Source: Halobacterium sp. DL1 (GTDB lineage Archaea > Halobacteriota > Halobacteria > Halobacteriales > Halobacteriaceae). From it: a stretch of DNA of 64,000 nt. Below the pieces are notes generated by a model that searched no databases, was not told the origin of the DNA, and worked only from the letters and a program-made list of their open reading frames with translations. The stretch is from the NCBI GenBank assembly GCA_000230955.3, contig CP007060.1, positions 434,001 to 498,000 on the forward strand. Reading direction: 5' to 3'. The position numbers and the translations under genes were made by a program. The number at the start of each line of letters is the position of its first letter. Within the stretch, counting starts at the first letter, position 1. This document shows, one piece after another, positions 1 to 64,000 of the stretch.

Positions 1-126
1 ATTTTCCTCCCGTGAGACACTCTGATGTCCGCGGATCTCTATTGTGGCTGCGGGCAGTAGAACAGTTCAACAGCGAGTTCGACGCAGAGACGTGAGTGTT
101 GCAGCAGGGTCAGTGGGTATTGAGTG

Positions 127-438
127 CTACTGATCCTTGGGGTCGTAGAATTTGTTCGCCCAGGAGCGCTTGTGGAGTTTCAGTTGGATTTCTTCGCCGT
201 CGTCCCATTGGTTGTCGAATCCGCCAAAGCGGTAGCCACATCCCTCTTCGAGGGTGATGTCGTCGTTGAAGACGACGCAGGGTCGCTGGACGTCGCCTCT
301 GTCGCTGTCGCTGAGCATGACTTTCTGTTTCGGTGTGTGGCTGCGGAGGTCGATGGTGTAGTTGACGAATGCTTTCGTCGTTACAAACCGATCTGCGCCG
401 TCGAATTCGTCGATGTGGATGAACGGTGGGCTGCTCAT
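127..438 (-). CDS. hypothetical protein, 103 aa
   Basis: I do not recognise this protein. It begins MSSPPFIHIDEFDGAD and reads as a compact, acidic, mixed alpha/beta protein with no membrane segment and no cysteine cluster. I chose the ATG at 436-438 rather than the longer upstream frame for two reasons. The upstream extension is Arg/Pro/His-rich, unlike a haloarchaeal protein. The chosen ATG also overlaps the stop of the preceding gene by one base (TGATG), which is typical of translational coupling. It is therefore the second gene of a two-gene minus-strand operon with the zinc-ribbon gene. Function is unknown. Confidence 0.6.
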   Translation of the reverse strand: MSSPPFIHIDEFDGADRFVTTKAFVNYTIDLRSHTPKQKVMLSDSDRGDVQRPCVVFNDDITLEEGCGYRFGGFDNQWDDGEEIQLKLHKRSWANKFYDPKDQ

Positions 439-821
439 CAGTCGGCACCTCCCTGGACGACAGTGATTTGACCGGAGGTTTGCTCGGCCGGTTGTGGGTT
501 GCCACAGGTGGGGCAGCGCCTGTGTGTGATCGGGTCGATGAGGTCGTCGCAAGCATCGCACATCACGAGGCCGCTGTGTTGGAGGCGGCCGTCGTTGATG
601 AGGACCGTTCGCAGCCAGCCGTCACGGACGAGCATGAGTGCGTCTGTGGGTTCGTAGAGCCGGGCGTGGCTGCATCGGGCTGCGGGGGCGTCAACGGGTG
701 TGGCGCTGAACCAGGCTGATGCGAGGGGTTGGTGTGCGGGGGTTCGTTCGTGCCACCGGTCGCGGGCGTGTTGTTTGATTAGCGGGAGATACGTCTGGTC
801 GAGGTTGGGTTGTACGGACAT
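438..821 (-). CDS. small zinc-ribbon protein, 127 aa
   Basis: The C-terminal third carries two CxxC knuckles (Cys88/Cys91 and Cys103/Cys106, CDAC and CPTC), a likely structural zinc ribbon. The N-terminal part (MSVQPNLDQTYLPLIKQ) has no motif I recognise. Such small zinc-ribbon proteins are common on haloarchaeal plasmids and integrated elements, but the family cannot be named from the sequence. It is first in a coupled pair with the 103-aa hypothetical gene, whose ATG overlaps its stop codon. A role in nucleic-acid or protein binding is only an inference from the zinc ribbon. Confidence 0.6.
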   Translation of the reverse strand: MSVQPNLDQTYLPLIKQHARDRWHERTPAHQPLASAWFSATPVDAPAARCSHARLYEPTDALMLVRDGWLRTVLINDGRLQHSGLVMCDACDDLIDPITHRRCPTCGNPQPAEQTSGQITVVQGGAD

Positions 822-1389
822 CTATCGAATTGGTTGTCTGGAGTAGTACATCGCCGTCTGGAAGTCAGTGGCTGCGAAGCAGGGAGTACCGAACGCTGAC
901 CAGCGTTGCCACTGGCCGCGTCGATATGTGCTAAGGAGACTGAGACCTGACGAAGGAACTCTTCAACGAGGGCTGATTCCTCTCAGTGATGGGTCGAAGG
1001 GCCTCTAAGGGGTGTCGCTGACTAACGACGAGAAACGATGCTTTCGAGCGCGAATTGCGCGCACGGACTATGGTACCCTCTGGAAGGGGTTCGCTTGCTG
1101 GGCCGAAGCCCATCGATTATTCCCGTGCGTGTTGGTTACGAAGCCCCCTTCGAAGGCCAAAGTGGGAGTCTAAAGAGACCCACCTCTTTCGAAGGGGGAA
1201 GCCGAATCCCGCGATAATTCGCGCGTGAACTGGCAGCCAGGCCGTCTCTCCGCCTTACGGCGGATCCGACGACCGACGACCCTAAATACGCATATTGTCG
1301 CAGGGAATACTTAAAAGAAAATTACCAATATGTATGTCCATCTGATTTAGGATGTCCAGTGTGAATGTACCGGTAGTCAGTGGGGGGTA
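822..1389. other. 568-nt stretch without a convincing gene
   Basis: No frame here shows haloarchaeal protein character; a 60-codon minus frame at 931-1113 is short and Arg/Ser-rich. The stretch holds the inverted repeat at 1144-1198 and, at about 1290-1335, an AT-rich tract. The tract could be a promoter or the terminator region of the convergent gene ending at 1390. Confidence 0.5.
1144..1198. repeat. interrupted inverted repeat (hairpin)
   Basis: An 11-nt perfect arm CCCCCTTCGAA at 1144-1154 is complementary to TTCGAAGGGGG at 1188-1198. A second inner stem pairs GTGGG at 1162-1166 with CCCAC at 1179-1183, leaving a 12-nt loop. It could be a mobile-element end, a protein-binding palindrome or a structured RNA. 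No downstream T-run marks it as a terminator. Confidence 0.7.
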
Positions 1390-2070
1390 TCACCCGCTAT
1401 TTTCCTTGCTATCAGTGTTAGCTGTGACGTCTGATCCGTCTCGATCGCTGGGGCTGAAAAACGCCTCCTTTTTCAGTTCACGTTTGACGAGTTGGGACAC
1501 ACTGTATAGATCCGCTTTCGAGACATCCTGTTGATCCAGTATCTCCTGGTAGTCTGGGTCGTCGAGCATCCGCGTCGGTAGATCATCCTCATTGAGGTTC
1601 GACAAGGCATCGTCAGGGAATCGCCGGGATCGATCCCATTCGACGATCACTTTAATCGTTGCCAGCGCGACTTTTCCGAGCCGTTTCTGTCGACCGAACC
1701 GATCTAGGTTCATCGTTGCCATTGCGGCGACTGCTGCACGTTGCTGGTGAGATGGAAGATCGAGCGCAGAGCAGAACGACTCAGTAACGCGCCCCTTGTC
1801 ACGAGCTGCTTCACGAGCACTGTGGCTGCCATCGGAGCGATGCCGGCCTTCGTTATGCCGGATGAGTTTTGTTACATCTCCGCCAGCGCTTCCGATCCCG
1901 ACCCGCGTGTCACCGAACGCATCGTACCCGGTAGTGTACTTCTCAGGTGAATGGTCGAGTTCTTGTTGACGGGATGGTTTCTGTTCTGGAGTTTCGTCGG
2001 CAAGATATTGGTCAGTCTCTTTTGACTCTTCTTCGTCGCCGTCTACATCCTCGCTTGTTCTCTCTCTCAT
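1390..2070 (-). CDS. RNA polymerase subunit epsilon-like protein, 226 aa
   Basis: The middle section (from about residue 95, containing FCSALDLPSHQQRAAVAAM and NLDRFGRQKRLGKVALATIK) resembles the haloarchaeal family annotated as DNA-directed RNA polymerase subunit epsilon. In that family a Thr/Ser-x-LDL/V-x-P segment is followed by 'aMaelDLtaFGsqraipKVAL' and then 'vDeeRR'. The N-terminal about 90 residues are low-complexity and acidic, as in that family. The start is the ATG at 2068-2070 (MRERTSEDVDG); upstream codons are basic and look non-coding. A core-type transcription accessory subunit inside an accessory region suggests a plasmid- or virus-borne paralogue. The family match is from memory of its sequence pattern, so the name is tentative. 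Confidence 0.5.
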   Translation of the reverse strand: MRERTSEDVDGDEEESKETDQYLADETPEQKPSRQQELDHSPEKYTTGYDAFGDTRVGIGSAGGDVTKLIRHNEGRHRSDGSHSAREAARDKGRVTESFCSALDLPSHQQRAAVAAMATMNLDRFGRQKRLGKVALATIKVIVEWDRSRRFPDDALSNLNEDDLPTRMLDDPDYQEILDQQDVSKADLYSVSQLVKRELKKEAFFSPSDRDGSDVTANTDSKENSG

Positions 2071-2301
2071 CGCTGACCCCCAAGTACTGTAAAGACAATT
2101 ACCAGATACTGTCTTAGTTCTTGACCTCGTTTGCATACCCTCCTGCTTACGGTGACTCCATCCATAGCGGTGTGAGAGCAAGCCGGTGGGAAGCACGCCA
2201 CTTTGACATCCGAACCGTGCGATACTTTTTCACTCGTTCAGGCAGTCACGTCGCAGGTACTGCTGGCACAATTCATAGGGCAGGCCGCCAAGATTTGGAG
2301 C

Positions 2302-2931
2302 ATGGACCGCGAAACGTTTGCGGGGATCGCTGAACAGTACCCGTGGGCTAGTTGGGCTGTGTGGGACGACGCATTCCCCGACGGCGACTGCGTTGAGAAG
2401 CGCCCCGAGCGCTTGGTCGAATTCGTCCATGACCAGGCCGAGATGCTGACTCCAGCCATCGTCCTGATGGGGTTGAATCGATCTGATGACCTCCCCGCCC
2501 CCTACTCAAACTTCCACGCACCAACTCCGAAGCACTACGATTACCGGCTGAAAGAATTCATTCAGGACGGCGGGTTGAACTGCCTCCAGGGGGCGTACAT
2601 GACTGACCTCGTGGATGAGGTTGACCCGGACAGCCAGAGCGTTGAGGTAAGCGACGACGATGCCGCAGTACTGTTGGAACAGTTGCGCGAGCTTGGCGAA
2701 TCCGAATACCACGTCGTATGCTTCGGGAACAAACCGTTCGACGGGGTCGTTGGATACTTCGATGCCGAAGTGACCTCCCACTCACCCGATCTCAAGCAAG
2801 CCGTGATCAAGACTGACGGACTCACATTATACGTTTACCGAGTCTGGTTCTACGGGCTCTACGGCGCAAATCAGGAGAAGGTGGATGTGCTCAGGCAACA
2901 ATTACACGAATTGAACGAGCGCGTCGCCTGA
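2302..2931 (+). CDS. hypothetical protein, possible uracil-DNA glycosylase-like fold, 209 aa
   Basis: The central region has a hydrophobic strand ending in a GLN motif (PAIVLMGLNRSDD), then YSNFH, then GAYMTDLV. A second hydrophobic strand, HVVCFGNKPFD, follows further on. This order (a GLNP-like turn after a beta strand, an aromatic-Asn-Phe-His segment, a late strand with a small-residue turn) resembles a widespread uncharacterised family with a UDG-superfamily-like fold. The match is weak and no function should be assumed. The ATG at 2302 gives the acidic, haloarchaeal-looking N-terminus MDRETFAGIAEQYPWAS. An in-frame start at 2203 would add 33 residues of poorer character. It is plus-strand and transcribed toward the OLD gene. 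Confidence 0.5.
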   Translation: MDRETFAGIAEQYPWASWAVWDDAFPDGDCVEKRPERLVEFVHDQAEMLTPAIVLMGLNRSDDLPAPYSNFHAPTPKHYDYRLKEFIQDGGLNCLQGAYMTDLVDEVDPDSQSVEVSDDDAAVLLEQLRELGESEYHVVCFGNKPFDGVVGYFDAEVTSHSPDLKQAVIKTDGLTLYVYRVWFYGLYGANQEKVDVLRQQLHELNERVA

Positions 2932-3067
2932 CGGATGCGACGACACCTTGTTACTAGCACACTCGCCTACTCGTTCACTCTCATGTCGGACAGTTCAGAA
3001 CCAGAGTCGCTGTCCTTCTCACTGGTCTTTTTATGTCGAGTTATAGAACAGTCTACGCTATGCCGCA

Positions 3068-5221
3068 TCATACATCAAACACCTCGCCAAGGAAAGCATC
3101 AACATCTGTTTCGTCCCGTTCAGGGAGTTCAACGAAATGATCCCGCAGTTCACTTACATCGTAGTTGTCAGCAGAGAACTCTAATGCAGCCTCAGTTTTA
3201 TTGCTGACTTCAACATCAGGGTAATAGTCTTCGATTTCACCATTCAGGAGTAAGATGTTTTCTTCAAGTAGTCGTGCTCTCAGTTCTAAGCGGTCAGAAT
3301 TAATCCTTTCATGATTGCTTGTTATCGCTTTACGCCACGCGTCATCGGATTTTTTATTGATTAATTTCTTGATGCTATCAATGTGCTCTTGATCGGGTTC
3401 TTCCCCGTCTTCCAGTCGCTCTTTTAGTTCTCTGTATCTTTCAAAAGTTCTTTCCCAAGTAGCATTGAGGATTTTACTATCGATATCGCTGCTATTCCAA
3501 GTATGATCTACTTTCCCATCATCTACGAGCGATTCAGAGGTATCTTTCAGTTCCTCAATTTCCTCTTCAATAGATTCCTCTTTGACCATCGCGGAGACAG
3601 ACCACCGAAGAGCACCAATATCTGCGATTACAAACACGTCGATTCCCAGCTGTTCCAGAAAGTCTTTGAATAATGGCAGGTTCGTTTTACCCCCCACCTG
3701 AAGAACTGGGATACCTAAGCTATCGAAATTCCAATTAGGATTAAGAGATGAAGAAACTTCTCTAAGGACAATCGCATCGGATCGGCCCTCTACTAGTACC
3801 ACTCTTTCCGAGAAAATGTAGGAGGATACCTTTTGAAGGTCCATTAGACGGGACTGTTCCCGCGGTTCCTTTTGATTCAAAACTGTATGGAATTGTGTAA
3901 CCTCTGTTCCGTTCTTATCTCGGACAATGTTGATCGTGTCTAGTATTTTATTCTGAATCAGAAGGGGGGAGTGCGTATTGAATATAATTTGCGCATCACC
4001 ATTACAAAGACTTCTGAAGACTCGAAGTAAGTTCTTCTGCAGATTCGGATGCAGAAACAGTTCCGCCTCCTCATAGAGGATCAAGAGGGGTTGCCTCTGT
4101 TCATTTTCTTCACTATCTTCATTAGCTATAGAGAGCGAACCATCTCGAAGATCAGCAATAGTGCGAAGCATACTGAAAACCAGTACCCGCCTCACACCTT
4201 CACCAACATTCTCGTGTGACAAGGTGTCTTCAAGTTGATCATCTTCAATCCGAATATCCACGCCTCGGAATAATCTCCTACTCTCCACTCGTGGGAAATC
4301 CAACTCCACAGAATAATCTCTGAAGGCTTGCTTGAGATAATCACTTATTTGGGTCTCAAAGGCTTCTGAACTGGTGTCTAGTCGATCATATACACTGCCT
4401 AAATTTTCATCAAGTTGTTTGTTGATATCTTCCTCTAATTCACTATATAGGGCATCGGTCATTTCGCCTAGTTCGCCCGAAGTCTGGGCCGCATCTTCAA
4501 CTTCTTTGATAGCAGGTATCTTGACCACGTCAGGAAGCACTACCTCTCTAATCAACTGTTTCGTACCCGAAGGAAAACTCGTAGGCTTCGGTTCAAATTC
4601 AAGACCCTCCGGCCGAGAGGCTATGTAACTCTCATACCCATCCTTCCATGCACCCTTCTGCTTCAGACTGTCTTCGTCGACATGTCCCGCGACTTCTGGA
4701 TATTTTTCCCGCATCGCGTCCCGATAATCAGTGTTGGTGAACCCCTCTTTATCATCGATATTTCCCCACTGATCATCGCGGAAGTCCAGAAAAGTATCTT
4801 CACTCAGTTCCTCATCAATAGGCCTGAGTTGGATTACTTGGAATGATGTATTTCCCCCTTTCTCTTCCGATTCGGTAATACGACAGATTCCAAGATGATT
4901 GTCGAAGTCTTCCCAGTTTAGAAGGAGTTCTCGTACCTGCTCCCGCTTCCTCTCATCCTGTATCCGGTGTAGGTCTTTTTCTAATACATTAAAATACCCT
5001 CTGACCTCTACTGTTCGAGAAGTCTCCTTGTTCCAGTAGAGTTCCTCATCTTTCGTCTTATCCTCTTGCTCAAGCAGGTATTTGATAGATGAAACAATAT
5101 TGGTTTTTCCAACGTTGTTTTTTCCTACGAGACAGTCAAGTCCTTCAAATGTTATTGCGTCATCTCCCCATTGTTCCTTTATCGAACGGTGATTTTTGAC
5201 TTCTATCCTATCAAGATTCAT
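3068..5221 (-). CDS. OLD-family ATP-dependent endonuclease (ABC ATPase + TOPRIM), 717 aa
   Basis: The N-terminal ABC/SMC-type ATPase starts MNLDRIEVKNHRSIKE and has Walker A GKNNVGKT with Lys39. A Walker B region, LILYEEAELFLHPN, and the switch IIFNTHSPLL follow. The C-terminal TOPRIM domain starts at VVLVEGRSDA with the catalytic-type Glu478, followed by an acidic VIADIG stretch. This domain order is that of OLD (overcoming lysogenization defect) nucleases, which cut DNA and often act in phage or plasmid defence. The KTSC gene lies 18 nt upstream on the same strand, so the two form an operon. The gene is clearly more AT-rich than its neighbours, with an unusual number of ATT/AAT/TCT codons, suggesting recent transfer. 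No GajB/UvrD-like helicase partner is adjacent, so it is not an obvious Gabija pair. Confidence 0.88.
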   Translation of the reverse strand: MNLDRIEVKNHRSIKEQWGDDAITFEGLDCLVGKNNVGKTNIVSSIKYLLEQEDKTKDEELYWNKETSRTVEVRGYFNVLEKDLHRIQDERKREQVRELLLNWEDFDNHLGICRITESEEKGGNTSFQVIQLRPIDEELSEDTFLDFRDDQWGNIDDKEGFTNTDYRDAMREKYPEVAGHVDEDSLKQKGAWKDGYESYIASRPEGLEFEPKPTSFPSGTKQLIREVVLPDVVKIPAIKEVEDAAQTSGELGEMTDALYSELEEDINKQLDENLGSVYDRLDTSSEAFETQISDYLKQAFRDYSVELDFPRVESRRLFRGVDIRIEDDQLEDTLSHENVGEGVRRVLVFSMLRTIADLRDGSLSIANEDSEENEQRQPLLILYEEAELFLHPNLQKNLLRVFRSLCNGDAQIIFNTHSPLLIQNKILDTINIVRDKNGTEVTQFHTVLNQKEPREQSRLMDLQKVSSYIFSERVVLVEGRSDAIVLREVSSSLNPNWNFDSLGIPVLQVGGKTNLPLFKDFLEQLGIDVFVIADIGALRWSVSAMVKEESIEEEIEELKDTSESLVDDGKVDHTWNSSDIDSKILNATWERTFERYRELKERLEDGEEPDQEHIDSIKKLINKKSDDAWRKAITSNHERINSDRLELRARLLEENILLLNGEIEDYYPDVEVSNKTEAALEFSADNYDVSELRDHFVELPERDETDVDAFLGEVFDV

Positions 5222-5239
5222 TTTAATACCACCATTGAG

Positions 5240-5452
5240 CTATCGAACTTGTTCGTACTGGTACACATTTTTAATGTTGCTGTGGAAGCACTTCCCATGT
5301 GAAGACGCGTTCATCAAGTCTGTGTGAATATTTGCGGGAACACTGAAATAACGGTAGACTCCCCCACTGTTGAATTCGATCTCTAAGATTTGGTCGTCTT
5401 GATTATAGCCGACACTTCTTAGGTTGCTAGAAGATACGGAAGTCCTGTCCAT
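5240..5452 (-). CDS. KTSC domain-containing protein, 70 aa
   Basis: This small protein is almost entirely one KTSC domain. It starts with the SSN-L-SVGY segment, then a beta strand LEIEFNSGGVYRYFSVP, then the ANIHTDLMNASSHGKCFHSNIK helix-turn, matching the family pattern 'VxSSxlxxvgYdxxxxxLxvxFxxGxxYxYxxVPxxvyxxlxxAxSxGxyfnxxI'. The family is named for a lysyl-tRNA synthetase-associated domain and its function is not established; RNA or nucleic-acid binding is often suggested. It is the first gene of a two-gene operon with the OLD nuclease 18 nt downstream. A TATA-like element at 5475-5482 would give a leaderless transcript. It is a candidate regulator, antitoxin-like partner or nucleic-acid sensor for OLD; this is inference. 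Confidence 0.8.
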   Translation of the reverse strand: MDRTSVSSSNLRSVGYNQDDQILEIEFNSGGVYRYFSVPANIHTDLMNASSHGKCFHSNIKNVYQYEQVR

Positions 5453-5474
5453 AGGCCTGAATGTGAAAGGAAGT

Positions 5475-5482
5475 CATATAGT
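5475..5482 (-). promoter_or_regulatory. TATA-like promoter element for KTSC-OLD operon
   Basis: The minus-strand sequence ACTATATG lies 23-30 nt upstream of the KTSC ATG at 5452. That is the spacing expected for a haloarchaeal leaderless transcript. Confidence 0.5.
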
Positions 5483-5668
5483 TCTACCTTTGTTCACAAG
5501 TTCATAGATCTGCAGACATTTATCCATCCACTAGCATGCATATCCTTTTCACTCATCGGTGGGTGTCAGTGATGTAGGACATGATTGAGTTGCTAGAAAA
5601 GGCAGCCTCTTTTCCAACAAGGAAAAATCTTAACAACCGTTTCGGTTGCGAGGATCCCCATTCGTGCC

Positions 5669-6739
5669 ATGACTGAACGTCAAAGAGCCCTCGGTGATTT
5701 CGGTGGTGAAGGTAGAAACAGGAGCAAATCTAGCAGCGACCCCCCGGAGTACAATTACTCGATTGAGGGGCACATCGGCTATTTCTCGTGGTACCGCGGA
5801 ACCCCATCGCTCTCTTTTATAGATTCTGATGCTACACTAAATTGCGACAGCTTAGTCGGTGAGTCACTCCGCGTCACCCTCCATGAGGAACGCGTCTGTG
5901 GTAACTGCGGCGAGAAGCTCTCGAAGCCGAAATACTCGGTATGTTACGACTGTAAACAACGGCCGCCATTTACGCAGTGCATCAAGACGCCGGGTACTGA
6001 CTGTAAGAACGCCGACTGTCCATTCCCCGACTACAAGCGCGATGCGTGCGCCCACACTTACGTCGTTTACCTCGTCACGAAGGCTGATGTGAAGGTTGGC
6101 ATCAGCCGGAGCGACCGTCGTCTCCAGCGGTGGGCCGAGCAGGGCGCGAGTCACGCTATCGTCGTTGCCGAAACGCCGAATCGAAAGTCGGCGGGGCTCA
6201 TCGAGGAGGCGTTCAGTGATCGCTTTGAAACCCAGTCGAGTAGTTCATGGTACGAACCGCGGACGTCTCCTGTTGAGGATCTTGTTGAGGCCACCCGAAC
6301 GGTGCCAGAGTACATTCCAGATGACTCACGGTTACACGCGTGTCTCACCCTCAACGATCTTGATGAGGATGTTGTCGCTGACCGAGTCGTATCAATACCT
6401 CACCGTGCGACCGGCATCGACCACGCGCGTGGTGTAAATCGACCCGAACTGGAGGTCGGCGATAACGGCGAGGGGACGATTTTAGGCGTTCGGGGGAGTG
6501 TCATCCTCACGGACTCCTTTGCACTTAATCTCAAGAAACGCCAAGGTTATCGAACGACCATCGAAACAACGGCCGAGCTTGCCGTCGAAGTGGAGGATAA
6601 ACTCTGTTGTCTGCTACGATTCGTAGGCGGATTGTGGGACGGCGTGGCGCAGAAACTGCAGTCAGAACGACAACTGAAAGATAGCAATGACGGCACACAT
6701 TACTCTGGAGGAGATGGACGTAGCGAACGATCTGGATGA
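5669..6739 (+). CDS. DUF2797 family protein (zinc cluster + GIY-YIG-like), first gene of the Argonaute operon, 356 aa
   Basis: The N-terminal part carries the family's GHIGYFSWYRGTPSL segment (about residues 34-48). A zinc-binding cluster follows (Cys77, Cys80, Cys92, Cys95, then Cys104, Cys112, Cys117, Cys127, His129). A YVVYLV...VKVGISRSDRRLQRWAEQGA region (about 131-160) then resembles the GIY-YIG-type fold in which the family is usually placed, with AGLIEE downstream. The function of DUF2797 is unknown; a nucleic-acid-binding or nuclease role is inferred from the fold. The last 53 nt overlap the next gene (the Argonaute OB domain), so the genes are probably co-transcribed and translationally coupled. 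The start is the ATG at 5669; a weak TATA-like AATCTTAA lies about 40 nt upstream. The C-terminal tail (DSNDGTHYSGGDGRSERSG) lies in the overlap and may not be conserved. Confidence 0.75.
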   Translation: MTERQRALGDFGGEGRNRSKSSSDPPEYNYSIEGHIGYFSWYRGTPSLSFIDSDATLNCDSLVGESLRVTLHEERVCGNCGEKLSKPKYSVCYDCKQRPPFTQCIKTPGTDCKNADCPFPDYKRDACAHTYVVYLVTKADVKVGISRSDRRLQRWAEQGASHAIVVAETPNRKSAGLIEEAFSDRFETQSSSSWYEPRTSPVEDLVEATRTVPEYIPDDSRLHACLTLNDLDEDVVADRVVSIPHRATGIDHARGVNRPELEVGDNGEGTILGVRGSVILTDSFALNLKKRQGYRTTIETTAELAVEVEDKLCCLLRFVGGLWDGVAQKLQSERQLKDSNDGTHYSGGDGRSERSG

Positions 6740-7277
6740 GGGTGCAAAGTACACGACGACCTTCGAGGTCGTTGACGCTCAACACCACCCTAACCGTGGG
6801 CCCGGAAACCGCGTTCTCAAGTACGTAGACGAGACGGGTAGACGGCCAGGCATCACCCTTTGGGTAAACTCAACGCCTGACGAGGTGTACGAGACGGATT
6901 TCGAAGCCGGCGAGACATACACGCTGACAGACCTTCGCTACTCTATCAACGAGTCCAGTGGTCGAACCTTCTACAATCTTACTGCGACGGCCGATACTAA
7001 AGTGACTCAGTCGACGAGAGACGCGGACATAGGTGAGACCACCAGTTCTGCTGATGTAGAATCGTCATCCGGAGACGATGAGACATCGTCGGTTGACGTG
7101 AGGGCGAAGCAGGGGGGGACAGTAGCGAAGCAGAACGGAATAACACCGACTCGACAGGCGAGGAAAAGGAGCCCCGAGCCGTGTCCGCGTCGGTTGATGA
7201 AGAAATGCAGGCAGAAATCGATGATGCGTTCGCCGACGTACCTGAGTCAGCGACCGAGCAGACGGGACACGCGCTGA
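6687..7277 (+). CDS. N-terminal OB-fold domain of the Argonaute, in a separate frame
   Basis: The first about 115 residues match the extra N-terminal single-strand-DNA-binding (OB/RepA-like) domain of the long haloarchaeal Argonaute from Natronobacterium gregoryi. Both share ITLW-x-N-x-TP, then an FEAGETYTLTDLRY-like segment and YNLTATADTKV. An acidic linker follows (about 116-140, GETTSSADVESSSGDD). After the G run at 7112-7118 this frame turns abruptly basic and unlike a halophile protein (TPTRQARKRSPEPCPRR). The next frame continues the acidic linker directly into the Ago body, so residues after about 144 are probably not a real product by normal reading. With a -1 shift at 7118 the OB domain and Ago would form one protein of about 932 residues. 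The start overlaps DUF2797 by 53 nt; an alternative ATG lies at 6714. Confidence 0.75.
   Translation: MTAHITLEEMDVANDLDEGAKYTTTFEVVDAQHHPNRGPGNRVLKYVDETGRRPGITLWVNSTPDEVYETDFEAGETYTLTDLRYSINESSGRTFYNLTATADTKVTQSTRDADIGETTSSADVESSSGDDETSSVDVRAKQGGTVAKQNGITPTRQARKRSPEPCPRRLMKKCRQKSMMRSPTYLSQRPSRRDTR
7112..7118 (+). other. G7 run at the OB/Argonaute frame junction, fits a -1 slippery heptamer
   Basis: Seven consecutive G follow CA. In the OB frame the codons are CAG, GGG (7113-7115), GGG (7116-7118), so the run is phased G-GGG-GGG, the X-XXY-YYZ form. Re-reading one base at 7118 moves translation into the Ago frame as GAC AGT AGC GAA. The Ago frame is open back to a TGA at 7094-7096, so the junction must lie between 7097 and the end of the OB frame. 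The G run is the natural place. It is either programmed frameshifting, a one-base deletion in vivo, or a homopolymer sequencing error. Confidence 0.7.
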
Positions 7278-9484
7278 CGACCTTCCGAAGTGAGAAATCA
7301 CTCTCTGAATTTGCGGTTCACGAGTACACGCTGAAAGCCAAGGACGGGTACCGTCCCGATGATCATCAAGCCGCCCTGCGCGACACGTACAAGGCGAGAC
7401 GAGACATCTTGGGAGAGTTTGAGAGCTCGTCTCCCCCGGTTATCGCCGTTCGAGATGCCCTCGCGCTCGCTACTCCGTCCCCACTCCCTGTTGAAGATTT
7501 AGAGCTGAAGAATTTCGAGATGGTCAACGACGGGCCACACACACTGGACTACACCGATTATAGTGACAAGGCTGTCACAAAGGGGCTCATCGACGCCTCA
7601 CTCCGTCGCATTCTGGATGGTGACTATGAGGTTCGAGGCATCGACACGGTCCTCTCAAAGCGCCCTGTTATCCAGAAACAAGACTTCCGCCTGCACGAAC
7701 GATGGAATCTCTCGCTATCGGTAACGAATGCTGGCGTCGTCTATCTCTCGGTTGACTTCCGGCACAAGACCATCTCTGAGTACACCCTCGACAAATTCGA
7801 TCTCGATAAGCTCTATCGTGGCCTCCGCGTCAACGTAACGTACAAGCAGAGCGGGAAAGGGGCGTTCGTTGACGAGCTAATGGATAAGACGGTCAACGAG
7901 AGTATCGATGATATGGGTAATCAAAGCGTCGTTGAGTACCACGAGGGAGCAGAACGGATCCCCGACCGCGTTCTGAAAGAAATCGCTCGTGCTGACCGGC
8001 GGGTAGTGAAAGTCACCAAGCAGGGTTCGCACAACACCGAGTATTACCCCCAGCGACTCCTCGCCCTACAGGGTCACCCGCAGAACGTGAAGGCGTTTGC
8101 CCCGAGATTTAATGAGGCGACTCGCGGGAAGACGCGGCTATCTGCCCAACGGTGTCTCAATCGGGCGACAACTTTCGTCGAAAATCTTCCGCCGGTCATT
8201 CCGCTAGGAGGGGCGACTCTCTCGTTTGACGCAACACCGGTCAATGGCGATGACACTTGGGAGATGTCGCGGTTGTTTGAGACCGACGCCCACATCCTCC
8301 AGTTCGCCGAGGAGCAAACTGGTGACCATCCGCGACGGGTGAAGCACAATGAAGTGTACGAAGCCCCCGAGGAGTTCTCGGTGTGTCTCGTCCATCCGAG
8401 CGCGGGCCCACACGCTGAGCGGTGGGAAAACCTCGATCAGCAACTCAAGGACATCGGAGCGGGTCCTGAAGCGGTTAATCGGGTGCAGTACGACCCGTTC
8501 AAAACTGCTGATGAGATCTATACCGACCTGCTGGTTGACGTACCCGATGACCACGAGTACTCTGCCGCGTGTGTCATCCTGCCGAAGGCGGATTTCAGCA
8601 TGGGTGAGAGTAGCGCGAGCGACATTTATCACGAGATGAAGAAAGCGCTCCGCCAGAGGCGTGTTGATAGCCAGATGGCCCATATCGACACGCTCGCCAC
8701 CAGCTACGCGCTTCCGAACGTCGCGCTGGGATTGGTCGCTGCCGCGGGCGGCATTCCATTTACAACCGAGGATGCAATGCCAGGCGAGACGGATCTGTTC
8801 ATCGGAATTGACGTATCCCATCGCTACCCGCGAGATACCGACGAACGTGTCCATATCGCCGCCTCAACGACGAGTATCTACGGCGACGGTACTATCCTCG
8901 GGTATACCTCTGCGAAACCCCAGACGGGTGAAAAGGTGCCGCCGAAAGAGCTGAAGAATCTCACGCGCCAATCGATCGCGGGGTACAAGCAGGAACACGG
9001 CGAATATCCAGACCGCATCGTCATCCACCGGGACGGATTCATGCGCGAGGATCTCGATCAGGTAGAGGAGATGTTAGAATCGATGGACATCAACTACGAT
9101 GTTGTCGAGATTCGCAAGCAATCGCCAGCGCGCGTTCTCAACCTCGCAGACGGCGTCGCCAAGATACCCGACAAGGGCATTGCCGCACTCAACCGCGAGG
9201 AAAATAGAGCTATCCTCGCTACATTCGGTGACCCCGAGTCGCAAGCGACGAGCTCAAACACGGGACTTCCTCAGCCTATCCAAGTCGAGCGCAAGGCTGG
9301 CGACACTGACATCAAAACGTTGACTGCGCAAGTCTACCTACTGAGCCAGTCCCACGTCGGTGCGATGAACTCAACTGCTCGTCTACCCATTACTACCTAC
9401 TATGCTGACCGTGCGAGCGAGGCCGCAGCCGAGGGGTACCTTCCGGAAACTTCGAAACTCCGCCAGAACATCGGCTTCATCTGA
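7181..9484 (+). CDS. long prokaryotic Argonaute body (N-PAZ-MID-PIWI), NgAgo-type
   Basis: This is a guide-directed nucleic-acid-binding protein of the long pAgo class, predicted to be catalytically active. The PIWI tetrad is visible: Asp544 in FIGIDVSHRYP, Glu584 in QTGEKVPP, Asp618 in IHRDGFM and Asp743 in TYYADRAS. Other segments close to Natronobacterium gregoryi Ago, as I recall that sequence, include RRVVKVTKQG, KTRLSAQRC, NVALGLVAAAGGIPFTTE, YLLSQSHVGAMNSTARLPIT and the C-terminus QNIGFI. The GTG at 7181 is only a nominal start: the acidic frame is open upstream to 7097 and contains the natural linker to the OB domain. A product starting at 7181 would lack the OB domain. It lies in one operon with DUF2797 and converges on herA, with 64 nt between stops. 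The likely role is DNA-guided DNA interference against plasmids or viruses, or DNA repair/replication; both are inference. Confidence 0.93.
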   Translation: MSASVDEEMQAEIDDAFADVPESATEQTGHALTTFRSEKSLSEFAVHEYTLKAKDGYRPDDHQAALRDTYKARRDILGEFESSSPPVIAVRDALALATPSPLPVEDLELKNFEMVNDGPHTLDYTDYSDKAVTKGLIDASLRRILDGDYEVRGIDTVLSKRPVIQKQDFRLHERWNLSLSVTNAGVVYLSVDFRHKTISEYTLDKFDLDKLYRGLRVNVTYKQSGKGAFVDELMDKTVNESIDDMGNQSVVEYHEGAERIPDRVLKEIARADRRVVKVTKQGSHNTEYYPQRLLALQGHPQNVKAFAPRFNEATRGKTRLSAQRCLNRATTFVENLPPVIPLGGATLSFDATPVNGDDTWEMSRLFETDAHILQFAEEQTGDHPRRVKHNEVYEAPEEFSVCLVHPSAGPHAERWENLDQQLKDIGAGPEAVNRVQYDPFKTADEIYTDLLVDVPDDHEYSAACVILPKADFSMGESSASDIYHEMKKALRQRRVDSQMAHIDTLATSYALPNVALGLVAAAGGIPFTTEDAMPGETDLFIGIDVSHRYPRDTDERVHIAASTTSIYGDGTILGYTSAKPQTGEKVPPKELKNLTRQSIAGYKQEHGEYPDRIVIHRDGFMREDLDQVEEMLESMDINYDVVEIRKQSPARVLNLADGVAKIPDKGIAALNREENRAILATFGDPESQATSSNTGLPQPIQVERKAGDTDIKTLTAQVYLLSQSHVGAMNSTARLPITTYYADRASEAAAEGYLPETSKLRQNIGFI

Positions 9485-9548
9485 CGAAGCACGGAGTTCT
9501 TTCCCAGAGATGGATAATCGATGTTCTGTTGTTATGATGATTTGAGAC

Positions 9549-11423
9549 TCAGTTGCTGTGATGAGTGAGACAGGCGGGAAGGCCCTTGATTTCGACTGCC
9601 CGTACGTCGGGCTGTTTGACAACCATCTGGCCCTTGTTGAATTGAGTGACGGCCTCTTTGAACTCCTTCGGGACGAACACGTCATGGCTTTCGACCACGT
9701 CGCGTTCGAGACCGAGGTAGATGCGGGTATTCATTTGCTTTCGAACGTCCTCATCAATGTCTTGGGGCGTCTGGGTGATGATGTAGAGCCCGAACTTGTC
9801 CTTTCGCCCTCGTTTCGCGGCTTGTCTGAACTTCCGGACGAGGTAGCCAGAGCGTGATCCGAGGTCGGATGGTGTGGTGAGGTACTCGTGTGCTTCGTCC
9901 AGCGAGAGGAGCATCGGCGTTCCTTTGATATGTGGGAACTCCACATCGCTGCCGATTTTATTCGTGACGACATGGGCAAGCAAACAAGATACCACTAAGC
10001 GGTCGGTCGATCCACGGAGATGATCAGTCGGTATGATGGTGACCTTCCCCGGAGAAAACATCTCGCTGGTGAGGTCGAACAACGACTGGTCGCCGTTGTC
10101 GAAAACTCGGTTAAACTCGTACTGCCCCACGAGGCGTTCGCGGGCGGCTGTCTTGACGCTCCCGTTCTCAGTGATGCGGTCCTCGTCCTCGTCCAGCATG
10201 TTATCTGCGAAGTTCGAGAACTCCCCGTAGGTATAGGGCGCGTTGTGGTTGTGGAAGTACTCCGTAATGAGATCGTTGATGGCATCTTTCGTGCGGTCTG
10301 GGGGCGAGGATTTGTAGAGGAGTTGGCGATTCCTTCGGACGAGTTCGAACGGGATACTGAACTCCGTACAGTTCGGGTGAGAGGGGTGGGTGTCGTTGAT
10401 GTTCGGGACGTACACACCGAAGTCGACGTTGCTGTCGGGGCTGTCAAGTCCCCCGTGAAGGATATTCTGTTCCTCCAGCATCTCTTGGAACTCGTCCTCA
10501 TAGTAGTCTGCTTGAGTCTCGGGGTCTGGGTCATCCCCCATTTCGACGTACTCGCCCTCGGGGTCGATTACTGTGACGTTCAGAGCCCGTTGTCGATCCT
10601 CAACCACATCGACATTTTCCCCATCCTGCTCCTCTGGCGGCACTTCGATTGAATACTCTTTGCCTGTCGAGAGGTTGCGGAGGATGTTTTTCGACCCGTG
10701 GGTCTTCCCCTGCCCAGTAGACCCCGCGACCTGTGTGTGTCGGAAGATGGCGGGCTCGCCCTCGTCCTCGTTCCCGTCAGTGGCATTCGGGTTGAACATA
10801 TAATACGGAAGCGGTTCCTCCTCGGTGGGGATCCGGTCCCCGCTTACTGCCATATGTCCAAGGAAAACACCGCGGTCAGGGAGGCGGAGAGCTGACCGGA
10901 GGAAGGCCCGGTCCTCGACCAGACACGTGTTCGCCCCCGGCTTTGGTGGTTTGTCGACCGTCGCCTGTGTGAACTGATTCTCCGTGTCCGTCTCATCGAA
11001 CTCAACGATGCTGATAGGTTCGATTTGGGCAACGTAGGAGAAGGAATGTTCACCCGGCGGGTTTGCGTAGCCGCCGTCCTGCTTATCATTGATGTCGGCA
11101 ATGGTGGCATATTCGAGGCGTTTGATCACTCCGACGAGCATCGCGCGAGAATACTCTTCGTCTTCAAGCGGCGCATAGGGTATTCGAAGATAGTTCCCGA
11201 GACGCACGCCCTCGCGGGAGTCGGAGTCAACGAACGCACGGATGACCGACTCCTCGCGGTCAACGACGATGGGGTTGTCTTGCGCTGTGATATGACCAAC
11301 GCGCTCGCCATTGTGGTCACCGAAGGGAGCGGGTGCGTCTTTGAGTTGAGTCTCGTCGGTTGCTTCTTCGCTAGCCCTCTCGTCCTCTGCTCGCGCATCG
11401 TCCAAACTGAAATCCTCTGTCAT
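9549..11423 (-). CDS. herA: HerA-family hexameric DNA translocase/ATPase, 624 aa
   Basis: HerA is a FtsK-like bipolar DNA translocase that works with the NurA nuclease and Mre11-Rad50 in resecting DNA ends. Here Walker A is AGSTGQGKTHG with Lys240, and Walker B is LLSLDEAHEY with Asp509/Glu510. An arginine-rich segment, FRQAAKRGRKDKFG, and an ITQTP sensor follow. The first 150 residues include a HAS-barrel-like region with RLGNYLRIPY. An insertion of acidic, low-complexity sequence (EEQDGENVDVVED) after the P-loop is typical of halophile versions. The gene is last in a minus-strand series mre11-rad50-nurA-herA, 75 nt after nurA, and its stop faces the Argonaute stop. It starts MTEDFSLDDARA at the ATG at 11423. 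HerA-type ATPases also pair with nucleases in antiphage systems, so a defence role is plausible. Confidence 0.9.
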   Translation of the reverse strand: MTEDFSLDDARAEDERASEEATDETQLKDAPAPFGDHNGERVGHITAQDNPIVVDREESVIRAFVDSDSREGVRLGNYLRIPYAPLEDEEYSRAMLVGVIKRLEYATIADINDKQDGGYANPPGEHSFSYVAQIEPISIVEFDETDTENQFTQATVDKPPKPGANTCLVEDRAFLRSALRLPDRGVFLGHMAVSGDRIPTEEEPLPYYMFNPNATDGNEDEGEPAIFRHTQVAGSTGQGKTHGSKNILRNLSTGKEYSIEVPPEEQDGENVDVVEDRQRALNVTVIDPEGEYVEMGDDPDPETQADYYEDEFQEMLEEQNILHGGLDSPDSNVDFGVYVPNINDTHPSHPNCTEFSIPFELVRRNRQLLYKSSPPDRTKDAINDLITEYFHNHNAPYTYGEFSNFADNMLDEDEDRITENGSVKTAARERLVGQYEFNRVFDNGDQSLFDLTSEMFSPGKVTIIPTDHLRGSTDRLVVSCLLAHVVTNKIGSDVEFPHIKGTPMLLSLDEAHEYLTTPSDLGSRSGYLVRKFRQAAKRGRKDKFGLYIITQTPQDIDEDVRKQMNTRIYLGLERDVVESHDVFVPKEFKEAVTQFNKGQMVVKQPDVRAVEIKGLPACLTHHSN

Positions 11424-11498
11424 TTATTAGTTGTTAAGCGGATTAGAGACTATATCACATGAAGGTTCGCGTCTTGCCAACTGAGCCATGTCACTATT

Positions 11499-12824
11499 CT
11501 AAAACTCTTCAAATCGGTCATACTCGCGCCCTTCATTATAGTCTTGAACAGCGCGAACATTCCCGTGATTGTTCTGGGCGAACTGCTCAATAACATCTCG
11601 AAGGTTAAAGCGGTCGTCTCTAGAGATGCGGGCACGTTGGTCGGCGAATGTGATTGCACGAGGTTCCTTCTGTTGTTGGGCGATTTCAACGAGGGCCTTC
11701 CGGGTGATACGCTCTCGAAGTCGTGCATTCCGGGCGAAGGCGTGTGGAGTCTCCACACGCATCACGTAGTCGGATTGGGGGCAGCGGACGTAGAAGAACG
11801 CTCGGATATACTCGTTGGCATCGCCCCACTTCAGTGAAACGCCGTCGTAGAATTCGAACGGTACAACGGACTCACCGTGCGCTCCCTCCTTCTGTTGGAG
11901 GAGCCACGGCGTGTAGCTGATGATGGGGCCCTTATCACCGTAGCGGTCGTCAGAGTTGTACAAGGCGTCCTCGAATAGTAGATGGTCGCTCCCCCACGGA
12001 AGTGGTGTCTCGATATTCACGTCGTTGTCTTCAATCTTCGTCTGGAGTGAATCTAGGGCAGCACTGGAACGACCAGTCTTGATGATGCCGATGGGCGGGT
12101 AGTTTCGGTCGTACATCATCTCGATTGTGGAGACGTAGTTCTGCATGATGTCTCCTACTATCTCGGGCCAGTTGTCGGTCATATACGTCGGCCCCTCCCC
12201 CGCCTGCTCAAACAGCATCCAACTGAACGCTGGGTTCGGGTAGAGGGGTCCGTCAATGAACAAAGGGCCGTCAAGTTCGGCAGCGTACTTGCGAGCATGT
12301 TTTCCCTCGGCATACGTCCGAGAGACGCCAACAAGATAGTCGTCAAGACGGCTAATGAGGTCGCTGGCAGGGAATCGGAGCATTTCGGCGTCGGTACCAC
12401 TAGGGAGTTCAATACCCGTCTCTCCGACACCAGGTAACTCAAACTCGTCGTCGTTGTGGTGGGCGACAAGTGTCGCCGTAGTTCGGTTAGCGAGGTCGGC
12501 GTTGCCTGTCTTACCCGAGACACCGAGTTTCGCGGCGCTCCCTGCGGCGAGAAGACCGTTGTTAAACTGTAGTGCCCGTGTGGTGGAACCATCCAGTCCG
12601 TACGTGGTCGGCCACGGATCGTCCCACGACTTTACTTCGCTAATCGGCTTGTGGGTGATCTGGAATTCGTCATCGTCGAGTAGGTTCACATTCCCACCCG
12701 GCTGCTGGAAGTGAGCGATAGCGTCTGCAGCTGTCACGGTCTGTTGGGCGTCGAAGTCGCCAACTGCACGGCCCAACTCCTGAAACATCTGATTTAACGC
12801 TCCGTAAGTGTCCATGTCGGTCAA
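11499..12824 (-). CDS. nurA: NurA-domain 5'-3' nuclease, 441 aa
   Basis: NurA is the nuclease partner of HerA. The NurA signature is visible: a beta strand with the first catalytic Asp in TYGLDGSTTRA (Asp78) and a second metal-binding Asp in LFIDGPLYPN (Asp191). C-terminal segments follow, including GIIKTGRSS, and a late His in MRVETPHAFARN. Length is within the family range. The gene sits between rad50 (122 nt upstream) and herA (75 nt downstream) on the minus strand. This is the order known for thermophilic archaeal end-resection operons, but it is unusual to see it complete in a haloarchaeon next to Argonaute. It starts MTDMDTYGALNQ at the ATG at 12824. Confidence 0.88.
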   Translation of the reverse strand: MTDMDTYGALNQMFQELGRAVGDFDAQQTVTAADAIAHFQQPGGNVNLLDDDEFQITHKPISEVKSWDDPWPTTYGLDGSTTRALQFNNGLLAAGSAAKLGVSGKTGNADLANRTTATLVAHHNDDEFELPGVGETGIELPSGTDAEMLRFPASDLISRLDDYLVGVSRTYAEGKHARKYAAELDGPLFIDGPLYPNPAFSWMLFEQAGEGPTYMTDNWPEIVGDIMQNYVSTIEMMYDRNYPPIGIIKTGRSSAALDSLQTKIEDNDVNIETPLPWGSDHLLFEDALYNSDDRYGDKGPIISYTPWLLQQKEGAHGESVVPFEFYDGVSLKWGDANEYIRAFFYVRCPQSDYVMRVETPHAFARNARLRERITRKALVEIAQQQKEPRAITFADQRARISRDDRFNLRDVIEQFAQNNHGNVRAVQDYNEGREYDRFEEF

Positions 12825-12946
12825 GCATGACCACCCGCATAGAAGTGCTTGATAAGGATATCAGCCATCGTATCTGTTGTATAGTTAGAGATAGGGTCAA
12901 ATAAGGGTTCACCGCTCAGGGCGACGCGGTCTGAGTGGAGTGGCGC

Positions 12947-15727
12947 TCAGTCGTCGGTGGCCGTGTCGCCCACGGTGGCTTCAGTCTCGGTGTCATTCGT
13001 TGCTTCCTCGACCGCCGCATGGCCGGAACGGACGCGGCTGGTCTCGGTCTGAGGATCCTTTTCGACGAGGATTGCGTGATCGCTGTTCTCGATGAGGGTT
13101 TCGTCGTGGCTGACGAGCAGAATTTGTGGGACATTCCACTCGCCGATGGTCTGTATCATCGTCTGTAACTCGCCGACGTGCCCCGAGTCAAGGAATGTCG
13201 TCGGCTCGTCGAGGATGAATGGCGGGAGCGCCGCACCGGCGACGCCGTCGCGTTCGGTGATAATTTTGTAGACGCCCGCCCGAAGTGCGAGGTTCAGTAT
13301 GCCGGACTCTCCACCACTAGACAGTTGCGGCTTAAGTTTCTCACCGTCCTGTGCGATGAGGTAGATGTTGTACTTTTTGTCGATGTGGACGCCGCGATAG
13401 GACTGATCCCTGTAGAGGTCCGAAAACACCTCGTTAGTGTACTCGTTCAGCTTGTAGATATTCTGCTGTCGGAGCTTGCCACGAACCTCCTTATACTTCT
13501 TGATGACCTCTGTCGCCTCGTCAATGCGTTCATTAGCCCACTCGCGCTGACTGGCGAGCATTTTCTTGCGCTTGGTCTCTTCCTGTATCTGCTCCTTCTT
13601 CGAGTTAAGAGAAGCGAGTTTATTGACAAGCTCCTCCTCTTCGGACTCTTTTCCATCCAAGGTCTCGCGGAATTCGTCAAGGTAATCGTCAATCTCGTTG
13701 ATATCGTCTCTGATGGACTCGGCGTCAAGATCACCAAGTTCCGCCTCAAGCTCCTCCACGTCTTCTTTCAGGTCGGACATTCGGTCGTACGCCGTCCGTC
13801 GAAGCTCGCCGATGCGCTCGCGGTTCTCCTTATGGCGGTCGATATCGGATTCCAGTTCGGAGATACGTCCGTGTAGTTCGACTGCTTCTGAGAGCAGTTC
13901 TTCGACGGTCTCCACTCTGTTGACTCGGACTTCAGCGTCTTCGAGATCCTCGTTCGCGTCGTCGATTTCGTCGTTGAGTCGCTCCTTCTTTGAACGGTAC
14001 TCTTCGAGTTCACCACGGAGTCCCTCCAGCGTCGACTCCACCTCATCAACGCGCGCTTCAGCATCTTCAATATCGGAGTCGGCCTGTTCAACCTCTCCGC
14101 GGGCATCTTCGAGGTCGTTCCGGGTAGATTTCGCGTCGCGGACTGCTTCACGAAGATCATCAAGCGTCTCTTGTGCTTCGTCGAGTTCCGCGAGACGCTC
14201 CTCTGCAGCTTCGAGGTTGGCCTTGTGCTCTGCAGCAACCGCCTCCGAGTCGATGTCATGAGCGTCGTCTGTCGCACCACAAACCGGGCATTCACCCTCG
14301 GATTCGAGATTGTCGACCTGCTCTTGTAGAGTTCCGAGGTGGCTCTTTTTTTCGACGATTTGCTCTCGTTCGGACGAAATAGTTTGCCTTGTCTCGGGGA
14401 TGTGTGACTCATCAATGTCGTCTACCGACGCATCTTGGGGGATATCGAGTTCCACCGCAAGATCAGCGACCGTCGTTCGGTCATTTTCGAGGGCATTTTC
14501 GAATCTCTCGACACGCTTCTCGGCATCGGACTTGCGCGACTCAGCGGACTCAACCTCAGCACGGACGTCGTCGAGTTCACTCTCTTTTGACTCGATTTCG
14601 TCTACTGTTTCTTCGATGTCGGATTCGACTCGGTCAAGGTCCGACTGAAGGGAGTTGAGTCGCCCTTCCTCGATTGATTGACGTTCTGAGCGAGCCATTT
14701 CGGCTTCTTTTTGCGCCGTTAGGTGCGCCTGCTCGGCGGTGTCAGCATCCAGTACGTCGTAGTCAGCGAGTTCATCCCGCTCGGCTAAGGCTTCAAGATC
14801 CTCCTGTGCCTCGTCACGCGCATCTTCAGCTTTGCGCTGTGCTTCCTTTTCCTCTTGGAGTTCTTCCTTGTACGTCTCGTGGTCGCTTTCGGCGTCCTCG
14901 TACTTGTCACGGGTCTCATCGAGTTCCACTTGGAGGTCGTCGATGCGGTCAAGGGTCTCCGTCTTCGTCTCACGCTCGTCCTCAAGACCATCAATTTTCG
15001 ATTCGAGATCGTCGATGTCGCCTTTGATGTCCGAGATCTTCTTGTCAGTCTTGTTTATTTGGGATTGGATCTCATCCTCCGCAGGCAGATCTTGAAGTCG
15101 CTTCTTGGTTTCGTCAAGGCGACTGTTCGAATCACGCTTTGCCTTCTTGTACTCACGGCGAGCGTCTTCCATGCGGTCGACGTACTCATCGAGACGGTTC
15201 AGACCAAGGAGGCCGTCAAGAATCTTCCGACGGTCTTCAGTGCTGGCATGGATGAGGCGCGTGATGTCGCCTTGCTGGACGTAGACGCTGTTGACGAACG
15301 ACTCTGCGTCCATCCCGACAACGCGCTGAATTTCGGTCTGCACGTCGCCAAGGCTGGACACGTCTTCGGAGAGGGCGTCCGAGGAGAGTTTCGGGTAGCC
15401 TTGCTTGGTCTTGGCCCCGTTAACCTCGTCGTCGTCGTCGTAGCTTTTCTGGATGACCCACTCAACGGTGTACTCGGCTCCGCCTGCCTCGAAGACAAGT
15501 TCGATACGCCCTTCGTCAGCCTGCGTGCGAACAAGGTCTGGTAAATCAAAGTCATTGCCGACCTGGTACTTCATTTTCGTCTGGAACAGCCCACCGAACA
15601 CCCCTTGCAGGATGGTGGACTTCCCCGCGCCGTTCAGCCCGAAGAGGAGATTTTCGCCGTCCTCGAAGTCGATATGACCGTTCTCGTAGCTGCGGATATT
15701 CTCTAAAATGAGGGTCTTGAATTTCAT
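12947..15727 (-). CDS. rad50: Rad50-type SMC ATPase with zinc hook, 926 aa
   Basis: This ABC-type ATPase of DNA double-strand-break processing forms a complex with Mre11. It has Walker A GLNGAGKST (residues 30-38) and long heptad-rich coiled coils on either side of a zinc hook CPVC (residues 480-483). The C-lobe has the signature SSGGESGILNLALR, Walker B FILDEPTTFLD and an SHDE switch. Length is normal for archaeal Rad50. It begins 27 nt after the mre11 stop, so the two are one operon. The C-terminal tail is acidic and Thr-rich. It is likely an additional copy, because the haloarchaeal chromosomal mre11-rad50 pair normally lies outside accessory DNA; that needs the rest of the genome to confirm. 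Confidence 0.93.
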   Translation of the reverse strand: MKFKTLILENIRSYENGHIDFEDGENLLFGLNGAGKSTILQGVFGGLFQTKMKYQVGNDFDLPDLVRTQADEGRIELVFEAGGAEYTVEWVIQKSYDDDDEVNGAKTKQGYPKLSSDALSEDVSSLGDVQTEIQRVVGMDAESFVNSVYVQQGDITRLIHASTEDRRKILDGLLGLNRLDEYVDRMEDARREYKKAKRDSNSRLDETKKRLQDLPAEDEIQSQINKTDKKISDIKGDIDDLESKIDGLEDERETKTETLDRIDDLQVELDETRDKYEDAESDHETYKEELQEEKEAQRKAEDARDEAQEDLEALAERDELADYDVLDADTAEQAHLTAQKEAEMARSERQSIEEGRLNSLQSDLDRVESDIEETVDEIESKESELDDVRAEVESAESRKSDAEKRVERFENALENDRTTVADLAVELDIPQDASVDDIDESHIPETRQTISSEREQIVEKKSHLGTLQEQVDNLESEGECPVCGATDDAHDIDSEAVAAEHKANLEAAEERLAELDEAQETLDDLREAVRDAKSTRNDLEDARGEVEQADSDIEDAEARVDEVESTLEGLRGELEEYRSKKERLNDEIDDANEDLEDAEVRVNRVETVEELLSEAVELHGRISELESDIDRHKENRERIGELRRTAYDRMSDLKEDVEELEAELGDLDAESIRDDINEIDDYLDEFRETLDGKESEEEELVNKLASLNSKKEQIQEETKRKKMLASQREWANERIDEATEVIKKYKEVRGKLRQQNIYKLNEYTNEVFSDLYRDQSYRGVHIDKKYNIYLIAQDGEKLKPQLSSGGESGILNLALRAGVYKIITERDGVAGAALPPFILDEPTTFLDSGHVGELQTMIQTIGEWNVPQILLVSHDETLIENSDHAILVEKDPQTETSRVRSGHAAVEEATNDTETEATVGDTATDD

Positions 15728-15754
15728 TGTCGTGTCTGTGATATCTACTATCGA

Positions 15755-16969
15755 TTATCGTTCTTCGAGGGTCGCCTCACCGAACTGTTCTTTCTGCTCA
15801 GTGCGGATGTGTGTGTTCATCTCTGGACGGATGTCATCGTCATCAACGGTGTCGTCTCGTACGAGGTCATCTGCTTCGGTCGTGATGGTGGATATCTCAA
15901 GCCCTCCGACCGCATCATCTAACATCTTGTCGGGGTTCTGAGACTCCGTCTGCTCATCGTCAAAATCGAAGTCAAAGTCCACATCGGGTTGGCGTTTGTC
16001 ATCAACATAGGGAACCGCCACTTCGCGTTCAGCCATCAAATCGTACACGTCCTTCGCAGTAACGCCCACGTTCGCGCCTGTCAGGCGGGCGACGACGACC
16101 ATGTCTGAAATGTCGTCGTTCATTCCGCCGGCATCCTCGTCAATGCGGGTCGCTGCGTGGTCAAGGCTGTGCGTCTCATCGAAATCGATGTTTACTGTGA
16201 GGAACGGACGGGGCACGTTCTCGCGCCCGGCTGTGGAGATAGCTCGTGTTTTACGGCTGAGTTCCCCATCCTGGATATTCAACAGGTAGACGCTGGGTGT
16301 GCCTCGCTCAGACACCTTGCATCGTTCGGTCGCCCCAGGGTAGAACACTTTGACACCGTCGACAGTGTCATTACACGTCGAGTGGTAGTCGCCAAGGGCA
16401 AGAGCGGTCGGCAGGAAGTTCAGTCGATCAAGGATATCCTCGGAAAGGTCGTACGGGTCGCCGCGGTGTTCGGGGACAAGCGGCTGAACCAACTCGTGCA
16501 TACAGAGAATAGTGACATGGTCGTTGGACTCAGATTCGCCGAGCGTGAAGTCGTATCCGTCCCACTCAGGTGAGCGTATAGCATCAATTCCGTACACTGA
16601 TACAGGATCGTCCCCGTTGGCGTCTGTCACTACAGTCGGCGATTTCGAGAGCCGTTTCGCATTACCGAACCGCTTGATGATATCCATCCACTGTTCCTCT
16701 CGCTTCCGCTCATGATTTCCCACGATAGCGAGGAAAGGAATACCAGCGTCTTCCAGCCGACCGATGGTATCGAGGCAACGATTGACTGCGGGAACGCTCG
16801 GCGTTGGATCGTCAAACAGGTCGCCAGTATGAATGACTGCATCCACGCCCTCGTCAATAGCGATGTCGACCGAGGCGTCGAAAGCGTCTGCGAAGTCGGC
16901 ACGGCGGAGGTCCTGTCCGTACTGACGCTTGTCGAGATGAGTATCACTTACGTGGAGTATTTGTGTCAC
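15755..16969 (-). CDS. mre11: Mre11-type DNA double-strand-break nuclease, 404 aa
   Basis: This is a Mn-dependent calcineurin-like phosphoesterase that trims DNA ends with Rad50. All core metal motifs are present: SDTHLD (Asp9, His11), HTGDLFDD, VGNHERK, a CMHELV histidine and LGDYHST. A capping domain and an acidic C-terminal tail (DFDFDFDDE) follow. The start codon is GTG at 16969 (MTQILHVSD), immediately before the first beta strand. It is the first gene of the mre11-rad50-nurA-herA series; a TATA-like element at 17009-17016 would give a short leader. Confidence 0.92.
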   Translation of the reverse strand: MTQILHVSDTHLDKRQYGQDLRRADFADAFDASVDIAIDEGVDAVIHTGDLFDDPTPSVPAVNRCLDTIGRLEDAGIPFLAIVGNHERKREEQWMDIIKRFGNAKRLSKSPTVVTDANGDDPVSVYGIDAIRSPEWDGYDFTLGESESNDHVTILCMHELVQPLVPEHRGDPYDLSEDILDRLNFLPTALALGDYHSTCNDTVDGVKVFYPGATERCKVSERGTPSVYLLNIQDGELSRKTRAISTAGRENVPRPFLTVNIDFDETHSLDHAATRIDEDAGGMNDDISDMVVVARLTGANVGVTAKDVYDLMAEREVAVPYVDDKRQPDVDFDFDFDDEQTESQNPDKMLDDAVGGLEISTITTEADDLVRDDTVDDDDIRPEMNTHIRTEQKEQFGEATLEER

Positions 16970-17343
16970 AAGTATAACTACCTATTAGGAAATTCACTAT
17001 AGGTTAGCGTATAAAACCACGGAAAATATGACAAACAGGAGTAAGTCTGCTATCCCTATGGTTTGGAAGGCAAGCCCCGACTAAGACAGTTCATACCAAG
17101 GCAGACGGTGCATATAGACTATCCGAATATTACAAGATGTTATCAACGACTTCGCGTAGGTCATCTGGGCTGGATCAAGCGAAGCATCAGTCGTGGATCT
17201 TGAACAGACGGTATTCGTTTATTTTCCGCGGCAACACGTACGATTTAACGAAATTGTCCGACTAGCGTATCGCTACCAATTGACCGAGCAACCGCTGGGT
17301 CTCGTGTAATACTCTGCAAAAGTTGGACGGGGAATCGAGGAGA
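16970..17343. other. 374-nt intergenic region upstream of mre11
   Basis: No gene is apparent. It holds the probable mre11 promoter near 17009-17016 and otherwise AT-richer sequence up to the stop of the PLD-ATPase gene. Confidence 0.5.
17009..17016 (-). promoter_or_regulatory. TATA-like promoter element for mre11 operon
   Basis: The minus-strand TTTTATAC lies 40-47 nt upstream of the GTG start at 16969. It is the best AT-rich core element in the region and would give a leader of roughly 15 nt. Confidence 0.45.
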
Positions 17344-19617
17344 TTAGTCCCCGAACAGTCGAGAAAAGAATCCGCCGGAGTTGTCCGTATCCGATACGTT
17401 TTCTGTGCTTGCTGACTGCACGGTATCCGTGCCGGTTTCGGCCGCTCCGTTCAGGAGCTCGTTGACGGAGTATCCGATCCACTCGGCGAATTCCTCGGGT
17501 GCACCGATGTAGACGCTTGTGGATGATTTTTCGGACATGAATCGTTTGGGGAGGCGCTTCTCGTAGTCGTAGACCTCGTACTCGTCGCGGTCGAAGTCGG
17601 CGGTGATTGCATTCGGCTCAGATTCGAACGTGACACGGCCGCCTTGGATATCCCGCTGCCACTTCAACCGTCCTGTGTCGTACGTCTTCTCGGCTGGTTC
17701 GTCAGCGGGGAAGTACTCGGGTTGCTTTCGATCGGCTTCGTCGTAGAACTCGCGGACAATACGGCGGACGTCTTCGATAGTCCCGTTCCCGTCGGTCCAT
17801 GGTTGTTCGGTGAGCATTCGGCGGGCTACGTAACTGAAGATCGGGTTTTGTCGTTCCAGAACCTCTGAGAGGTCTTTTTGTGCTTCGCGGAAGCCCGGGT
17901 CTTCCGGGTTGGAGGGGAAGGAGACGTCCATGCTCAGGATTTTCATTCGGTTCCGGAACTCGGATTTCGGGAGCGCGTCGTTGGTCGTGAAGATGAGGCA
18001 CGGCTGATCGACGCTGGTGGGTGTCCAGTCGCCCCAGTAGTTTCGGATCGGGCTCCACCGCTGGATCTTCTCTTTTTCGGCGTCGATGATGGCGTACGGG
18101 AAGCACGTGTCCCATTCGCGGACGCCGCGGACCTCTTTGACGCCGACGTCGTCTGCGTCCACACCGGAGATGACCGTGTTGTCGGAGACGAGTCGCAGGA
18201 TGTACTCGGTGAGCTTGTCTTTCCCCGCGTCGCTCTTCCCTTCGATGTAGAGGTGCTGCAGGACGTTGTCTAGCGTCCGTGACGGTGATGATAATGCCTC
18301 GGCGTACTGGTTGGCGAACGGTGCCCAGAACCCGTAGAGGAATGCCTCGTACATCTGCGCCATCACTGCGATCTCGGATTGCGTGTGGCCGTGGTTCTGG
18401 ACGGTCTCGATGTAGTCTTCGATAGTTTCGAGGCAGTGATCCAGAACTTCAGGGGTCGGCTCGTTGGTGGCGACGAGAATCATCTCGTCGTCCTCACCGA
18501 TCACGACCTGCTCGGCTTCCGGAAGGACGGACATCGTTGGGATGGCTGTTGATTCCTTGACCTGGTTGTTGTACGCGCTCAGCGGCGCGGTGATGCTGTG
18601 ATCCTCGACGGTCGCGCCGCGGTCACGGAGCCCGGCCCCAAACTCGTCGGCGGTGTCTTTGTCCACCTTGCTGGTTCCCATCCGTATCTTCTCGTCGGGT
18701 GCACGGACCCGCGGACGATCTAGCCCGTCCGTCAGCCCCGTTTCGTGATCCGACTCGACGAGCCCGACGTCCGGTGACTCGTCGTCGTTCGCAGCGTCGG
18801 TGGAGTTTTCCTCGTCCGCGGGCTCATCCGGCTCAATGACGTTGCGATCGGCGTTCTCAGGTTCTTCGACGAACGCAACCGTCTCGTCGGCCCCCTCCGG
18901 GTCGTCGACAACGGCAGTGACCTGATCGGCGACGTCTTTCAGGTCCTCAACGGCGTCCTGATTCAGAGCAGCAGTATCGCTCACGTCGAGATCGCCGGCA
19001 CCAACCCAGTACTCGATGCGGTTCTCCCGTTCTTCCGGTGAATCGGCATCCTCCAGTGCCTCGACAAGCCCTTCGAGGAGCGTCTGGTCGCTGTACCCGT
19101 CGCGGTACTCGTCGATGAACCGCTCGAACTCCTCGTCCAGTTCGGTCCCGACATCGGTCGTAATGACGGAGATCTGGTTCGTGTGGTACTCCCAAGAGTT
19201 CCGTGAGAGGTTCGCTGACCCTTGGACGAGCTTCACCGTGTCGTCCGGCATCACGATCCGGTAAATCTTCGAGTGGACGGTCTTCCGGTTCTTCAATCGA
19301 ATCGTGAGTCGATCGTCTTGTCGCAGTCGGACGAGCGACCTCGCCGTCGAGACTTCGTTCACCTGGTCGGCGTAGTCTTCGGCGTTCCCGATGAGCACGT
19401 CGAGTGAGCCAATGTCGTACTCGGTCAGCATCTTCACCATCAGGTCGGGCGTCTCCGCGTACGTCACGGCATCCACGTGACGAGCGCCTGCGAACAGATC
19501 AAGAAAGTCACTCCGCTCTTTCACCATCGCCAGGCGGTATTCCGCCGCACCGGATCCGTAGAATTCCGGCATATCCGCAAACCTGTCAAACGAGATATTC
19601 GCCGTCAGTTCGTCCAT
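17344..19617 (-). CDS. phospholipase D-like nuclease / P-loop ATPase fusion, 757 aa
   Basis: The N-terminal domain (about 1-160) has one HxK motif of the PLD/NucA nuclease superfamily, VHSKIYR with His115 and Lys117. A matching GSANLSRNSWEYHTNQ segment follows (Asn136). The middle (about 200-330) is acidic, Asp/Glu-rich and probably disordered. The C-terminal half has a Walker A EGKSDAGKDKL (Lys466) and the acidic strand YAIIDAEKE. A LIFTTNDALPKSEFRNRMKIL sensor-like region follows, similar to SF3-type helicase or primase-linked ATPases. A single HxK means it would dimerise to form an active site. It lies upstream of mre11 on the same strand but 374 nt away, so co-transcription is uncertain. 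The start is the ATG at 19615-19617. Association with DNA defence or element replication is inferred. Confidence 0.75.
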   Translation of the reverse strand: MDELTANISFDRFADMPEFYGSGAAEYRLAMVKERSDFLDLFAGARHVDAVTYAETPDLMVKMLTEYDIGSLDVLIGNAEDYADQVNEVSTARSLVRLRQDDRLTIRLKNRKTVHSKIYRIVMPDDTVKLVQGSANLSRNSWEYHTNQISVITTDVGTELDEEFERFIDEYRDGYSDQTLLEGLVEALEDADSPEERENRIEYWVGAGDLDVSDTAALNQDAVEDLKDVADQVTAVVDDPEGADETVAFVEEPENADRNVIEPDEPADEENSTDAANDDESPDVGLVESDHETGLTDGLDRPRVRAPDEKIRMGTSKVDKDTADEFGAGLRDRGATVEDHSITAPLSAYNNQVKESTAIPTMSVLPEAEQVVIGEDDEMILVATNEPTPEVLDHCLETIEDYIETVQNHGHTQSEIAVMAQMYEAFLYGFWAPFANQYAEALSSPSRTLDNVLQHLYIEGKSDAGKDKLTEYILRLVSDNTVISGVDADDVGVKEVRGVREWDTCFPYAIIDAEKEKIQRWSPIRNYWGDWTPTSVDQPCLIFTTNDALPKSEFRNRMKILSMDVSFPSNPEDPGFREAQKDLSEVLERQNPIFSYVARRMLTEQPWTDGNGTIEDVRRIVREFYDEADRKQPEYFPADEPAEKTYDTGRLKWQRDIQGGRVTFESEPNAITADFDRDEYEVYDYEKRLPKRFMSEKSSTSVYIGAPEEFAEWIGYSVNELLNGAAETGTDTVQSASTENVSDTDNSGGFFSRLFGD

Positions 19618-19843
19618 ACACACGGCAGCAGTCTGAAACGAATAAAACCGTGCCGTGGAGTGATAGTGGAGCATTCGTCATCGTAACTTCGACGCCGACG
19701 CACGCCTCATCGGGCTGGAAGCCGGCCAGTGATTGAGGAATGGCGCGAAGCTTCCGATGGACGGCAGCGTAAGCCGACGCGATCTGAAGGGGCTGATTTC
19801 GGTGAGGGTGATTCGACAGGGGTGCAGGACCTGAACTGATCGT

Positions 19844-19926
19844 GTTGTATGTGATCAATTATCTTTACCCTCAAAATATGCTGGTAGTGGGGGCTAATAC
19901 ATCTGATAATTGCGGACACCCCCCGT
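19844..19926. repeat. 83-nt imperfect direct repeat, copy 1
   Basis: It aligns without gaps to 21064-21146. The last 22 nt (GATAAT-T-GCGGACACCCCCCGT) differ at a single base. The first part shares TGTG-A, AATTATC-TT/ATTAGCTT and ACCCTC, and the centre shares CTGGT. It lies 155 nt past the stop of the HTH gene at 20081. Confidence 0.75.
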
Positions 19927-20080
19927 GTCTCAGTACAAGTCGATACGGAATCGTCGGACTGCGAAAGCACCCAGGCGAAAACTCGCTGCGGATCCATCGA
20001 CTAGGAGACAGAGTATCGAGTGAAGTCGTTGGCCACGGCACTGTACTATCTTAGCTACCGGTGGGGAGAGGCTGTGGTAG

Positions 20081-20752
20081 TTACTCGACGGTGTGCATGT
20101 CGACACGGTCCTGTGCACTTTCCCGGGCAGCGTCTGCTTCAGTTTGGGAGATGGGGCGACCAAGCAGGCTTTCGGCGGAGGGGGTGAAGTCAGCACCCGG
20201 GTCAATGCCAGCTTTTCCGAGCAACTCCCACCGCAGATAGTATTCGTCGATTGATTCTACGTCGCTGTAGATGTGACCGCGCAATGCATTCGCATCATGA
20301 GCACTCCGATGTTCCGTGGTCTTGGTAGCATGGTCAGCGGTGTCCGCGATTTCTCGTTCGACGAGGAGATACATATCGCTCATTGGGAATGACTTACCGT
20401 AGTACAGTTCAAGTTCGATTTGAGTGCGTTCCTCGTCGGAATAGTTCATTACAGCTGATGACAGCAGGTTCCAGGGTGTATCGTCGACATCCTCGCTCTG
20501 ACGTGTCTCGCCATCGCCCCAGGGATGCGGGCCCATGATTGTACAGAGTTCTTGGGCTTGGTTCCACTGTTCAAGTACGTCGTCCCAGTGGTCCTCGATA
20601 GTCTCCGGGTAGAGAGTGAGGATCTCCGTGATTTCCTCTGTCGTGTGACCGGTTTTCTTGAGGGCGAGTATTTCTGCTTGCCGTTCAGAGAGCGGGGTGT
20701 GATTAGTCAGGTAGGTAGCGTGGTGTCGCCACCCGGTTTGGCGTCGAGTCAT
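20081..20752 (-). CDS. HTH regulator with LuxR/sigma-70 region 4-like motif, 223 aa
   Basis: Near the N-terminus, LSERQAEILALKKTGHTTEEITEIL is a helix-turn-helix of the kind found in LuxR-type effectors and sigma region 4. The following WDDVLEQWNQA helix is typical of haloarchaeal single-domain HTH proteins. The rest is acidic and alpha-helical with no recognised ligand or receiver domain. The start is the ATG at 20750-20752 (MTRRQTGWRHH). A TTG two codons earlier is possible. The gene is isolated, with 490 nt of non-coding DNA upstream. The intergenic DNA on both sides carries one copy each of the 83-nt direct repeat, so this gene may have moved or been duplicated as a unit with it. Confidence 0.65.
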   Translation of the reverse strand: MTRRQTGWRHHATYLTNHTPLSERQAEILALKKTGHTTEEITEILTLYPETIEDHWDDVLEQWNQAQELCTIMGPHPWGDGETRQSEDVDDTPWNLLSSAVMNYSDEERTQIELELYYGKSFPMSDMYLLVEREIADTADHATKTTEHRSAHDANALRGHIYSDVESIDEYYLRWELLGKAGIDPGADFTPSAESLLGRPISQTEADAARESAQDRVDMHTVE

Positions 20753-21246
20753 GTTCAACTTCTATGATATAATGTGCTCCACTCCGGGTTAAATGGTTGG
20801 GCGAGAGAGTTTCTTATCTGCCTATTTCTTATAATTTGGGCCTTCTATCCGGACTTTGCTGATTTTGAATCGTCCGCTATTTCCGAATTCCGTAGATATC
20901 ATTGTGAATATACAATACGCGTTTTTCGCGCTACTTCACCTTGTTTTGGGAGGGGCTGTTGGGCGGGGCGCGGAGCCTGTCAGTGACTCGGATATTGTGG
21001 TTGAACTGTCGCTGCGAGCATGCCGTGCGGGTCTTCTGTGAAACTGGATGGCTCTGCTCACAGAGGGTGTGTGAATGATTAGCTTCACCCTCCTGAAATT
21101 CTGGTGTTAGCGTCTGAAAAGCCAGATAATTCCGGACACCCCCCGTCACCTTCCCGGGTTAGCAACAAGCAGCGACTCACTCTTCTGTACACGGAGCCGA
21201 TTCACTCGGCCTGTGGAACTAGGTTCTTGACACAGTCTAGAACCGA
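20753..21246. other. 494-nt intergenic region
   Basis: No gene is apparent. It holds the second copy of the direct repeat and an AT-rich tract at 20761-20800 that is probably the promoter region of the HTH gene. Confidence 0.5.
21064..21146. repeat. 83-nt imperfect direct repeat, copy 2
   Basis: It is the partner of 19844-19926 in the same orientation, with starts 1220 nt apart. It lies about 100 nt past the stop of the ADP-ribosylglycohydrolase gene. Each copy therefore follows the 3' end of a minus-strand gene. Confidence 0.75.
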
Positions 21247-22173
21247 TCACATCCTTTCGTCGATATCCGTCGTTGCCAGTGCTTGCGCGAGGAGTTCGAG
21301 ATCCTCCCGATAGTCAATGGTGGTGAGCCACCGTTCTGGAAGCGAGTCGCTCCCGAAGCGTGCGCTGGCGAGCGCGCCCGTGACGGCTCCGATAGTGTCT
21401 GTGTCGCCGCCGCGGTTGACTGCGGTCACGATGGCATCCTCCGCACTGTCGGCTGTCAGCGCGTCGTACAACGCCGTCTGTAGCGTGTGGACGACGTAGC
21501 CGCTGTTCGGTAACTGGCTCTCATCGACGTGGTCCGGCACGAGTCGGAGCGTCTCGACGAGTTCGTCCGGTGCGTCACGTTCGAGGCGGTCGAGTGCGCC
21601 TGTAAGCGGGTCGTCGTCGCCCTGGAGGTACCCGGCGATTGTGCAATTCAGCACGGCGCACCCGTAGGTGCATCGCGGATCGTGGTGCGTGATCGCCGAG
21701 GACTGTCGGCTTACCTGCGCGAGCGTGTCGGGGTCGTCGGCGAAGGCAATCGCGTGCGGGGCACACCGCATCACGCTGCCGTTGCCGGCGTTCGATCCTT
21801 CGGCGCGGTGTTGCCAGACCTCGCGCCCGGCGTCCCGCCAGGACGTTCCATTCGCGTACTCGCGGATGGCATCGGCGGTCATCAGCCCGATGTCGAACGG
21901 ATCGCTCTCGTACCATTCGTGGAATCGGTCGGCGATATCAGTCCCGTTGAAGCCTCCTTGCTCGACGAGGCTCCGTGCGATACACAGCGCGAGGTCAGTG
22001 TCGTCAGTTACCGTTCCCGCGGGTTGGCCGTGCGTGCCATGGCCGAGCATCTCCGTCACGGTTCCATGCTGGTCAGCAATCGACTCGCCAGAGCGAAACT
22101 CCACGGGGCGACCCAAGGCATCGCCGCAAGCGAGCCCCAAGACAACGCCTGTGGCAGCGTCCGGTGTAACCAT
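21247..22173 (-). CDS. ADP-ribosylglycohydrolase family protein, 308 aa
   Basis: The enzyme is of the DraG/ARH type, which removes ADP-ribose from modified macromolecules using two Mg ions. The metal motifs are present: TVTDDTDLAL (residues 54-63) near the N-terminus and NRGGDTDTIGAVTGAL near the C-terminus. The family's GLACGDALGRPVEF and GNGSVMRCAP segments are also seen. Length is standard. It starts MVTPDAATGVVLG at the ATG at 22173. It is an isolated minus-strand gene in the accessory region. No ADP-ribosyltransferase or Sir2 partner is adjacent, so a role as immunity protein or in nucleotide salvage is speculative. Confidence 0.88.
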   Translation of the reverse strand: MVTPDAATGVVLGLACGDALGRPVEFRSGESIADQHGTVTEMLGHGTHGQPAGTVTDDTDLALCIARSLVEQGGFNGTDIADRFHEWYESDPFDIGLMTADAIREYANGTSWRDAGREVWQHRAEGSNAGNGSVMRCAPHAIAFADDPDTLAQVSRQSSAITHHDPRCTYGCAVLNCTIAGYLQGDDDPLTGALDRLERDAPDELVETLRLVPDHVDESQLPNSGYVVHTLQTALYDALTADSAEDAIVTAVNRGGDTDTIGAVTGALASARFGSDSLPERWLTTIDYREDLELLAQALATTDIDERM

Positions 22174-22249
22174 AGTGTTTCAACGACTACGAGTGACGGA
22201 CTCTTGTAACCGTATGAGCCTGGACTACCAGATGAATCCTTTTTTAGCC

Positions 22250-22311
22250 GAGTATACTCCTGTCACCGCGACGCTCTCGGCATGGATCGATAATTCCTGC
22301 CTTCCGGGTGT
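22250..22311 (+). pseudogene. decayed copy of the C-terminal end of the 62-aa gene at 23854
   Basis: Reading frame EYTPVTATLSAWIDNS-C-LPG matches AYTTVAATLSEWIDKS of the 23854-24042 gene at the same spacing. The DNA identity continues into the 3' flank (CTTCCGGGT). The stop TGA has become TGC. Upstream of 22250 similarity is lost. Confidence 0.6.
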
Positions 22312-22545
22312 CACGGATCACTGGGGACTGTGTAGGACGAGGGTTTATACCAGCGAGATTCATTCTCACAGTCAAGCGACGCCCGAGAACCCCCTCGCAT
22401 CTGCAAGCTGACGATGCATAGACCCCTCTGGCAAAACAACCCGATACCACAATCCCCGGTATCATAGCCCCTTTCCGACGCGGAGCCAGCGCGTCATCGG
22501 ACGTCGCGTGTCAGCAGCACCACCAGTCCACGACACGTGACAACG

Positions 22546-23277
22546 ATGACCCGCGAACACTCCCCACAACACGACGACAGTACAGTTCGACATTACCGCG
22601 CCGACGGAACGCTCACCGTCACGCGAGACGACGAAACAAACGAGCACGTCATCGAATCTCGCAGCCGCGACCCGGGCGATAAGTGGACGCGTCGCGTCCC
22701 CGCAACGCGAACCACAGTTGAGCCCGGTAAGCATCTCTGGAGTATCCCGGACAACTGGACGCTACGCTACAAGCTGAAAGACGAGCACGGATCCGACAAA
22801 GGCATCTACGAGATTCCTGAGACCGGCGATTCCGTTCTCGTGGCACTCTCCCATCAGAACGATCGCATCACCGATGCGTTCCATCTCGTGGAAAAAGTTG
22901 GGTGTACAACGTGGACTGCTCGCGCGGAGGTTGACCAAGACGCCCTCAGCGACGCGCTCACCCACGTCAACAAGTACTCCGATGAGTTTCCCGACGGAGT
23001 CTGTCACGCCCTCGAATACCTCCGCGAGCATCCGCGCGAAGCAGTCGCGGACGCTGAGGAAGTCGCTGAGATGTCTGCACCCGAGTGTGTGGAGGATTTG
23101 AATGGAATCCCGGCATCAGAGTTCGATCCGTTCTATCTGGCGCTCCGCTCCAAAGAGGGAGTCGTGAGTCACCCGGAGTTCGAACACGAGAGTGAGGTCA
23201 TGGCCGCTGTCCGCGACCTTCTCAGTAAATATAGTGTCGTTCCACCGTCTCCCCTCGTATCTGTGACCGTCCGATAA
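22546..23277 (+). CDS. hypothetical protein, 243 aa
   Basis: I do not recognise the family. The protein is hydrophilic and acidic with no membrane segment. A beta-rich N-terminal half (RADGTLTVTRDDETNEHVIE, then KHLWSIPDNWTLRYKLKD) is followed by a helical C-terminal half. Codon use fits the host. I prefer the ATG at 22546 (MTREHSPQHDD) over the GTG nine bases earlier. The next gene on the same strand begins about 106 nt downstream, with a tRNA-like 3' fragment lying between them. It may be element cargo. Confidence 0.55.
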   Translation: MTREHSPQHDDSTVRHYRADGTLTVTRDDETNEHVIESRSRDPGDKWTRRVPATRTTVEPGKHLWSIPDNWTLRYKLKDEHGSDKGIYEIPETGDSVLVALSHQNDRITDAFHLVEKVGCTTWTARAEVDQDALSDALTHVNKYSDEFPDGVCHALEYLREHPREAVADAEEVAEMSAPECVEDLNGIPASEFDPFYLALRSKEGVVSHPEFEHESEVMAAVRDLLSKYSVVPPSPLVSVTVR

Positions 23278-23323
23278 GGTGCGACCGCGCTTCCGCTCGA
23301 CAGGCGCTCCCCGGCGCAGGGGC

Positions 23324-23348
23324 TCGGGTTCGACTCCCGGGCGAGCCA
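23324..23348 (+). other. tRNA 3'-end-like fragment (possible attachment site remnant)
   Basis: TCGGG (23324-23328), TTCGACT (23329-23335) and CCCGG (23336-23340) form a T arm with a canonical T loop. GCGAGCC then gives a 7-nt acceptor 3' strand and A a discriminator (23348). No matching 5' half is present upstream. Archaeal integrated elements regenerate tRNA 3' ends in this way, so it may mark an element boundary. The short length makes chance possible. Confidence 0.4.
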
Positions 23349-23383
23349 TCAGGTCGGCGGAGATCCCGGCTCTAAGACAAACA

Positions 23384-23737
23384 ATGACACGAGCAGACAG
23401 CAGCGAACCAAGCACAGGCACAGACACAGACGACGTTGACACGGTACTCACCGAGACAGAGTTCGAGACCATGGGATGGCCGGCTGACATCGATGGCGTA
23501 GATTCTGGAGTGGATCGTGTCTACGTGATCTCAAGCTCACTCAGTAACACGGGGATGCTTGATTCCAAAGAGGCTCAGGCGCTCGCATTCCGTGCGATCG
23601 CGGATGTTGGGCGACAGCGAACCGCTGATGAGACCGGTATGTCTACATCAGAGGTGGATCGTGAGCTCCGTTCTGCGCGGCGAAAAGTGACCGGCGCTCG
23701 GGAAGTAGTCGAAATTCTCGACGACTGCGGGTACTGA
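23384..23737 (+). CDS. hypothetical protein with C-terminal HTH-like segment, 117 aa
   Basis: The first 30 residues are acidic and Ser/Thr-rich. The C-terminal half (SKEAQALAFRAIADVGRQRTADETGMSTSEVDRELRSARRK) reads as a sigma-70 region 4/LuxR-like helix-turn-helix, so DNA binding is likely. The start is the ATG at 23384 (MTRADSSEPSTGT); the frame continues upstream but the extension is Arg/Pro-rich and overlaps the tRNA-like fragment. Family unknown. Confidence 0.55.
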   Translation: MTRADSSEPSTGTDTDDVDTVLTETEFETMGWPADIDGVDSGVDRVYVISSSLSNTGMLDSKEAQALAFRAIADVGRQRTADETGMSTSEVDRELRSARRKVTGAREVVEILDDCGY

Positions 23738-23853
23738 GATCGGGCATCACCGTCCTTCCCTGAGATTCCCACTGACATACCGATACACTCCTGAGTACAC
23801 GTTTGCCCTGAACGGCCAACCCACTCAAATACGACTGACACGAAGCTCAAGGC

Positions 23854-24042
23854 ATGACTGACGACGAACCCATCGACCCCTCGGAACTCGACGCTCAGAC
23901 ACTCAAGCAAATCAAACGCGTTGTGGAATCGTACCCGGTAGTATCGGAAAATCCATCGCAGATCGATGAGTTCAGAGCAGGGAAACACGCTGCATACACT
24001 ACCGTCGCTGCGACGCTCTCAGAGTGGATCGATAAATCCTGA
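23854..24042 (+). CDS. small hypothetical protein, 62 aa
   Basis: It is an acidic, helical short protein beginning MTDDEPIDPSELDAQTL and ending WIDKS. Support comes from haloarchaeal composition and from a partial, decayed copy of its C-terminus at 22250-22311, which shows the sequence has been duplicated within the island. Function is unknown. Confidence 0.55.
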   Translation: MTDDEPIDPSELDAQTLKQIKRVVESYPVVSENPSQIDEFRAGKHAAYTTVAATLSEWIDKS

Positions 24043-24482
24043 CTTCCGGGTCTAAGTGGTTACCGAGATTTGTCGGCGAGAGTCTCGACACAACGATACA
24101 CACGAATCAGTGACCCGAGCGAACACAGATGAGACGGGCGCAAATATAGTCAAATCAACGCGACTTGCACCTGTTCGATGTACTCGGCCGCGCCATCCGC
24201 TGTAGCGAATACGTCCGAACCCATCTGATCTATCTATCAGGGCTCTCTCGAACGAGTTTGTAGCGTCGAGATCAGGGCATCTTTTCTGCATCTAACCGCC
24301 GTATTCTTCCTTCTTCGACTCGGGGTGTCATAGAACAGTTGACACACCCATCTTCTGACCTCACGAATCGCCCAATGCTGTTGAAGTATTGAATAGAACC
24401 CTGACAGCAAACTCTTATTCGATTCGCGTGGCCTTCACAGGGCGGATTCACTCCGATGAGACTCCCACTGCCCGGTAGGGAG
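24043..24482. other. 440-nt intergenic region
   Basis: No convincing gene. It contains an imperfect inverted repeat at 24322-24349, GGGGTGTCA then TGACACACCC around a short loop with a 2-nt bulge, possibly an operator or transcript end. Confidence 0.45.
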
Positions 24483-24878
24483 TTATTCCTGGTTGCGCTC
24501 GGCTTCTAACGCTGTGATCTCAGCATCAAGCTCGTCTTCGTCGATGTCTTCCAGTTGGGGGCCGTCTATGTTGGTGTGTTCGTCGTAGTTCTTGACGGCG
24601 AACATTCTTTCTAGCTGGTTGAGGCTCCCGACGTACCGGCGAAGGTCGTCGCGGTGGCCAAGCGCATGGTAAGCGCCGTCCTCGGTTTTCCTAATTAGCC
24701 CGTCGTTGTTGAGGCGAGTAAGAGACGTTTTGACCGTTCCAGAAGCGATGTCGAGCCGATCGTGAATATCGCCGGCGCTGAACCCACTGCCCGGGTTGTT
24801 GTAGAGGAACACAACGATATCGGATTTCGCAGTCCCCGGGGTGAGGTCGATATCAGTGGCTTTTGTGTCCGAGGGCAT
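24483..24878 (-). CDS. winged-helix (MarR-like) transcriptional regulator, 131 aa
   Basis: A winged helix-turn-helix occupies about residues 18-75. SDIVVFLYNNPGSGFSAGDIHDRLDIASGTVKTSL is the HTH and LTRLNNDGLIRKTEDGAYHAL is the recognition helix plus wing. A 50-residue acidic helical tail follows. Many haloarchaeal elements carry this type next to a PIN-domain toxin, but no such partner is next to it here. It starts MPSDTKATDIDLTPG. It lies between the tRNA-Phe gene and the hypothetical cluster, at the inner edge of the island, a frequent place for element regulators. Confidence 0.7.
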   Translation of the reverse strand: MPSDTKATDIDLTPGTAKSDIVVFLYNNPGSGFSAGDIHDRLDIASGTVKTSLTRLNNDGLIRKTEDGAYHALGHRDDLRRYVGSLNQLERMFAVKNYDEHTNIDGPQLEDIDEDELDAEITALEAERNQE

Positions 24879-25128
24879 GGGATATCATCAATTATACGTC
24901 GTGTAGTAACGGGGTTTCGGTATCCTCCCCGGGATCCCTCACGGACGGTATTCCCGGCATGGCATGCGCAGTCTTACAGCCCGCAATGACGAAGACAGAG
25001 CAACTCCAATAGCCTGAGAAAATCTTGGAGATCAGAATCTGTCCCGCGCACAGGTTGCTAGAGCCGGTCAGGTAGTGACCCTGTTGCGCGGAGCTAAGGG
25101 CTCGCAGGCATTTGAACTGTGAGTATAA

Positions 25129-25202
25129 TGCCGCCTCCCCGATTTGAACGGGGGACAGCTCGATCTTCAGTCGAGTGCTCTCCCAGTCTGAGCTAAGGCG
25201 GC
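25129..25202 (-). tRNA. tRNA-Phe (GAA)
   Basis: Read on the minus strand, the acceptor GCCGCCT at the 5' end pairs with AGGCGGC, with A as discriminator. The D arm contains AGCTCAG...GGGAGAGC. The anticodon loop CTGAAGA gives GAA between CTCGA and TCGAG. The T arm is CCCCG-TTCAAAT-CGGGG. It is 74 nt with no intron. The 3' end faces the low-GC accessory region, so it is the probable integration site of the island. Confidence 0.95.
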
Positions 25203-25599
25203 TCGCAGTCGATGGGACGGCAGTCGGGGGAAAAAGGGTTTCGAATCCCCCGCAGCAGGACGCCGCCCTCGCGGAACTCGTCCCCGAAGGTCCATCGACG
25301 CCCCGGTCCGAGGGCGTCTCGACCCCTCTAACATGCGGACTTCGATGAAAACGCCCATAGCGCGGAAAAATCCTGTAGTGCGGGCTTAATGGCGGCTTAA
25401 TTCTCGCGTCAGGCTCCAAGCATCCCGGCGCAGTATGACGGTTGGCTGACGCCGAACTTGTTAGTTTGACACTACTTGGCAGGGAAGTTTAAGTATAAGC
25501 GGGTGTAAGCACGCCGTGGGATGGTTCCCGGAGGGGGTGGCTCCGTGACGAGCCGAGGGGGGCACACCGACCGTTCCGCACCAGTGCACGACCAAAACC
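25203..25599. other. 397-nt region upstream of the pilin gene
   Basis: No gene is seen. It spans the tRNA-Phe promoter side and the pilin promoter, with a GC-rich leader of about 80 nt before the pilin ATG. Confidence 0.5.
25488..25496 (+). promoter_or_regulatory. TATA-like promoter element for pilin gene
   Basis: TTTAAGTAT follows a purine-rich GGGAAG. It is the only AT-rich core in the region. With the start at 25600 it implies a 5' leader of roughly 80 nt, unusual for haloarchaea but compatible with a highly expressed pilin. Confidence 0.5.
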
Positions 25600-26028
25600 A
25601 TGAAGAAAATCAGCTTGTTCGACATGCCGGACGACGACGAACGTGGAGTTTCGCCGGTCATCGGGGTCATCCTGATGGTCGCTATCACAGTCATCCTGGC
25701 CGCCGTCATCGCGACGTTCGTGCTCGGATTCCCGGACCAGGTGAGCCAGAACGTGAACGCCGGTGCGGACATCAGTGAGAACAGTCAGGGGAACGCTACC
25801 GTGACCTGGATCAGCGAAGGGAACGCGGTCAATCTGAGCGTCTCAGCAAAGGGAGCTGAACTAGAACCCACTGCGGGGAATATCAGTTCAGTTGGCGGGA
25901 CGGTCAACGTCTACCAAACAAGTAACCCCACCAAGACAGTGAACGTCGTCGTTACAGCGTACGGTGAGAGCGGAACTCAGACTGTAGTGGCTCAAAAGGA
26001 AGTCACCCTCGAGAACGCTTCGGCGTAG
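25600..26028 (+). CDS. archaeal type IV pilin (PilA/DUF1628 class), 142 aa
   Basis: A short charged leader ends in DDDERG, followed by the class III prepilin hydrophobic segment [19 protein letters not shown] PibD-type peptidase would cut after Gly16. The hydrophobic helix (about 17-42) anchors the pilin before assembly. The rest is a Ser/Thr/Asn-rich beta domain with several N-glycosylation sequons (GNATV, VNLSV, GNISS). It sits alone, without assembly ATPase or membrane protein genes beside it, which is common for haloarchaeal adhesion pilins. It starts [15 protein letters not shown] at the ATG at 25600. Confidence 0.92.
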
Positions 26029-26258
26029 AAATCCCGCACGTTCTCCCGATTTCTGTCGTACCAGGGAACTCTTCTAGAAACCCCAACGCCCAACCTATCG
26101 GACGAACCACCCGATGGAGAGCAGAGGCCCACTGTGAAGATTCGGAGGCTCTAACCCCCGCCCATGGCGACGGGCCTATACTGATAGCCTCATTGTCTGA
26201 CGCTGTCCTATCTAGGTAGCCACCGAAGAGATGGCGGAAGGGCCTGTACGAACTGGTG

Positions 26259-26528
26259 ATGCAAACCGCAACGAGTGAAGTCGGAATTATCGACGACGAA
26301 GTTACGAGCCAGGCAGTCGTCACTGCAGTCGCCGACGAGACTGGTGTCGACCCGATGGAGCTAGACCCCCTGTACAACGTCGTCGACTCTGACGCCCTGA
26401 ACACGCTGCTCCGCTCGCACGAACCAGGCGCCGACGGTGCGCTCCTCGAAGTTGAGTTCGTCTTCGCGGGGTGTGAGGTTCGCGTGGCGAGCGACGGAAC
26501 AGTGCAGGCCACGGCCCTCCCCGAGTGA
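26259..26528 (+). CDS. HalOD1 output domain protein, 89 aa
   Basis: A whole-protein match to the HalOD1 pattern: an N-terminal helix with VVTAVADETGVDPMELDPLYNVVDSDALNTLL, then LEVEFVFAGCEVRVASDGTVQ. HalOD1 is a haloarchaea-specific domain predicted to be a signalling output module and occurs mostly as short stand-alone proteins. An ATG at 26259 is preferred to the GTG one codon earlier. The next small gene follows in 26 nt on the same strand, and a second HalOD1 gene lies about 0.5 kb away on the other strand. Confidence 0.85.
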   Translation: MQTATSEVGIIDDEVTSQAVVTAVADETGVDPMELDPLYNVVDSDALNTLLRSHEPGADGALLEVEFVFAGCEVRVASDGTVQATALPE

Positions 26529-26554
26529 CTCTCGTTCCAGCGAGCCCTCACGGA

Positions 26555-26758
26555 ATGAACAACACCCAGGACACCGAAGACGCATCGAACGCCACCGGGA
26601 GAACCTACGAACTCGACTGCACGGCCTGCTCGTTCGAGACGGTCGTCGACGGCGATCTGGACGACGCGTACGACCTCATCGAGGACCACGAGAGCGAGTA
26701 CGAGGACGCCATGCAGGACCACTTCGTGGACCTGGTGACGCGAGGATACGAGGCGTAA
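26555..26758 (+). CDS. small CxxC-containing hypothetical protein, 67 aa
   Basis: It is a very acidic short protein with a CTAC motif in YELDCTACSFETVVDGDLDDAYDLIEDH, reminiscent of halophile one-knuckle zinc-finger proteins. It starts MNNTQDTEDASNATG at the ATG at 26555, 26 nt after the HalOD1 stop, so the two are probably co-transcribed. Function unknown. Confidence 0.65.
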   Translation: MNNTQDTEDASNATGRTYELDCTACSFETVVDGDLDDAYDLIEDHESEYEDAMQDHFVDLVTRGYEA

Positions 26759-27023
26759 CGCCGGACGAGTTCTGTTCGACGAGTCGCCGTTAATGCGGCC
26801 TAGTTAGGTCACTCAGTAGACGAATCGAGTCTCGCGTCTCGCGGTTCTACGCGGTTGACGCGGAGCCGTAGGTGAGGATGTCGACGCCGGAACGCCGTCA
26901 CTCGTCGGCGAGCGGCTGACATCGTTCGTGTGCTTCACGAATCCGATCAGGGCCGTTGTCGTCGGTCCTCCCGAAACGCTACTCTGGTCTCCGCAGACAG
27001 AACCGAACTGCTCGTCCCGCTTC

Positions 27024-27296
27024 TCAGGAACTCGGACAGACCTCGACCGTGCGGTCCTCGCGCACCACGACGGTCTGCCCGGCGTACTCGAACTGGACGT
27101 TCGCCTTACCCCGCTTGCCCCGACAGAGGGCGTTCAGGCCGTCCGGGTCGACGGCCTCCGAGAGGGGCGGGAGCTCCAGCACTGGCACCCCGGAGTTGAG
27201 ACTGACCGCCTCCAGCACGGCAGTGGTCGCGGCCTCGTCGTCCGCGGGCGTGTACGACCGAACTATCGTATCGCGGGGTAATTCGCTACGGGACAT
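27024..27296 (-). CDS. HalOD1 output domain protein, 90 aa
   Basis: It is the second HalOD1 protein of the neighbourhood. The helix AATTAVLEAVSLNSGVPVLELPPLSEAVDPDGLNAL and the strand VQFEYAGQTVVVREDRTVEV follow the family pattern. The start is the ATG at 27294-27296 (MSRSELPRDTIVRSY); the longer frame upstream is non-coding in character. It is divergent from the DsrE gene. Its presence near another HalOD1 gene suggests a local duplication, though sequence identity between the two is low. Confidence 0.82.
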   Translation of the reverse strand: MSRSELPRDTIVRSYTPADDEAATTAVLEAVSLNSGVPVLELPPLSEAVDPDGLNALCRGKRGKANVQFEYAGQTVVVREDRTVEVCPSS

Positions 27297-27533
27297 CGTA
27301 TACACAACACACGGGGTGAAGGATGATAAAGGGGTGTCAGACGGCGGTAAGACGGGGTTTCGGGGCAATCGCGACACGGGGTGTCGGTGAGCGTCTGACG
27401 CGAGTATGACGGACCGGTCGGGGACGCTATCGCTACCCGAATCCCGCTCGTCCCCTGTGTCGGCGCCCATCGCGGCCGTCACTTGCCGCTGCAAGCAGTC
27501 AGCGTTAGGGGTCGGAGTCCGACAACACAGTTG

Positions 27534-27872
27534 ATGCAGTCAGTCATCCACCTCGTCTCCGGCGACGAAACCGAGCATCGAACCGCACTCAACATCGCCC
27601 GCAACCTCCTGGAGGACGAGAGCGACCGAATCGACGACGTCGCCGTGGTCGCGCAGGCTGGCGGCATCCACGCCGTGACGTCCGACGGGGAGCACGGAGA
27701 GACCGTCCGCTCGCTGATGGACGACGGCGTACCGTTCATGGGGTGTAGTAACACGCTCGAGGCGTTCGACCTGGCGGAGTCGGACCTCATCGATGGCGTC
27801 GAGATGGTCCCGGAGGGCGCCGTCGAAGTGACCCGACTGCAAGACGAGGGGTGGGCCTACCTGCGGCCGTAG
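27534..27872 (+). CDS. DsrE/DsrF-like family protein, 112 aa
   Basis: It has the DsrE fold pattern: an N-terminal strand and sequence SVIHLVSGDETEHRTALNIARNLLED, then IDDVAVVAQAGGIHAVT, then VPFMGCSNTLEAF with a conserved-position cysteine, and VEMVPEGAVEVTRLQDEGWAYLRP. DsrE-like proteins act in sulfur transfer; small stand-alone archaeal versions have no proven substrate. The start is the ATG at 27534, because the frame upstream is basic and overlaps the divergent HalOD1 region. Confidence 0.85.
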   Translation: MQSVIHLVSGDETEHRTALNIARNLLEDESDRIDDVAVVAQAGGIHAVTSDGEHGETVRSLMDDGVPFMGCSNTLEAFDLAESDLIDGVEMVPEGAVEVTRLQDEGWAYLRP

Positions 27873-28102
27873 CGCCGCAGTCACCGGCCAGGCGCTCGAA
27901 CCCCGTTCGACCAACTTCTCGCGGACTCGTTAGCCCGGCAAGCGGGTCCGAACCACGCAAGAAGTGATGACAAAGCGACACCAAACCCGCCCCAGTTCTC
28001 AACACTCGGAATCGGACCCAAACGCCTTTGAGAGCGCCCCGGAAACCCGCTGTGAACCGGATTCCCGTATCAATTCTGATAACTGGGGGCCGGACGCAAC
28101 GC

Positions 28103-31100
28103 ATGACACGGACTCACCGGGAAAAAGCTCAGTCAGTCGCGCTCGCTATCTTGGTACTGTGCGTGTTCCTCAGTGCCGGGGCAGTTGGGATCAGTGGTGC
28201 AGACGTCACGTATTTCGACGTGACGACTAGTTCCACTATCGCCGGTGGCAGTTCGTTCGAGTACTACGTCAATTCTCCTAACGCGACCTACGTAGTTCTC
28301 GACGAGAACGGAAACGGCGATTTCGACAGTGGAGAACCATACATCACTGAAACTGCTACGGGTGGAACCAGTGGCGAATTCCCGGGTAGCCAAACGGAGA
28401 ACTTGGAAGATCGACCAGACGATACCTACGAAGTTTACGCACTCGACAAGCAGAACGTCGGATCTTTAGACGATGGAACTGATCTCTCGATTGGCGCCTC
28501 TGACACTATCTCCGTCGACGGCAGCGCACCCTACGTCTCCGAGGTCAACGTCACGAACCCTTCCGGACAGGACGTGACGGTCTCGTTCACGACGAACGAA
28601 CAGCTGAACGAGACGACCGTCGACCTCTCGGTCGATGGCTCGGGGTCCGCGACGTTCGGGCTCGGCGACTTCACCGAGACGAACGACAGCGGAACGTACA
28701 CCTACGAACTGACGCACGCCGGGAGCTCCGACGGCGACTACACCGCGGAGGTCACGCGAGCGACCGACATCGTCGGCAACGACGCGGCGGTCAACCAGTC
28801 GGCCGGCGAGCTGACCGACTCGGTCACGGTCGACACCGTCCCGCCAGGAATCGACAGTGTCGAGGCGGAAGTCGGGAGCGACACCGTGACCGTGACGTTC
28901 AACCAGACGGTGGAAGCCGCGGACGGTAGTGCGCTCTCGGCGGCGAACTTCACGTACGGGAACGCAGAGTCGGGCGGCGCGACGGCGGTGTCCTCGGTCA
29001 GTCATACGGCCGGTTCGACCACTGCGACGCTGACGCTGGACGCATCCATCTCCCGGACTGACCTCGGGAACGACACTGTCGCCGCGGCGTCCGGCGATAT
29101 CACCGACGGGTTCGGGAACACGGCGCCGACGACCGCCGTTCCGTTCACGGACACGAACACACCGATCGCGCCGGTGGACGCGTCCGGCCACCCCATCAAC
29201 GCGAGCAACGACGAGAACTACGACCTGACGGTGACGCTGCCCGACGACCACGAGGCCGGGACACTTGCGGTGGACCTCTCGAACGGCGACACCGTCACCG
29301 CGAGCCAGTACGTCACTAGCGAGGACGACGGCGACGGCGACCCCCACGAGGTCTCCTTCACGGGACTGGACGTGAGTTCGCTGGACAACGGCACGGTCAC
29401 CGTGGACGCGACGCTGACCGACGACGGCGGCAACGATGCGGCTGGCACGGGCCTGGCGTCGATAACGAAGGACGCCGACCGGCCGAGAATCACGGATGCG
29501 ACGATCACGAACTCGCCCATCGGCACCTACGACGCGGGCTCCCAGCAAACAGTCACGGTCGACTTCGACGAACCGGTGGACGACAGCGTCGCACCGACGG
29601 TGACCATCACGGGCTTGAACCGGACGTACACCGTTTCCGGCGGTGGATTCGCCGACGACAACCAGACCTGGACGGGCACCGTCACCATCCTCGACGACAA
29701 CGAGGACGCGACCGCCCGCATCGAGGTCTCTGGCGTCGAGGACACGGTGGGGAACCGCCAGACACCGGACCCGGACGACTCCAGTACGTTCCAGGTGGAC
29801 ACGACCGGCCCGGCGAAACCCGAGGACACGCTCGCGGGTGCGGTCACCGCGAGCAACGGCACGAACTACAACGTCACCGTCGACCTCGTCGCCGACTCGC
29901 AGGCCGACGAAGTCGAGGTGCGTGTCTCCGACGGCACCGACACCGTCACGGCGAGCACGTCGACGGGCGGCAGCGACCTCGTCACCGTTACGGGAATCGA
30001 CGTATCCACGCTCGGCGAGGGGACGGTCACCGTGTCCGCTCGTGCGCTCGATGGCGGGTACGCGAACACCGAGGGGTTCGTCGAACCGGTGGACGTGATC
30101 AAGGACACCAATCGCCCGGGCGTCGCGTCGGTGAGTGTCGGCGACGGCACGGTGAACGACTCTGACGCCGGGTCCACGCAGGCGGTGACGGTGACCTTCG
30201 ACGAGGACGTCGACCAGACCGTCGCCCCGACCGTCGAACTCACGGGACTGGCCCAGTCGTACGACGCCACCGGGAGTTTCACCGACGCCCGGACCTGGAC
30301 GGGGACGGTCACCATCGCGGACGACGAGGAGGAAGATACCGCGACAGTAGCGGTGAGTGGCGTTCGCGACCTCGTGGGGAACCTTCAGACGCCCGACCCC
30401 GACAACTCCGGGTCGGTTCAGGTGGACACCATCACGCCGACGATTTCGAACGTTGCGGCGACCCACACTGGTGACGGGACGGTCGAACTCTCCTTCGACA
30501 GCGACGAGACGCTGACGGACGTCGCCGTCGACGTCACGGGTCCCGAACCGAAGACGCTCACCGATGCGGACTTCACCGAGTCGAGCGGCACCTACACCGC
30601 GACGTTCAACGCCGCGGACGGCGACTACACGGCCACGCTGACCACTGCCGAGGACGCCGCGGGCAACGACGGCGCGACAGACCAGACTGACACCGCGACC
30701 GTCGACACGACCGCACCCGTGTTCTCCGCGCTCTCGCCTGCCGGGACGACGGAGACGACGGACCAGCCGACACTCTCGGTCGACGTCTCCGACGCCACCG
30801 AGGGCGTGAACGTGTCGTCGATCCGCGTCACGGTCGCCGACAGCGACACGGGTGACGCCCTCGAACTGAACGCCGCGACGACCGACACCACGGGAATCTC
30901 CTACTCCGACGGGACGCTCACCGTGGACACGAGCACCGCGGGCGTCTCGCTGGCCGAGGGCGGCGTGGACGTCACCGTCGAGGCGAACGACACCGTGGAC
31001 AACGCGAACGCGACGACGTTCTCGTTCACCGTGGACACCGTGGCGCCGCAGTTCTCGAACGCTTCGCCCGCGGGCGAGACGGTGACCGACAACCAGTCCG

Positions 31101-34100
31101 TAATCACGGTCGACGTGAGCGACGCGACGGCGGGCGTCGACGCGTCGAGCATCGCGGTGACCCTGGAGGACGACACCGGGAGCGCGTTCCTCTCGAACGC
31201 CGGGACGGGCACGGACGGCGTCTCCTTCGACGGGACGACACTGACCGTGGACCCGACCGGAGCGGACATCTCGCTCCCGAACGGCACCGTGACGGTGAAC
31301 GTCTTGGCCGCGGACGCCGTGGCGAACACCGACAGCACCGAGTTCGCCTTCGAGGTCGACGTGCCGCCGACCATCTCGGGCTTCTCGGCGGCGGACACCG
31401 AGGGCCGGAACGCCACCGTCTCTTTCGAGTCGACGGACGAACTCGACGCGGTCCAGGTGGCGGTCTCCGGGGCCGAGACGGCGACGCTCGATGCCGCCGA
31501 CTTCTCGGCGACGGCGGACGGCGACGGCTTCGTCTACGAAGCGGTGTACGAGGGGAGTACGGACGGCACGTACGACTTCGAGCTACAGACCGCCAGCGAC
31601 GGCCGGACGGACAGCGCGGCGTTCGAGACGGCGTCCGCGCTGGTCGACGAGGCCGCGCCCGACGTGACCCTCGACGCGCCGAACGGCGGCGAACTGTTCC
31701 GCGGCAGCGAGACGGTCACCGTCGCCTGGACGGCGACCGACAACGTCTCCGTCGCGACTGACAGCGTCGTCATCGACTACTCGACGGACGGCGGGAGCAC
31801 GTGGACCGAGGTGGCCGCGGGACTGACCGACGACGGGAGCTACGACTGGACGGTGCCGACAGTGGACTCCAGCGACGTCCTCGTGCGCGTGTCCGCGGAC
31901 GACACCAGCTCGAACACCGGGACCGACGCCAGCGACGCGGCGTTCACGGTCGACTCGACGGCGCCCGGAATCTCGAACTACGCGGTGACGAACCCGGACG
32001 GCCAGAACGTCACGGTCTCCTTCGACTCGGCGGAGGAACTCGACGCCCTCTCGGTCGCCGTCTCGAACGCGACGACGCGCACGCTCGACCTGAGCGACTT
32101 CGCGGTGTCCGGGTCGGGGCCCTACACCTACACGGCGACGTTCGACGGCGGCGCGGAGGGAACCTACGACACGACCCTCGACGCCGCTGTCGACGCCGCG
32201 GGGAACGACGGGGCGACCACCGAGTCCGGCAGCGTCGCGGTGGACACGGTGACGCCGACGGTGTCTGCGTTCACGGCGACCAACCCCTCGGGGCAGACGG
32301 TGAACGTGAGCTTCGAGAGCGACGAGCGCCTCGCGACGGCCGAGGTGTCCCTGGTCACGCCCTCCGGGACGACGACGTTCTCGTCGTTCACCGAGACTGG
32401 TTCCGGGCCGTACACGTACTACGCGACGGCGGGCGGCGAGGACGGCGACTACACCGCGACGCTCGTCGCCGCGGCCGACGACCACGGCAACGACGCCGCC
32501 GACAGCCAGGAAGACAGCGTTACCGTCGACACGACGCCGCCTACGGTGTCGAACTACACGGTGACGAATCCGACCGGCCAGCAGGTACGCGTGCACTTCG
32601 ACGCCGACGAGCCCATCGACACCGTCTCCGTCGCCATCACTGGCGCCGAGTCCGCCACCATCACCACGGACAACCCGACCGTTGTCGACGGGTCGTACGT
32701 CGTGACGTACGCCGGGAACGCCGACGGCACGTACACGGCGACGCTCGATGGGGCCGTCGACGCGTTCGGCAACGACGGCGGCGGCGCGTCCGCGTCCACG
32801 ACCATCCAGACGGCTGCCCCCATCATCTCCGGGTTCACCGCGTCGAACCCCGAGGCCCAGAACGTCACCGTCTCGTTCGGCAGCGACGAGCCGCTGGCGA
32901 ACGTCACGGTCGACATCTCCGGGGCGGAGACGGCGACGCTGACGGAGGCGAACTTCACCGAGAACGGCGACACGTACACCGCGACGTACGTCGGCGCCTC
33001 GAACGGCACGTACACGGCGGTGCTGCAGACCGCCGCGGACGCGGACGGCGACGACGGCGCGAGCGGGCAGACGAACAGCGCCACCGTCGGCACGACGGCG
33101 GAACCGGTCACCGGGCCGACGGTCACGAACTTCTCGCTCGCGAACCCGACCGGGCGGGAACTCCGCGTCTCCTTCGACAGCTCCGCGGTCCTGGCTGACG
33201 TCGGCGTCGCGGTCACCGGGCCGGACACGGCGACGCTCACGACGGGCGCGTTCAACGAGTCCGACGGGACGTACACGGCGACGGTGGCCGTGGACCCCGA
33301 CGGCGACTACACCGCGACCCTGTTCGAGGCGACGGACGGGTCGGGGGAGAACGGCGCGAACAGTGAGTCGGACGCGGTGACCGTCGACACGTCGACCGGG
33401 GACGCGGGCGGTGGGTCCGGCGGTCCGGTTGGCGGTCAGACCGCGGGCGGCTCGTCGAACACGGGCGGCCCGCCGACGCCGACCGGGCCGTCGGTTTCGG
33501 TGACGGCGACGGGAACCAGCGAGGCCGCCATCGCCGTCGAGGACGCCGACGCCGGGGAGTCGCTGTCGGTCGCCCTCGACAACGCCACCAGTGGGCCGGT
33601 GGGCGTCACCGGGCTGAACGTCACGACCAGCGAGTCGATGGACTACTCGATGGCGGTGTCGACGTCGACGGACGCGGCGTCCGGGTCGCCCTCGTTCGAT
33701 GGCCGTGCGGTCGGCTTTCTCGACGTCGCCCACTCCTTCGCGGACGCCGACGTCGAGCGGGCGACGGTGACCGTACAGGTCGCCGCGGAGCGCTTCGAAG
33801 ACACCGACCTATACCCGAGTGACACCACGGTCTACCGCTACCACGACGGCGCGTGGCAAGCACTCGACACGCGGGTCGTCGGCCAGGACGACGACGCCTA
33901 CACCCTCGAGGCCGAGACGCCCGGATTCTCCGTCTTCGCGGTGGGCGTCAGGGACGCCGACGTGGTGCGCGTCTCCGGGGCGAGCGTCACCGCGTCGGCG
34001 AGCGAGGTCGGGGAGCCGGTCGCGGTGTCGGCGACCGTGGAGAACACCGCCGCCTACCGGGCGAACGTGACGCTCACCGTCGTCGCGAACGGGTCGACCG

Positions 34101-34441
34101 TGGCGTCGAAACTCGTTTCGGTGGCCGCCGCCGACACTGCGACCACGACCCTCGACGTGGTCTTCGACGCGCCCGGCGACTACCGCCTCGCGGTCGGGAA
34201 CACCGCCGCCGGCACCCTCGCTGTCTCCGAACGAGCGTCGTCGGGAACCACGACGCCAGGGGACGGAACGCCCGGGGGGACGAACACCACCAGTTCGCCG
34301 ACGCCGACGGCCGTGTCTCCGACAGGGGACGCGACGACCGCGACCGGCGAGTCCTCCGACGGCGACGTGCCCGGACCGGGAGTCCTCGGGGGGCTCCTGG
34401 CGGCCGTCCTCGCCGCGCTGGTCGCGACCCGGTGGACGTGA
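28103..34441 (+). CDS. giant surface glycoprotein with Ig-like repeats and PGF-CTERM-type anchor, 2112 aa
   Basis: An S-layer-type signal peptide starts MTRTHREKAQSVALAILVLC and ends near ISGADV. A surface-glycoprotein N-terminal domain follows (VVLDENGNGDFDSGEPYI). After it come many Ig-like repeats of about 90-100 residues built on 'xxISNxxVTNPxGQxVTVSFxSDExL...GTYTATL...A.DaaGNDGA...VDT'; clear copies begin near 28525, 30430, 31360, 31960, 32250, 32540, 32810 and 33110. Near the C-terminus (about 33500-33955) is a PGF-pre-PGF-like domain (TVYRYHDGAWQALDT, then ETPGFSVFAVGV). A CARDB-like domain and a Thr/Gly/Pro linker follow, then DVPGPGVLGGLLAAVLAALVATRWT, a PGF-CTERM variant for archaeosortase A processing and lipid anchoring. 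Many NxT/S sequons are present. The start is the ATG at 28103. It probably acts in adhesion or the cell surface layer. Confidence 0.9.
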   Translation: MTRTHREKAQSVALAILVLCVFLSAGAVGISGADVTYFDVTTSSTIAGGSSFEYYVNSPNATYVVLDENGNGDFDSGEPYITETATGGTSGEFPGSQTENLEDRPDDTYEVYALDKQNVGSLDDGTDLSIGASDTISVDGSAPYVSEVNVTNPSGQDVTVSFTTNEQLNETTVDLSVDGSGSATFGLGDFTETNDSGTYTYELTHAGSSDGDYTAEVTRATDIVGNDAAVNQSAGELTDSVTVDTVPPGIDSVEAEVGSDTVTVTFNQTVEAADGSALSAANFTYGNAESGGATAVSSVSHTAGSTTATLTLDASISRTDLGNDTVAAASGDITDGFGNTAPTTAVPFTDTNTPIAPVDASGHPINASNDENYDLTVTLPDDHEAGTLAVDLSNGDTVTASQYVTSEDDGDGDPHEVSFTGLDVSSLDNGTVTVDATLTDDGGNDAAGTGLASITKDADRPRITDATITNSPIGTYDAGSQQTVTVDFDEPVDDSVAPTVTITGLNRTYTVSGGGFADDNQTWTGTVTILDDNEDATARIEVSGVEDTVGNRQTPDPDDSSTFQVDTTGPAKPEDTLAGAVTASNGTNYNVTVDLVADSQADEVEVRVSDGTDTVTASTSTGGSDLVTVTGIDVSTLGEGTVTVSARALDGGYANTEGFVEPVDVIKDTNRPGVASVSVGDGTVNDSDAGSTQAVTVTFDEDVDQTVAPTVELTGLAQSYDATGSFTDARTWTGTVTIADDEEEDTATVAVSGVRDLVGNLQTPDPDNSGSVQVDTITPTISNVAATHTGDGTVELSFDSDETLTDVAVDVTGPEPKTLTDADFTESSGTYTATFNAADGDYTATLTTAEDAAGNDGATDQTDTATVDTTAPVFSALSPAGTTETTDQPTLSVDVSDATEGVNVSSIRVTVADSDTGDALELNAATTDTTGISYSDGTLTVDTSTAGVSLAEGGVDVTVEANDTVDNANATTFSFTVDTVAPQFSNASPAGETVTDNQSVITVDVSDATAGVDASSIAVTLEDDTGSAFLSNAGTGTDGVSFDGTTLTVDPTGADISLPNGTVTVNVLAADAVANTDSTEFAFEVDVPPTISGFSAADTEGRNATVSFESTDELDAVQVAVSGAETATLDAADFSATADGDGFVYEAVYEGSTDGTYDFELQTASDGRTDSAAFETASALVDEAAPDVTLDAPNGGELFRGSETVTVAWTATDNVSVATDSVVIDYSTDGGSTWTEVAAGLTDDGSYDWTVPTVDSSDVLVRVSADDTSSNTGTDASDAAFTVDSTAPGISNYAVTNPDGQNVTVSFDSAEELDALSVAVSNATTRTLDLSDFAVSGSGPYTYTATFDGGAEGTYDTTLDAAVDAAGNDGATTESGSVAVDTVTPTVSAFTATNPSGQTVNVSFESDERLATAEVSLVTPSGTTTFSSFTETGSGPYTYYATAGGEDGDYTATLVAAADDHGNDAADSQEDSVTVDTTPPTVSNYTVTNPTGQQVRVHFDADEPIDTVSVAITGAESATITTDNPTVVDGSYVVTYAGNADGTYTATLDGAVDAFGNDGGGASASTTIQTAAPIISGFTASNPEAQNVTVSFGSDEPLANVTVDISGAETATLTEANFTENGDTYTATYVGASNGTYTAVLQTAADADGDDGASGQTNSATVGTTAEPVTGPTVTNFSLANPTGRELRVSFDSSAVLADVGVAVTGPDTATLTTGAFNESDGTYTATVAVDPDGDYTATLFEATDGSGENGANSESDAVTVDTSTGDAGGGSGGPVGGQTAGGSSNTGGPPTPTGPSVSVTATGTSEAAIAVEDADAGESLSVALDNATSGPVGVTGLNVTTSESMDYSMAVSTSTDAASGSPSFDGRAVGFLDVAHSFADADVERATVTVQVAAERFEDTDLYPSDTTVYRYHDGAWQALDTRVVGQDDDAYTLEAETPGFSVFAVGVRDADVVRVSGASVTASASEVGEPVAVSATVENTAAYRANVTLTVVANGSTVASKLVSVAAADTATTTLDVVFDAPGDYRLAVGNTAAGTLAVSERASSGTTTPGDGTPGGTNTTSSPTPTAVSPTGDATTATGESSDGDVPGPGVLGGLLAAVLAALVATRWT

Positions 34442-34558
34442 CGTCCCGGTAGCGCGGTCGGGGCCCGTCACTACTGGGCGCGGTGACGGTCCGCAAGCGC
34501 ACTCTCCTCTCGCTGACGGGGGCGACTACTATCCGTCTGGCCGGCGTCGTGTCCACCT

Positions 34559-35242
34559 ATGACGTTCGACGCCGACCGCGTGACGACCGTCACGTTCGAC
34601 TCCTACAGCACGCTCGTCGACGTGGACGCCGCCGAGGCCGCCCTCGCCGACCGGGTGTCCGACCCGGAACCGGTCTCCAAACTCTGGCGCGCGCGGTCGC
34701 TGGAGTACACGTTCGTCGCGAACCAGATCGACGCCTACCAGCCGTTCTACGAGATGAACCGGGACGCGCTCCAGTACGCCCTCGACGCCTTCGGCGTGGA
34801 CCTCCCGGATGACGAACGCGACGAGATACTCGCCGTCTACCACGAACTCGACGTCTTCGACGACGTCCGCGACGCCATCGAACGGCTCCGGGACGGCGGC
34901 TACGACTGCTACGTCGTCTCCAACGGCAACCCCGAGATGCTCTCCTCGATGGTCGAACACGCCGACATCGCGGATCTCGTCGAGGACACCGTCAGCGCCG
35001 ACGAGGTGCGGACGTTCAAGCCCGCTCCCGAGATATACCGCCACGCCGCCGCCCGGACGGGCACGCCTATCGACCGGATAGCCCACGCGACCGCCGGCTG
35101 GTTCGACGTCCAGGGCGCCGCCCACGCCGGAATGCAGGGCGTCTGGGTCGACCGGAGCGGCGCACCCTGGGAGCCGTTCGACGGCGAACCGGACCTGGTC
35201 GTCGAGGACCTCCGCGAACTGGCCGACGCGATGGGCGTCTGA
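34559..35242 (+). CDS. haloacid dehalogenase type II-like HAD hydrolase, 227 aa
   Basis: HAD motif I is VTFDSYSTLVDVD with the nucleophile Asp. The cap region contains LWRARSLEYTFVANQI and a QPFYEMNRDALQYAL helix, as in (S)-2-haloacid dehalogenases. Motif II is CYVVSNGNPEML, motif III is the Lys of RTFKPAPEIY and motif IV is HATAGWFDVQGAAHAG. The substrate may be a haloacid or a phosphate ester; haloarchaea have several such paralogues. It starts MTFDADRVTTVTF at the ATG at 34559. It is downstream of the surface glycoprotein but unrelated in role. Confidence 0.88.
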   Translation: MTFDADRVTTVTFDSYSTLVDVDAAEAALADRVSDPEPVSKLWRARSLEYTFVANQIDAYQPFYEMNRDALQYALDAFGVDLPDDERDEILAVYHELDVFDDVRDAIERLRDGGYDCYVVSNGNPEMLSSMVEHADIADLVEDTVSADEVRTFKPAPEIYRHAAARTGTPIDRIAHATAGWFDVQGAAHAGMQGVWVDRSGAPWEPFDGEPDLVVEDLRELADAMGV

Positions 35243-35287
35243 CCGGGCGTGAACCACCACACAAAACAGAACTCACGCTCGCGAGCG

Positions 35288-35764
35288 CTACATCATTTCG
35301 TGTCGCTGTGTCATGATGACGCCGCTGGCGAGCATCAGCACCGCGATGGCAACCATCCCGGCGTCGGCGCCCATCGCGGCGTCCATCCCGCTCTGCATGC
35401 CGTCGCTCATCGAGCCGTCGTTCATCGTGCTGCCGTTCATCATTCCGCCGCGCCCGGTGGTCGCCAGCCACGCCTGGTTCACTAGCATCAGTACCGAGTA
35501 GACGACCATCAGCGGGCCGCTCGCCCGGCCGAGAGCGGTGGCGGCCGGAGTGAGGAGCACGGCGCCGTGAACGAGCACCACCACGCCGAGGGCGGCCATG
35601 AACCACGCGCTCCCCGTCATCCCCGTGCCCATCATACCCGTGGCCGACGTCGCCATCCCCGTCGTCGCCTGGTAGAGCGAGTAGCCGCCCGAGACGAGGG
35701 CGACGCTCGCGCCGTACAGTCGCATCGTCGAGACGCCCGTCGCGTCACCCGTCTGGCCGTTCAT
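35288..35764 (-). CDS. multi-pass membrane protein, Met/Gly-rich, 158 aa
   Basis: About four hydrophobic segments are visible (LYGASVALVSGGYSLYQATT, AWFMAALGVVVLVHGAVLL, PLMVVYSVLMLVNQAWLA, GMVAIAVLMLASGVIMT). They are separated by loops rich in Met, Gly and Ser (GRGGMMNGSTMNDGSMSDG). Methionine-rich loops may bind soft metals such as copper, but no family is recognised. It is convergent with the HAD gene. Confidence 0.7.
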   Translation of the reverse strand: MNGQTGDATGVSTMRLYGASVALVSGGYSLYQATTGMATSATGMMGTGMTGSAWFMAALGVVVLVHGAVLLTPAATALGRASGPLMVVYSVLMLVNQAWLATTGRGGMMNGSTMNDGSMSDGMQSGMDAAMGADAGMVAIAVLMLASGVIMTQRHEMM

Positions 35765-36018
35765 CGGCGCTACGTACGCGGCGTCCCGACTTGAAACCGG
35801 GTCCTGCCTTCGCTCGCAGCGCTACCACGGCAGTATTCAGGAATCACCGACGGTCTGCCTCCACACCGACTGTCGGTCAATCTCGGCGAGGTGTGGCACA
35901 GCCTCGCCCGCGAGTAGTTATTTCGGGAGGCAAAATCGAGGACAGGAGGCAATTCGGGAGCCACGTGTGACGATTCGACCGATAACTACACTTCCCCGGG
36001 GAGCGAACTCGTTGGCAT

Positions 36019-36552
36019 ATGGCTCCCCGGGCGACGGTCAGCGACGAGTGGGTCGACAACGAGAAGGTCAAGCGGATTCTCAAAGAGCACCTCGACGAGA
36101 CCGACTACCGTATCTACAAGGCGCTCAACGAGGACGGCCGGATGTCCGACACGGAGATCGGTGAGCGCGTCGGCCTGTCGCGGACGGCTGCGCGGCGGCG
36201 CCGGAAGAAACTGCAGGACGAGGGGCTCGTCGACATCATCGGCGTCCTCGTCATGCAGGAGGCCGAACTCGCGTACGCCGACGTCTTCGTCACCCTCGAC
36301 TCCAGCGTCGGCGTGGGAGAACTGGACGCGTTCGTCGAGGAGGTCAAAGACGAGGAGCTCATCTACGAGATAGAGGAGTACATGGGGAAGTACGACCTGC
36401 TCCTGCGGGTGTGGCACGCGTCGCTCTCGGACGTGAAGACGTACCTCCGGTCGATGCTCCAGGACCACGAGGCCGTCGAAAGCTACGAGACGATTCCGGT
36501 GACGAAGACCCACAAAGCCTGGCACAAGACGTTCTCGAACGGCACCGACTGA
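36019..36552 (+). CDS. Lrp/AsnC-family transcriptional regulator, 177 aa
   Basis: The N-terminal HTH is ETDYRIYKALNEDGRMSDTEIGERVGLSRTAARRRRKKLQDEGLVDIIG (about residues 30-78). A RAM-like ligand-binding domain follows (VLVMQEAELAYADVFVTLDS, later MGKYDLLLRVWHASLSDV and SYETIPVTKTHKAW). It starts MAPRATVSDEWVDNEK at the ATG at 36019. It lies beside the cupin-hyuBA block on the opposite strand, with ends facing. By position it may regulate the hydantoinase/oxoprolinase genes or the peptide transporter in response to an amino acid. Confidence 0.88.
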   Translation: MAPRATVSDEWVDNEKVKRILKEHLDETDYRIYKALNEDGRMSDTEIGERVGLSRTAARRRRKKLQDEGLVDIIGVLVMQEAELAYADVFVTLDSSVGVGELDAFVEEVKDEELIYEIEEYMGKYDLLLRVWHASLSDVKTYLRSMLQDHEAVESYETIPVTKTHKAWHKTFSNGTD

Positions 36553-36646
36553 CCGGTCCGAGACCGGTCGCGACCCCGCGTCGGCCTACTTCCCTCGACG
36601 TACAGTCCCGCCGATCTACAGCTCCGAAGCTGGTAGCTCCGCCGGT

Positions 36647-36985
36647 CTACAGCCCGCCCACGGCCGTGTAGACGAGTTTCGTGGGCGTCTCCGTCTCGTT
36701 GACGCTGTAATGCTCGACGCCCGCCGGGATGACGGAGAGCGTGCCGGCAGAGACCGTGTACTTCGCGTCCGGCGTGACGAGCGTGACCTCCCCCTCGAGG
36801 ATGACCGACAGTTCGTCGCCCTCGTGGCTCGTCCACCCCTCTTCGGGGACGCGTTCGCCCGGCTGGATGACGTACGAGCCGGCTTCGGCCTCGGGGTCGT
36901 CGGACTCGAACAGCGTGAGTGGACTCCCGCTACTCTCCGCCCAGACGTCGTCGAGGACGGTGAGTTCGACGGCGTCGTCGCTCAC
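36647..36985 (-). CDS. small cupin protein, 112 aa
   Basis: It is a single cupin barrel: the first motif region is SYVIQPGERVPEEGWTSHEGDELSVILEGEVTLVT, and the second is GTLSVIPAGVEHYSVNETETPTKLVYTA. A His/Glu pattern of a metal site is partly present (His in SHEGDE, His in EHYS). It is translationally coupled to hyuB1, since its ATG overlaps the hyuB1 stop. It probably belongs to the same catabolic operon, as a dioxygenase, isomerase or ligand-sensing protein; the substrate is unknown. Confidence 0.85.
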   Translation of the reverse strand: MSDDAVELTVLDDVWAESSGSPLTLFESDDPEAEAGSYVIQPGERVPEEGWTSHEGDELSVILEGEVTLVTPDAKYTVSAGTLSVIPAGVEHYSVNETETPTKLVYTAVGGL

Positions 36986-38796
36986 TGTTCGCCACCTCCG
37001 CTATCGTTCTCGCCGTTCCCTGGAGCGGCGCCGTCGCCGTCGGCCGCCCGGAGGGCCGCGGTCGCGGCGTCGTCGACGTCGCCGTCCTCGGTGAGTTCGA
37101 CGCCGTAGACGTCGCGGGCGGTCTCACGCGTGAAGTAGTCGTCGCAGTAGTCCTCGCGGACGCGTTCGGGGTCGCGGTCCCGCGGGTCCCCCCAGCCACC
37201 GCCCGCGCTGGTCACGAGGCGGGCCACGTCCCCGGGCGACAGTCCGTAGTTCGTGAGGTTGCTGTGGCGTTCGACGCTGCCGTCGCCGTCCCGGAGTATC
37301 TCGATGTGGTTTCCGTCGCCGTCCTGGCCGCCTTCGACGCCCCACGGCGGGAACGTCGACCGGCCGAACCCGGCGGTGATGAAGCCGCCAGAGTCGTTGT
37401 ACATCCGGTAGTCCTGGACGAGGCCGGTGCCGCCGCGGAACTCGCCGTGGCCCGCCTCCTGGGGCGTGTCGAGTTCGAAGGCGTCGAACAGCAGCGGGAA
37501 CCGCGTCTCCATCACCTCGACGGGCATCTCGAGGGTGTCCCCGTCGCCCGAACAGACGAGCACGTCGGCGCCGTCCTTCCCGGGGCTCGCACCCCACCCG
37601 CCGGGCTGGGGTTCGACCACGAGGAAGTCCTCGTCGTGGCGGTCGTCGTGCCCGCCGACGATGGTCGCGCAGACGCTGAGGAAGTGGCCAGCCGACAGGC
37701 GGTCGGGGAGGTGTGGCGCCAGCGCCTTCCACGGGAGGTCTGCGGCCATCGCCGACCCCTCCCAGTCGGTGCCGATTGGCGCCGGTTTCGTCGCGTTCAG
37801 CACCGTCCCCTCCGGGATGGTGACCTCGAGCGGGCGGAAGAACCCCTCGTTGGTGTCCGCGTGGGGGAGCGTGATGGCCTGGAAGAACGCCCGGATGTCG
37901 GAGACGGAGGCGGCGTACGGCGCGTTGATCGGCCCCTCGGTCTCCGGGTCCGTGCCCGTGTAGTCGAGTTCGATCGACTCGTCGCGGATGGTGACCTCTA
38001 CCTCGACGTGGACCGGGTCGTCCGTGACGCCGTCGTCGTCGAGGTGGTCCTCGGCGGTGTACGTGCCGTTCGGGAGGCCTCGAATCTCCTCGCGGACGAG
38101 TCGTTCGCCGGCGTCGAAGTCGTCGGCGACGGCCTGCTCGACGGTGTCGAGGCCGTAGCGCTCGAACACCTCGACGACGCGCTCGGCGCCGACCTCCATG
38201 GAGGACTTCTGGGCCTGCATGTCGCCCCGGGTGACCTCCGGCATCCGCGTGTTCGCGATGATGACGTCGAAGACGCCGTCGTTGCGGTCGCCGCCCTCGT
38301 ACAGTTTCACCATCGGGTACTGGACGCCCTCCTGGAACACGCTCGTCGCGTCGGTGGTCCACGACCCGGGGTCCTTCCCGCCGACGTCGGTCCAGTGGGC
38401 CTTCGACGCGGTGAAGCCGACGAGTTCGTCGTCGACGAAGATGGGCGCGACCATCGCGACGTCGTTGAGGTGCGTGCCGCCGTGGTAGTCGTTCAGCAGG
38501 ACGACGTCGCCCGGCGCGAAGTTGTCGGCCCCGAACTTCTCGAGGACGTCGGCGACGCAGAACTTCAGCGTGCCGAGGAAGCCGGGAACGCCGTTGGCCT
38601 GCGCGAGGACGTTGGCGTCCGCGTCGGTGACCCCGCAGGCGTAGTCGAGCGTCTCGTAGATGACGCTGGACTTGGCGGTGCGACCGAGGTTGAGGAACAT
38701 CTCCTCGGCGGCGCTCTGTAGTGCGTTCGTGACGACTTCCCGCGTGAACGGGTCGACGCCGTCGGTCTCGTCGTCGGTGTGTGCGTTCGCTCTCAT
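36982..38796 (-). CDS. hyuB: hydantoinase/oxoprolinase B-type subunit (copy 1), 604 aa
   Basis: It matches the HyuB/oxoprolinase beta family: DPFTREVVTNALQSAAEEMFLNLGRTAKSSVIYETLDYACGV near the N-terminus. PGDVVLLNDYHGGTHLNDVAMVAPIF follows, then FTASKAHWTDVGGKDPGS, and near the C-terminus GHGEFRGGTGLVQDYRM. It acts with HyuA in ATP-dependent ring opening of hydantoins, 5-oxoproline or similar cyclic amides, or in acetophenone carboxylase-like reactions. It starts MRANAHTDDETDGVD, 3 nt after the hyuA1 stop, and overlaps the cupin ATG. The tail is Gly/Asp-rich. A second HyuB is at 49176. Confidence 0.93.
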   Translation of the reverse strand: MRANAHTDDETDGVDPFTREVVTNALQSAAEEMFLNLGRTAKSSVIYETLDYACGVTDADANVLAQANGVPGFLGTLKFCVADVLEKFGADNFAPGDVVLLNDYHGGTHLNDVAMVAPIFVDDELVGFTASKAHWTDVGGKDPGSWTTDATSVFQEGVQYPMVKLYEGGDRNDGVFDVIIANTRMPEVTRGDMQAQKSSMEVGAERVVEVFERYGLDTVEQAVADDFDAGERLVREEIRGLPNGTYTAEDHLDDDGVTDDPVHVEVEVTIRDESIELDYTGTDPETEGPINAPYAASVSDIRAFFQAITLPHADTNEGFFRPLEVTIPEGTVLNATKPAPIGTDWEGSAMAADLPWKALAPHLPDRLSAGHFLSVCATIVGGHDDRHDEDFLVVEPQPGGWGASPGKDGADVLVCSGDGDTLEMPVEVMETRFPLLFDAFELDTPQEAGHGEFRGGTGLVQDYRMYNDSGGFITAGFGRSTFPPWGVEGGQDGDGNHIEILRDGDGSVERHSNLTNYGLSPGDVARLVTSAGGGWGDPRDRDPERVREDYCDDYFTRETARDVYGVELTEDGDVDDAATAALRAADGDGAAPGNGENDSGGGEQ

Positions 38797-38799
38797 TGG

Positions 38800-40845
38800 T
38801 CAGGAGATGTGGAGGTTGCCGAGCACGTCGACGTCCACCGTCTGGCCGGGGTGGACGAGCGTCGTGCACGCCGGTTCCTCGACGACCGCGGGCCCCTCGA
38901 TGGGTTCGCTCGTCGGGAGTGCGCCGCGTTCGTAGACGCGGGTGTCGTGGACGCCCTCGGCGCCGAAGTCGACCTCGCGGGTCTCCTTCACGGCGCCCGC
39001 GACGTCGCCGCCGCGTTCGACCACGTCCACGTCGGGTTTCGGCATCGGCGCGGACGCCGTCAGGCGGAGGTTCACGACCTCCACGGGGTCGTCCATGCGG
39101 AAGTTGTACGTCCGTTCGTGGCGCTCGTGGAACCGCTCGATTGTCGCCGCGATGGCGTCGCGGTCGACGTCGCCGTGCGGCCCGGGCGTGTTCACGGTGT
39201 GTTCCTGGCCCGCGTACCGGAGGTCGACGCTGCGCTCGAGGACGATGTCCTCGTCGGTGACCTCCTCGCCGGCGTAGGCGTCGTACGCCTCGCGCTCCAT
39301 CTCCGCGAAGATGCCCACGACGTCGCGGGCGGCGTTCCCGTCGAAGTCGGTGACGTGGGTCCGCGCGAAGTCCTTCCGGAGGTCAGTAAGTAACATCCCC
39401 CACGCGGAGAACTGGCCCGGCGCCCGCGGCACGACCGTCTCCTTCACGCCGAGTTCCTGCCCGAGCGTCGCCGCGTGCAGCGGCCCCGCACCGCCGCTGG
39501 CCACCATCACGAAGTCACGCGGGTCGTGCCCGCGCCGGATGCTCACCTGCTTGAGGGCGTTGGCCATGTTCGAGTTCACGACCTGGAGGACGCCGTGGGC
39601 AGCCTCGCGGACGCTCGTGCCGAACTCGTCGGCCAGCGGTTCGAGCGCGCTGCGGGCCGCCTCGGTGTCGAGGGTCATCTCGCCGCCGAGGAAGTAGTCG
39701 GGGTTGAGGCGGCCCGTGAGTAGGTCGGCGTCCGTGACCGTGGGTTCGGTCCCTCCGCGCCCGTAGCACGCCGGGCCGGGGGCGGCGCCGGCGCTCTTCG
39801 GGCCGACGTTGATGGAGCCGCCCTTGTCCACCCACGCGATCGAGCCGCCGCCGGCGCCGATCTCGACGATGTCGACGACGGGGATCATCAGGGGGTAGCC
39901 CTCCTCGTTGGACGAGGATTCGAGCCAGTAGTCCGTGTCGATGGTCACCTCGCCGTCCTGGACGAGCGACGTCTTCGCGGTGGTGCCGCCCATGTCGAAG
40001 CTGACGACGTCGGGTTCGTCGATCTGTTCGCCGACGCGTGCCGCGCCGTAGACGCCGCCGACGGGGCCGCTCTCGACCATCTCGACCGGTCTGCGGCGTG
40101 CCTGCCCGAAGCTCGCCGTCCCGGCGTTGGACTTCATCGCGTAGGTGTTGCCCGCGAACGACTGGTCGGCGAGTCGCTGTTCGAGCGTGCTCAGGTAGTC
40201 GTCGGCGATGGGGCGGACGTAGGAGTTCAGCACCGCGGTGTTGGTGCGCTCGTACTCGCGGTACTCCTTGGTGAGTTCGTGGGAGAGCGTGACGTAGGCG
40301 TCCGGGTGGACCTCGGCGATGAGCTCCCGGGTTCGGCGCTCGTGGTCGGGGTGCTGGTAGCTGTGGAGGTAGCTCACCGCGATGGTGTCGAAGCCCTCCT
40401 CGCGCAGGCCGCGGGCGGCCTCGCGGACCGCGTCCTCGTCGAGCGGGGTGAGGACGTCGCCGGTCTGGTCGACCCGCTCGGGTATCTCCCGACGGTGGCG
40501 ACGGGGGACGAACGGCTCGGGCTTCTGGTACTGGTAGTTGAACATGTCCGGGCGGTTCGCCCGGGTGATGTCGAGGACGTCTCGGAACCCCTCGGTGGTG
40601 AGCAGCGCGGTGTCCTCGCCGTCCCGCTCCGTGATGGCGTTGATGACGACGGTGGTGCCGTGGACGAACTGGTCGAGCGCACCGGGGTCGAGGTCGCTCT
40701 TCGCGAGGCTGTCGACGACGCCGTCCGCGAAGTTCGCGGGCGTCGTGGACGCCTTCTCGAGGGTGAGCGCCCCGTCCTCGACGGCGACGAGGTCGGTGAA
40801 CGTCCCCCCGATGTCGACGGCGACCCGGGTGGTATTCTCTGCCAT
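38800..40845 (-). CDS. hyuA: hydantoinase/oxoprolinase A-type subunit (copy 1), 681 aa
   Basis: It is an ASKHA-fold ATPase subunit: phosphate-1 VAVDIGGTFTDLVA at the N-terminus, the HGTTVVINAITERDG region, VVSFDMGGTTAKTSLV, and the EIGAGGGSIAW segment, all typical of HyuA. The start is the ATG at 40843-40845 (MAENTTRVAVDIGG), which begins at the phosphate motif. A TATA-like element at 40868-40875 gives a leaderless transcript. It heads a hyuA-hyuB-cupin operon. A paralogue with the same motif order is at 47128-49179. Confidence 0.94.
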   Translation of the reverse strand: MAENTTRVAVDIGGTFTDLVAVEDGALTLEKASTTPANFADGVVDSLAKSDLDPGALDQFVHGTTVVINAITERDGEDTALLTTEGFRDVLDITRANRPDMFNYQYQKPEPFVPRRHRREIPERVDQTGDVLTPLDEDAVREAARGLREEGFDTIAVSYLHSYQHPDHERRTRELIAEVHPDAYVTLSHELTKEYREYERTNTAVLNSYVRPIADDYLSTLEQRLADQSFAGNTYAMKSNAGTASFGQARRRPVEMVESGPVGGVYGAARVGEQIDEPDVVSFDMGGTTAKTSLVQDGEVTIDTDYWLESSSNEEGYPLMIPVVDIVEIGAGGGSIAWVDKGGSINVGPKSAGAAPGPACYGRGGTEPTVTDADLLTGRLNPDYFLGGEMTLDTEAARSALEPLADEFGTSVREAAHGVLQVVNSNMANALKQVSIRRGHDPRDFVMVASGGAGPLHAATLGQELGVKETVVPRAPGQFSAWGMLLTDLRKDFARTHVTDFDGNAARDVVGIFAEMEREAYDAYAGEEVTDEDIVLERSVDLRYAGQEHTVNTPGPHGDVDRDAIAATIERFHERHERTYNFRMDDPVEVVNLRLTASAPMPKPDVDVVERGGDVAGAVKETREVDFGAEGVHDTRVYERGALPTSEPIEGPAVVEEPACTTLVHPGQTVDVDVLGNLHIS

Positions 40846-40867
40846 GATAGATACCAAAACGCCACTC

Positions 40868-40875
40868 CTAATAAA
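40868..40875 (-). promoter_or_regulatory. TATA-like promoter element for hyuA1
   Basis: The minus-strand TTTATTAG lies 23-30 nt before the ATG at 40845 and is preceded by A-rich sequence. Its position fits a leaderless transcript. Confidence 0.6.
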
Positions 40876-41044
40876 CTTATTGTGCATTAAAGGCCCTGAC
40901 ACCGAACGAAAAGCAAAGATAGTGGAACGTTTCGTCAAATAATCTGCGGGTCGCGGAGGAGGTCGGCGGGGCGGGGACGGGGGTGGCCGGCGTGGCAGCG
41001 GGGATGACAGATACTGGGTGCTGCCACGCCATCCGGGTCGGTGC

Positions 41045-42187
41045 TCAGTCCCTGCGGCCGCGCCGCTCGGCGAAGGAGACGCCGTCGGGCAGCGCTGCGG
41101 TCACCTCCTCGCGCTTCTCGCCCGGGTCGTGGAGACACCGCGTCAGGTGGCCGGGTTCCACTTCGACCAGTTCGGGCTCCACGGCGTCACAGGCCTCGAA
41201 CCGCCGGTGACAGCGCGGGTTGAACGGACAGCCGCTCGGGGGGTTCTGCGGGTCCGGCGTCTCTCCCTGGACCTCCACGGCCGTCGGCTTCAGATCCTGC
41301 TCGTGGCTCTCGACGACCGGAATCGCGGAGAGCAACTGCTCCGTGTACGGGTTCAGGGGGTTCTCGAACAGCACCTCGCTGTCGGCGACCTCCATGAAGT
41401 TGCCGAGGTACATCACGCCGATGCGGTCGGCGACGTTCTTCACGAGGCTGAGGTCGTGGCTGATGAGCAGGTAGGTCAGCCCGAGTTCGTCCTGGAGGTC
41501 GTCGAGCAGCGAGATGACCTTCGCCTGCACGCTCACGTCGAGGGCGCTCGTCGGTTCGTCGAGCACGACGAACTTCGGTTCGACGGCGAGCGCCCGCGCG
41601 ATGGCGACCCGCTGCTTCTGTCCCCCGGAGAGCGCGCTCGGGTAGCGGTGCCGGAACTCCACGGGGAGGTCGACCTTCCGGAGCAGTTCGGCGACCCGGT
41701 CGCGGCGCTCGGCCTTCGTGCCGACCCCGTGGACGTCCAGGGGCTCCTTCACGATGTTCCCGATGCGCCGCCGGGGGTTCAGCGACGACGATGGGTCCTG
41801 GTAGACGACCTGGACGTCGCGGCGGAGTCGCCGCAGCTCCTTCCCCTGCAGGTCGGTCACGTCCCGCCCGTCGAACGCTATCGTCCCGCTCGTCGCGCCG
41901 TACAGCCGCGCGACGGTCTTCCCGAGAGTGGTCTTTCCGCAGCCGGACTCGCCGACCACCGCGAACGTCTCGCCCGGGAAGACGTCGAAGCTGACGCCGT
42001 CGACGGCCTTCACGTGGGACTTCGAGCGCCTGATGACACCCTCGCTGACCGGGTAGTACTTCCGCAGGTCGCGGACCGAGACGAGCGGCTCCGCGGCCGG
42101 TTCGTCGGCGCGGTGGACGGCCCCGTCGGCCGTCGCGTTCGCTGCGTCGCTGTCCAACTCGGTCCCGTCGGGCGTGTCGGCGCTCAT
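41045..42187 (-). CDS. dppF: dipeptide/oligopeptide ABC transporter ATP-binding protein (DppF/OppF), 380 aa
   Basis: It is an ATPase subunit of a peptide importer: Walker A VGESGCGKTTLGK, Q-loop QDPSSSLNPR, signature LSGGQKQR, Walker B FVVLDEPTSALD, then LLISHDLSLV. The oligopeptide-specific C-terminal extension carries PPSGCPFNPRCHRRFEAC. The ATG at 42187 overlaps the dppD stop by four bases. It is the last gene of the five-gene transporter operon. Confidence 0.94.
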   Translation of the reverse strand: MSADTPDGTELDSDAANATADGAVHRADEPAAEPLVSVRDLRKYYPVSEGVIRRSKSHVKAVDGVSFDVFPGETFAVVGESGCGKTTLGKTVARLYGATSGTIAFDGRDVTDLQGKELRRLRRDVQVVYQDPSSSLNPRRRIGNIVKEPLDVHGVGTKAERRDRVAELLRKVDLPVEFRHRYPSALSGGQKQRVAIARALAVEPKFVVLDEPTSALDVSVQAKVISLLDDLQDELGLTYLLISHDLSLVKNVADRIGVMYLGNFMEVADSEVLFENPLNPYTEQLLSAIPVVESHEQDLKPTAVEVQGETPDPQNPPSGCPFNPRCHRRFEACDAVEPELVEVEPGHLTRCLHDPGEKREEVTAALPDGVSFAERRGRRD

Positions 42188-43305
42188 TGGTTCCCTCCTG
42201 TCCCGGCTTCCGCCGGCACCGTGTCCTCCTCGTCGTCGCTGTACGTCGCCTCGTCGGCGGCGATGGCCGCGGCGTCCTCGAACTCCATGCCGTCCTCGTA
42301 GAGGTGGCACGCGACCGTCCGGTCGTCGCCGATCTGGTAGTCCTCGACCGGTTCGACGTCGCAGGTTCCCTCCATCGCCGCGGGGCACCGCGGGTGGAAC
42401 CGGCAGCCCGAGGGCGGGTCTGTGTAGTCCGGAATCTGGCCGTCGATGCCGGTGCCGTCGAAGCCCGTGAGCTTCGGGATGCTGTCGAGCAGGCCGCGCG
42501 TGTACGGGTGGAGCGGCGCGTCGAATATCTCCTCCGTGCGCCCAACCTCCACGATTTCGCCGGCGTACATGATGCAGATGCGGTCCGCTATCTCCCGGGC
42601 GACCCCGAGGTTGTGCGTGATGTACAGCATCGAGAGGTTCCGCTCCTCGACGCGCTCTCTGAGCAGGTCTAGGATCTGGTTCTGGACGGTGACGTCGAGG
42701 GCCGTCGTCGGCTCGTCCGCGATGAGGAACTCGGGGTCGTTGATGAGCGCCATCGCGACGATGACGCGCTGGCGCATCCCGCCCGAGAGTTCGACGGGGT
42801 AGCGGTCGAGGGTCCCCTCGGGGTCCGGAATCCGCATCCGTTCGAGCAGTTCGGCGCTGCGCTCCCGGATCTCCTCGCGGTTGTCGCGGCGACCGAGCAG
42901 GTTCTTCAGGACCTCCCACCAGGACGCGCTCTTCCCGCCGCTGTACGTGGCCACGTCGGCCATCATCGACCCGACGGGGTAGACCGGGGAGAGGTAGGTC
43001 ATCGGGTCCTGGAATATCATGCTCATCTCATCGCCTTTCACGCGTTCGTGCGCGTCGGCGTCGGTGAGCAGGTCGGTGCCCCTGTAGCGTATCTGGCCGG
43101 CCGTGATGTCGCCGGGCGGCCGCGGGAGCGTCCCCATGATGGAGCGCGCGGTCACCGACTTCCCGCAGCCGGTCTCGCCGACGAGCGCGACCGTCTCGCC
43201 CTCGCCGACGGTGAGGTCGACGCCGTCCAGGACGTGGTGGCGACCCTCGTACGTGTCGAAGGACACCGTGAGGTCGTCGACCTCGAGGATGTTCCCCGAC
43301 ATCAC
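42184..43305 (-). CDS. dppD: dipeptide/oligopeptide ABC transporter ATP-binding protein (DppD/OppD), 373 aa
   Basis: It is the second ATPase of the importer. Walker A is VGETGCGKSVTARS, the Q-loop is FQDPMTYLSPVY, the signature is LSGGMRQR, Walker B is FLIADEPTTALD and the switch is YITHNLG. The Cys-bearing C-terminal motif is DPPSGCRFHPRCPAAMEGTC. Its ends overlap both neighbours by four bases. It pairs with DppF and energises DppBC. Confidence 0.94.
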   Translation of the reverse strand: MMSGNILEVDDLTVSFDTYEGRHHVLDGVDLTVGEGETVALVGETGCGKSVTARSIMGTLPRPPGDITAGQIRYRGTDLLTDADAHERVKGDEMSMIFQDPMTYLSPVYPVGSMMADVATYSGGKSASWWEVLKNLLGRRDNREEIRERSAELLERMRIPDPEGTLDRYPVELSGGMRQRVIVAMALINDPEFLIADEPTTALDVTVQNQILDLLRERVEERNLSMLYITHNLGVAREIADRICIMYAGEIVEVGRTEEIFDAPLHPYTRGLLDSIPKLTGFDGTGIDGQIPDYTDPPSGCRFHPRCPAAMEGTCDVEPVEDYQIGDDRTVACHLYEDGMEFEDAAAIAADEATYSDDEEDTVPAEAGTGGNQ

Positions 43306-44216
43306 TGTACCTCCACGTCGAAAATGTCACGCAGCCCGTCGCCGAGGAAGTTGAACCCGAGCACGATGAGGAAGATGGCGAGCCCCGGGAACGTGGAGTA
43401 CCACCACTGGCCGGGCATGTAGTCCCGCCCCTGGCTGACCATCGTCCCCCACTCTGGCGTCGGCGGCTGTGCCCCCAGTCCGAGGAACCCGAGCGCGGAC
43501 GCCACGAGGATGGCGTACCCCATGTCGAGGCTCATCTTCACCGTGATGGGTGCGAGCACGTTCGGGAGGATGTCCCGGAAGATGGTGCGCGTCGACGTCG
43601 CGCCGACGCCGCGGCTGGCCTCGACGTACGTCTCCTTCTTCACCGAGAGCACCTCGCCGTACGTGAGGCGGGCGTACCACGGCCACCAGACGGCGGCGAT
43701 GGCGAGCATCGAGTTCGTCAGGCTGGCCTCCAGTGCGACGCTCACCGAGAGCGCGAGCACCAGCGGCGGGACGGAGAGGAACACGTCGGTGACGCGCATC
43801 AGCGTCATGCCGACCCCGCCGCCGAGGTAGCCGGCGACCAGCCCCACCGGGACGCCGATTGAGACGGCGGCCGCGAGCACGACCACCCCGATCTTCAGCG
43901 ACAGGCGCGTGCCGAACAGGACCCGGCTGAAGATGTCGCGTCCGGCCTGGTCGGTGCCGAAGAGGTGTTCAGTGCTCGGCGGCTCGAACTTCTGGTCGAA
44001 GTGGACCGCCGGCTCGCCCCCGTAGCCGGCGTCGTGGGGGAACGGCGCGATCCACGGCGCGAACACGGCGATGAAGACGAAACTCAGGATGAGCCCGAGT
44101 CCGAGGACGGACATCGGGTTCTGGCGGAAGCGGTACACGATCCGGTCGAGGTCGCCCAGGCGGCGCGCGAGCGTGCTCTCGGCAGCGTCGCCGGCCGTCG
44201 ATTCGGTGTCACTCAT
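43302..44216 (-). CDS. dppC: dipeptide/oligopeptide ABC transporter permease (DppC), 304 aa
   Basis: It is an inner permease of the peptide importer with about six membrane segments. The cytoplasmic N-terminus has the OppC-type FRQNPMSVLGLGLIL, the family segment HLFGTDQAGRDIFSRVL follows, and the EAA loop is EASRGVGATSTRTIFRDILPN. It starts MSDTESTAGDAAES and overlaps dppB and dppD by four bases each. Confidence 0.93.
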   Translation of the reverse strand: MSDTESTAGDAAESTLARRLGDLDRIVYRFRQNPMSVLGLGLILSFVFIAVFAPWIAPFPHDAGYGGEPAVHFDQKFEPPSTEHLFGTDQAGRDIFSRVLFGTRLSLKIGVVVLAAAVSIGVPVGLVAGYLGGGVGMTLMRVTDVFLSVPPLVLALSVSVALEASLTNSMLAIAAVWWPWYARLTYGEVLSVKKETYVEASRGVGATSTRTIFRDILPNVLAPITVKMSLDMGYAILVASALGFLGLGAQPPTPEWGTMVSQGRDYMPGQWWYSTFPGLAIFLIVLGFNFLGDGLRDIFDVEVQ

Positions 44217-45238
44217 TCGGAATCACCTTCGTGCCACACGCGCGGGTCGAAGAAGCCGTAGAGGACGTCCACGGCGAAGTTCACGATCAGGAACGCCGCC
44301 CCGACGACGAGCGTCACGCCGACCATCGCGTTGATGTCCTTCTGGAGGATGGCCTCGACGCCGTAGGACGCCATCCCGGGCCAGGAGAACACGATCTCGA
44401 CGACGAACGCCGAGCCCAGCAGGAAGCCGTAGTCCAGCCCGATGATGGTGAGCGTCGACGCGAAGGACTTCCGGAGCACGTACTTGTAGGCGATGAGCCG
44501 GTTCGGGATGCCGTGGGTGCGCAACCCCTCGACGTAGTCCTTCTCGTACTCCTCGATGAAACTCGACCGCGTCATCCGCGCGATGTCCGCTATCGGCGCG
44601 AGCGAGAGCGTGATTGCAGGCAAGATCAGGTGCTGGCCGGCGCTCACGAACGCGGGGAGGTTGGCTGCGAGCAGGCTGTCCACGAGCAGCAGCCCCGTCG
44701 TCTCGACGGGCATCGGACTGACGTCGCCGATGCGGCCCGTGGCCGGCAGCAGCCCGAGCTGGAACGCGATGAGCAGCTGCAGCAGGATGCCTGCCCAGAA
44801 CGGCGGCAGCGAGACGTTGAAGAAGGAGAACAGCCGGCTCCCGTTGTCCGGCCACTTGTCCTTGTGCTGGCCCGCGACGACGCCCAGCGGCACGCCGACG
44901 AAGATGGCGATGAGCATGGCGAGCGTCGTCAGCTCGAACGTCGCGGGGAAGTACTCCAGGAGGTCCGTCGCGACGTTCCGCTCGGAGATGAGCGACTGCC
45001 CGAGGTCGCCCTGGACGAGCCCCGCCATGTAGTCGATGTACTGGACCCAGATCGGGTCGTTCAGCCCCATCTGCTCGCGGAGCCGCTGGACGGCCTCGTC
45101 GGTCGCGCGGGGACCCAGGGCGAGCCTGGCGGGCCGCCCTGGAATCACGCGAGCGAGGGTGAAGATGAGCACCGAGAGCCCGACGAACATCGGAATCGTC
45201 GAGAGCCCGCGTTTGATCAGGTAGTCTCTGTAGCCCAT
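44213..45238 (-). CDS. dppB: dipeptide/oligopeptide ABC transporter permease (DppB), 341 aa
   Basis: It is a permease of the same importer. The N-terminus MGYRDYLIKRGLSTIPMFVG has the first membrane helix, then the large periplasmic-facing domain with LGLNDPIWVQYIDYMAGLVQGDLGQS, typical of DppB. The EAA-type loop is EGLRTHGIPNRLIAYKYVLRKS. The start is the ATG at 45238, 8 nt after the SBP stop; the longer frame upstream lies over the SBP gene and is non-coding. Confidence 0.93.
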   Translation of the reverse strand: MGYRDYLIKRGLSTIPMFVGLSVLIFTLARVIPGRPARLALGPRATDEAVQRLREQMGLNDPIWVQYIDYMAGLVQGDLGQSLISERNVATDLLEYFPATFELTTLAMLIAIFVGVPLGVVAGQHKDKWPDNGSRLFSFFNVSLPPFWAGILLQLLIAFQLGLLPATGRIGDVSPMPVETTGLLLVDSLLAANLPAFVSAGQHLILPAITLSLAPIADIARMTRSSFIEEYEKDYVEGLRTHGIPNRLIAYKYVLRKSFASTLTIIGLDYGFLLGSAFVVEIVFSWPGMASYGVEAILQKDINAMVGVTLVVGAAFLIVNFAVDVLYGFFDPRVWHEGDSE

Positions 45239-45246
45239 ACGGCGGT

Positions 45247-46950
45247 TTAGCCCTGGTAGTAGCGGTGGAAGGTCTGACGGTAGCCCGTGATGCCGTTGTC
45301 CTTGAACCCCTTCACGCTGGTCGCGAGCGCGTTGCGGGTGGCCTGGTTCATCACGAACAGCGCGGGGGCGTCCTCGGCGATGAGCCGCTGGGCCTCCTCG
45401 TAGATGGGGATGCGGTCCTCCTGGCTGACCGTGCGGCGGCCCTCCGTGAGGAGCTGGTCGACCTCGTCGTTCTGGTACCACGCGGCGCTCGTCCACGACC
45501 CGTGGGAGTCACTGTGCCACGCGGGGTAGAGGAACGTATCCGGGTCCGCGTAGCTGAACGAGAGGTAGATGGCGAGCATGTCCGGCGTGGACTCCTTGCT
45601 CGAGGCCATCTCGGTGATCTTCGACCACGGCGCCTTGTTGACGGAGACCGACGCGCCGAGCTCCTGGAGGTTCGACTGGAGCAACAGCCCCATGTTCTGC
45701 TCGACGGTGAGCCCGGAGACGTACGTGTAGTTGAGGTCCAGGTCGCTCGCCGAGTAGTCGGACTGGTCGAGTTCCGCCTGCGCCGCTTCGAGGTCCTTCC
45801 CGTACGTCGGCAGGTCCTCGGTGTGGCTCCACATCGCCGACGGGAGCGGGCCCTGGAGGTGGTCGGAGTCGCCCGACATCACGTCGTTGAGCGCGGCCTC
45901 GTAGTCGAAGGCGTAGGAGATGGCGCGCCGGACGTGGACGTCGTTCAGCGGCTCCCGCTGGGTGTGCATGTAGACGTAGAACGGGTTGAACGTCGCCTTC
46001 GCGTGCACCCTGACCCCGTCGGAATCCGCGAGGTCGTTGTACGTCTGGAGTGGGAGCCACTGGTCGGACATCTGGGCGCCCTCCCGCATGCGGCCGGCCG
46101 CGGTCGCCGCCTCCTGGACCATCTCCGTCGTGACGACCTCGTAGCCGTTCTGGTCGTGGGGGAACGTCCCCCACCAGTCGTCGTGGCTCTCGATGACGAT
46201 CTCGCGCTTGCGGTCGCGGTTCGTGAGTTCGTAGGGGCCGCTGCCGGCGTCGTTCTCTTCGAGCCACGCGGTGCCGTAGTCGCCGTTGTCGCCGTACTGC
46301 CCGTCGCTCTTCGCGTGTTCCTCGATCTGTTTCTGGTTGACGATGTAGAGGAACGGCAGCGTGTAGAGGAACGGCGCGAACACGTCGTCCGTGGTCATCC
46401 TCACGGTGGTCTCGTCGACGGCCTCGACGTTCTCCGGGGAGAGGACGCCCGACCACATCCACGAGAAGCCGTTGCCCATGTCCATCATGCGCTGGACAGA
46501 GTACTTCACGTCCGACGCGGTGACCTGGTCGCCGTTGTGGAACGTCGCGTCGCCGTTGAGGTTGAACGTGTACGTCCGACCGTCCTCGGAGACGGAGTAG
46601 CTCTCGGCGAGCCAGCTCTGGAGCTCCGGCGGCGTCGTGTCCGAGTAGTACAGCAGCGGGTCGTAGACGTTGTGGAGCAGGATGGTCTCCAGGTTGTCCG
46701 ACCCCTTCATCGGGTCGAGCGAGCTCGGGGTGACCGTGGTGACGTAGTTGAACTCCGTCCCGTCCTGGTTGCCCGAGGTGGTCCCGTCGCCACCGGCTGT
46801 CGTTTCGGTCGTATTGTTACCTGATTCGTTCGTCGTCGCGTCTGTTTCCTGATTGCCGGTACAACCCGCGAATATCGCGCCGACGCTGGCTGCACTCCCG
46901 TATTTCAGGAACGACCGGCGGCTGAATCCGTCATTGTTACTGCGACCCAT
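45247..46950 (-). CDS. peptide ABC transporter substrate-binding lipoprotein (family 5), 567 aa
   Basis: It is an extracellular solute-binding protein of the DppA/OppA type. The Tat-type N-terminus DGFSRRSFLKYGSAASVGA ends in a lipobox GAIFAGC, so it is exported folded and lipid-anchored. The mature part begins with a Thr/Asn-rich linker (TNESGNNTTETT). Family segments include LAESYSVSEDGRTYTFNL, DVHVRRAISYAFDYEA and YIVNQKQIEEH. A Shine-Dalgarno-like GGAGGTG lies just upstream of the ATG at 46950, so this ATG is preferred over one five codons earlier. It is the first gene of the transporter operon and divergent from hyuA2, from which it is separated by 177 nt. Confidence 0.93.
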   Translation of the reverse strand: MGRSNNDGFSRRSFLKYGSAASVGAIFAGCTGNQETDATTNESGNNTTETTAGGDGTTSGNQDGTEFNYVTTVTPSSLDPMKGSDNLETILLHNVYDPLLYYSDTTPPELQSWLAESYSVSEDGRTYTFNLNGDATFHNGDQVTASDVKYSVQRMMDMGNGFSWMWSGVLSPENVEAVDETTVRMTTDDVFAPFLYTLPFLYIVNQKQIEEHAKSDGQYGDNGDYGTAWLEENDAGSGPYELTNRDRKREIVIESHDDWWGTFPHDQNGYEVVTTEMVQEAATAAGRMREGAQMSDQWLPLQTYNDLADSDGVRVHAKATFNPFYVYMHTQREPLNDVHVRRAISYAFDYEAALNDVMSGDSDHLQGPLPSAMWSHTEDLPTYGKDLEAAQAELDQSDYSASDLDLNYTYVSGLTVEQNMGLLLQSNLQELGASVSVNKAPWSKITEMASSKESTPDMLAIYLSFSYADPDTFLYPAWHSDSHGSWTSAAWYQNDEVDQLLTEGRRTVSQEDRIPIYEEAQRLIAEDAPALFVMNQATRNALATSVKGFKDNGITGYRQTFHRYYQG

Positions 46951-47099
46951 GATACCCACCTCCAACCCCGTCAGACTTAGTTCTACTGCATAGATGTACC
47001 TATTCGAACTCTAAAATTTACTTTACGTTCTACCAGCTTTCGTTTTGGACACGATTCGGGTGGACAGACACACGAATTAGAGCTTCTCGGGGAAAGCAA

Positions 47100-47106
47100 T
47101 TTATAC
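47100..47106 (+). promoter_or_regulatory. TATA box for the hyuA2 operon
   Basis: TTTATAC lies 22-28 nt before the GTG at 47128, with a purine-rich GGGGAAAG upstream that could be a BRE. It indicates a leaderless transcript from GTG. Confidence 0.65.
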
Positions 47107-47127
47107 AATTGAACGAAACGAGTAGTC

Positions 47128-49179
47128 GTGACACGAGATACCAACACACAGCGCGTCGCGGTCGACATCGGTGGCACGTTCGTCGACGCCATCACGTTCG
47201 ACCGCGAGACCGGCGCTGTCGAACTCGAGAAAGCCGCAACGACACCGGACCAACCGTCGAACGGCGTTCTCGACTCCGTCGACAAGGTCGGCGCCGACCT
47301 CCCGACCACGGAGGCGTTCGTCCACGGCACCACGCTCGGCCTCAACGCTGTCCTCGAACGCGACGGCGCGCGCACGGGAATCATCACCAACGAGGGGTTC
47401 ACCGACGTCCACGAGATCGGGCGCACGAACCTCGAACGCGACTCGATGTACGACATCAACTACCAGAAGCCCGAGTCGATGGTGCCCCGACGGCGACGCC
47501 TCGGCGTCCCCGGCCGCCTCGACGCGGACGGGGCGGTTGTCGAGGAACTCGACGAGGACGCGGTACGGGACGCCGCCGCGGAACTCGTTGAGGAACGCGA
47601 CGTCGACGCCATCGCCATCTGTTTCCTCCACTCTTACCAGAACGGCCAGCACGAACGGGCGGCCGCCGACGTCGTTCGTGAAGCCCACCCGGACGTCAGC
47701 GTCTCCGTCTCCAGCGACATCACTGGCGAGTACCGCGAGTACGAGCGCACGAGCACCGCCGTCCTCGACAGCTACATCAAACCCATCTTCGAGAACTACG
47801 TCGACACGCTCGACGGCGCGCTCGCCGACGCCGGCTTCGAGGAATCCTTCTTCATCACGCGCTCGGGCGGGGGAACGCTCACGGCGGAGAGCGCGAAGAC
47901 CGCGCCCGTCCACACCATCCTCTCGGGGCCCGCGGGCGGACTCATCGGCGCCTCTCAGGTCGGCTCCATCACCGGCCGCGACAACCTCATCACGGTCGAC
48001 ATGGGCGGCACGAGCCTCGACGCGGCGGTCGTCGAGGACGGATCGCCGGTCGTGAAGTACGACTCCACGCTCGAACACCAGCCGATGCTCATCCCGGTCT
48101 ACGACATCCGCACCATCGGCGCGGGCGGTGGGTCTATCGCGTGGCTGGACGGCGACCTGCTGAAGGTCGGCCCGGAGAGCGCGGGTGCCGACCCCGGCCC
48201 CATCTGTTACGACAACGGGGGCACCGACCCGACGGTCACCGACGCGGCGCTCGCGCTCGGCTTCCTCGACCCCGGCGACTTCCTCGGCGGCGAGATGGAC
48301 ACCGCGGCCGAGGACGCCATCGACGGCGTCCGGGAGACGCTCGCGGACCCCCTCGACACGACCGTCGAGGACGCCAGTCGCGGCGTCTTCGACGTCGCGC
48401 TGGCTACCACCGTCGGCGCAATCCGGGAGATAACTGTCGAGAAGGGCCTCGACCCCCGGGACTTCTCCATGCTGGCCTACGGCGGCGCCGGCCCGATGTT
48501 CGTCCCGCTCGTCGCGCGGGAACTCGGCGTGAAGGAGGTCGTCGTGCCGCAGGCGCCCTCGGTGTTCTCCGCGTGGGGGATGCTGATGGCGGACGTCGTC
48601 TACGACTTCTCCCAGACGATGATCGCCGTCCTCGACGACGTCGACGTGGAGACGCTCGAGGCGGCGTTCGAGGACCTGGAGGCCGAGGGCGGCGAGACGC
48701 TCGCCGACGAGGGCATCGGCGAGGACCGCCGGCGCCTCGAGCGCACCATCGAGATGCGCTACCTCGGGCAGGAACACACCGTCGAGGTGGACGCCGACGG
48801 CGTCGCCGACCTCGACGAACTCGCGGACCGGTTCGAGGCCCAGCACGAGACGCGCTACGGCCACACGATGAACGACCCGGTCCAGGTCGTCCACCTGCGG
48901 GTGCGCGCCATCGGCGAGAACGACAAACCGACGCTCGACCCGCAGCAGCCCCGGGACGGCCCGCTCGAGGCGGCCGGAAGCCGGGAAGCGTACTGTTTCG
49001 CCGCGGGCGAGTTCCGCGAGTTCGACGTCTACGAGCGCGGGGACCTCGCGCCCGGTGACGAACTCGACGGCCCCGCGGTCGTCACCGAACCAACGACGTC
49101 GCTGGTCTTCCACTCCGACCAGTCGGCGACCGTTGACGACTACGGACACATCGTCGTCACCAGGGAGGACGAACAATGA
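47128..49179 (+). CDS. hyuA: hydantoinase/oxoprolinase A-type subunit (copy 2), 683 aa
   Basis: It shares the motif order of copy 1: VAVDIGGTFVDAITFD at the N-terminus, HGTTLGLNAVLERDG, ITVDMGGTSLDAAVV and TIGAGGGSIAWLDG. The GTG start at 47128 is preceded at the right distance by a TATA box. It overlaps hyuB2 by four bases (ATGA), so the pair is coupled. Within motifs the two HyuA copies are clearly homologous but differ through the body, suggesting distinct substrates rather than a recent duplicate. Confidence 0.94.
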   Translation: MTRDTNTQRVAVDIGGTFVDAITFDRETGAVELEKAATTPDQPSNGVLDSVDKVGADLPTTEAFVHGTTLGLNAVLERDGARTGIITNEGFTDVHEIGRTNLERDSMYDINYQKPESMVPRRRRLGVPGRLDADGAVVEELDEDAVRDAAAELVEERDVDAIAICFLHSYQNGQHERAAADVVREAHPDVSVSVSSDITGEYREYERTSTAVLDSYIKPIFENYVDTLDGALADAGFEESFFITRSGGGTLTAESAKTAPVHTILSGPAGGLIGASQVGSITGRDNLITVDMGGTSLDAAVVEDGSPVVKYDSTLEHQPMLIPVYDIRTIGAGGGSIAWLDGDLLKVGPESAGADPGPICYDNGGTDPTVTDAALALGFLDPGDFLGGEMDTAAEDAIDGVRETLADPLDTTVEDASRGVFDVALATTVGAIREITVEKGLDPRDFSMLAYGGAGPMFVPLVARELGVKEVVVPQAPSVFSAWGMLMADVVYDFSQTMIAVLDDVDVETLEAAFEDLEAEGGETLADEGIGEDRRRLERTIEMRYLGQEHTVEVDADGVADLDELADRFEAQHETRYGHTMNDPVQVVHLRVRAIGENDKPTLDPQQPRDGPLEAAGSREAYCFAAGEFREFDVYERGDLAPGDELDGPAVVTEPTTSLVFHSDQSATVDDYGHIVVTREDEQ

Positions 49180-50951
49180 GCACCCAGGACATCGACGCGG
49201 CCACCGTCGAGGTCGTCCGGAACTACCTCACGTCGGCCGCCACCGAGATGCAGCGCACGCTGATCAGGACAGCCTACAACACCATCATCTACGAGATCCT
49301 CGACTTCGGCATCTCCGTCTTCGACCGGGACCTCAACCTCATCGCCGACTCCCCCGGTCTCGCGCTGTTCCTCGGCGCGAACGACTACGGCATCGAGAAG
49401 GCCGTCGAACACGTCGGCGAGGAGAACATGGACCCCGGGGACGTGTTCATCATGAACTACCCCTACTGGAGCGGCACGCACACCCTCGACGTGCTCCTGT
49501 TCGCGCCGGTGTTCCACGACGAGGAACTCATCGGTTACACGACCTGTCGCGCCCACTGGCTCGACCTCGGCGCGAAGGACTCCGGCTACGTCCTCGACTC
49601 GACGGACGTCCACCAGGAGGGCGTGCTCTTCCCCGGCACGAAGGTGTACAAGGGTGGCGAACCGGACCCAGAGATCATGGACATCATCCGGTTCAACTCC
49701 CGGATGCCCGAGAAGGTCGTCGGCGACCTGAACGCGCAGGTCGCGGCGGTCCGCACGGGCGAACAGCGCCTCCAGGAACTGTACGAGAAGTACGGCGCGG
49801 ACACCGTCGAGACCGCCGTCGACAAGATCCTCGACCACGGCGAGCAGACCGCCCGCGAGGCTGTCGAGGAACTGCCGGACGGCACGTGGTCCGCCACCGG
49901 CTACGCCGACGGCATCCACCGCGACGACGACGACCTCATCAAACTCCACGCCGAGGTCACCATCGACGGCGACGAGTTCGCTGTCGACTTCTCGGGTTCT
50001 TCCCCCGAGGTGGACGAACCCCTGAACATCCCGCCGGGGATGAGCGAGACCATCTGCAAGCTCACGTTCAAGACGCTCACGACGCCCGACGAGGACTCCA
50101 ACGGCGGCCAGTACGAGCCGCTGACGATGCACGTCCCCGAGGACAACATTTTCAACGCGAGCTACCCCGCGCCGACGTTCACCGTTTGGACGGGCATCGT
50201 CGGCATCGACGTCGTCTACAAGGCGCTCGCGAAGGGGATGCCCGACCGGGTGCCCGCGAGTTCGGGGGGCGACCTCGCGGACATCATGCTGTACGGCGAG
50301 AACCCCGAGACCGGTCGCCCGTTCGTAGAGGCGAACAACGAGGGCGTCGGCTGGGGCGCGGGCGTGGGCCACGACGGCGCGAACGCGCTCATGCACATCA
50401 GCGAGACGATGGTCCGGAACATCCCCGTGGAGGTGTTCGAGAACAAGGCGCCCATCCGGTTCGACCAGCTGTCGCTGCGAGAGGACTCGGCCGGTCCCGG
50501 TAAGCACCGGGGCGGCCTCGGCATTCGCCGGGACTTCCGCGTGCTCGAACCCGTCGGCGCGCTCTCCATCATCCAGAAGACCCGCACCGACAACTGGGGG
50601 ATGGACGGCGGTGAGCCCGGGAAGAAGAACGTCGTCGTCCTCGACTCCGACGAGCCGGACTTCGACGAGCGCGTCGAGGTGCTCGTGGACAACGACCACC
50701 TCCACGAGGGTGAGGGGAGACACGTCGGGATGTTCCGCGGGAACTTCGCGCCCGGCGAGGTCATCTCCAACCGCACCGCCGGCGGCGGCGGCTACGGCGA
50801 GCCGTTCGAACGCGACCCCGAGAACGTGCTCGAGGACTACCGCGACGGCTACGTCTCCCAGGACGCCGCCCGCGAGCAGTACGGCGTCGCCATCACGGAC
50901 GACGGCGAGATCGACGACGAGACGACGGCCGACCTGCGGGGACGTCAATGA
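49176..50951 (+). CDS. hyuB: hydantoinase/oxoprolinase B-type subunit (copy 2), 591 aa
   Basis: Family segments are present: ATVEVVRNYLTSAATEMQRTLIRTAYNTIIYE, then DPGDVFIMNYPYWSGTHTLDVLLFAPVF, then RAHWLDLGAKDSG. The motif is PYWSGTH, where copy 1 has DYHGGTH, another sign of a different substrate. A C-terminal PGKHRGGLGIRRDFRV follows. It overlaps hyuA2 and the racemase gene by four bases on each side. Confidence 0.93.
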   Translation: MSTQDIDAATVEVVRNYLTSAATEMQRTLIRTAYNTIIYEILDFGISVFDRDLNLIADSPGLALFLGANDYGIEKAVEHVGEENMDPGDVFIMNYPYWSGTHTLDVLLFAPVFHDEELIGYTTCRAHWLDLGAKDSGYVLDSTDVHQEGVLFPGTKVYKGGEPDPEIMDIIRFNSRMPEKVVGDLNAQVAAVRTGEQRLQELYEKYGADTVETAVDKILDHGEQTAREAVEELPDGTWSATGYADGIHRDDDDLIKLHAEVTIDGDEFAVDFSGSSPEVDEPLNIPPGMSETICKLTFKTLTTPDEDSNGGQYEPLTMHVPEDNIFNASYPAPTFTVWTGIVGIDVVYKALAKGMPDRVPASSGGDLADIMLYGENPETGRPFVEANNEGVGWGAGVGHDGANALMHISETMVRNIPVEVFENKAPIRFDQLSLREDSAGPGKHRGGLGIRRDFRVLEPVGALSIIQKTRTDNWGMDGGEPGKKNVVVLDSDEPDFDERVEVLVDNDHLHEGEGRHVGMFRGNFAPGEVISNRTAGGGGYGEPFERDPENVLEDYRDGYVSQDAAREQYGVAITDDGEIDDETTADLRGRQ

Positions 50952-51730
50952 CCGACCTCCTCTGGATCGACCCGGTCGGCCACGACGACTTCTCGGGCGA
51001 CATCGGGGCGATTCTCGATTCGGCCGGCCGCTCGGACACCAACGTCGACGTGACGTCGCTCGACCGCGGCCCCCACCACGTCGAGTACCACTACTACGAG
51101 GCGCTCGTAACGCCGGACGTCCTCCACACGGTGAAGCGCGCTGAGAACGATGGCTACGACGCCGTCGTCATCGGCTGCTTCTACGACCTCGCGCTGGAGG
51201 AGGCCCGCGAGGTGAGCGACGCGATGCCGGTCGCCGCGCCGGCGGAAGCGACGACGCACCTCGCGACGACGCTGGGGGATTCGTTCTCCGTCGTCGTGGG
51301 CCGCCAGAAGTGGGTGCCCCAGATGCGCGACCGCGTCCGCAAGTACGGCTTCGGCGACCACCTCGCGTCGTTCCAGACCGCCGACCTGGGCGTCCTCGAC
51401 TTCCAGGCCGACCCGGAGACAACCCAGCGCCGCCTCCGGGAGGCCGCGACGGCGGCCGTCGAGGAGGACGACGCTGAGGTCGTCATCCTCGGCTGCACCG
51501 CGGAGTACGGCTTCTTCGAGGACCTCCAGGACGACCTCGGCGTCCCGGTCCTCGACGCGGTGACGGCGCCGTTCAAGTACGCCGAACTGCTCGCCGAACT
51601 CGCCGACTTCGGGTGGACCCACAGCAAGGCCGGCGGCTACGAGTCGCCGCCCGTCTCGGAGATCGCCGAGTGGGGCATCGAGGACGACTACGAGAACGCC
51701 GACGTGTGGACGAGAGGTGAGGAGGAGTGA
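50948..51730 (+). CDS. aspartate/glutamate/hydantoin racemase family protein, 260 aa
   Basis: It is a racemase fold with the two catalytic-type cysteines in VIGCFYDLAL and VILGCTAEYGFFEDL. The family N-terminus LLWIDPVG and the C-terminal VPVLDAVTAPFKYAELLAE helix are also visible. Such enzymes invert amino acids, hydantoins or maleate-type substrates. The position between hyuB2 and an M24 peptidase fits a hydantoin racemase or a maleate isomerase-like enzyme. It overlaps both neighbours by four bases. Confidence 0.88.
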   Translation: MTDLLWIDPVGHDDFSGDIGAILDSAGRSDTNVDVTSLDRGPHHVEYHYYEALVTPDVLHTVKRAENDGYDAVVIGCFYDLALEEAREVSDAMPVAAPAEATTHLATTLGDSFSVVVGRQKWVPQMRDRVRKYGFGDHLASFQTADLGVLDFQADPETTQRRLREAATAAVEEDDAEVVILGCTAEYGFFEDLQDDLGVPVLDAVTAPFKYAELLAELADFGWTHSKAGGYESPPVSEIAEWGIEDDYENADVWTRGEEE

Positions 51731-52830
51731 GCGACCGGGAGCGCGTGGCGGCCTGCCAGGACCGCCTCGACAGCGCCGACGCCGACGCAGTCGTGCTGTT
51801 CCCGAGCACCGACATGGACTACCTCTCGGGGTTCACGGACGAACCGATGGAGCGCCACCTGTTCCTCTTCGTTGGGCGGACCGGCGACCCGCTGTTCGTC
51901 GCCCCCGAGATGTACGACGCGCATATCCGCCACGATTCGTGGGTCGACGACGTTCGGACGTACGCCGACGGCGAGGACCCGCTCCTGCTGCTCGAACACG
52001 TCGCCGACGAACTCGGGTTCAGGGGCGGCCGCGTCCTCCTCGACGACCGCATGTGGGCGCGGTTCAGCCAGGACTTCCGCGAACTGTTCCCGACCACCGA
52101 GTTCGGCCTCGCTAGCGAGGTGCTCGAACCGCTCCGTCTGCGCAAGGACGCCGCGGAACTCGACGCGCTCCGGCGCGCCGGCGAGGTGGCCGACGCCGCG
52201 ATGCGCGACGTCCGGGAACTCGGGGCGGACGCAGTGGGGATGACCGAAGCGGACCTCGCGAACTACGTCGAGGAGCGCCTCGCCGCCCACGGCGGCACGG
52301 GGACGTCCTTCGAACCAATCGTCGGCAGCGGCCCGAACGGCGCCAAGCCCCACCACCGGCAGTCCGACCGCGAAATCGAGTCGGGGGACCCCGTGGTGTT
52401 CGACTTCGGAACGCGCGTCGACGGCTACCCCAGCGACCAGACCCGAACGGTCGTCTTCGACGGTGAACCCCCCGACGAGTTCGAGGCGGTCCACGACGTC
52501 GTCCGCGAGGCACAGCAGGCCGCCGTCGAGGCTGTCGAACCCGGGGTTCCAGCGGAAGCGGTCGATGCTGCCGCCCGCGAGGTCATCGAGGCCGCGGGCT
52601 ACGGCGAGGCGTTCGTCCACCGCACCGGCCACGGCGTCGGCCTCGACGTCCACGAGGAACCCTACATCGTGGACGGCAACGACCAGTCGCTGGAGGCGGG
52701 GATGGTGTTCTCCGTCGAACCCGGCGTCTACCTCGAGGGCGAGTTCGGGGTGCGCATCGAGGACCTCGTGGCGGTCACGGAGAACGGCTGTGACCGGCTG
52801 AATCACACGGAGCGCGGTTGGCGGGCGTAG
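51727..52830 (+). CDS. M24 family metallopeptidase (Xaa-Pro dipeptidase/creatinase fold), 367 aa
   Basis: The metal ligands are visible in PVVFDFGTRVDGYPSDQTRTVVF (two Asp), HRTGHGVGLDVHEEPY (His), VFSVEPGVYLE (Glu) and FGVRIEDLVAVTE (Glu). An N-terminal creatinase-like domain precedes them (about residues 1-140). The start is GTG at 51727, overlapping the racemase stop. In this operon it may hydrolyse a Pro-containing peptide or a product of the ring opening. Confidence 0.92.
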   Translation: MSDRERVAACQDRLDSADADAVVLFPSTDMDYLSGFTDEPMERHLFLFVGRTGDPLFVAPEMYDAHIRHDSWVDDVRTYADGEDPLLLLEHVADELGFRGGRVLLDDRMWARFSQDFRELFPTTEFGLASEVLEPLRLRKDAAELDALRRAGEVADAAMRDVRELGADAVGMTEADLANYVEERLAAHGGTGTSFEPIVGSGPNGAKPHHRQSDREIESGDPVVFDFGTRVDGYPSDQTRTVVFDGEPPDEFEAVHDVVREAQQAAVEAVEPGVPAEAVDAAAREVIEAAGYGEAFVHRTGHGVGLDVHEEPYIVDGNDQSLEAGMVFSVEPGVYLEGEFGVRIEDLVAVTENGCDRLNHTERGWRA

Positions 52831-53110
52831 GAACGGGCCGTCCGTCTGGCTCTCGCCCGCCCGACTCGTCCGGCCCCGGGCCAGTTCTGTTCCCCAAGTT
52901 TCGACCTGGAAACAGCACGGGCTCCTCCACGTACATACCCTTTCTCGGAGCTCCACGGCCAGGAGTCAGATTGGACGGTGTCCGTGAGGCGTTCGCAAGT
53001 TCCTGTCCCCGTGGAGTCCAGTCGCTCACCGCCACTTCTGGATCTTCCCCCAGCGGAGGCTCGTCCAGCATGATCTACGGGCTTTCGCTGCTACACCGCC
53101 TGACTGGCGG

Positions 53111-53245
53111 CTACTTCTCGGAGGACGGACGGAGGTCCTCGACGGAACGCTCGTGTTTCTCCTTCTGGAGGTATCTCTCGATTCGCACCCTGTCTTCGTC
53201 CGTGATGCCGTACCCATCGTCCTGGCCGTCCGTTTTTTCGCCCAT
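53111..53245 (-). CDS. short acidic hypothetical protein, 44 aa
   Basis: This small frame begins MGEKTDGQDDGYGITDEDR and ends LRPSSEK, with the charged helix VRIERYLQKEKHERSVED in the middle. The acidic composition and helical charge pattern look like a real haloarchaeal small protein rather than a mirror frame. It is isolated between the M24 gene and tRNA-Val. No function is known. Confidence 0.55.
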   Translation of the reverse strand: MGEKTDGQDDGYGITDEDRVRIERYLQKEKHERSVEDLRPSSEK

Positions 53246-53396
53246 CGCTCATCCCGGTTGGCCTACAGGTCACGCATGAATAGTTACTTTCCCTAATCGA
53301 TTAACCGGGGGAAAGGGGGAGAGATGGTGTTCGAGCGCCTTCCCGACCGTTCTTCGACTTCGTTGGCTCCTCACGTTCGTTCGTCGCGTGTGTGAG

Positions 53397-53470
53397 TGGG
53401 TTCGGGCGGATTTGAACCACCGACCTCGGCCTTGTAAAGGCCGCGTCATAACCAACTAGACCACGAACCC
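53397..53470 (-). tRNA. tRNA-Val (TAC)
   Basis: Read on the minus strand, the acceptor GGGTTCG pairs with CGAACCC and A is the discriminator. The D arm carries GTCTAGTTGGTTATGAC. The anticodon stem CGGCC/GGCCG encloses the loop TTTACAA, giving TAC. The T arm holds the TTCAAAT loop. It is 74 nt and no intron is seen. Confidence 0.95.
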
Positions 53471-53552
53471 GCACCCGAAAGGAACTGTCGCGCGGCAAAA
53501 ACGGTTTCCCTTCGTCGGAACGACCAAACCGTCGGAAACCGTACGTCTGGAC

Positions 53553-54092
53553 ATGGCCCGGCGCTTGTTCGCAGTGCTCGTCCTCGCGCTGCTCGCGGCG
53601 GTCGCCCTCGTCTACGTCGGGTTCTCCCCGGACACGGGCGCGGAGGTGACCGTGCGGGACGGCGGCGCTCAGACGACCGTCGACGGGACCGCAACGGGGA
53701 ACGACAGCGGTGCAGGGAACGCCTCGGTACGGGTCGCCGACGACGGCGGACAGATTCTCGGGAACGTCTCCGTCAGAATCGCGGACGACCCACAGGAGCG
53801 CTACACGGGACTGAGCGAGACGAAGTCCCTCGGGCCGAACGAGGGGATGCTGTTCGTCTACCCCCAGGAGGGGAGCCACACCTACGTGATGCGGTCGATG
53901 GACTTCCCCATCGACATCGTGTTCGTGGGCGCGAACGGCACCATCACCGAAATCCACCACGCGCCGGTCGAGGAGGACAACGAGAACCTGACGGGGTACA
54001 CGGGCCGCGGGAAGTGGGTGCTGGAGGTGCCGTACAACTGGACCGTCGAGCACAACGTGACAGTCGGCGACGAAATCGACGTCGAGCGCTGA
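53553..54092 (+). CDS. DUF192 family exported protein, 179 aa
   Basis: The N-terminal hydrophobic segment MARRLFAVLVLALLAAVALVYVGFS is a signal or membrane anchor. A Thr/Asn-rich linker with sequons follows. The DUF192 domain then has VRIADDPQERYTGLSETKSL, EGMLFVYPQEGSHTYVMRSMDFPIDIVFVGANG and the late KWVLEVPYNWTVEHNVTVGD. The domain function is unknown. It is upstream of the ABC exporter, separated by a short gap. Confidence 0.9.
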   Translation: MARRLFAVLVLALLAAVALVYVGFSPDTGAEVTVRDGGAQTTVDGTATGNDSGAGNASVRVADDGGQILGNVSVRIADDPQERYTGLSETKSLGPNEGMLFVYPQEGSHTYVMRSMDFPIDIVFVGANGTITEIHHAPVEEDNENLTGYTGRGKWVLEVPYNWTVEHNVTVGDEIDVER

Positions 54093-54147
54093 CCGTGTTT
54101 CGGTTCGTAGGAAAGTCTTTTTGCGAACGATTCCTACTGCTGAGAGG

Positions 54148-56061
54148 ATGAGTACCGCCACAGAAGACGACGACCCCTTCGAAGACCAGCGGGAGAAGGT
54201 CGACAACGCGATGTACCGCCTGTTCGACGAGTACGGGCGGGACAACTGGTTCGCGGCGCTCGTCGGCGTCCTGGCCAGCGTCTTCGCCCGCGTGCTCGAC
54301 CTCATTCCCGCCATCATGCTGGGGTACGCCGTCGACGCCCTGACAGGGGGCCAGACGTTCCTCCCGTTCCTTCCCGACTCTCTCCGTCCGCCGACCCGCG
54401 AGATGGAGCTCTACTGGACTGTCGCCATCATCTCCGGTGCGTTCCTCGTCGGTGCCGGCTTCCACTGGCTGCGCAACTGGGGCTGGAACTCCTTCTCCCA
54501 GCACATCCAGCACGCGGTGCGGACGGACACGTACAACAAGATGCAGCGCCTGAACATGGACTTCTTCGCCACGAAGCAGACCGGCGAGATGATGTCCATC
54601 CTCTCGAACGACGTCAACCGCCTCGAGCGATTCCTCAACGACGGGATGAACTCCGTCTTCCGGCTCTCCGTGATGGTGCTGGCCATCGGCGTCGTGCTGT
54701 TCTACTACAACTGGCAGCTCGCGCTCATCACGATGCTGCCGGTGCCGGTCATCGCGTGGTTCACCTACAAGTTCGTGAAGGCCATCCAGCCGCAGTACGC
54801 CGACGTCCGCTCCTCGGTCGGCCGCCTGAACTCCCGCCTCGAGAACAACCTCGGCGGCATCCAGGTCATCAAGACCTCGAACACGGAGTCCTACGAGTCC
54901 GACCGCGTCGGCGACGTCTCCGAGGGCTACTTCGACGCGAACTGGGGCGCCATCACCATTCGCATCAAGTTCTTCCCGGCGCTGCGCATCATCTCCGGCG
55001 TCGGCTTCGTGCTGACGTTCCTCGCCGGCGGCTACTGGGTGCTCGTCGGCCCGCCGCCGCTGATGTCCGGGTCGCTGACGGCGGGCGAGTTCGTCGTGTT
55101 CATCCAGCTCAGCCAGCAGTTCGTCTGGCCGATGGCGCAGTTCGGCCAGATCATCAACATGTACCAGCGTGCCCGCGCCTCCAGCGAGCGCATCTTCGGG
55201 CTGATGAACGAGCCCTCCCGCATCGAGGAGAACCCGGACGCCGACGAACTCCACGTCTCCGACGGCGAAGTCGTCTACGACGACGTCACCTTCGGCTACG
55301 ACGACGAGCCAATCGTCGAGGAGATCGACTTCGAAGTCGCGGGCGGCGAGACCTTCGCGCTCGTCGGGCCGACGGGTGCCGGGAAGTCCACGGTGCTCAA
55401 ACTCCTGTTGCGGATGTACGACGTCGACGACGGCGAGGTCCGCATCGACGGCCAGGACATCTCCGGGGTGACGCTGCCGAGTCTCCGCCAGCACATCGGC
55501 TACGTCAGCCAGGACACGTTCCTCTTCTACGGCACTGTCGACGAGAACATCAAGTACGGCACGTTCGACGCCGACCACGAGGACGTCGTCGCGGCCGCGA
55601 AGGCCGCCGAGGCCCACGAGTTCATCCAGAACCTCCCGGAGGGCTACGACACGAAGGTCGGCGAGCGCGGCGTGAAACTCTCGGGCGGCCAGCGCCAGCG
55701 TATCGACATCGCGCGGGCCATCCTCAAGGACCCCGAAATCCTCATCCTCGACGAGGCCACGAGCGACGTGGACACCGAGACGGAGATGCTCATCCAGCGC
55801 TCGCTCGACCGCCTAACCGAGGACCGCACGACGTTCGCCATCGCCCACCGCCTCTCGACCATCAAGGACGCCGACCAGATCGTCGTCCTCGAGGACGGCC
55901 GGGTCGTCGAGCGCGGCAGCCACGACGAACTGCTCGCCGAGCAGGGCCTCTACGCGAACCTCTGGGGCGTGCAGGCCGGCGAGATCGACGAACTCCCCGA
56001 CGAGTTCATCGAGCGCGCCGCCGAACGCCAGGCCCACGTCGAGGAAGAAGTCGACGACTGA
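54148..56061 (+). CDS. ABC transporter, fused membrane and ATPase domains (multidrug/lipid exporter type), 637 aa
   Basis: It is a half-transporter: an N-terminal ABC transmembrane domain (about residues 20-340, with QRLNMDFFATKQTGEMMSILSNDVNRLERFL as the ICL1 helix) and a C-terminal ATPase. The ATPase has Walker A VGPTGAGKSTVLK, signature LSGGQRQR, Walker B ILILDEATSDVD and an IAHRLSTIKDAD switch. It would act as a homodimer exporting lipids, drugs or peptides. The start is the ATG at 54148 (MSTATEDDDPFED) with GAGAGG upstream, preferred over an in-frame codon at 54121. Confidence 0.93.
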   Translation: MSTATEDDDPFEDQREKVDNAMYRLFDEYGRDNWFAALVGVLASVFARVLDLIPAIMLGYAVDALTGGQTFLPFLPDSLRPPTREMELYWTVAIISGAFLVGAGFHWLRNWGWNSFSQHIQHAVRTDTYNKMQRLNMDFFATKQTGEMMSILSNDVNRLERFLNDGMNSVFRLSVMVLAIGVVLFYYNWQLALITMLPVPVIAWFTYKFVKAIQPQYADVRSSVGRLNSRLENNLGGIQVIKTSNTESYESDRVGDVSEGYFDANWGAITIRIKFFPALRIISGVGFVLTFLAGGYWVLVGPPPLMSGSLTAGEFVVFIQLSQQFVWPMAQFGQIINMYQRARASSERIFGLMNEPSRIEENPDADELHVSDGEVVYDDVTFGYDDEPIVEEIDFEVAGGETFALVGPTGAGKSTVLKLLLRMYDVDDGEVRIDGQDISGVTLPSLRQHIGYVSQDTFLFYGTVDENIKYGTFDADHEDVVAAAKAAEAHEFIQNLPEGYDTKVGERGVKLSGGQRQRIDIARAILKDPEILILDEATSDVDTETEMLIQRSLDRLTEDRTTFAIAHRLSTIKDADQIVVLEDGRVVERGSHDELLAEQGLYANLWGVQAGEIDELPDEFIERAAERQAHVEEEVDD

Positions 56062-56148
56062 CGCCGCCACTCACTCTCTCTTCGCCCAGTTCCGCGCCGC
56101 GCGCCGCGCATGACAGCCTACTTGCCGAGGGCCTGCGTACGCCGACGC

Positions 56149-56886
56149 ATGCGACTCGCGGACGCGACGTGGACGGACGCCGACGGCGCGGCGACGGACC
56201 TCGCGGTCCTCCCGGTCGGCAGCACCGAACAGCACGGCCCACACGCCCCGCTCGGTACCGACACTATCACCGCGGAGAGAGTAGCCGCGGCCGCCGAAGA
56301 CGCCTACGACGACGAGGTGGTCGTCGCCCCCGCGCTTCCGGTGGGAATCTCCGAGGAGCACCGCCAGTTCACCGGGACGCTGTGGCTCGACCCCGACACC
56401 TTCAGGGCGAACGTCCGGGAGGTCGTCGCTAGCCTCGCGAGCCACGGCTGGGACCGCGTCGTCGTCGTCAACGGGCACGGCGGCAACGTCCCCGCGCTCG
56501 GCGAGGTCTGTTCGACAATCACGCGCCACGACGACGCGTACGCGGTGCCGTTCACGTGGTTCGACGCCGTCGGCGACCACGCCGCCGACATGGGTCACGC
56601 CGGCCCCCTCGAGACGGCGTTCCTCCGGCACACCGACCCCGGCCTCGTGTGCGAGGACCGCGTCGAGGCGGCCCGCGAGGGCGCCAGCGACGGCTGGGGG
56701 GAGTGGACCTCGCACGCGAACCTCGCCCACGACGTGGCGGAGTTCACGGAGAACGGTGTGGTCGGCGACCCCACAGAGGGCGATGCTGCCCGCGGCGAAG
56801 AACTGCTCTCGCTCGCGACGGACGCGCTCTGCGACTTGCTCGACGCCGTCGCGGACCGGGACGTCACGCGGCCACCGCACCGGTAG
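56149..56886 (+). CDS. creatininase family amidohydrolase, 245 aa
   Basis: The metal-binding motif LPVGSTEQHGPHAPLGTDT is near the N-terminus. VVVNGHGGNVPAL follows, then a late DMGHAGPLETAFL. These are the creatininase fold's Glu/His/Asp ligands. Archaeal members include the formamide hydrolases of flavin/F420 biosynthesis, so it may be such an enzyme. The start is the ATG at 56149 (MRLADATWTDADG), because the upstream extension is basic. Confidence 0.88.
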   Translation: MRLADATWTDADGAATDLAVLPVGSTEQHGPHAPLGTDTITAERVAAAAEDAYDDEVVVAPALPVGISEEHRQFTGTLWLDPDTFRANVREVVASLASHGWDRVVVVNGHGGNVPALGEVCSTITRHDDAYAVPFTWFDAVGDHAADMGHAGPLETAFLRHTDPGLVCEDRVEAAREGASDGWGEWTSHANLAHDVAEFTENGVVGDPTEGDAARGEELLSLATDALCDLLDAVADRDVTRPPHR

Positions 56887-56889
56887 CGG

Positions 56890-59244
56890 TCAGTTGGGTT
56901 CGACGACCGCGTCCTCGCGCACCGCCTCGTCGAGGTTCGCCAGTCCCTCCCCGGCGAACCAGTTCAGCAGGTCGACGACCTCCCGCGGCCCGCTCACGAC
57001 GTACGGCGCGGCCGTCGCGTCCGTGTCGGACCCCACAGCGACCGCGACGCCATCGCTGCCGAGCACCTCGAATGCCGCCTCGTCTGTCGTGTCGTCGCCC
57101 AGGTAGACCGTCAGCCACTGCTCGTCGTCGGGGGTGAACCGCTCCCTGAGTAGTTCGACGGTAGACCCCTTCCCCCAGTCGACGTCCGGGCGGAGCTCGA
57201 CGATCTGCTTGCCTTCGGTGATCCGCAGGGCGTCGTAGCCGTCGTGGTCGTCCAGCGCGGCCTCGACGGCCTCCTGGACCGCCTCGCGGTCGACGTCGGC
57301 CTGGCGGTAGTGCACCGTCGCGGTCACGCCCTTGTCCTCGACGATGACGCCGTCGTCGCCCGCGAAGACTCGTTCGACGGCGTCGCAGACCCGCGGAAGC
57401 ACCTCCTGGACCTGGTGGGCCGCGGAGTGGACGGACCGCTCGTTGCCGTCGTGGAGTTCGAGACCGTGGTTGCCCGCGCAGTAGGCGTCCTCGACGCCAG
57501 CGCGCTCGCGAACGTCCTCGACGGCGCGTCCACTGACCACCGCCACGGCCGCCCGGGGGTGGTCCGCCAGCGTCTCCAGGGCTTCCTTCGCCCGGTCGCG
57601 TATCTCGGCCGCGTCCGGGTCGTCGACGATGTCGGCGACCGTCCCGTCGAAGTCCGTCATCACGAACAGGCCGTCGGCCAGCCGGAGGTTGTCCGCCAGC
57701 CACTGCTTGCGGCCCCAGACCGAGACCGGAGCTGACTGCCAACTCGGCGACTCCGACCCGCCCTCGCCGTCGCGGTCGACGGGGATGCCCGTGAACTGGT
57801 TGGTCACCCACGCGTCCGTATCCTCGCCGTGCACGCGCCGGCGGAGCGCCCGCATCCGCCGCTTCCGCGTCCGCTCGGGCATCGAGAGCGCGGCTTCGAT
57901 GGTCGTCGCGAACTCCTCGATGTCGTTCGGGTTGACGACCAGCGCGGCGTCGCCCAGGGACTCCACGGCGCCCGCGAACTCCGAGAGCACGAGCACGCCG
58001 TCGTCGTCGAGCTGGGAGGCCACGTACTCCTTGGCGACGAGGTTCATCCCGTCGCGCAGCGGACTCACGAGCGCGACGTCCGCGTGGCGGTACAGCGCCG
58101 TCAGCCCTGCCCGGGAGTAGTGGTCCTTGGTGTACACCACGGGCGTCCACTCCGCGGTGGCGAAGCGGTCGTTGATCTCGCGGACGCGGCGCTCGACCTC
58201 GTCCTGGAGCTCCTGGTACTCGTCTATCTGGGTCCGGGACTCGCTGCCCTTCTGGACGTACGTGAGTTCGCCCCGCCGGTCGGGGCGGTGCTCCCAGAGC
58301 CACTCCAGGGCGTCGAGGCGCTGGAGGATGCCCTTCGTGTAGTCGAGACGGTCGACGCCGACCGCGACCTTCTCGCCGAGGGCGTGCCGCGAGGAGAACG
58401 TCTCCCAGAGCTCCTCGGTCTCCTCGGCGCCCGCGCGCTCGGCGTGAACGTCGGCGTCGACGCCCAGCGGCTGGCTCTGCACCCGCGTCGTGTGCCCCTC
58501 GTAGGTTATCAGGCCGGCGTCTGCGTCGACAGTGGCGTCCTCGAACACCGCCGCGACGCACTCGCAGAAGTGCTCGCAGTACGTCTCGCTGTGGAAGCCC
58601 AGCAGGTCGTTGGCGAGCAGTCCCTCGAGCAGTTCGTGGTGCTCCGGGCACGAGCGGAAGGTGTCCCACGCGGGCCACGGGATGTGCCAGAAGTGGGTGA
58701 GGAAGGCGTTCGGGAGCTGTTCGCGGACCAGCCGGGGCGCCAGCGCCAGGTGGTAGTCCTGGAACCAGACGACGGGGTCGTCGTCCTCGGCGCACGTGAC
58801 GATGGCGTCCGCAAACGTCTCGTTGACCTGGGTGTAGTACTGCCAGAACTCGGCGTCGAAGCTCGCCCGCGTCGGCATCCCGTGACAGAGCGGCCACAGC
58901 ACCTGGTTGCTGTAGCCGTAGTAGTAGCCGGAGAGCTCGCGGTCGCTGAGGTGGAGGCGCTGGATGGTGTACGACGGGTCCTCGGGCGGCACCTCGACGC
59001 GACCGCGGTCGTCGGCCACATCGAAGTCGGCGTCCCCACTCCCCCACGCGACCCACGTACCGGAGAGCTCCTGCATGATGGGGTCGAGCGCGGCGGTGAG
59101 GCCGCCCGCGGGCTGGGACACCGACACCTCGCCCCCGTCGTAGCTGTGGGTGTACGGCTCACGATTCGACGCGACGAGCAGTTCCCGGCCCTCGAGTGCG
59201 TCCACGACGGGGGGACCGTCGTCACCCTCATCGCGGTCGGTCAC
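56890..59244 (-). CDS. fused trehalose-6-phosphate synthase / trehalose-phosphate phosphatase (OtsA-OtsB), 784 aa
   Basis: The N-terminal GT20 glycosyltransferase (about 1-480) has LLVASNREPYTH, VWFQDYHLALAPR, FHSETYCEHF and LDYTKGILQRLDALE, and makes trehalose-6-phosphate from UDP-glucose and glucose-6-phosphate. The C-terminal HAD phosphatase (about 530-784) has MTDFDGTVADI, AVVSGRAVEDV, CAGNHGLEL and YLGDDTTDEAAFE, and removes the phosphate. The start is GTG at 59244, because the frame upstream is basic. The full compatible-solute pathway is in one protein. Confidence 0.94.
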   Translation of the reverse strand: MTDRDEGDDGPPVVDALEGRELLVASNREPYTHSYDGGEVSVSQPAGGLTAALDPIMQELSGTWVAWGSGDADFDVADDRGRVEVPPEDPSYTIQRLHLSDRELSGYYYGYSNQVLWPLCHGMPTRASFDAEFWQYYTQVNETFADAIVTCAEDDDPVVWFQDYHLALAPRLVREQLPNAFLTHFWHIPWPAWDTFRSCPEHHELLEGLLANDLLGFHSETYCEHFCECVAAVFEDATVDADAGLITYEGHTTRVQSQPLGVDADVHAERAGAEETEELWETFSSRHALGEKVAVGVDRLDYTKGILQRLDALEWLWEHRPDRRGELTYVQKGSESRTQIDEYQELQDEVERRVREINDRFATAEWTPVVYTKDHYSRAGLTALYRHADVALVSPLRDGMNLVAKEYVASQLDDDGVLVLSEFAGAVESLGDAALVVNPNDIEEFATTIEAALSMPERTRKRRMRALRRRVHGEDTDAWVTNQFTGIPVDRDGEGGSESPSWQSAPVSVWGRKQWLADNLRLADGLFVMTDFDGTVADIVDDPDAAEIRDRAKEALETLADHPRAAVAVVSGRAVEDVRERAGVEDAYCAGNHGLELHDGNERSVHSAAHQVQEVLPRVCDAVERVFAGDDGVIVEDKGVTATVHYRQADVDREAVQEAVEAALDDHDGYDALRITEGKQIVELRPDVDWGKGSTVELLRERFTPDDEQWLTVYLGDDTTDEAAFEVLGSDGVAVAVGSDTDATAAPYVVSGPREVVDLLNWFAGEGLANLDEAVREDAVVEPN

Positions 59245-59580
59245 GATGCATCGCCCCCGTCCGGAGTCCAGGCCGGTACGGTTCGACTGCGCTCGGTTCG
59301 TTGCCGGTCGACGGGGCTCCACGCCCGTATGTTGCCTGCCATGGGCTACGGGGGTGTAGACGGCCGTGAGCCGGATAAGATGGAGAGTCTGTTTCCCCGA
59401 ATTCACGGGCCTAGGGCCGTGATACCAGAGTATAAGCGCAGATTACGGACGCCGTTCACCCGTTCGTTACCGTGTCGCGGCGTCTCTCGGGGCGTTTCGC
59501 TCGCGCAGTTCACCGTCGTACTCGCTGTCTCCCACCTACGCCCCTACTCGCAGGAGAGCGGGGTGAAGTGGGCCAGAGTG
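59245..59580. other. 336-nt intergenic region
   Basis: No gene is seen. It contains the upstream region of the trehalose gene and the 3' flank of the DUF5790 gene. An AT-rich GAGTATAAGC at about 59429 lies on the plus strand, but no plus-strand gene follows. Confidence 0.45.
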
Positions 59581-60000
59581 TCAGTCGTCGTCTTCGTCGG
59601 CACCACCCGCCGCGTGCGCGTCCTCCAGCGCGGAGCGGAGTTCGGGAATCGTGGAGGCGAGTTCGCCCACCTGGTCGCGGGCCGTCTCCAGGTCGGCGAG
59701 CACGTCCTCGACGGCCGTCAGTTCGGCCTCCAGGTCGTCGGCGTCCTCGAAGGCGTCGGCGCGCTCCCCGACGACGAAGGCCTTCTTCGCGTCCCGCAGG
59801 TGGGTCTCGACGTCCTCGACGGCCAGCGCGGAGCGGAGCGCGTTCAGCACGCCGAGCGTGTTGTCCGCCTCCACGTCCCAGATGTCGTCCCCGGTCGGCA
59901 GTTCCGCGCGGGCGGCGGCGAGGTGTTCCTCCACGTCGGCCCGCATCTCCTCGGCCGCTTCCCCGAACAGTTCGTCGTCGTCGAGCGATGACTGGCTCAT
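59581..60000 (-). CDS. DUF5790 family protein, 139 aa
   Basis: It is a haloarchaeal, highly acidic, all-helical protein: MSQSSLDDDELFGEAAEEMRADVEEHL is the family N-terminus, then WDVEADNTLGVLNALRSAL and DAKKAFVVGERADAFEDADDLEAEL. The function is not known. It is followed by a closely spaced MptD-like gene upstream on the same strand, so an operon is possible. Confidence 0.85.
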   Translation of the reverse strand: MSQSSLDDDELFGEAAEEMRADVEEHLAAARAELPTGDDIWDVEADNTLGVLNALRSALAVEDVETHLRDAKKAFVVGERADAFEDADDLEAELTAVEDVLADLETARDQVGELASTIPELRSALEDAHAAGGADEDDD

Positions 60001-60060
60001 AGCTCCGAGTTCGCCGGCACGGAATTTAAAGACCCGCCTCGTACTGAAGGTGAAATCCGG

Positions 60061-60387
60061 CTACGAGACGCTCGCGAGTTCCATCAGCGGGTAGCCGTCG
60101 TCCATCGCCATCTCCGCGACCACCTCGTGACCCTCGTAGGCGACGACGACCTCAACCTCCATGTACTCGCCCGTCAGTTCCGTGTAGCCGTGGTCCGTGG
60201 GGAGTTCCCCGACGAGGATGTCGACGCTCACCGACTCGCAGAAGGGCTGGTTCTCGATGGACTCCTCGATGGCCGTCTCCATGCTCCCCGCGCTCGCGGG
60301 GCTGACCGGCGTCCCCGCGAACTGGTGGTAGAGCGCGCCGAACTTGATGCCTGCCTCGAAACACGCCTGCTCCACGTCGGTTGCCAT
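60061..60387 (-). CDS. mptD: MptD-like dihydroneopterin aldolase, 108 aa
   Basis: It is a small archaeal aldolase of the pterin pathway: EQACFEAGIKFGALYHQFAGTPVSPASAGSMETAIEESIENQPFCESVSVDI is the family core, then YTELTGEYMEVEVVVAYEGHEVVAEM. It converts dihydroneopterin to the hydroxymethyl pterin in folate/methanopterin-type cofactor synthesis. The start is the ATG at 60387 (MATDVEQACFE). The gene for a membrane protein ends 46 nt before it on the same strand. Confidence 0.85.
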   Translation of the reverse strand: MATDVEQACFEAGIKFGALYHQFAGTPVSPASAGSMETAIEESIENQPFCESVSVDILVGELPTDHGYTELTGEYMEVEVVVAYEGHEVVAEMAMDDGYPLMELASVS

Positions 60388-60433
60388 ACGAGTCCTGCGT
60401 GTGGCCGCGGCTAAGAACTGTCGCCTGCCGCGC

Positions 60434-60736
60434 CTACGGCCAGTCCTCGACGGCCGTGTAAGTGACGGCCAGGAAACCGGCGAGCCCACAGGCGAGTCCA
60501 GCGAGCGCCGCGACGCGCAGCCACGTCGAGACGTCCTGCACCGAGAGCACGACGGCGGCGCCCGCGAACGGGAAGGGGACCCCGGCGACCTCCGAGACCA
60601 CCGGGACGCCGACGAGCGCGTAGCCCGCCGCCACGGCGACGAGCGCGCCACAGAAGCTGATTGCCCAGGCGAGGCGCGAACTCCGTGCTCGGGTCCGGTC
60701 CCGCTGGTGGGTGGCCTCGCGCTGGGATGCCAACAC
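60434..60736 (-). CDS. small membrane protein, 100 aa
   Basis: It has three hydrophobic segments (LAWAISFCGALVAVAAGYALVG, VPFPFAGAAVVLSV, LRVAALAGLACGLAGFLAVTY) after a charged, Arg-rich N-terminus. No family is recognised. It is in the same orientation as mptD and may be cotranscribed. An overlapping frame gives no comparable protein. Confidence 0.65.
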   Translation of the reverse strand: MLASQREATHQRDRTRARSSRLAWAISFCGALVAVAAGYALVGVPVVSEVAGVPFPFAGAAVVLSVQDVSTWLRVAALAGLACGLAGFLAVTYTAVEDWP

Positions 60737-60808
60737 GTGTCGGCCTTCGACCCATTAGACAGTGCGAACCGCACGATTCATTGCCCGGTGGCCGCGACTC
60801 TCACACGA

Positions 60809-61576
60809 ATGGACGACCCGGTCCTCCTCACTGGCGCCACGGGCCGCGTCGGGCAGGCCATCCTCGGCGGCATCGGCGACGACTACGACTGGCGGCTGCT
60901 CGACCGGGATCCGCCGACAGGTGACCCCGACCACGACTACGTGGTCGCCGACGTCACCGACGAGGACGCCGTCCGCGACGCCGTCGAAGGCGTCGGCGCG
61001 GTGGTCCACCTCGCGGGCGACCCCCGACCCGAGGCACCCTGGGAGAGCGTGCTCCGCAACAACATCGACGGCACGAAGACCGTCCTCGATGCGGCCGTCG
61101 ACGCCGACGTCGAGAAGTTCGTCTTCGCTTCCTCGAACCACGCCGTCGGGCACTACGAGACGGCCCGGAAGCCAGACCTCTACCGCCGCGACGACGACTT
61201 CCGCCTCGACGGCACCGAACTCCCGCGTCCGAGCAACCTCTACGGCGTCTCGAAGGCGACCGGCGAGACGCTGGGTCGCTACTACTTCGACGAGTGCGAC
61301 CTCTCCTTCGTCGCGGTCCGCATCGGCAACCTCACCGAGGGCCACCCGCCCATCAACTACGAGCGGGGACAGGCGATGTGGCTCTCCTACCGCGACTGTG
61401 CGCACCTTTTCGACTGCTGTCTCGAGGCAGAGTACGGCTACGAGGTGGTCTACGGCATCTCGGACAACGACCGGAAGTACTACAGCCTGGAGCGTGCTCG
61501 CGAGGTGCTGGGCTACGACCCGCGGGATAACTCCGCGGAGTGGAACGACGACGAGCGGGCCGCCGAAGACGACTGA
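60809..61576 (+). CDS. azf: NAD-dependent glucose-6-phosphate dehydrogenase-like (Azf-type extended SDR), 255 aa
   Basis: It has an extended SDR fold with GATGRVGQAILGG as the NAD-binding glycine motif, LAGDPRP, the FVFASSNHAVG serine, and YGVSKATGETLGRYY with the catalytic Tyr-x-x-x-Lys. The haloarchaeal Azf (archaeal zwischenferment) of the oxidative pentose phosphate route has the same length and pattern, as I recall it. Uronate dehydrogenases are related, so substrate assignment is by similarity. The start is the ATG at 60809 (MDDPVLLTGATG), right at the first strand. Confidence 0.8.
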   Translation: MDDPVLLTGATGRVGQAILGGIGDDYDWRLLDRDPPTGDPDHDYVVADVTDEDAVRDAVEGVGAVVHLAGDPRPEAPWESVLRNNIDGTKTVLDAAVDADVEKFVFASSNHAVGHYETARKPDLYRRDDDFRLDGTELPRPSNLYGVSKATGETLGRYYFDECDLSFVAVRIGNLTEGHPPINYERGQAMWLSYRDCAHLFDCCLEAEYGYEVVYGISDNDRKYYSLERAREVLGYDPRDNSAEWNDDERAAEDD

Positions 61577-61672
61577 GGCCGGTTTCGACACGCTGCGTCC
61601 ACCAGCTCGAATAGGCCACGACCTGTCTGTGGAGCGGACTATTTTTGCCTCTGCCAACGATGTCGGCCCTGT

Positions 61673-61882
61673 ATGGACGACCCCGCCCTCCAGAACCGAC
61701 TCGCCGGCATCGAGCGACGCCAGCAGTTGATTATTGCGCTACTCGTCGGTCCGTATCTCGCCGGCTCCGCCTACCTCGTCGGCGTCTGGGTCGATGCGGC
61801 GTTCTACACGGTCGTGGCCGTCGTCCTGTTCGTCGCCCTCGCAATCGGACGCCGCCGCGACCGGGACGCGACTGGACAGTAG
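61673..61882 (+). CDS. small membrane protein, 69 aa
   Basis: MDDPALQNRLAGIERRQQL precedes two hydrophobic segments (IIALLVGPYLAGSAYLVGVWV, FYTVVAVVLFVALAIG). No family is recognised. It is convergent with the small zinc-ribbon gene. Confidence 0.65.
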   Translation: MDDPALQNRLAGIERRQQLIIALLVGPYLAGSAYLVGVWVDAAFYTVVAVVLFVALAIGRRRDRDATGQ

Positions 61883-61924
61883 CCAGCGGTTCGACGGGAC
61901 GAGGAACCAACTGCTCGCTCGCTT

Positions 61925-62074
61925 TCACTCCCGCGGGACGCTGATGTTGCGGAGTTTTCCCCCGCACTCCGGGCAGACCCACTTCGCCTCCGCTGTGGTG
62001 ACCCTGTGCAGGCAGTCCCGGCACTCGTACTGCGTCTCTCCCGACTCGATGCTGTACGGGTCGTGTTGACTCAT
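61925..62074 (-). CDS. rubrerythrin-like zinc-ribbon small protein, 49 aa
   Basis: It has two CxxC knuckles, YECRDC and WVCPEC, in MSQHDPYSIESGETQYECRDC and later AKWVCPECGGKL. It is typical of the short haloarchaeal proteins annotated as rubrerythrin-like domain proteins. Four cysteines give one structural zinc or iron site. Confidence 0.8.
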   Translation of the reverse strand: MSQHDPYSIESGETQYECRDCLHRVTTAEAKWVCPECGGKLRNISVPRE

Positions 62075-62328
62075 GCCACTCCCGATTCACTGGGTGGCAT
62101 TAAACGGAATCCTATTATTCGTAGATGGAATTCGAGGACGAGAGTGGGAAGAGATGCGTTCGTATGATTCTACGCTTTATTATCTCAGATGTTCCAGAAG
62201 GAGCGGTGGGTGGGTTCGGTGTGCAACTCGACAGCCGTCCCTCGCTGTCGCCGACGCCGACTGACCGGCGAGAATCCGGGACGGGAGCGCGGATACGTTG
62301 CACGCCCGTGCAAGCCCACGGAGATGGA

Positions 62329-62335
62329 TTTATAA
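62329..62335 (+). promoter_or_regulatory. TATA box for htpX
   Basis: TTTATAA lies 24-30 nt before the ATG at 62359, the spacing of a leaderless haloarchaeal promoter. Confidence 0.7.
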
Positions 62336-62358
62336 GACCGAGCCCGTAACCCCCACCC

Positions 62359-63195
62359 ATGAAACATCCCGGACTGAAGCTTCGGATGGTGCTCGTCGGC
62401 TCCATCCTGTTCGCGTTATACTCGGTGGCGATCGCGGTGGCGTGGGCCATGTTCGGCCAGAACAACACCATCCTCGCCATCGCCCTCCTCGGCAGCGTCG
62501 TCCTCGTCGGCTTCCAGTACAAGGTCGGCAAGTGGGCGGCGTTACGGAGCGTTGGGGCCGAGGACATGGACGAACAGCAGTACGCCCAGATCCACCAGTT
62601 CGTCGAGGGCGTCTCCCGTGACATGGGCATGGAGAAGCCGCGGCTGATGGTCGCCAACATGGGCGTGCCAAACGCGTTCGCGGTCGGCCGCCGCGGTGAC
62701 GGCACTGTGGTCGTCTCCCGCGAACTCATCCAGCTGCTCGACCGCGAGGAACTCGAAGGCGTCCTCGCCCACGAACTCGCGCACATCGACAACCGCGACG
62801 TCGTGATGATGGTGCTCGGCCAGGGCATCGCGTCCGTCGTCGGCATCATCGCGCAGTACGTCGTGCTGTTCACGGGCGACAACAACCTGGCGGACTTCTT
62901 CCTCGCCATCGTCGTCGGCAACCTCGTCCAGTTCTTCGTGATGCTGTTCGTGCTCGCCATCTCGCGCTACCGCGAGTACGTCGCCGACTCCGACGCGAAG
63001 GGCGTCATCGGCCGCGGCGACCCGCTCGCCCGCGCCCTCGAGAAGATTCAGCAGGGCAACGAGCGCTCCCAGGACGACCGCCTCGACGAGAACGTGAGCG
63101 CGCTCTGCATCTTCGGCGGCTCGAAGAGCACGCTCGCGAAACTCGTCTCCACGCACCCGCCCGTCGAGGAGCGCATCCGCCGCCTCCGCTCGTAG
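62359..63195 (+). CDS. htpX: HtpX-family membrane zinc metalloprotease (M48), 278 aa
   Basis: It has two N-terminal membrane segments (MVLVGSILFALYSVAIAVAW, ILAIALLGSVVLVGF). The zinc motif VLAHELAHIDN is followed by a second pair of hydrophobic helices and REYVADSDAKGV, which supplies the third ligand. M48 HtpX degrades misfolded membrane proteins. Length is as usual. The next small gene begins right after its stop. Confidence 0.94.
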   Translation: MKHPGLKLRMVLVGSILFALYSVAIAVAWAMFGQNNTILAIALLGSVVLVGFQYKVGKWAALRSVGAEDMDEQQYAQIHQFVEGVSRDMGMEKPRLMVANMGVPNAFAVGRRGDGTVVVSRELIQLLDREELEGVLAHELAHIDNRDVVMMVLGQGIASVVGIIAQYVVLFTGDNNLADFFLAIVVGNLVQFFVMLFVLAISRYREYVADSDAKGVIGRGDPLARALEKIQQGNERSQDDRLDENVSALCIFGGSKSTLAKLVSTHPPVEERIRRLRS

Positions 63196-63435
63196 ATGGC
63201 GGGCGTCCGCGAACTCCTCGCGGTCGCGCTGGGGGTGCTCCTCGGGGTCGGCCTCGTCGCCGCACCCAGGACAGCAATCCGACTCTCCGTGTTCATGGGT
63301 CCGCACCGACGGCGCCGCCACGGCGAGTACGGTGGCGAAGACAACATCCCCACGGCGTGGGTGTACGTCGCCCGCGCGCTCGGCGTCGCCTGCATCGCCG
63401 TCGCTGGTGTCATCGCCTACCAGACGTACGCGTAG
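63196..63435 (+). CDS. small membrane protein, 79 aa
   Basis: The ATG directly follows the htpX stop codon, so it is in the htpX operon. It has two hydrophobic segments (LLAVALGVLLGVGLVAAP and WVYVARALGVACIAVAGVIAY) around a charged, Arg/Gly-rich loop. No family recognised. Confidence 0.75.
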   Translation: MAGVRELLAVALGVLLGVGLVAAPRTAIRLSVFMGPHRRRRHGEYGGEDNIPTAWVYVARALGVACIAVAGVIAYQTYA

Positions 63436-63448
63436 TCAGGAACAGAAC

Positions 63449-64000
63449 TCAGTCGAACAGTCCCGAGACATCCGCTTCTCGTCGCCGCCGCCGCTGGACG
63501 TGCTGGCCGAGTCGCGTCGCGACCAGCGCGCGCTGTGGGCCTTCGGTGAGGAAGTCACAGAGCAACACGCCGAACTCGTTCAGCTCGCCGTCGGCCAGTC
63601 CGCGCTCGGCGTACCTCGCAGCGTCCTCGAGCATCTCTTCGTCGTAGCCCAGTTCCTCGCCGAGCACGACTGCCGCGGCTATCGCGGCCGGCGCGTCGAG
63701 GTCACTGGGCTCGAGCGCGGCGCCGTCGAGTTCGAGGCGCTGGGGGGCCGCCCGCTCGACGTACTCGGGGTCACGGCCGAGCGCGTCCACGTACGCTCGC
63801 ACGGCGCCGACGTTCACGCTGCGGTAGTCCGCCGGCAGGTCAGCGAGGTAGCCGGCGCTGCTCTCGCAGAGGCCCACGGCGCCCGCCCAGTTCCGGTTCC
63901 GGGCGTGGTGGATGGCCGCCGTGAACTGGATGAGACCGTGGAGCAGTCGCTCGTCGGAGCCGTCGTCAAGTTCCAGCCACTCGTCCTCCCAGGCGTCGTG
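63449..64000 (-). CDS. DUF309 family protein, 5' end beyond the window
   Basis: Reading from the window edge, HDAWEDEWLELDDGSDERLLHGLIQFTAAIHHARNRNWAGAVGL matches the DUF309 pattern (H-x-AWE-x-x-W, then GLIQ-x-x-AA-x-HH and a GA repeat). It is a helical protein of unknown function. The rest is acidic and helical to the stop at 63449. The start codon is missing because the gene runs out of the window, so at least 183 residues are present here. Confidence 0.85.
   Translation of the reverse strand, partial: HDAWEDEWLELDDGSDERLLHGLIQFTAAIHHARNRNWAGAVGLCESSAGYLADLPADYRSVNVGAVRAYVDALGRDPEYVERAAPQRLELDGAALEPSDLDAPAAIAAAVVLGEELGYDEEMLEDAARYAERGLADGELNEFGVLLCDFLTEGPQRALVATRLGQHVQRRRRREADVSGLFD

Follow-up and report, generated by a model that had tools for sequence, protein, structure and literature searches.

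The Argonaute (Ago) operon and the mre11-rad50-nurA-herA (MRNH) set that face each other in a 64,000-nucleotide stretch of Halobacterium sp. DL1 DNA (the window: contig CP007060.1, positions 434,001 to 498,000) probably work together, because the pairing recurs in many related genomes. Combining the gene content of the locus with its genomic setting and with its distribution, we suggest that an NgAgo-type Ago with its DUF2797 and OB partners, an accessory MRNH set and an AgaP-like PLD nuclease constitute a mobile, modular system that destroys invader DNA, a reading in which our confidence and our doubt are about equal. In this model, (i) guide-loaded Ago would nick or cut invader DNA, (ii) Mre11-Rad50 would clear or open the resulting ends, (iii) HerA-NurA would enter and degrade both strands, and (iv) the short degradation products may become further Ago guides. 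The whole would be an archaeal counterpart to CbAgo and RecBCD.

Gene content of the locus

The DUF2797, OB and Ago genes (plus strand, 5669-9484) face herA, nurA, rad50 and mre11 (minus strand, 9549-16969) stop to stop. The features of the window are as follows:

3068..5221, minus strand: OLD-like AAA+TOPRIM nuclease (PF13175, PF20469; PADLOC Old 1.6e-62)
5669..6739, plus strand: DUF2797 protein of 356 aa (PF10977 1.4e-28) with conserved Cys/His residues
6687..7277, plus strand: OB-fold (RepA/SSB-like) ORF between DUF2797 and Ago
7112..7118, plus strand: G7 tract, the frameshift point at which the OB and Ago frames diverge
7181..9484, plus strand: long-A Ago of the NgAgo clade (PF02171; PADLOC pAgo PDLC02391)
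9485..9548: convergent gap of 64 nt, from the Ago stop at 9484 to the HerA stop at 9549
9549..11423, minus strand: HerA-family translocase, accessory copy (PF01935 2e-9, PF05872), Walker A and DEAH intact
11499..12824, minus strand: NurA nuclease, accessory copy (PF09376 2.2e-7)
12947..15727, minus strand: Rad50, accessory copy, whose sequence shows Walker A, a CPVC zinc hook, the signature and Walker B
15755..16969, minus strand: Mre11, accessory copy (PF00149), metal ligand H206 replaced by Asp
17344..19620, minus strand: AgaP-like PLD nuclease, C-terminal half P-loop-like
25127..25139: attachment core AATGCCGCCTCCC, right end of the integrated element, overlapping the 3' end of tRNA-Phe (25129-25202)

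A preliminary description of this DNA had an Ago operon converging over 64 nt on a whole DNA-end resection module; genes and coordinates are verified, and all four families of the module are adjacent and co-directional. The OLD-like gene is probably a neighbouring defence gene outside the system suggested here. In the window the Ago half and the MRNH half converge and are not co-transcribed, which counts against a joint system.

The four genes of the window form a second, diverged copy: the core genes, split into mre11-rad50 and nurA…herA, are located elsewhere in the same genome. With the NCBIfam equivalogs NF041030 and NF041035 as the criterion for core Mre11 and Rad50, accessory Mre11 scores 225 against a cut-off of 550 and accessory Rad50 430 bits against 1000 (Rad50_Halo), whereas the core Mre11 and Rad50 score 623 and 1297, above the cut-offs. 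It had been argued that the neighbourhood would be coincidental if many genomes lacking Ago had this set as their only, core copy; that objection falls because the core copy sits elsewhere and the window set is additional. NurA keeps D78, E173, D191 and D280, which are conserved columns among 45 homologues. The H206-to-Asp replacement in Mre11 was considered as a sign of inactivity and dropped, since the same Asp is present in the core Mre11 of this genome and in most haloarchaeal homologues.

The PLD nuclease is a third partner in the cassette, absent from the preliminary description. Elsewhere among the genomes its gene is linked with Ago as well as with accessory MRNH sets, and the protein aligns over its full length with nine Ago-adjacent PLD proteins at 29-31% identity and with one more at 79%. 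HxK and GSxN are invariant (H116, K118 and G134, S135, N137) and lie close together; the protein has a PLD fold, with a match to NgoAVII R protein. The start is probably at 19620 rather than at 19674. An in-frame TAG in many PLD homologues was considered as recoding and rejected, because in the two copies checked it stands at residue 13-14, upstream of the real start at the conserved MDEL.

DUF2797 lies directly 5' of Ago in all 15 NgAgo-clade (clade-I) loci. Its GIY-YIG-like motif finds MUG113 only at E=0.17, with no significant match in Pfam, PDB-sequence or Foldseek searches; the resemblance is kept as a lead, and the lack of an assignable activity for DUF2797 counts against the joint system.

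The Argonaute and the integrated element

The window Ago has a full-length N-PAZ-MID-PIWI chain, the PADLOC pAgo model covering it over 1-742 of 742 and CbAgo being alignable along its entire length; the closest solved structures are CbAgo (6qzk) and CpAgo. Its DEDD tetrad (D544, E584, D618 and D743 in an alignment that includes CbAgo and 12 relatives) is intact. To this extent the Ago agrees with the active long pAgo first predicted, but the OB-Ago fusion is frameshifted at the G7 tract. In relatives the OB fold is fused to Ago as an N-terminal domain, the NgAgo architecture, and the OB ORF of the window is 49-51% identical to the N-terminus of such fusions of 912-950 aa (L067/L068); in the window it occupies a separate frame, and the Ago thus lacks the in-frame N-terminal OB/RepA domain of NgAgo. 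The separate frames of OB and Ago make it uncertain whether this copy is fully active.

The frameshift bears on an alternative that we regard as quite improbable, namely that Ago is decaying and that the element retains MRNH-PLD as a free-standing DNA-degrading or repair unit. The DNA of the G7 region is 100% identical in a second genome (G064), so that the frameshift is common to both element copies; in G064 an IS also interrupts Ago ahead of the last catalytic Asp with MRNH still intact, and the Ago of G060 is likewise frameshifted. Against decay, the frame of the window Ago is otherwise uninterrupted across 767 codons with all catalytic residues kept, a putative SD (GGAG) precedes its GTG start at 7181, and a pN/pS of 0.38 relative to L184 points to past constraint.

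The locus was previously placed in accessory DNA, correctly so, and the element is now delimited. It is an integrated element of ~77.5 kb, inserted at tRNA-Phe and common to another haloarchaeal family at ≥99.7% identity. Its attachment core coincides with the tRNA 3' end at the right, its left end (G000:C1:381660) adjoins a tyrosine integrase (PF00589; L163:7273-8778), and the two ends are joined in G064, implying a circular form. A viral origin of the locus was considered and rejected: Ago relatives numbered zero in IMG/VR contigs, as did NurA relatives in phage records.

With an integrase and an implied circular form, the set could serve the element itself in replication, integration or maintenance, with Ago aiding replicon resolution or competitor exclusion, and the role of TtAgo in chromosome decatenation, as cited in PMC7776575, would be in line with this. 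We consider such a service function very improbable, since sets and Agos, instead of keeping to one element type, are spread over chromosomes, plasmids and numerous contigs unrelated to each other.

Linkage of Argonaute and MRNH across Halobacteria

The same gene set occurs in other haloarchaea. Among 391 Halobacteria genomes, Ago is present in 51 and an accessory set in about 80; 22 genomes have both, and in 14 of these 22 Ago and set lie within 15 kb, the distance by which linkage was defined. A contig scan with an alignment of Ago yielded 41 loci. PglZ, a control defence gene, was within 15 kb in 1/20, 1/10 and 0/12 cases, so that the linkage of Ago and set exceeds chance. The proposed correlation between Ago and the set holds for clade I, in which 13 of 15 genomes have the set versus 58 of 340 genomes without Ago (p=2e-8, uncorrected for relatedness), but not for clade II, where the set is present in 9/36 (p=0.25, no excess).

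In several lineages the genes form co-directional runs. L107 has mre11(-4)rad50(+2)nurA(-1)herA(+23)PLD and then Ago, all co-directional; L068 has mre11-rad50-nurA-herA-PLD-DUF2797-OBAgo, also co-directional; L067, L069, L184 and L185 share the order of L068 without PLD (mre11-rad50-nurA-herA-DUF2797-OBAgo); and L089 has Ago-PLD-mre11-rad50-nurA-222aa-herA. Some relatives thus appear to carry Ago and MRNH as one operon. The Ago tree requires a minimum of six changes of linkage, and the NurA tree five. Gene lineages indicate that partner exchange goes both ways: clade-I Ago has partners from four lineages of MRNH, and two distant Agos share a single lineage of it.

These patterns have to be weighed against a reading that we find somewhat unlikely, in which two independent defence modules, MRNH with PLD on one side and Ago on the other, meet by repeated insertion in the same hotspots without joint work. 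The accessory set can act without Ago, because 58 of the 80 set-bearing genomes have none, and the convergent arrangement in the window and the OLD-like nuclease nearby also favour this reading. MrfAB-like helicase/nuclease genes are also found beside Agos, so these neighbourhoods gather DNA-processing genes. Against this reading, PglZ, a comparable mobile defence gene, hardly ever lies within 15 kb of Ago or of the set; the co-directional runs of several lineages, with overlapping or near-touching genes, and the recurrent partner exchange involving two unrelated set types also speak against it. The earlier proposal of a combined system is strengthened by repeated independent linkage, partner exchange and co-directional runs, and is weakened in that most sets occur without Ago.

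Building on the modular anti-invader system, a more far-reaching model, which we put forward tentatively and think unlikely as it stands, is that MRNH and PLD form a dedicated and mobile archaeal RecBCD analogue that would both destroy Ago-cut DNA and make the guide DNAs of an NgAgo-type Ago, a self-contained pathway of guided degradation traded between Argonautes.

Relation to known systems

A description of the Ago-MRNH pairing was not found in the open-access literature searched, and its parts can be compared with four known systems. In APAP, a haloarchaeal long-A pAgo and the PLD nuclease AgaP give immunity against plasmid and virus (PMC11442185). The window too has a haloarchaeal long-A pAgo with DEDX and, in the same locus, an AgaP homologue of full length that shares about 30% identity with Ago-adjacent PLD proteins and conserves HxK and GSxN. 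In APAP, however, agaP directly adjoins ago, co-directional and at 31-64 bp, and HxK and GSxN are ~50 residues apart, whereas the PLD gene of the window is 7.9 kb off on the opposite strand and its motifs are close together; moreover, the window Ago belongs to the NgAgo/DUF2797 clade, and the window adds mre11-rad50-nurA-herA, which the APAP paper does not mention.

NgAgo, the Natronobacterium gregoryi Argonaute, for which protection against T7 was tested (PMC9040764), is our locus L074, recognised by D663 and D738. It is of the same clade as the window Ago (42-44% identical), with DUF2797 directly upstream, an OB/RepA N-terminal domain and DEDD. Its OB domain is fused in frame and no set lies directly beside it, in contrast to the out-of-frame OB and adjacent set of the window; its genome nevertheless also carries a type-2 set with PLD, starting about 21 kb from Ago.

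In thermophilic archaea a repair cluster, mre11-rad50-herA-nurA (reviewed in PMC7776575; PMC12977600), unites the same four families in one direction, and the catalytic residues are kept. The window set differs in being accessory, mobile, extra beside a split core and linked to Ago and PLD. Biochemical work shows that HerA-NurA degrades dsDNA on both strands, and from biochemistry alone an antiviral function was proposed (PMC12977600). CbAgo co-operates with RecBCD in E. coli (PMC10164581), likewise a long-A DNA-targeting pAgo with an ATP-driven end-degrading nuclease; that partner is a host housekeeping complex, whereas the putative partner in the window is a dedicated, mobile set.

To our knowledge, archaea lack RecBCD. 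The pairing of Argonaute with MRNH provides a testable answer, above all in archaea, to where long-A Argonautes obtain their guides and how a cut leads to loss of the target. It could also explain the weak or disputed activity of NgAgo outside its native context, and it provides a role for accessory HerA-NurA sets.

The Argonaute operon and its facing gene set

As the preliminary description had proposed, the gene coordinates place an Argonaute (Ago) operon face to face with a complete mre11-rad50-nurA-herA set, with exactly 64 nt between the stops of ago and herA.

Genes of the window locus
5669-6739, + strand, DUF2797 protein, converging on the set
6687-7277, + strand, OB-fold ORF between DUF2797 and Ago
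7181-9484, + strand, long Argonaute, catalytic D544, E584, D618, D743
9549-11423, - strand, herA, accessory set
11499-12824, - strand, nurA, accessory set
12947-15727, - strand, rad50, accessory set
15755-16969, - strand, mre11, accessory set
17344-19620, PLD-family protein, next after mre11

Ago covers the PADLOC pAgo model over its entire length and its tetrad aligns with those of CbAgo and CpAgo, to which the closest solved structures belong. Active-site residues are conserved in the locus proteins; most window-type (type-1) sets, like the core copy, have Asp in place of the Mre11 ligand H206. The predicted PLD structure is of low confidence except in the nuclease domain.

The OB and Ago frames diverge at a G7 tract (7112-7118), past which the linker, read in the Ago frame, is that of an acidic haloarchaeal protein; in most OB-bearing relatives the OB domain is fused in frame to Ago (fusions of 869-950 aa). 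The tract sequence is identical in G064, a genome of another family in which an IS breaks Ago at about residue 711, ahead of the last catalytic Asp, and Ago of G060 is likewise frameshifted. That Ago is decaying while the set still works is a less likely but live reading of the locus. GGAG precedes the GTG at 7181, so a 767-aa Ago may be made separately from OB.

A mobile element carrying an additional set

The locus lies, as suggested, in accessory DNA: a ~77.5-kb element (window -52340 to ~25139, from G000:C1:381660 in the window's own genome) whose right end is the 3' end of tRNA-Phe and whose left end bears the identical 13-base core AATGCCGCCTCCC, adjoining a tyrosine integrase (PF00589). 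IS-linked rearrangements aside, it is 99.7-100% identical in DNA to G064, with ~15 kb (about -11.3 to 3.9 kb) unmatched in the part of G064 compared. The two ends are joined in G064, implying a circular form; the Ago-set locus is mobile. The element also encodes an ADP-ribosylglycohydrolase (PF03747, 6e-80; 21247-22173) and, divergent from the Ago operon, an OLD-like AAA+TOPRIM nuclease (3068-5221), whose G064 copy is cut short by an IS (window position 3927). In locus L077, Ago and set have a weak OLD homologue (23%) between them.

The 3.16-Mb genome (2 contigs, 99.8% complete) holds further copies of all four genes, 29-35% identical to those of the window.

Copies elsewhere in the genome
C1:1019796, mre11
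C1:1021004, rad50
C1:2411543, nurA
C1:2416363, herA

Only these core copies clear the NCBIfam haloarchaeal cut-offs (Mre11 623 against 550, Rad50 1297 against 1000; window proteins 225 and 430), and the core NurA matches PF09376 (2.8e-17). The window set is thus an additional copy and not the sole core one, the case in which the preliminary description would have taken the neighbourhood as coincidental. A core nurA (L155:8953-10626) and a herA homologue (14310-16106) lie a few genes apart, at C1 ~2.411-2.418 Mb in the window's genome (compare PMC7776575 for volcanii).

Recurrence and partner exchange in Halobacteria

Among 391 Halobacteria genomes, 51 encode a full-length or near-full-length Ago and ~44 a type-1 accessory NurA. 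A 421-aa gene near several Agos encodes a very different NurA (PF09376, 3e-24), which defines a type-2 set (mre11-rad50-nurA-222aa-herA) in 40 genomes; its conserved 222-aa protein is seen, for example, at L084:2633-3301. Twenty-two genomes combine Ago with an accessory NurA, whether type 1 or type 2, and in 14 of them the two lie within 15 kb. At the same distance the control defence gene PglZ accompanies Ago in 1/20, type-1 NurA in 1/10 and type-2 NurA in 0/12, and a genome-position null gives p <1e-6 for Ago-NurA linkage even with accessory DNA only 5% of the genome, close relatives being counted separately. That Ago and set hitch-hike together in defence islands, to which the fact that accessory sets mostly occur without Ago would conform, is to us a less likely but live reading.

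The expected correlation between Ago and a second set holds for the NgAgo-type clade I with DUF2797 (13/15 genomes, a figure inflated by clustered relatives, with at least one set-bearing genome in each of five sub-clades, against 58/340 Ago-less genomes) and fails to extend to clade II (9/36). Of 24 genomes with Ago and a PLD-family gene, 23 have the two no more than 15 kb apart (AgaP-like PLD, at lower identity); for type-2 NurA and a window-like PLD gene the same distance holds in 12/16. The window PLD gene has homologues in 41 genomes, 75-97% identical across Halobacteria; being more conserved than its set partners, it suggests recent rapid spread.

Co-directional runs in relatives
L107: mre11(-4)rad50(+2)nurA(-1)herA(+23)PLD, then Ago
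L068: mre11-rad50-nurA-herA-PLD-DUF2797-OBAgo
L067/L184 (Halorubrum sp. Hd13) and L069/L185 (Halopenitus persicus): mre11-rad50-nurA-herA-DUF2797-OBAgo-277aa
L089: Ago-PLD-mre11-rad50-nurA-222aa-herA

With few nt or overlaps inside the sets, and at most about 220 nt to PLD, DUF2797 or Ago, these runs look like operons. The 277-aa protein (L067:8047-8880, L069:7815-8648), without Pfam match, overlaps the Ago stop by 4 nt.

The Ago of L074 is presumably NgAgo, its N-terminal sequence agreeing with that of N. gregoryi Ago. The protein is 887 aa long and carries Asp at positions 663 and 738, the two that were mutated in NgAgo (PMC9040764). DUF2797 lies directly upstream, as in the window; a type-2 set starts ~21 kb and a window-like PLD gene lies ~30 kb from Ago.

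Linkage changes number at least six on the Ago tree and at least five on the NurA tree. Four set lineages (the window's, L067-L069, L077 and type 2 in L070-L073) show linkage to Ago among the 15 clade-I genomes, the L067-L069 lineage is linked in L107 to a clade-II Ago, and the window NurA is nearest to Ago-less sets (G043 64%, G190 57%); sets and Argonautes have thus swapped partners. In other loci (L070-L073 of G094, G373, G223 and G150; L186, L187, L191, L192) genes for DUF2797 and for proteins of 239 aa and 376 aa precede a clade-I Ago. No more than ~10 nt after this Ago come an RNase_H_2/HHH nuclease and a DEAD helicase with an MZB domain, a MrfB/MrfA-like pair; these genes are a further repeated Ago partner set.

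A possible joint function

Three papers offer precedents: CbAgo acts with RecBCD (PMC10164581), HerA-NurA breaks down the two strands of dsDNA and has been proposed to be antiviral (PMC12977600), and Ago-AgaP restricts plasmid and virus (PMC11442185). Their passages searched hold no description of Ago with a Mre11-Rad50-NurA-HerA set. We give a functional pairing of Ago and set about an even chance. In such a pairing, Ago would nick or cut guide-matched DNA, the set would degrade the cut DNA from its ends, and the degradation products may in turn feed Ago.
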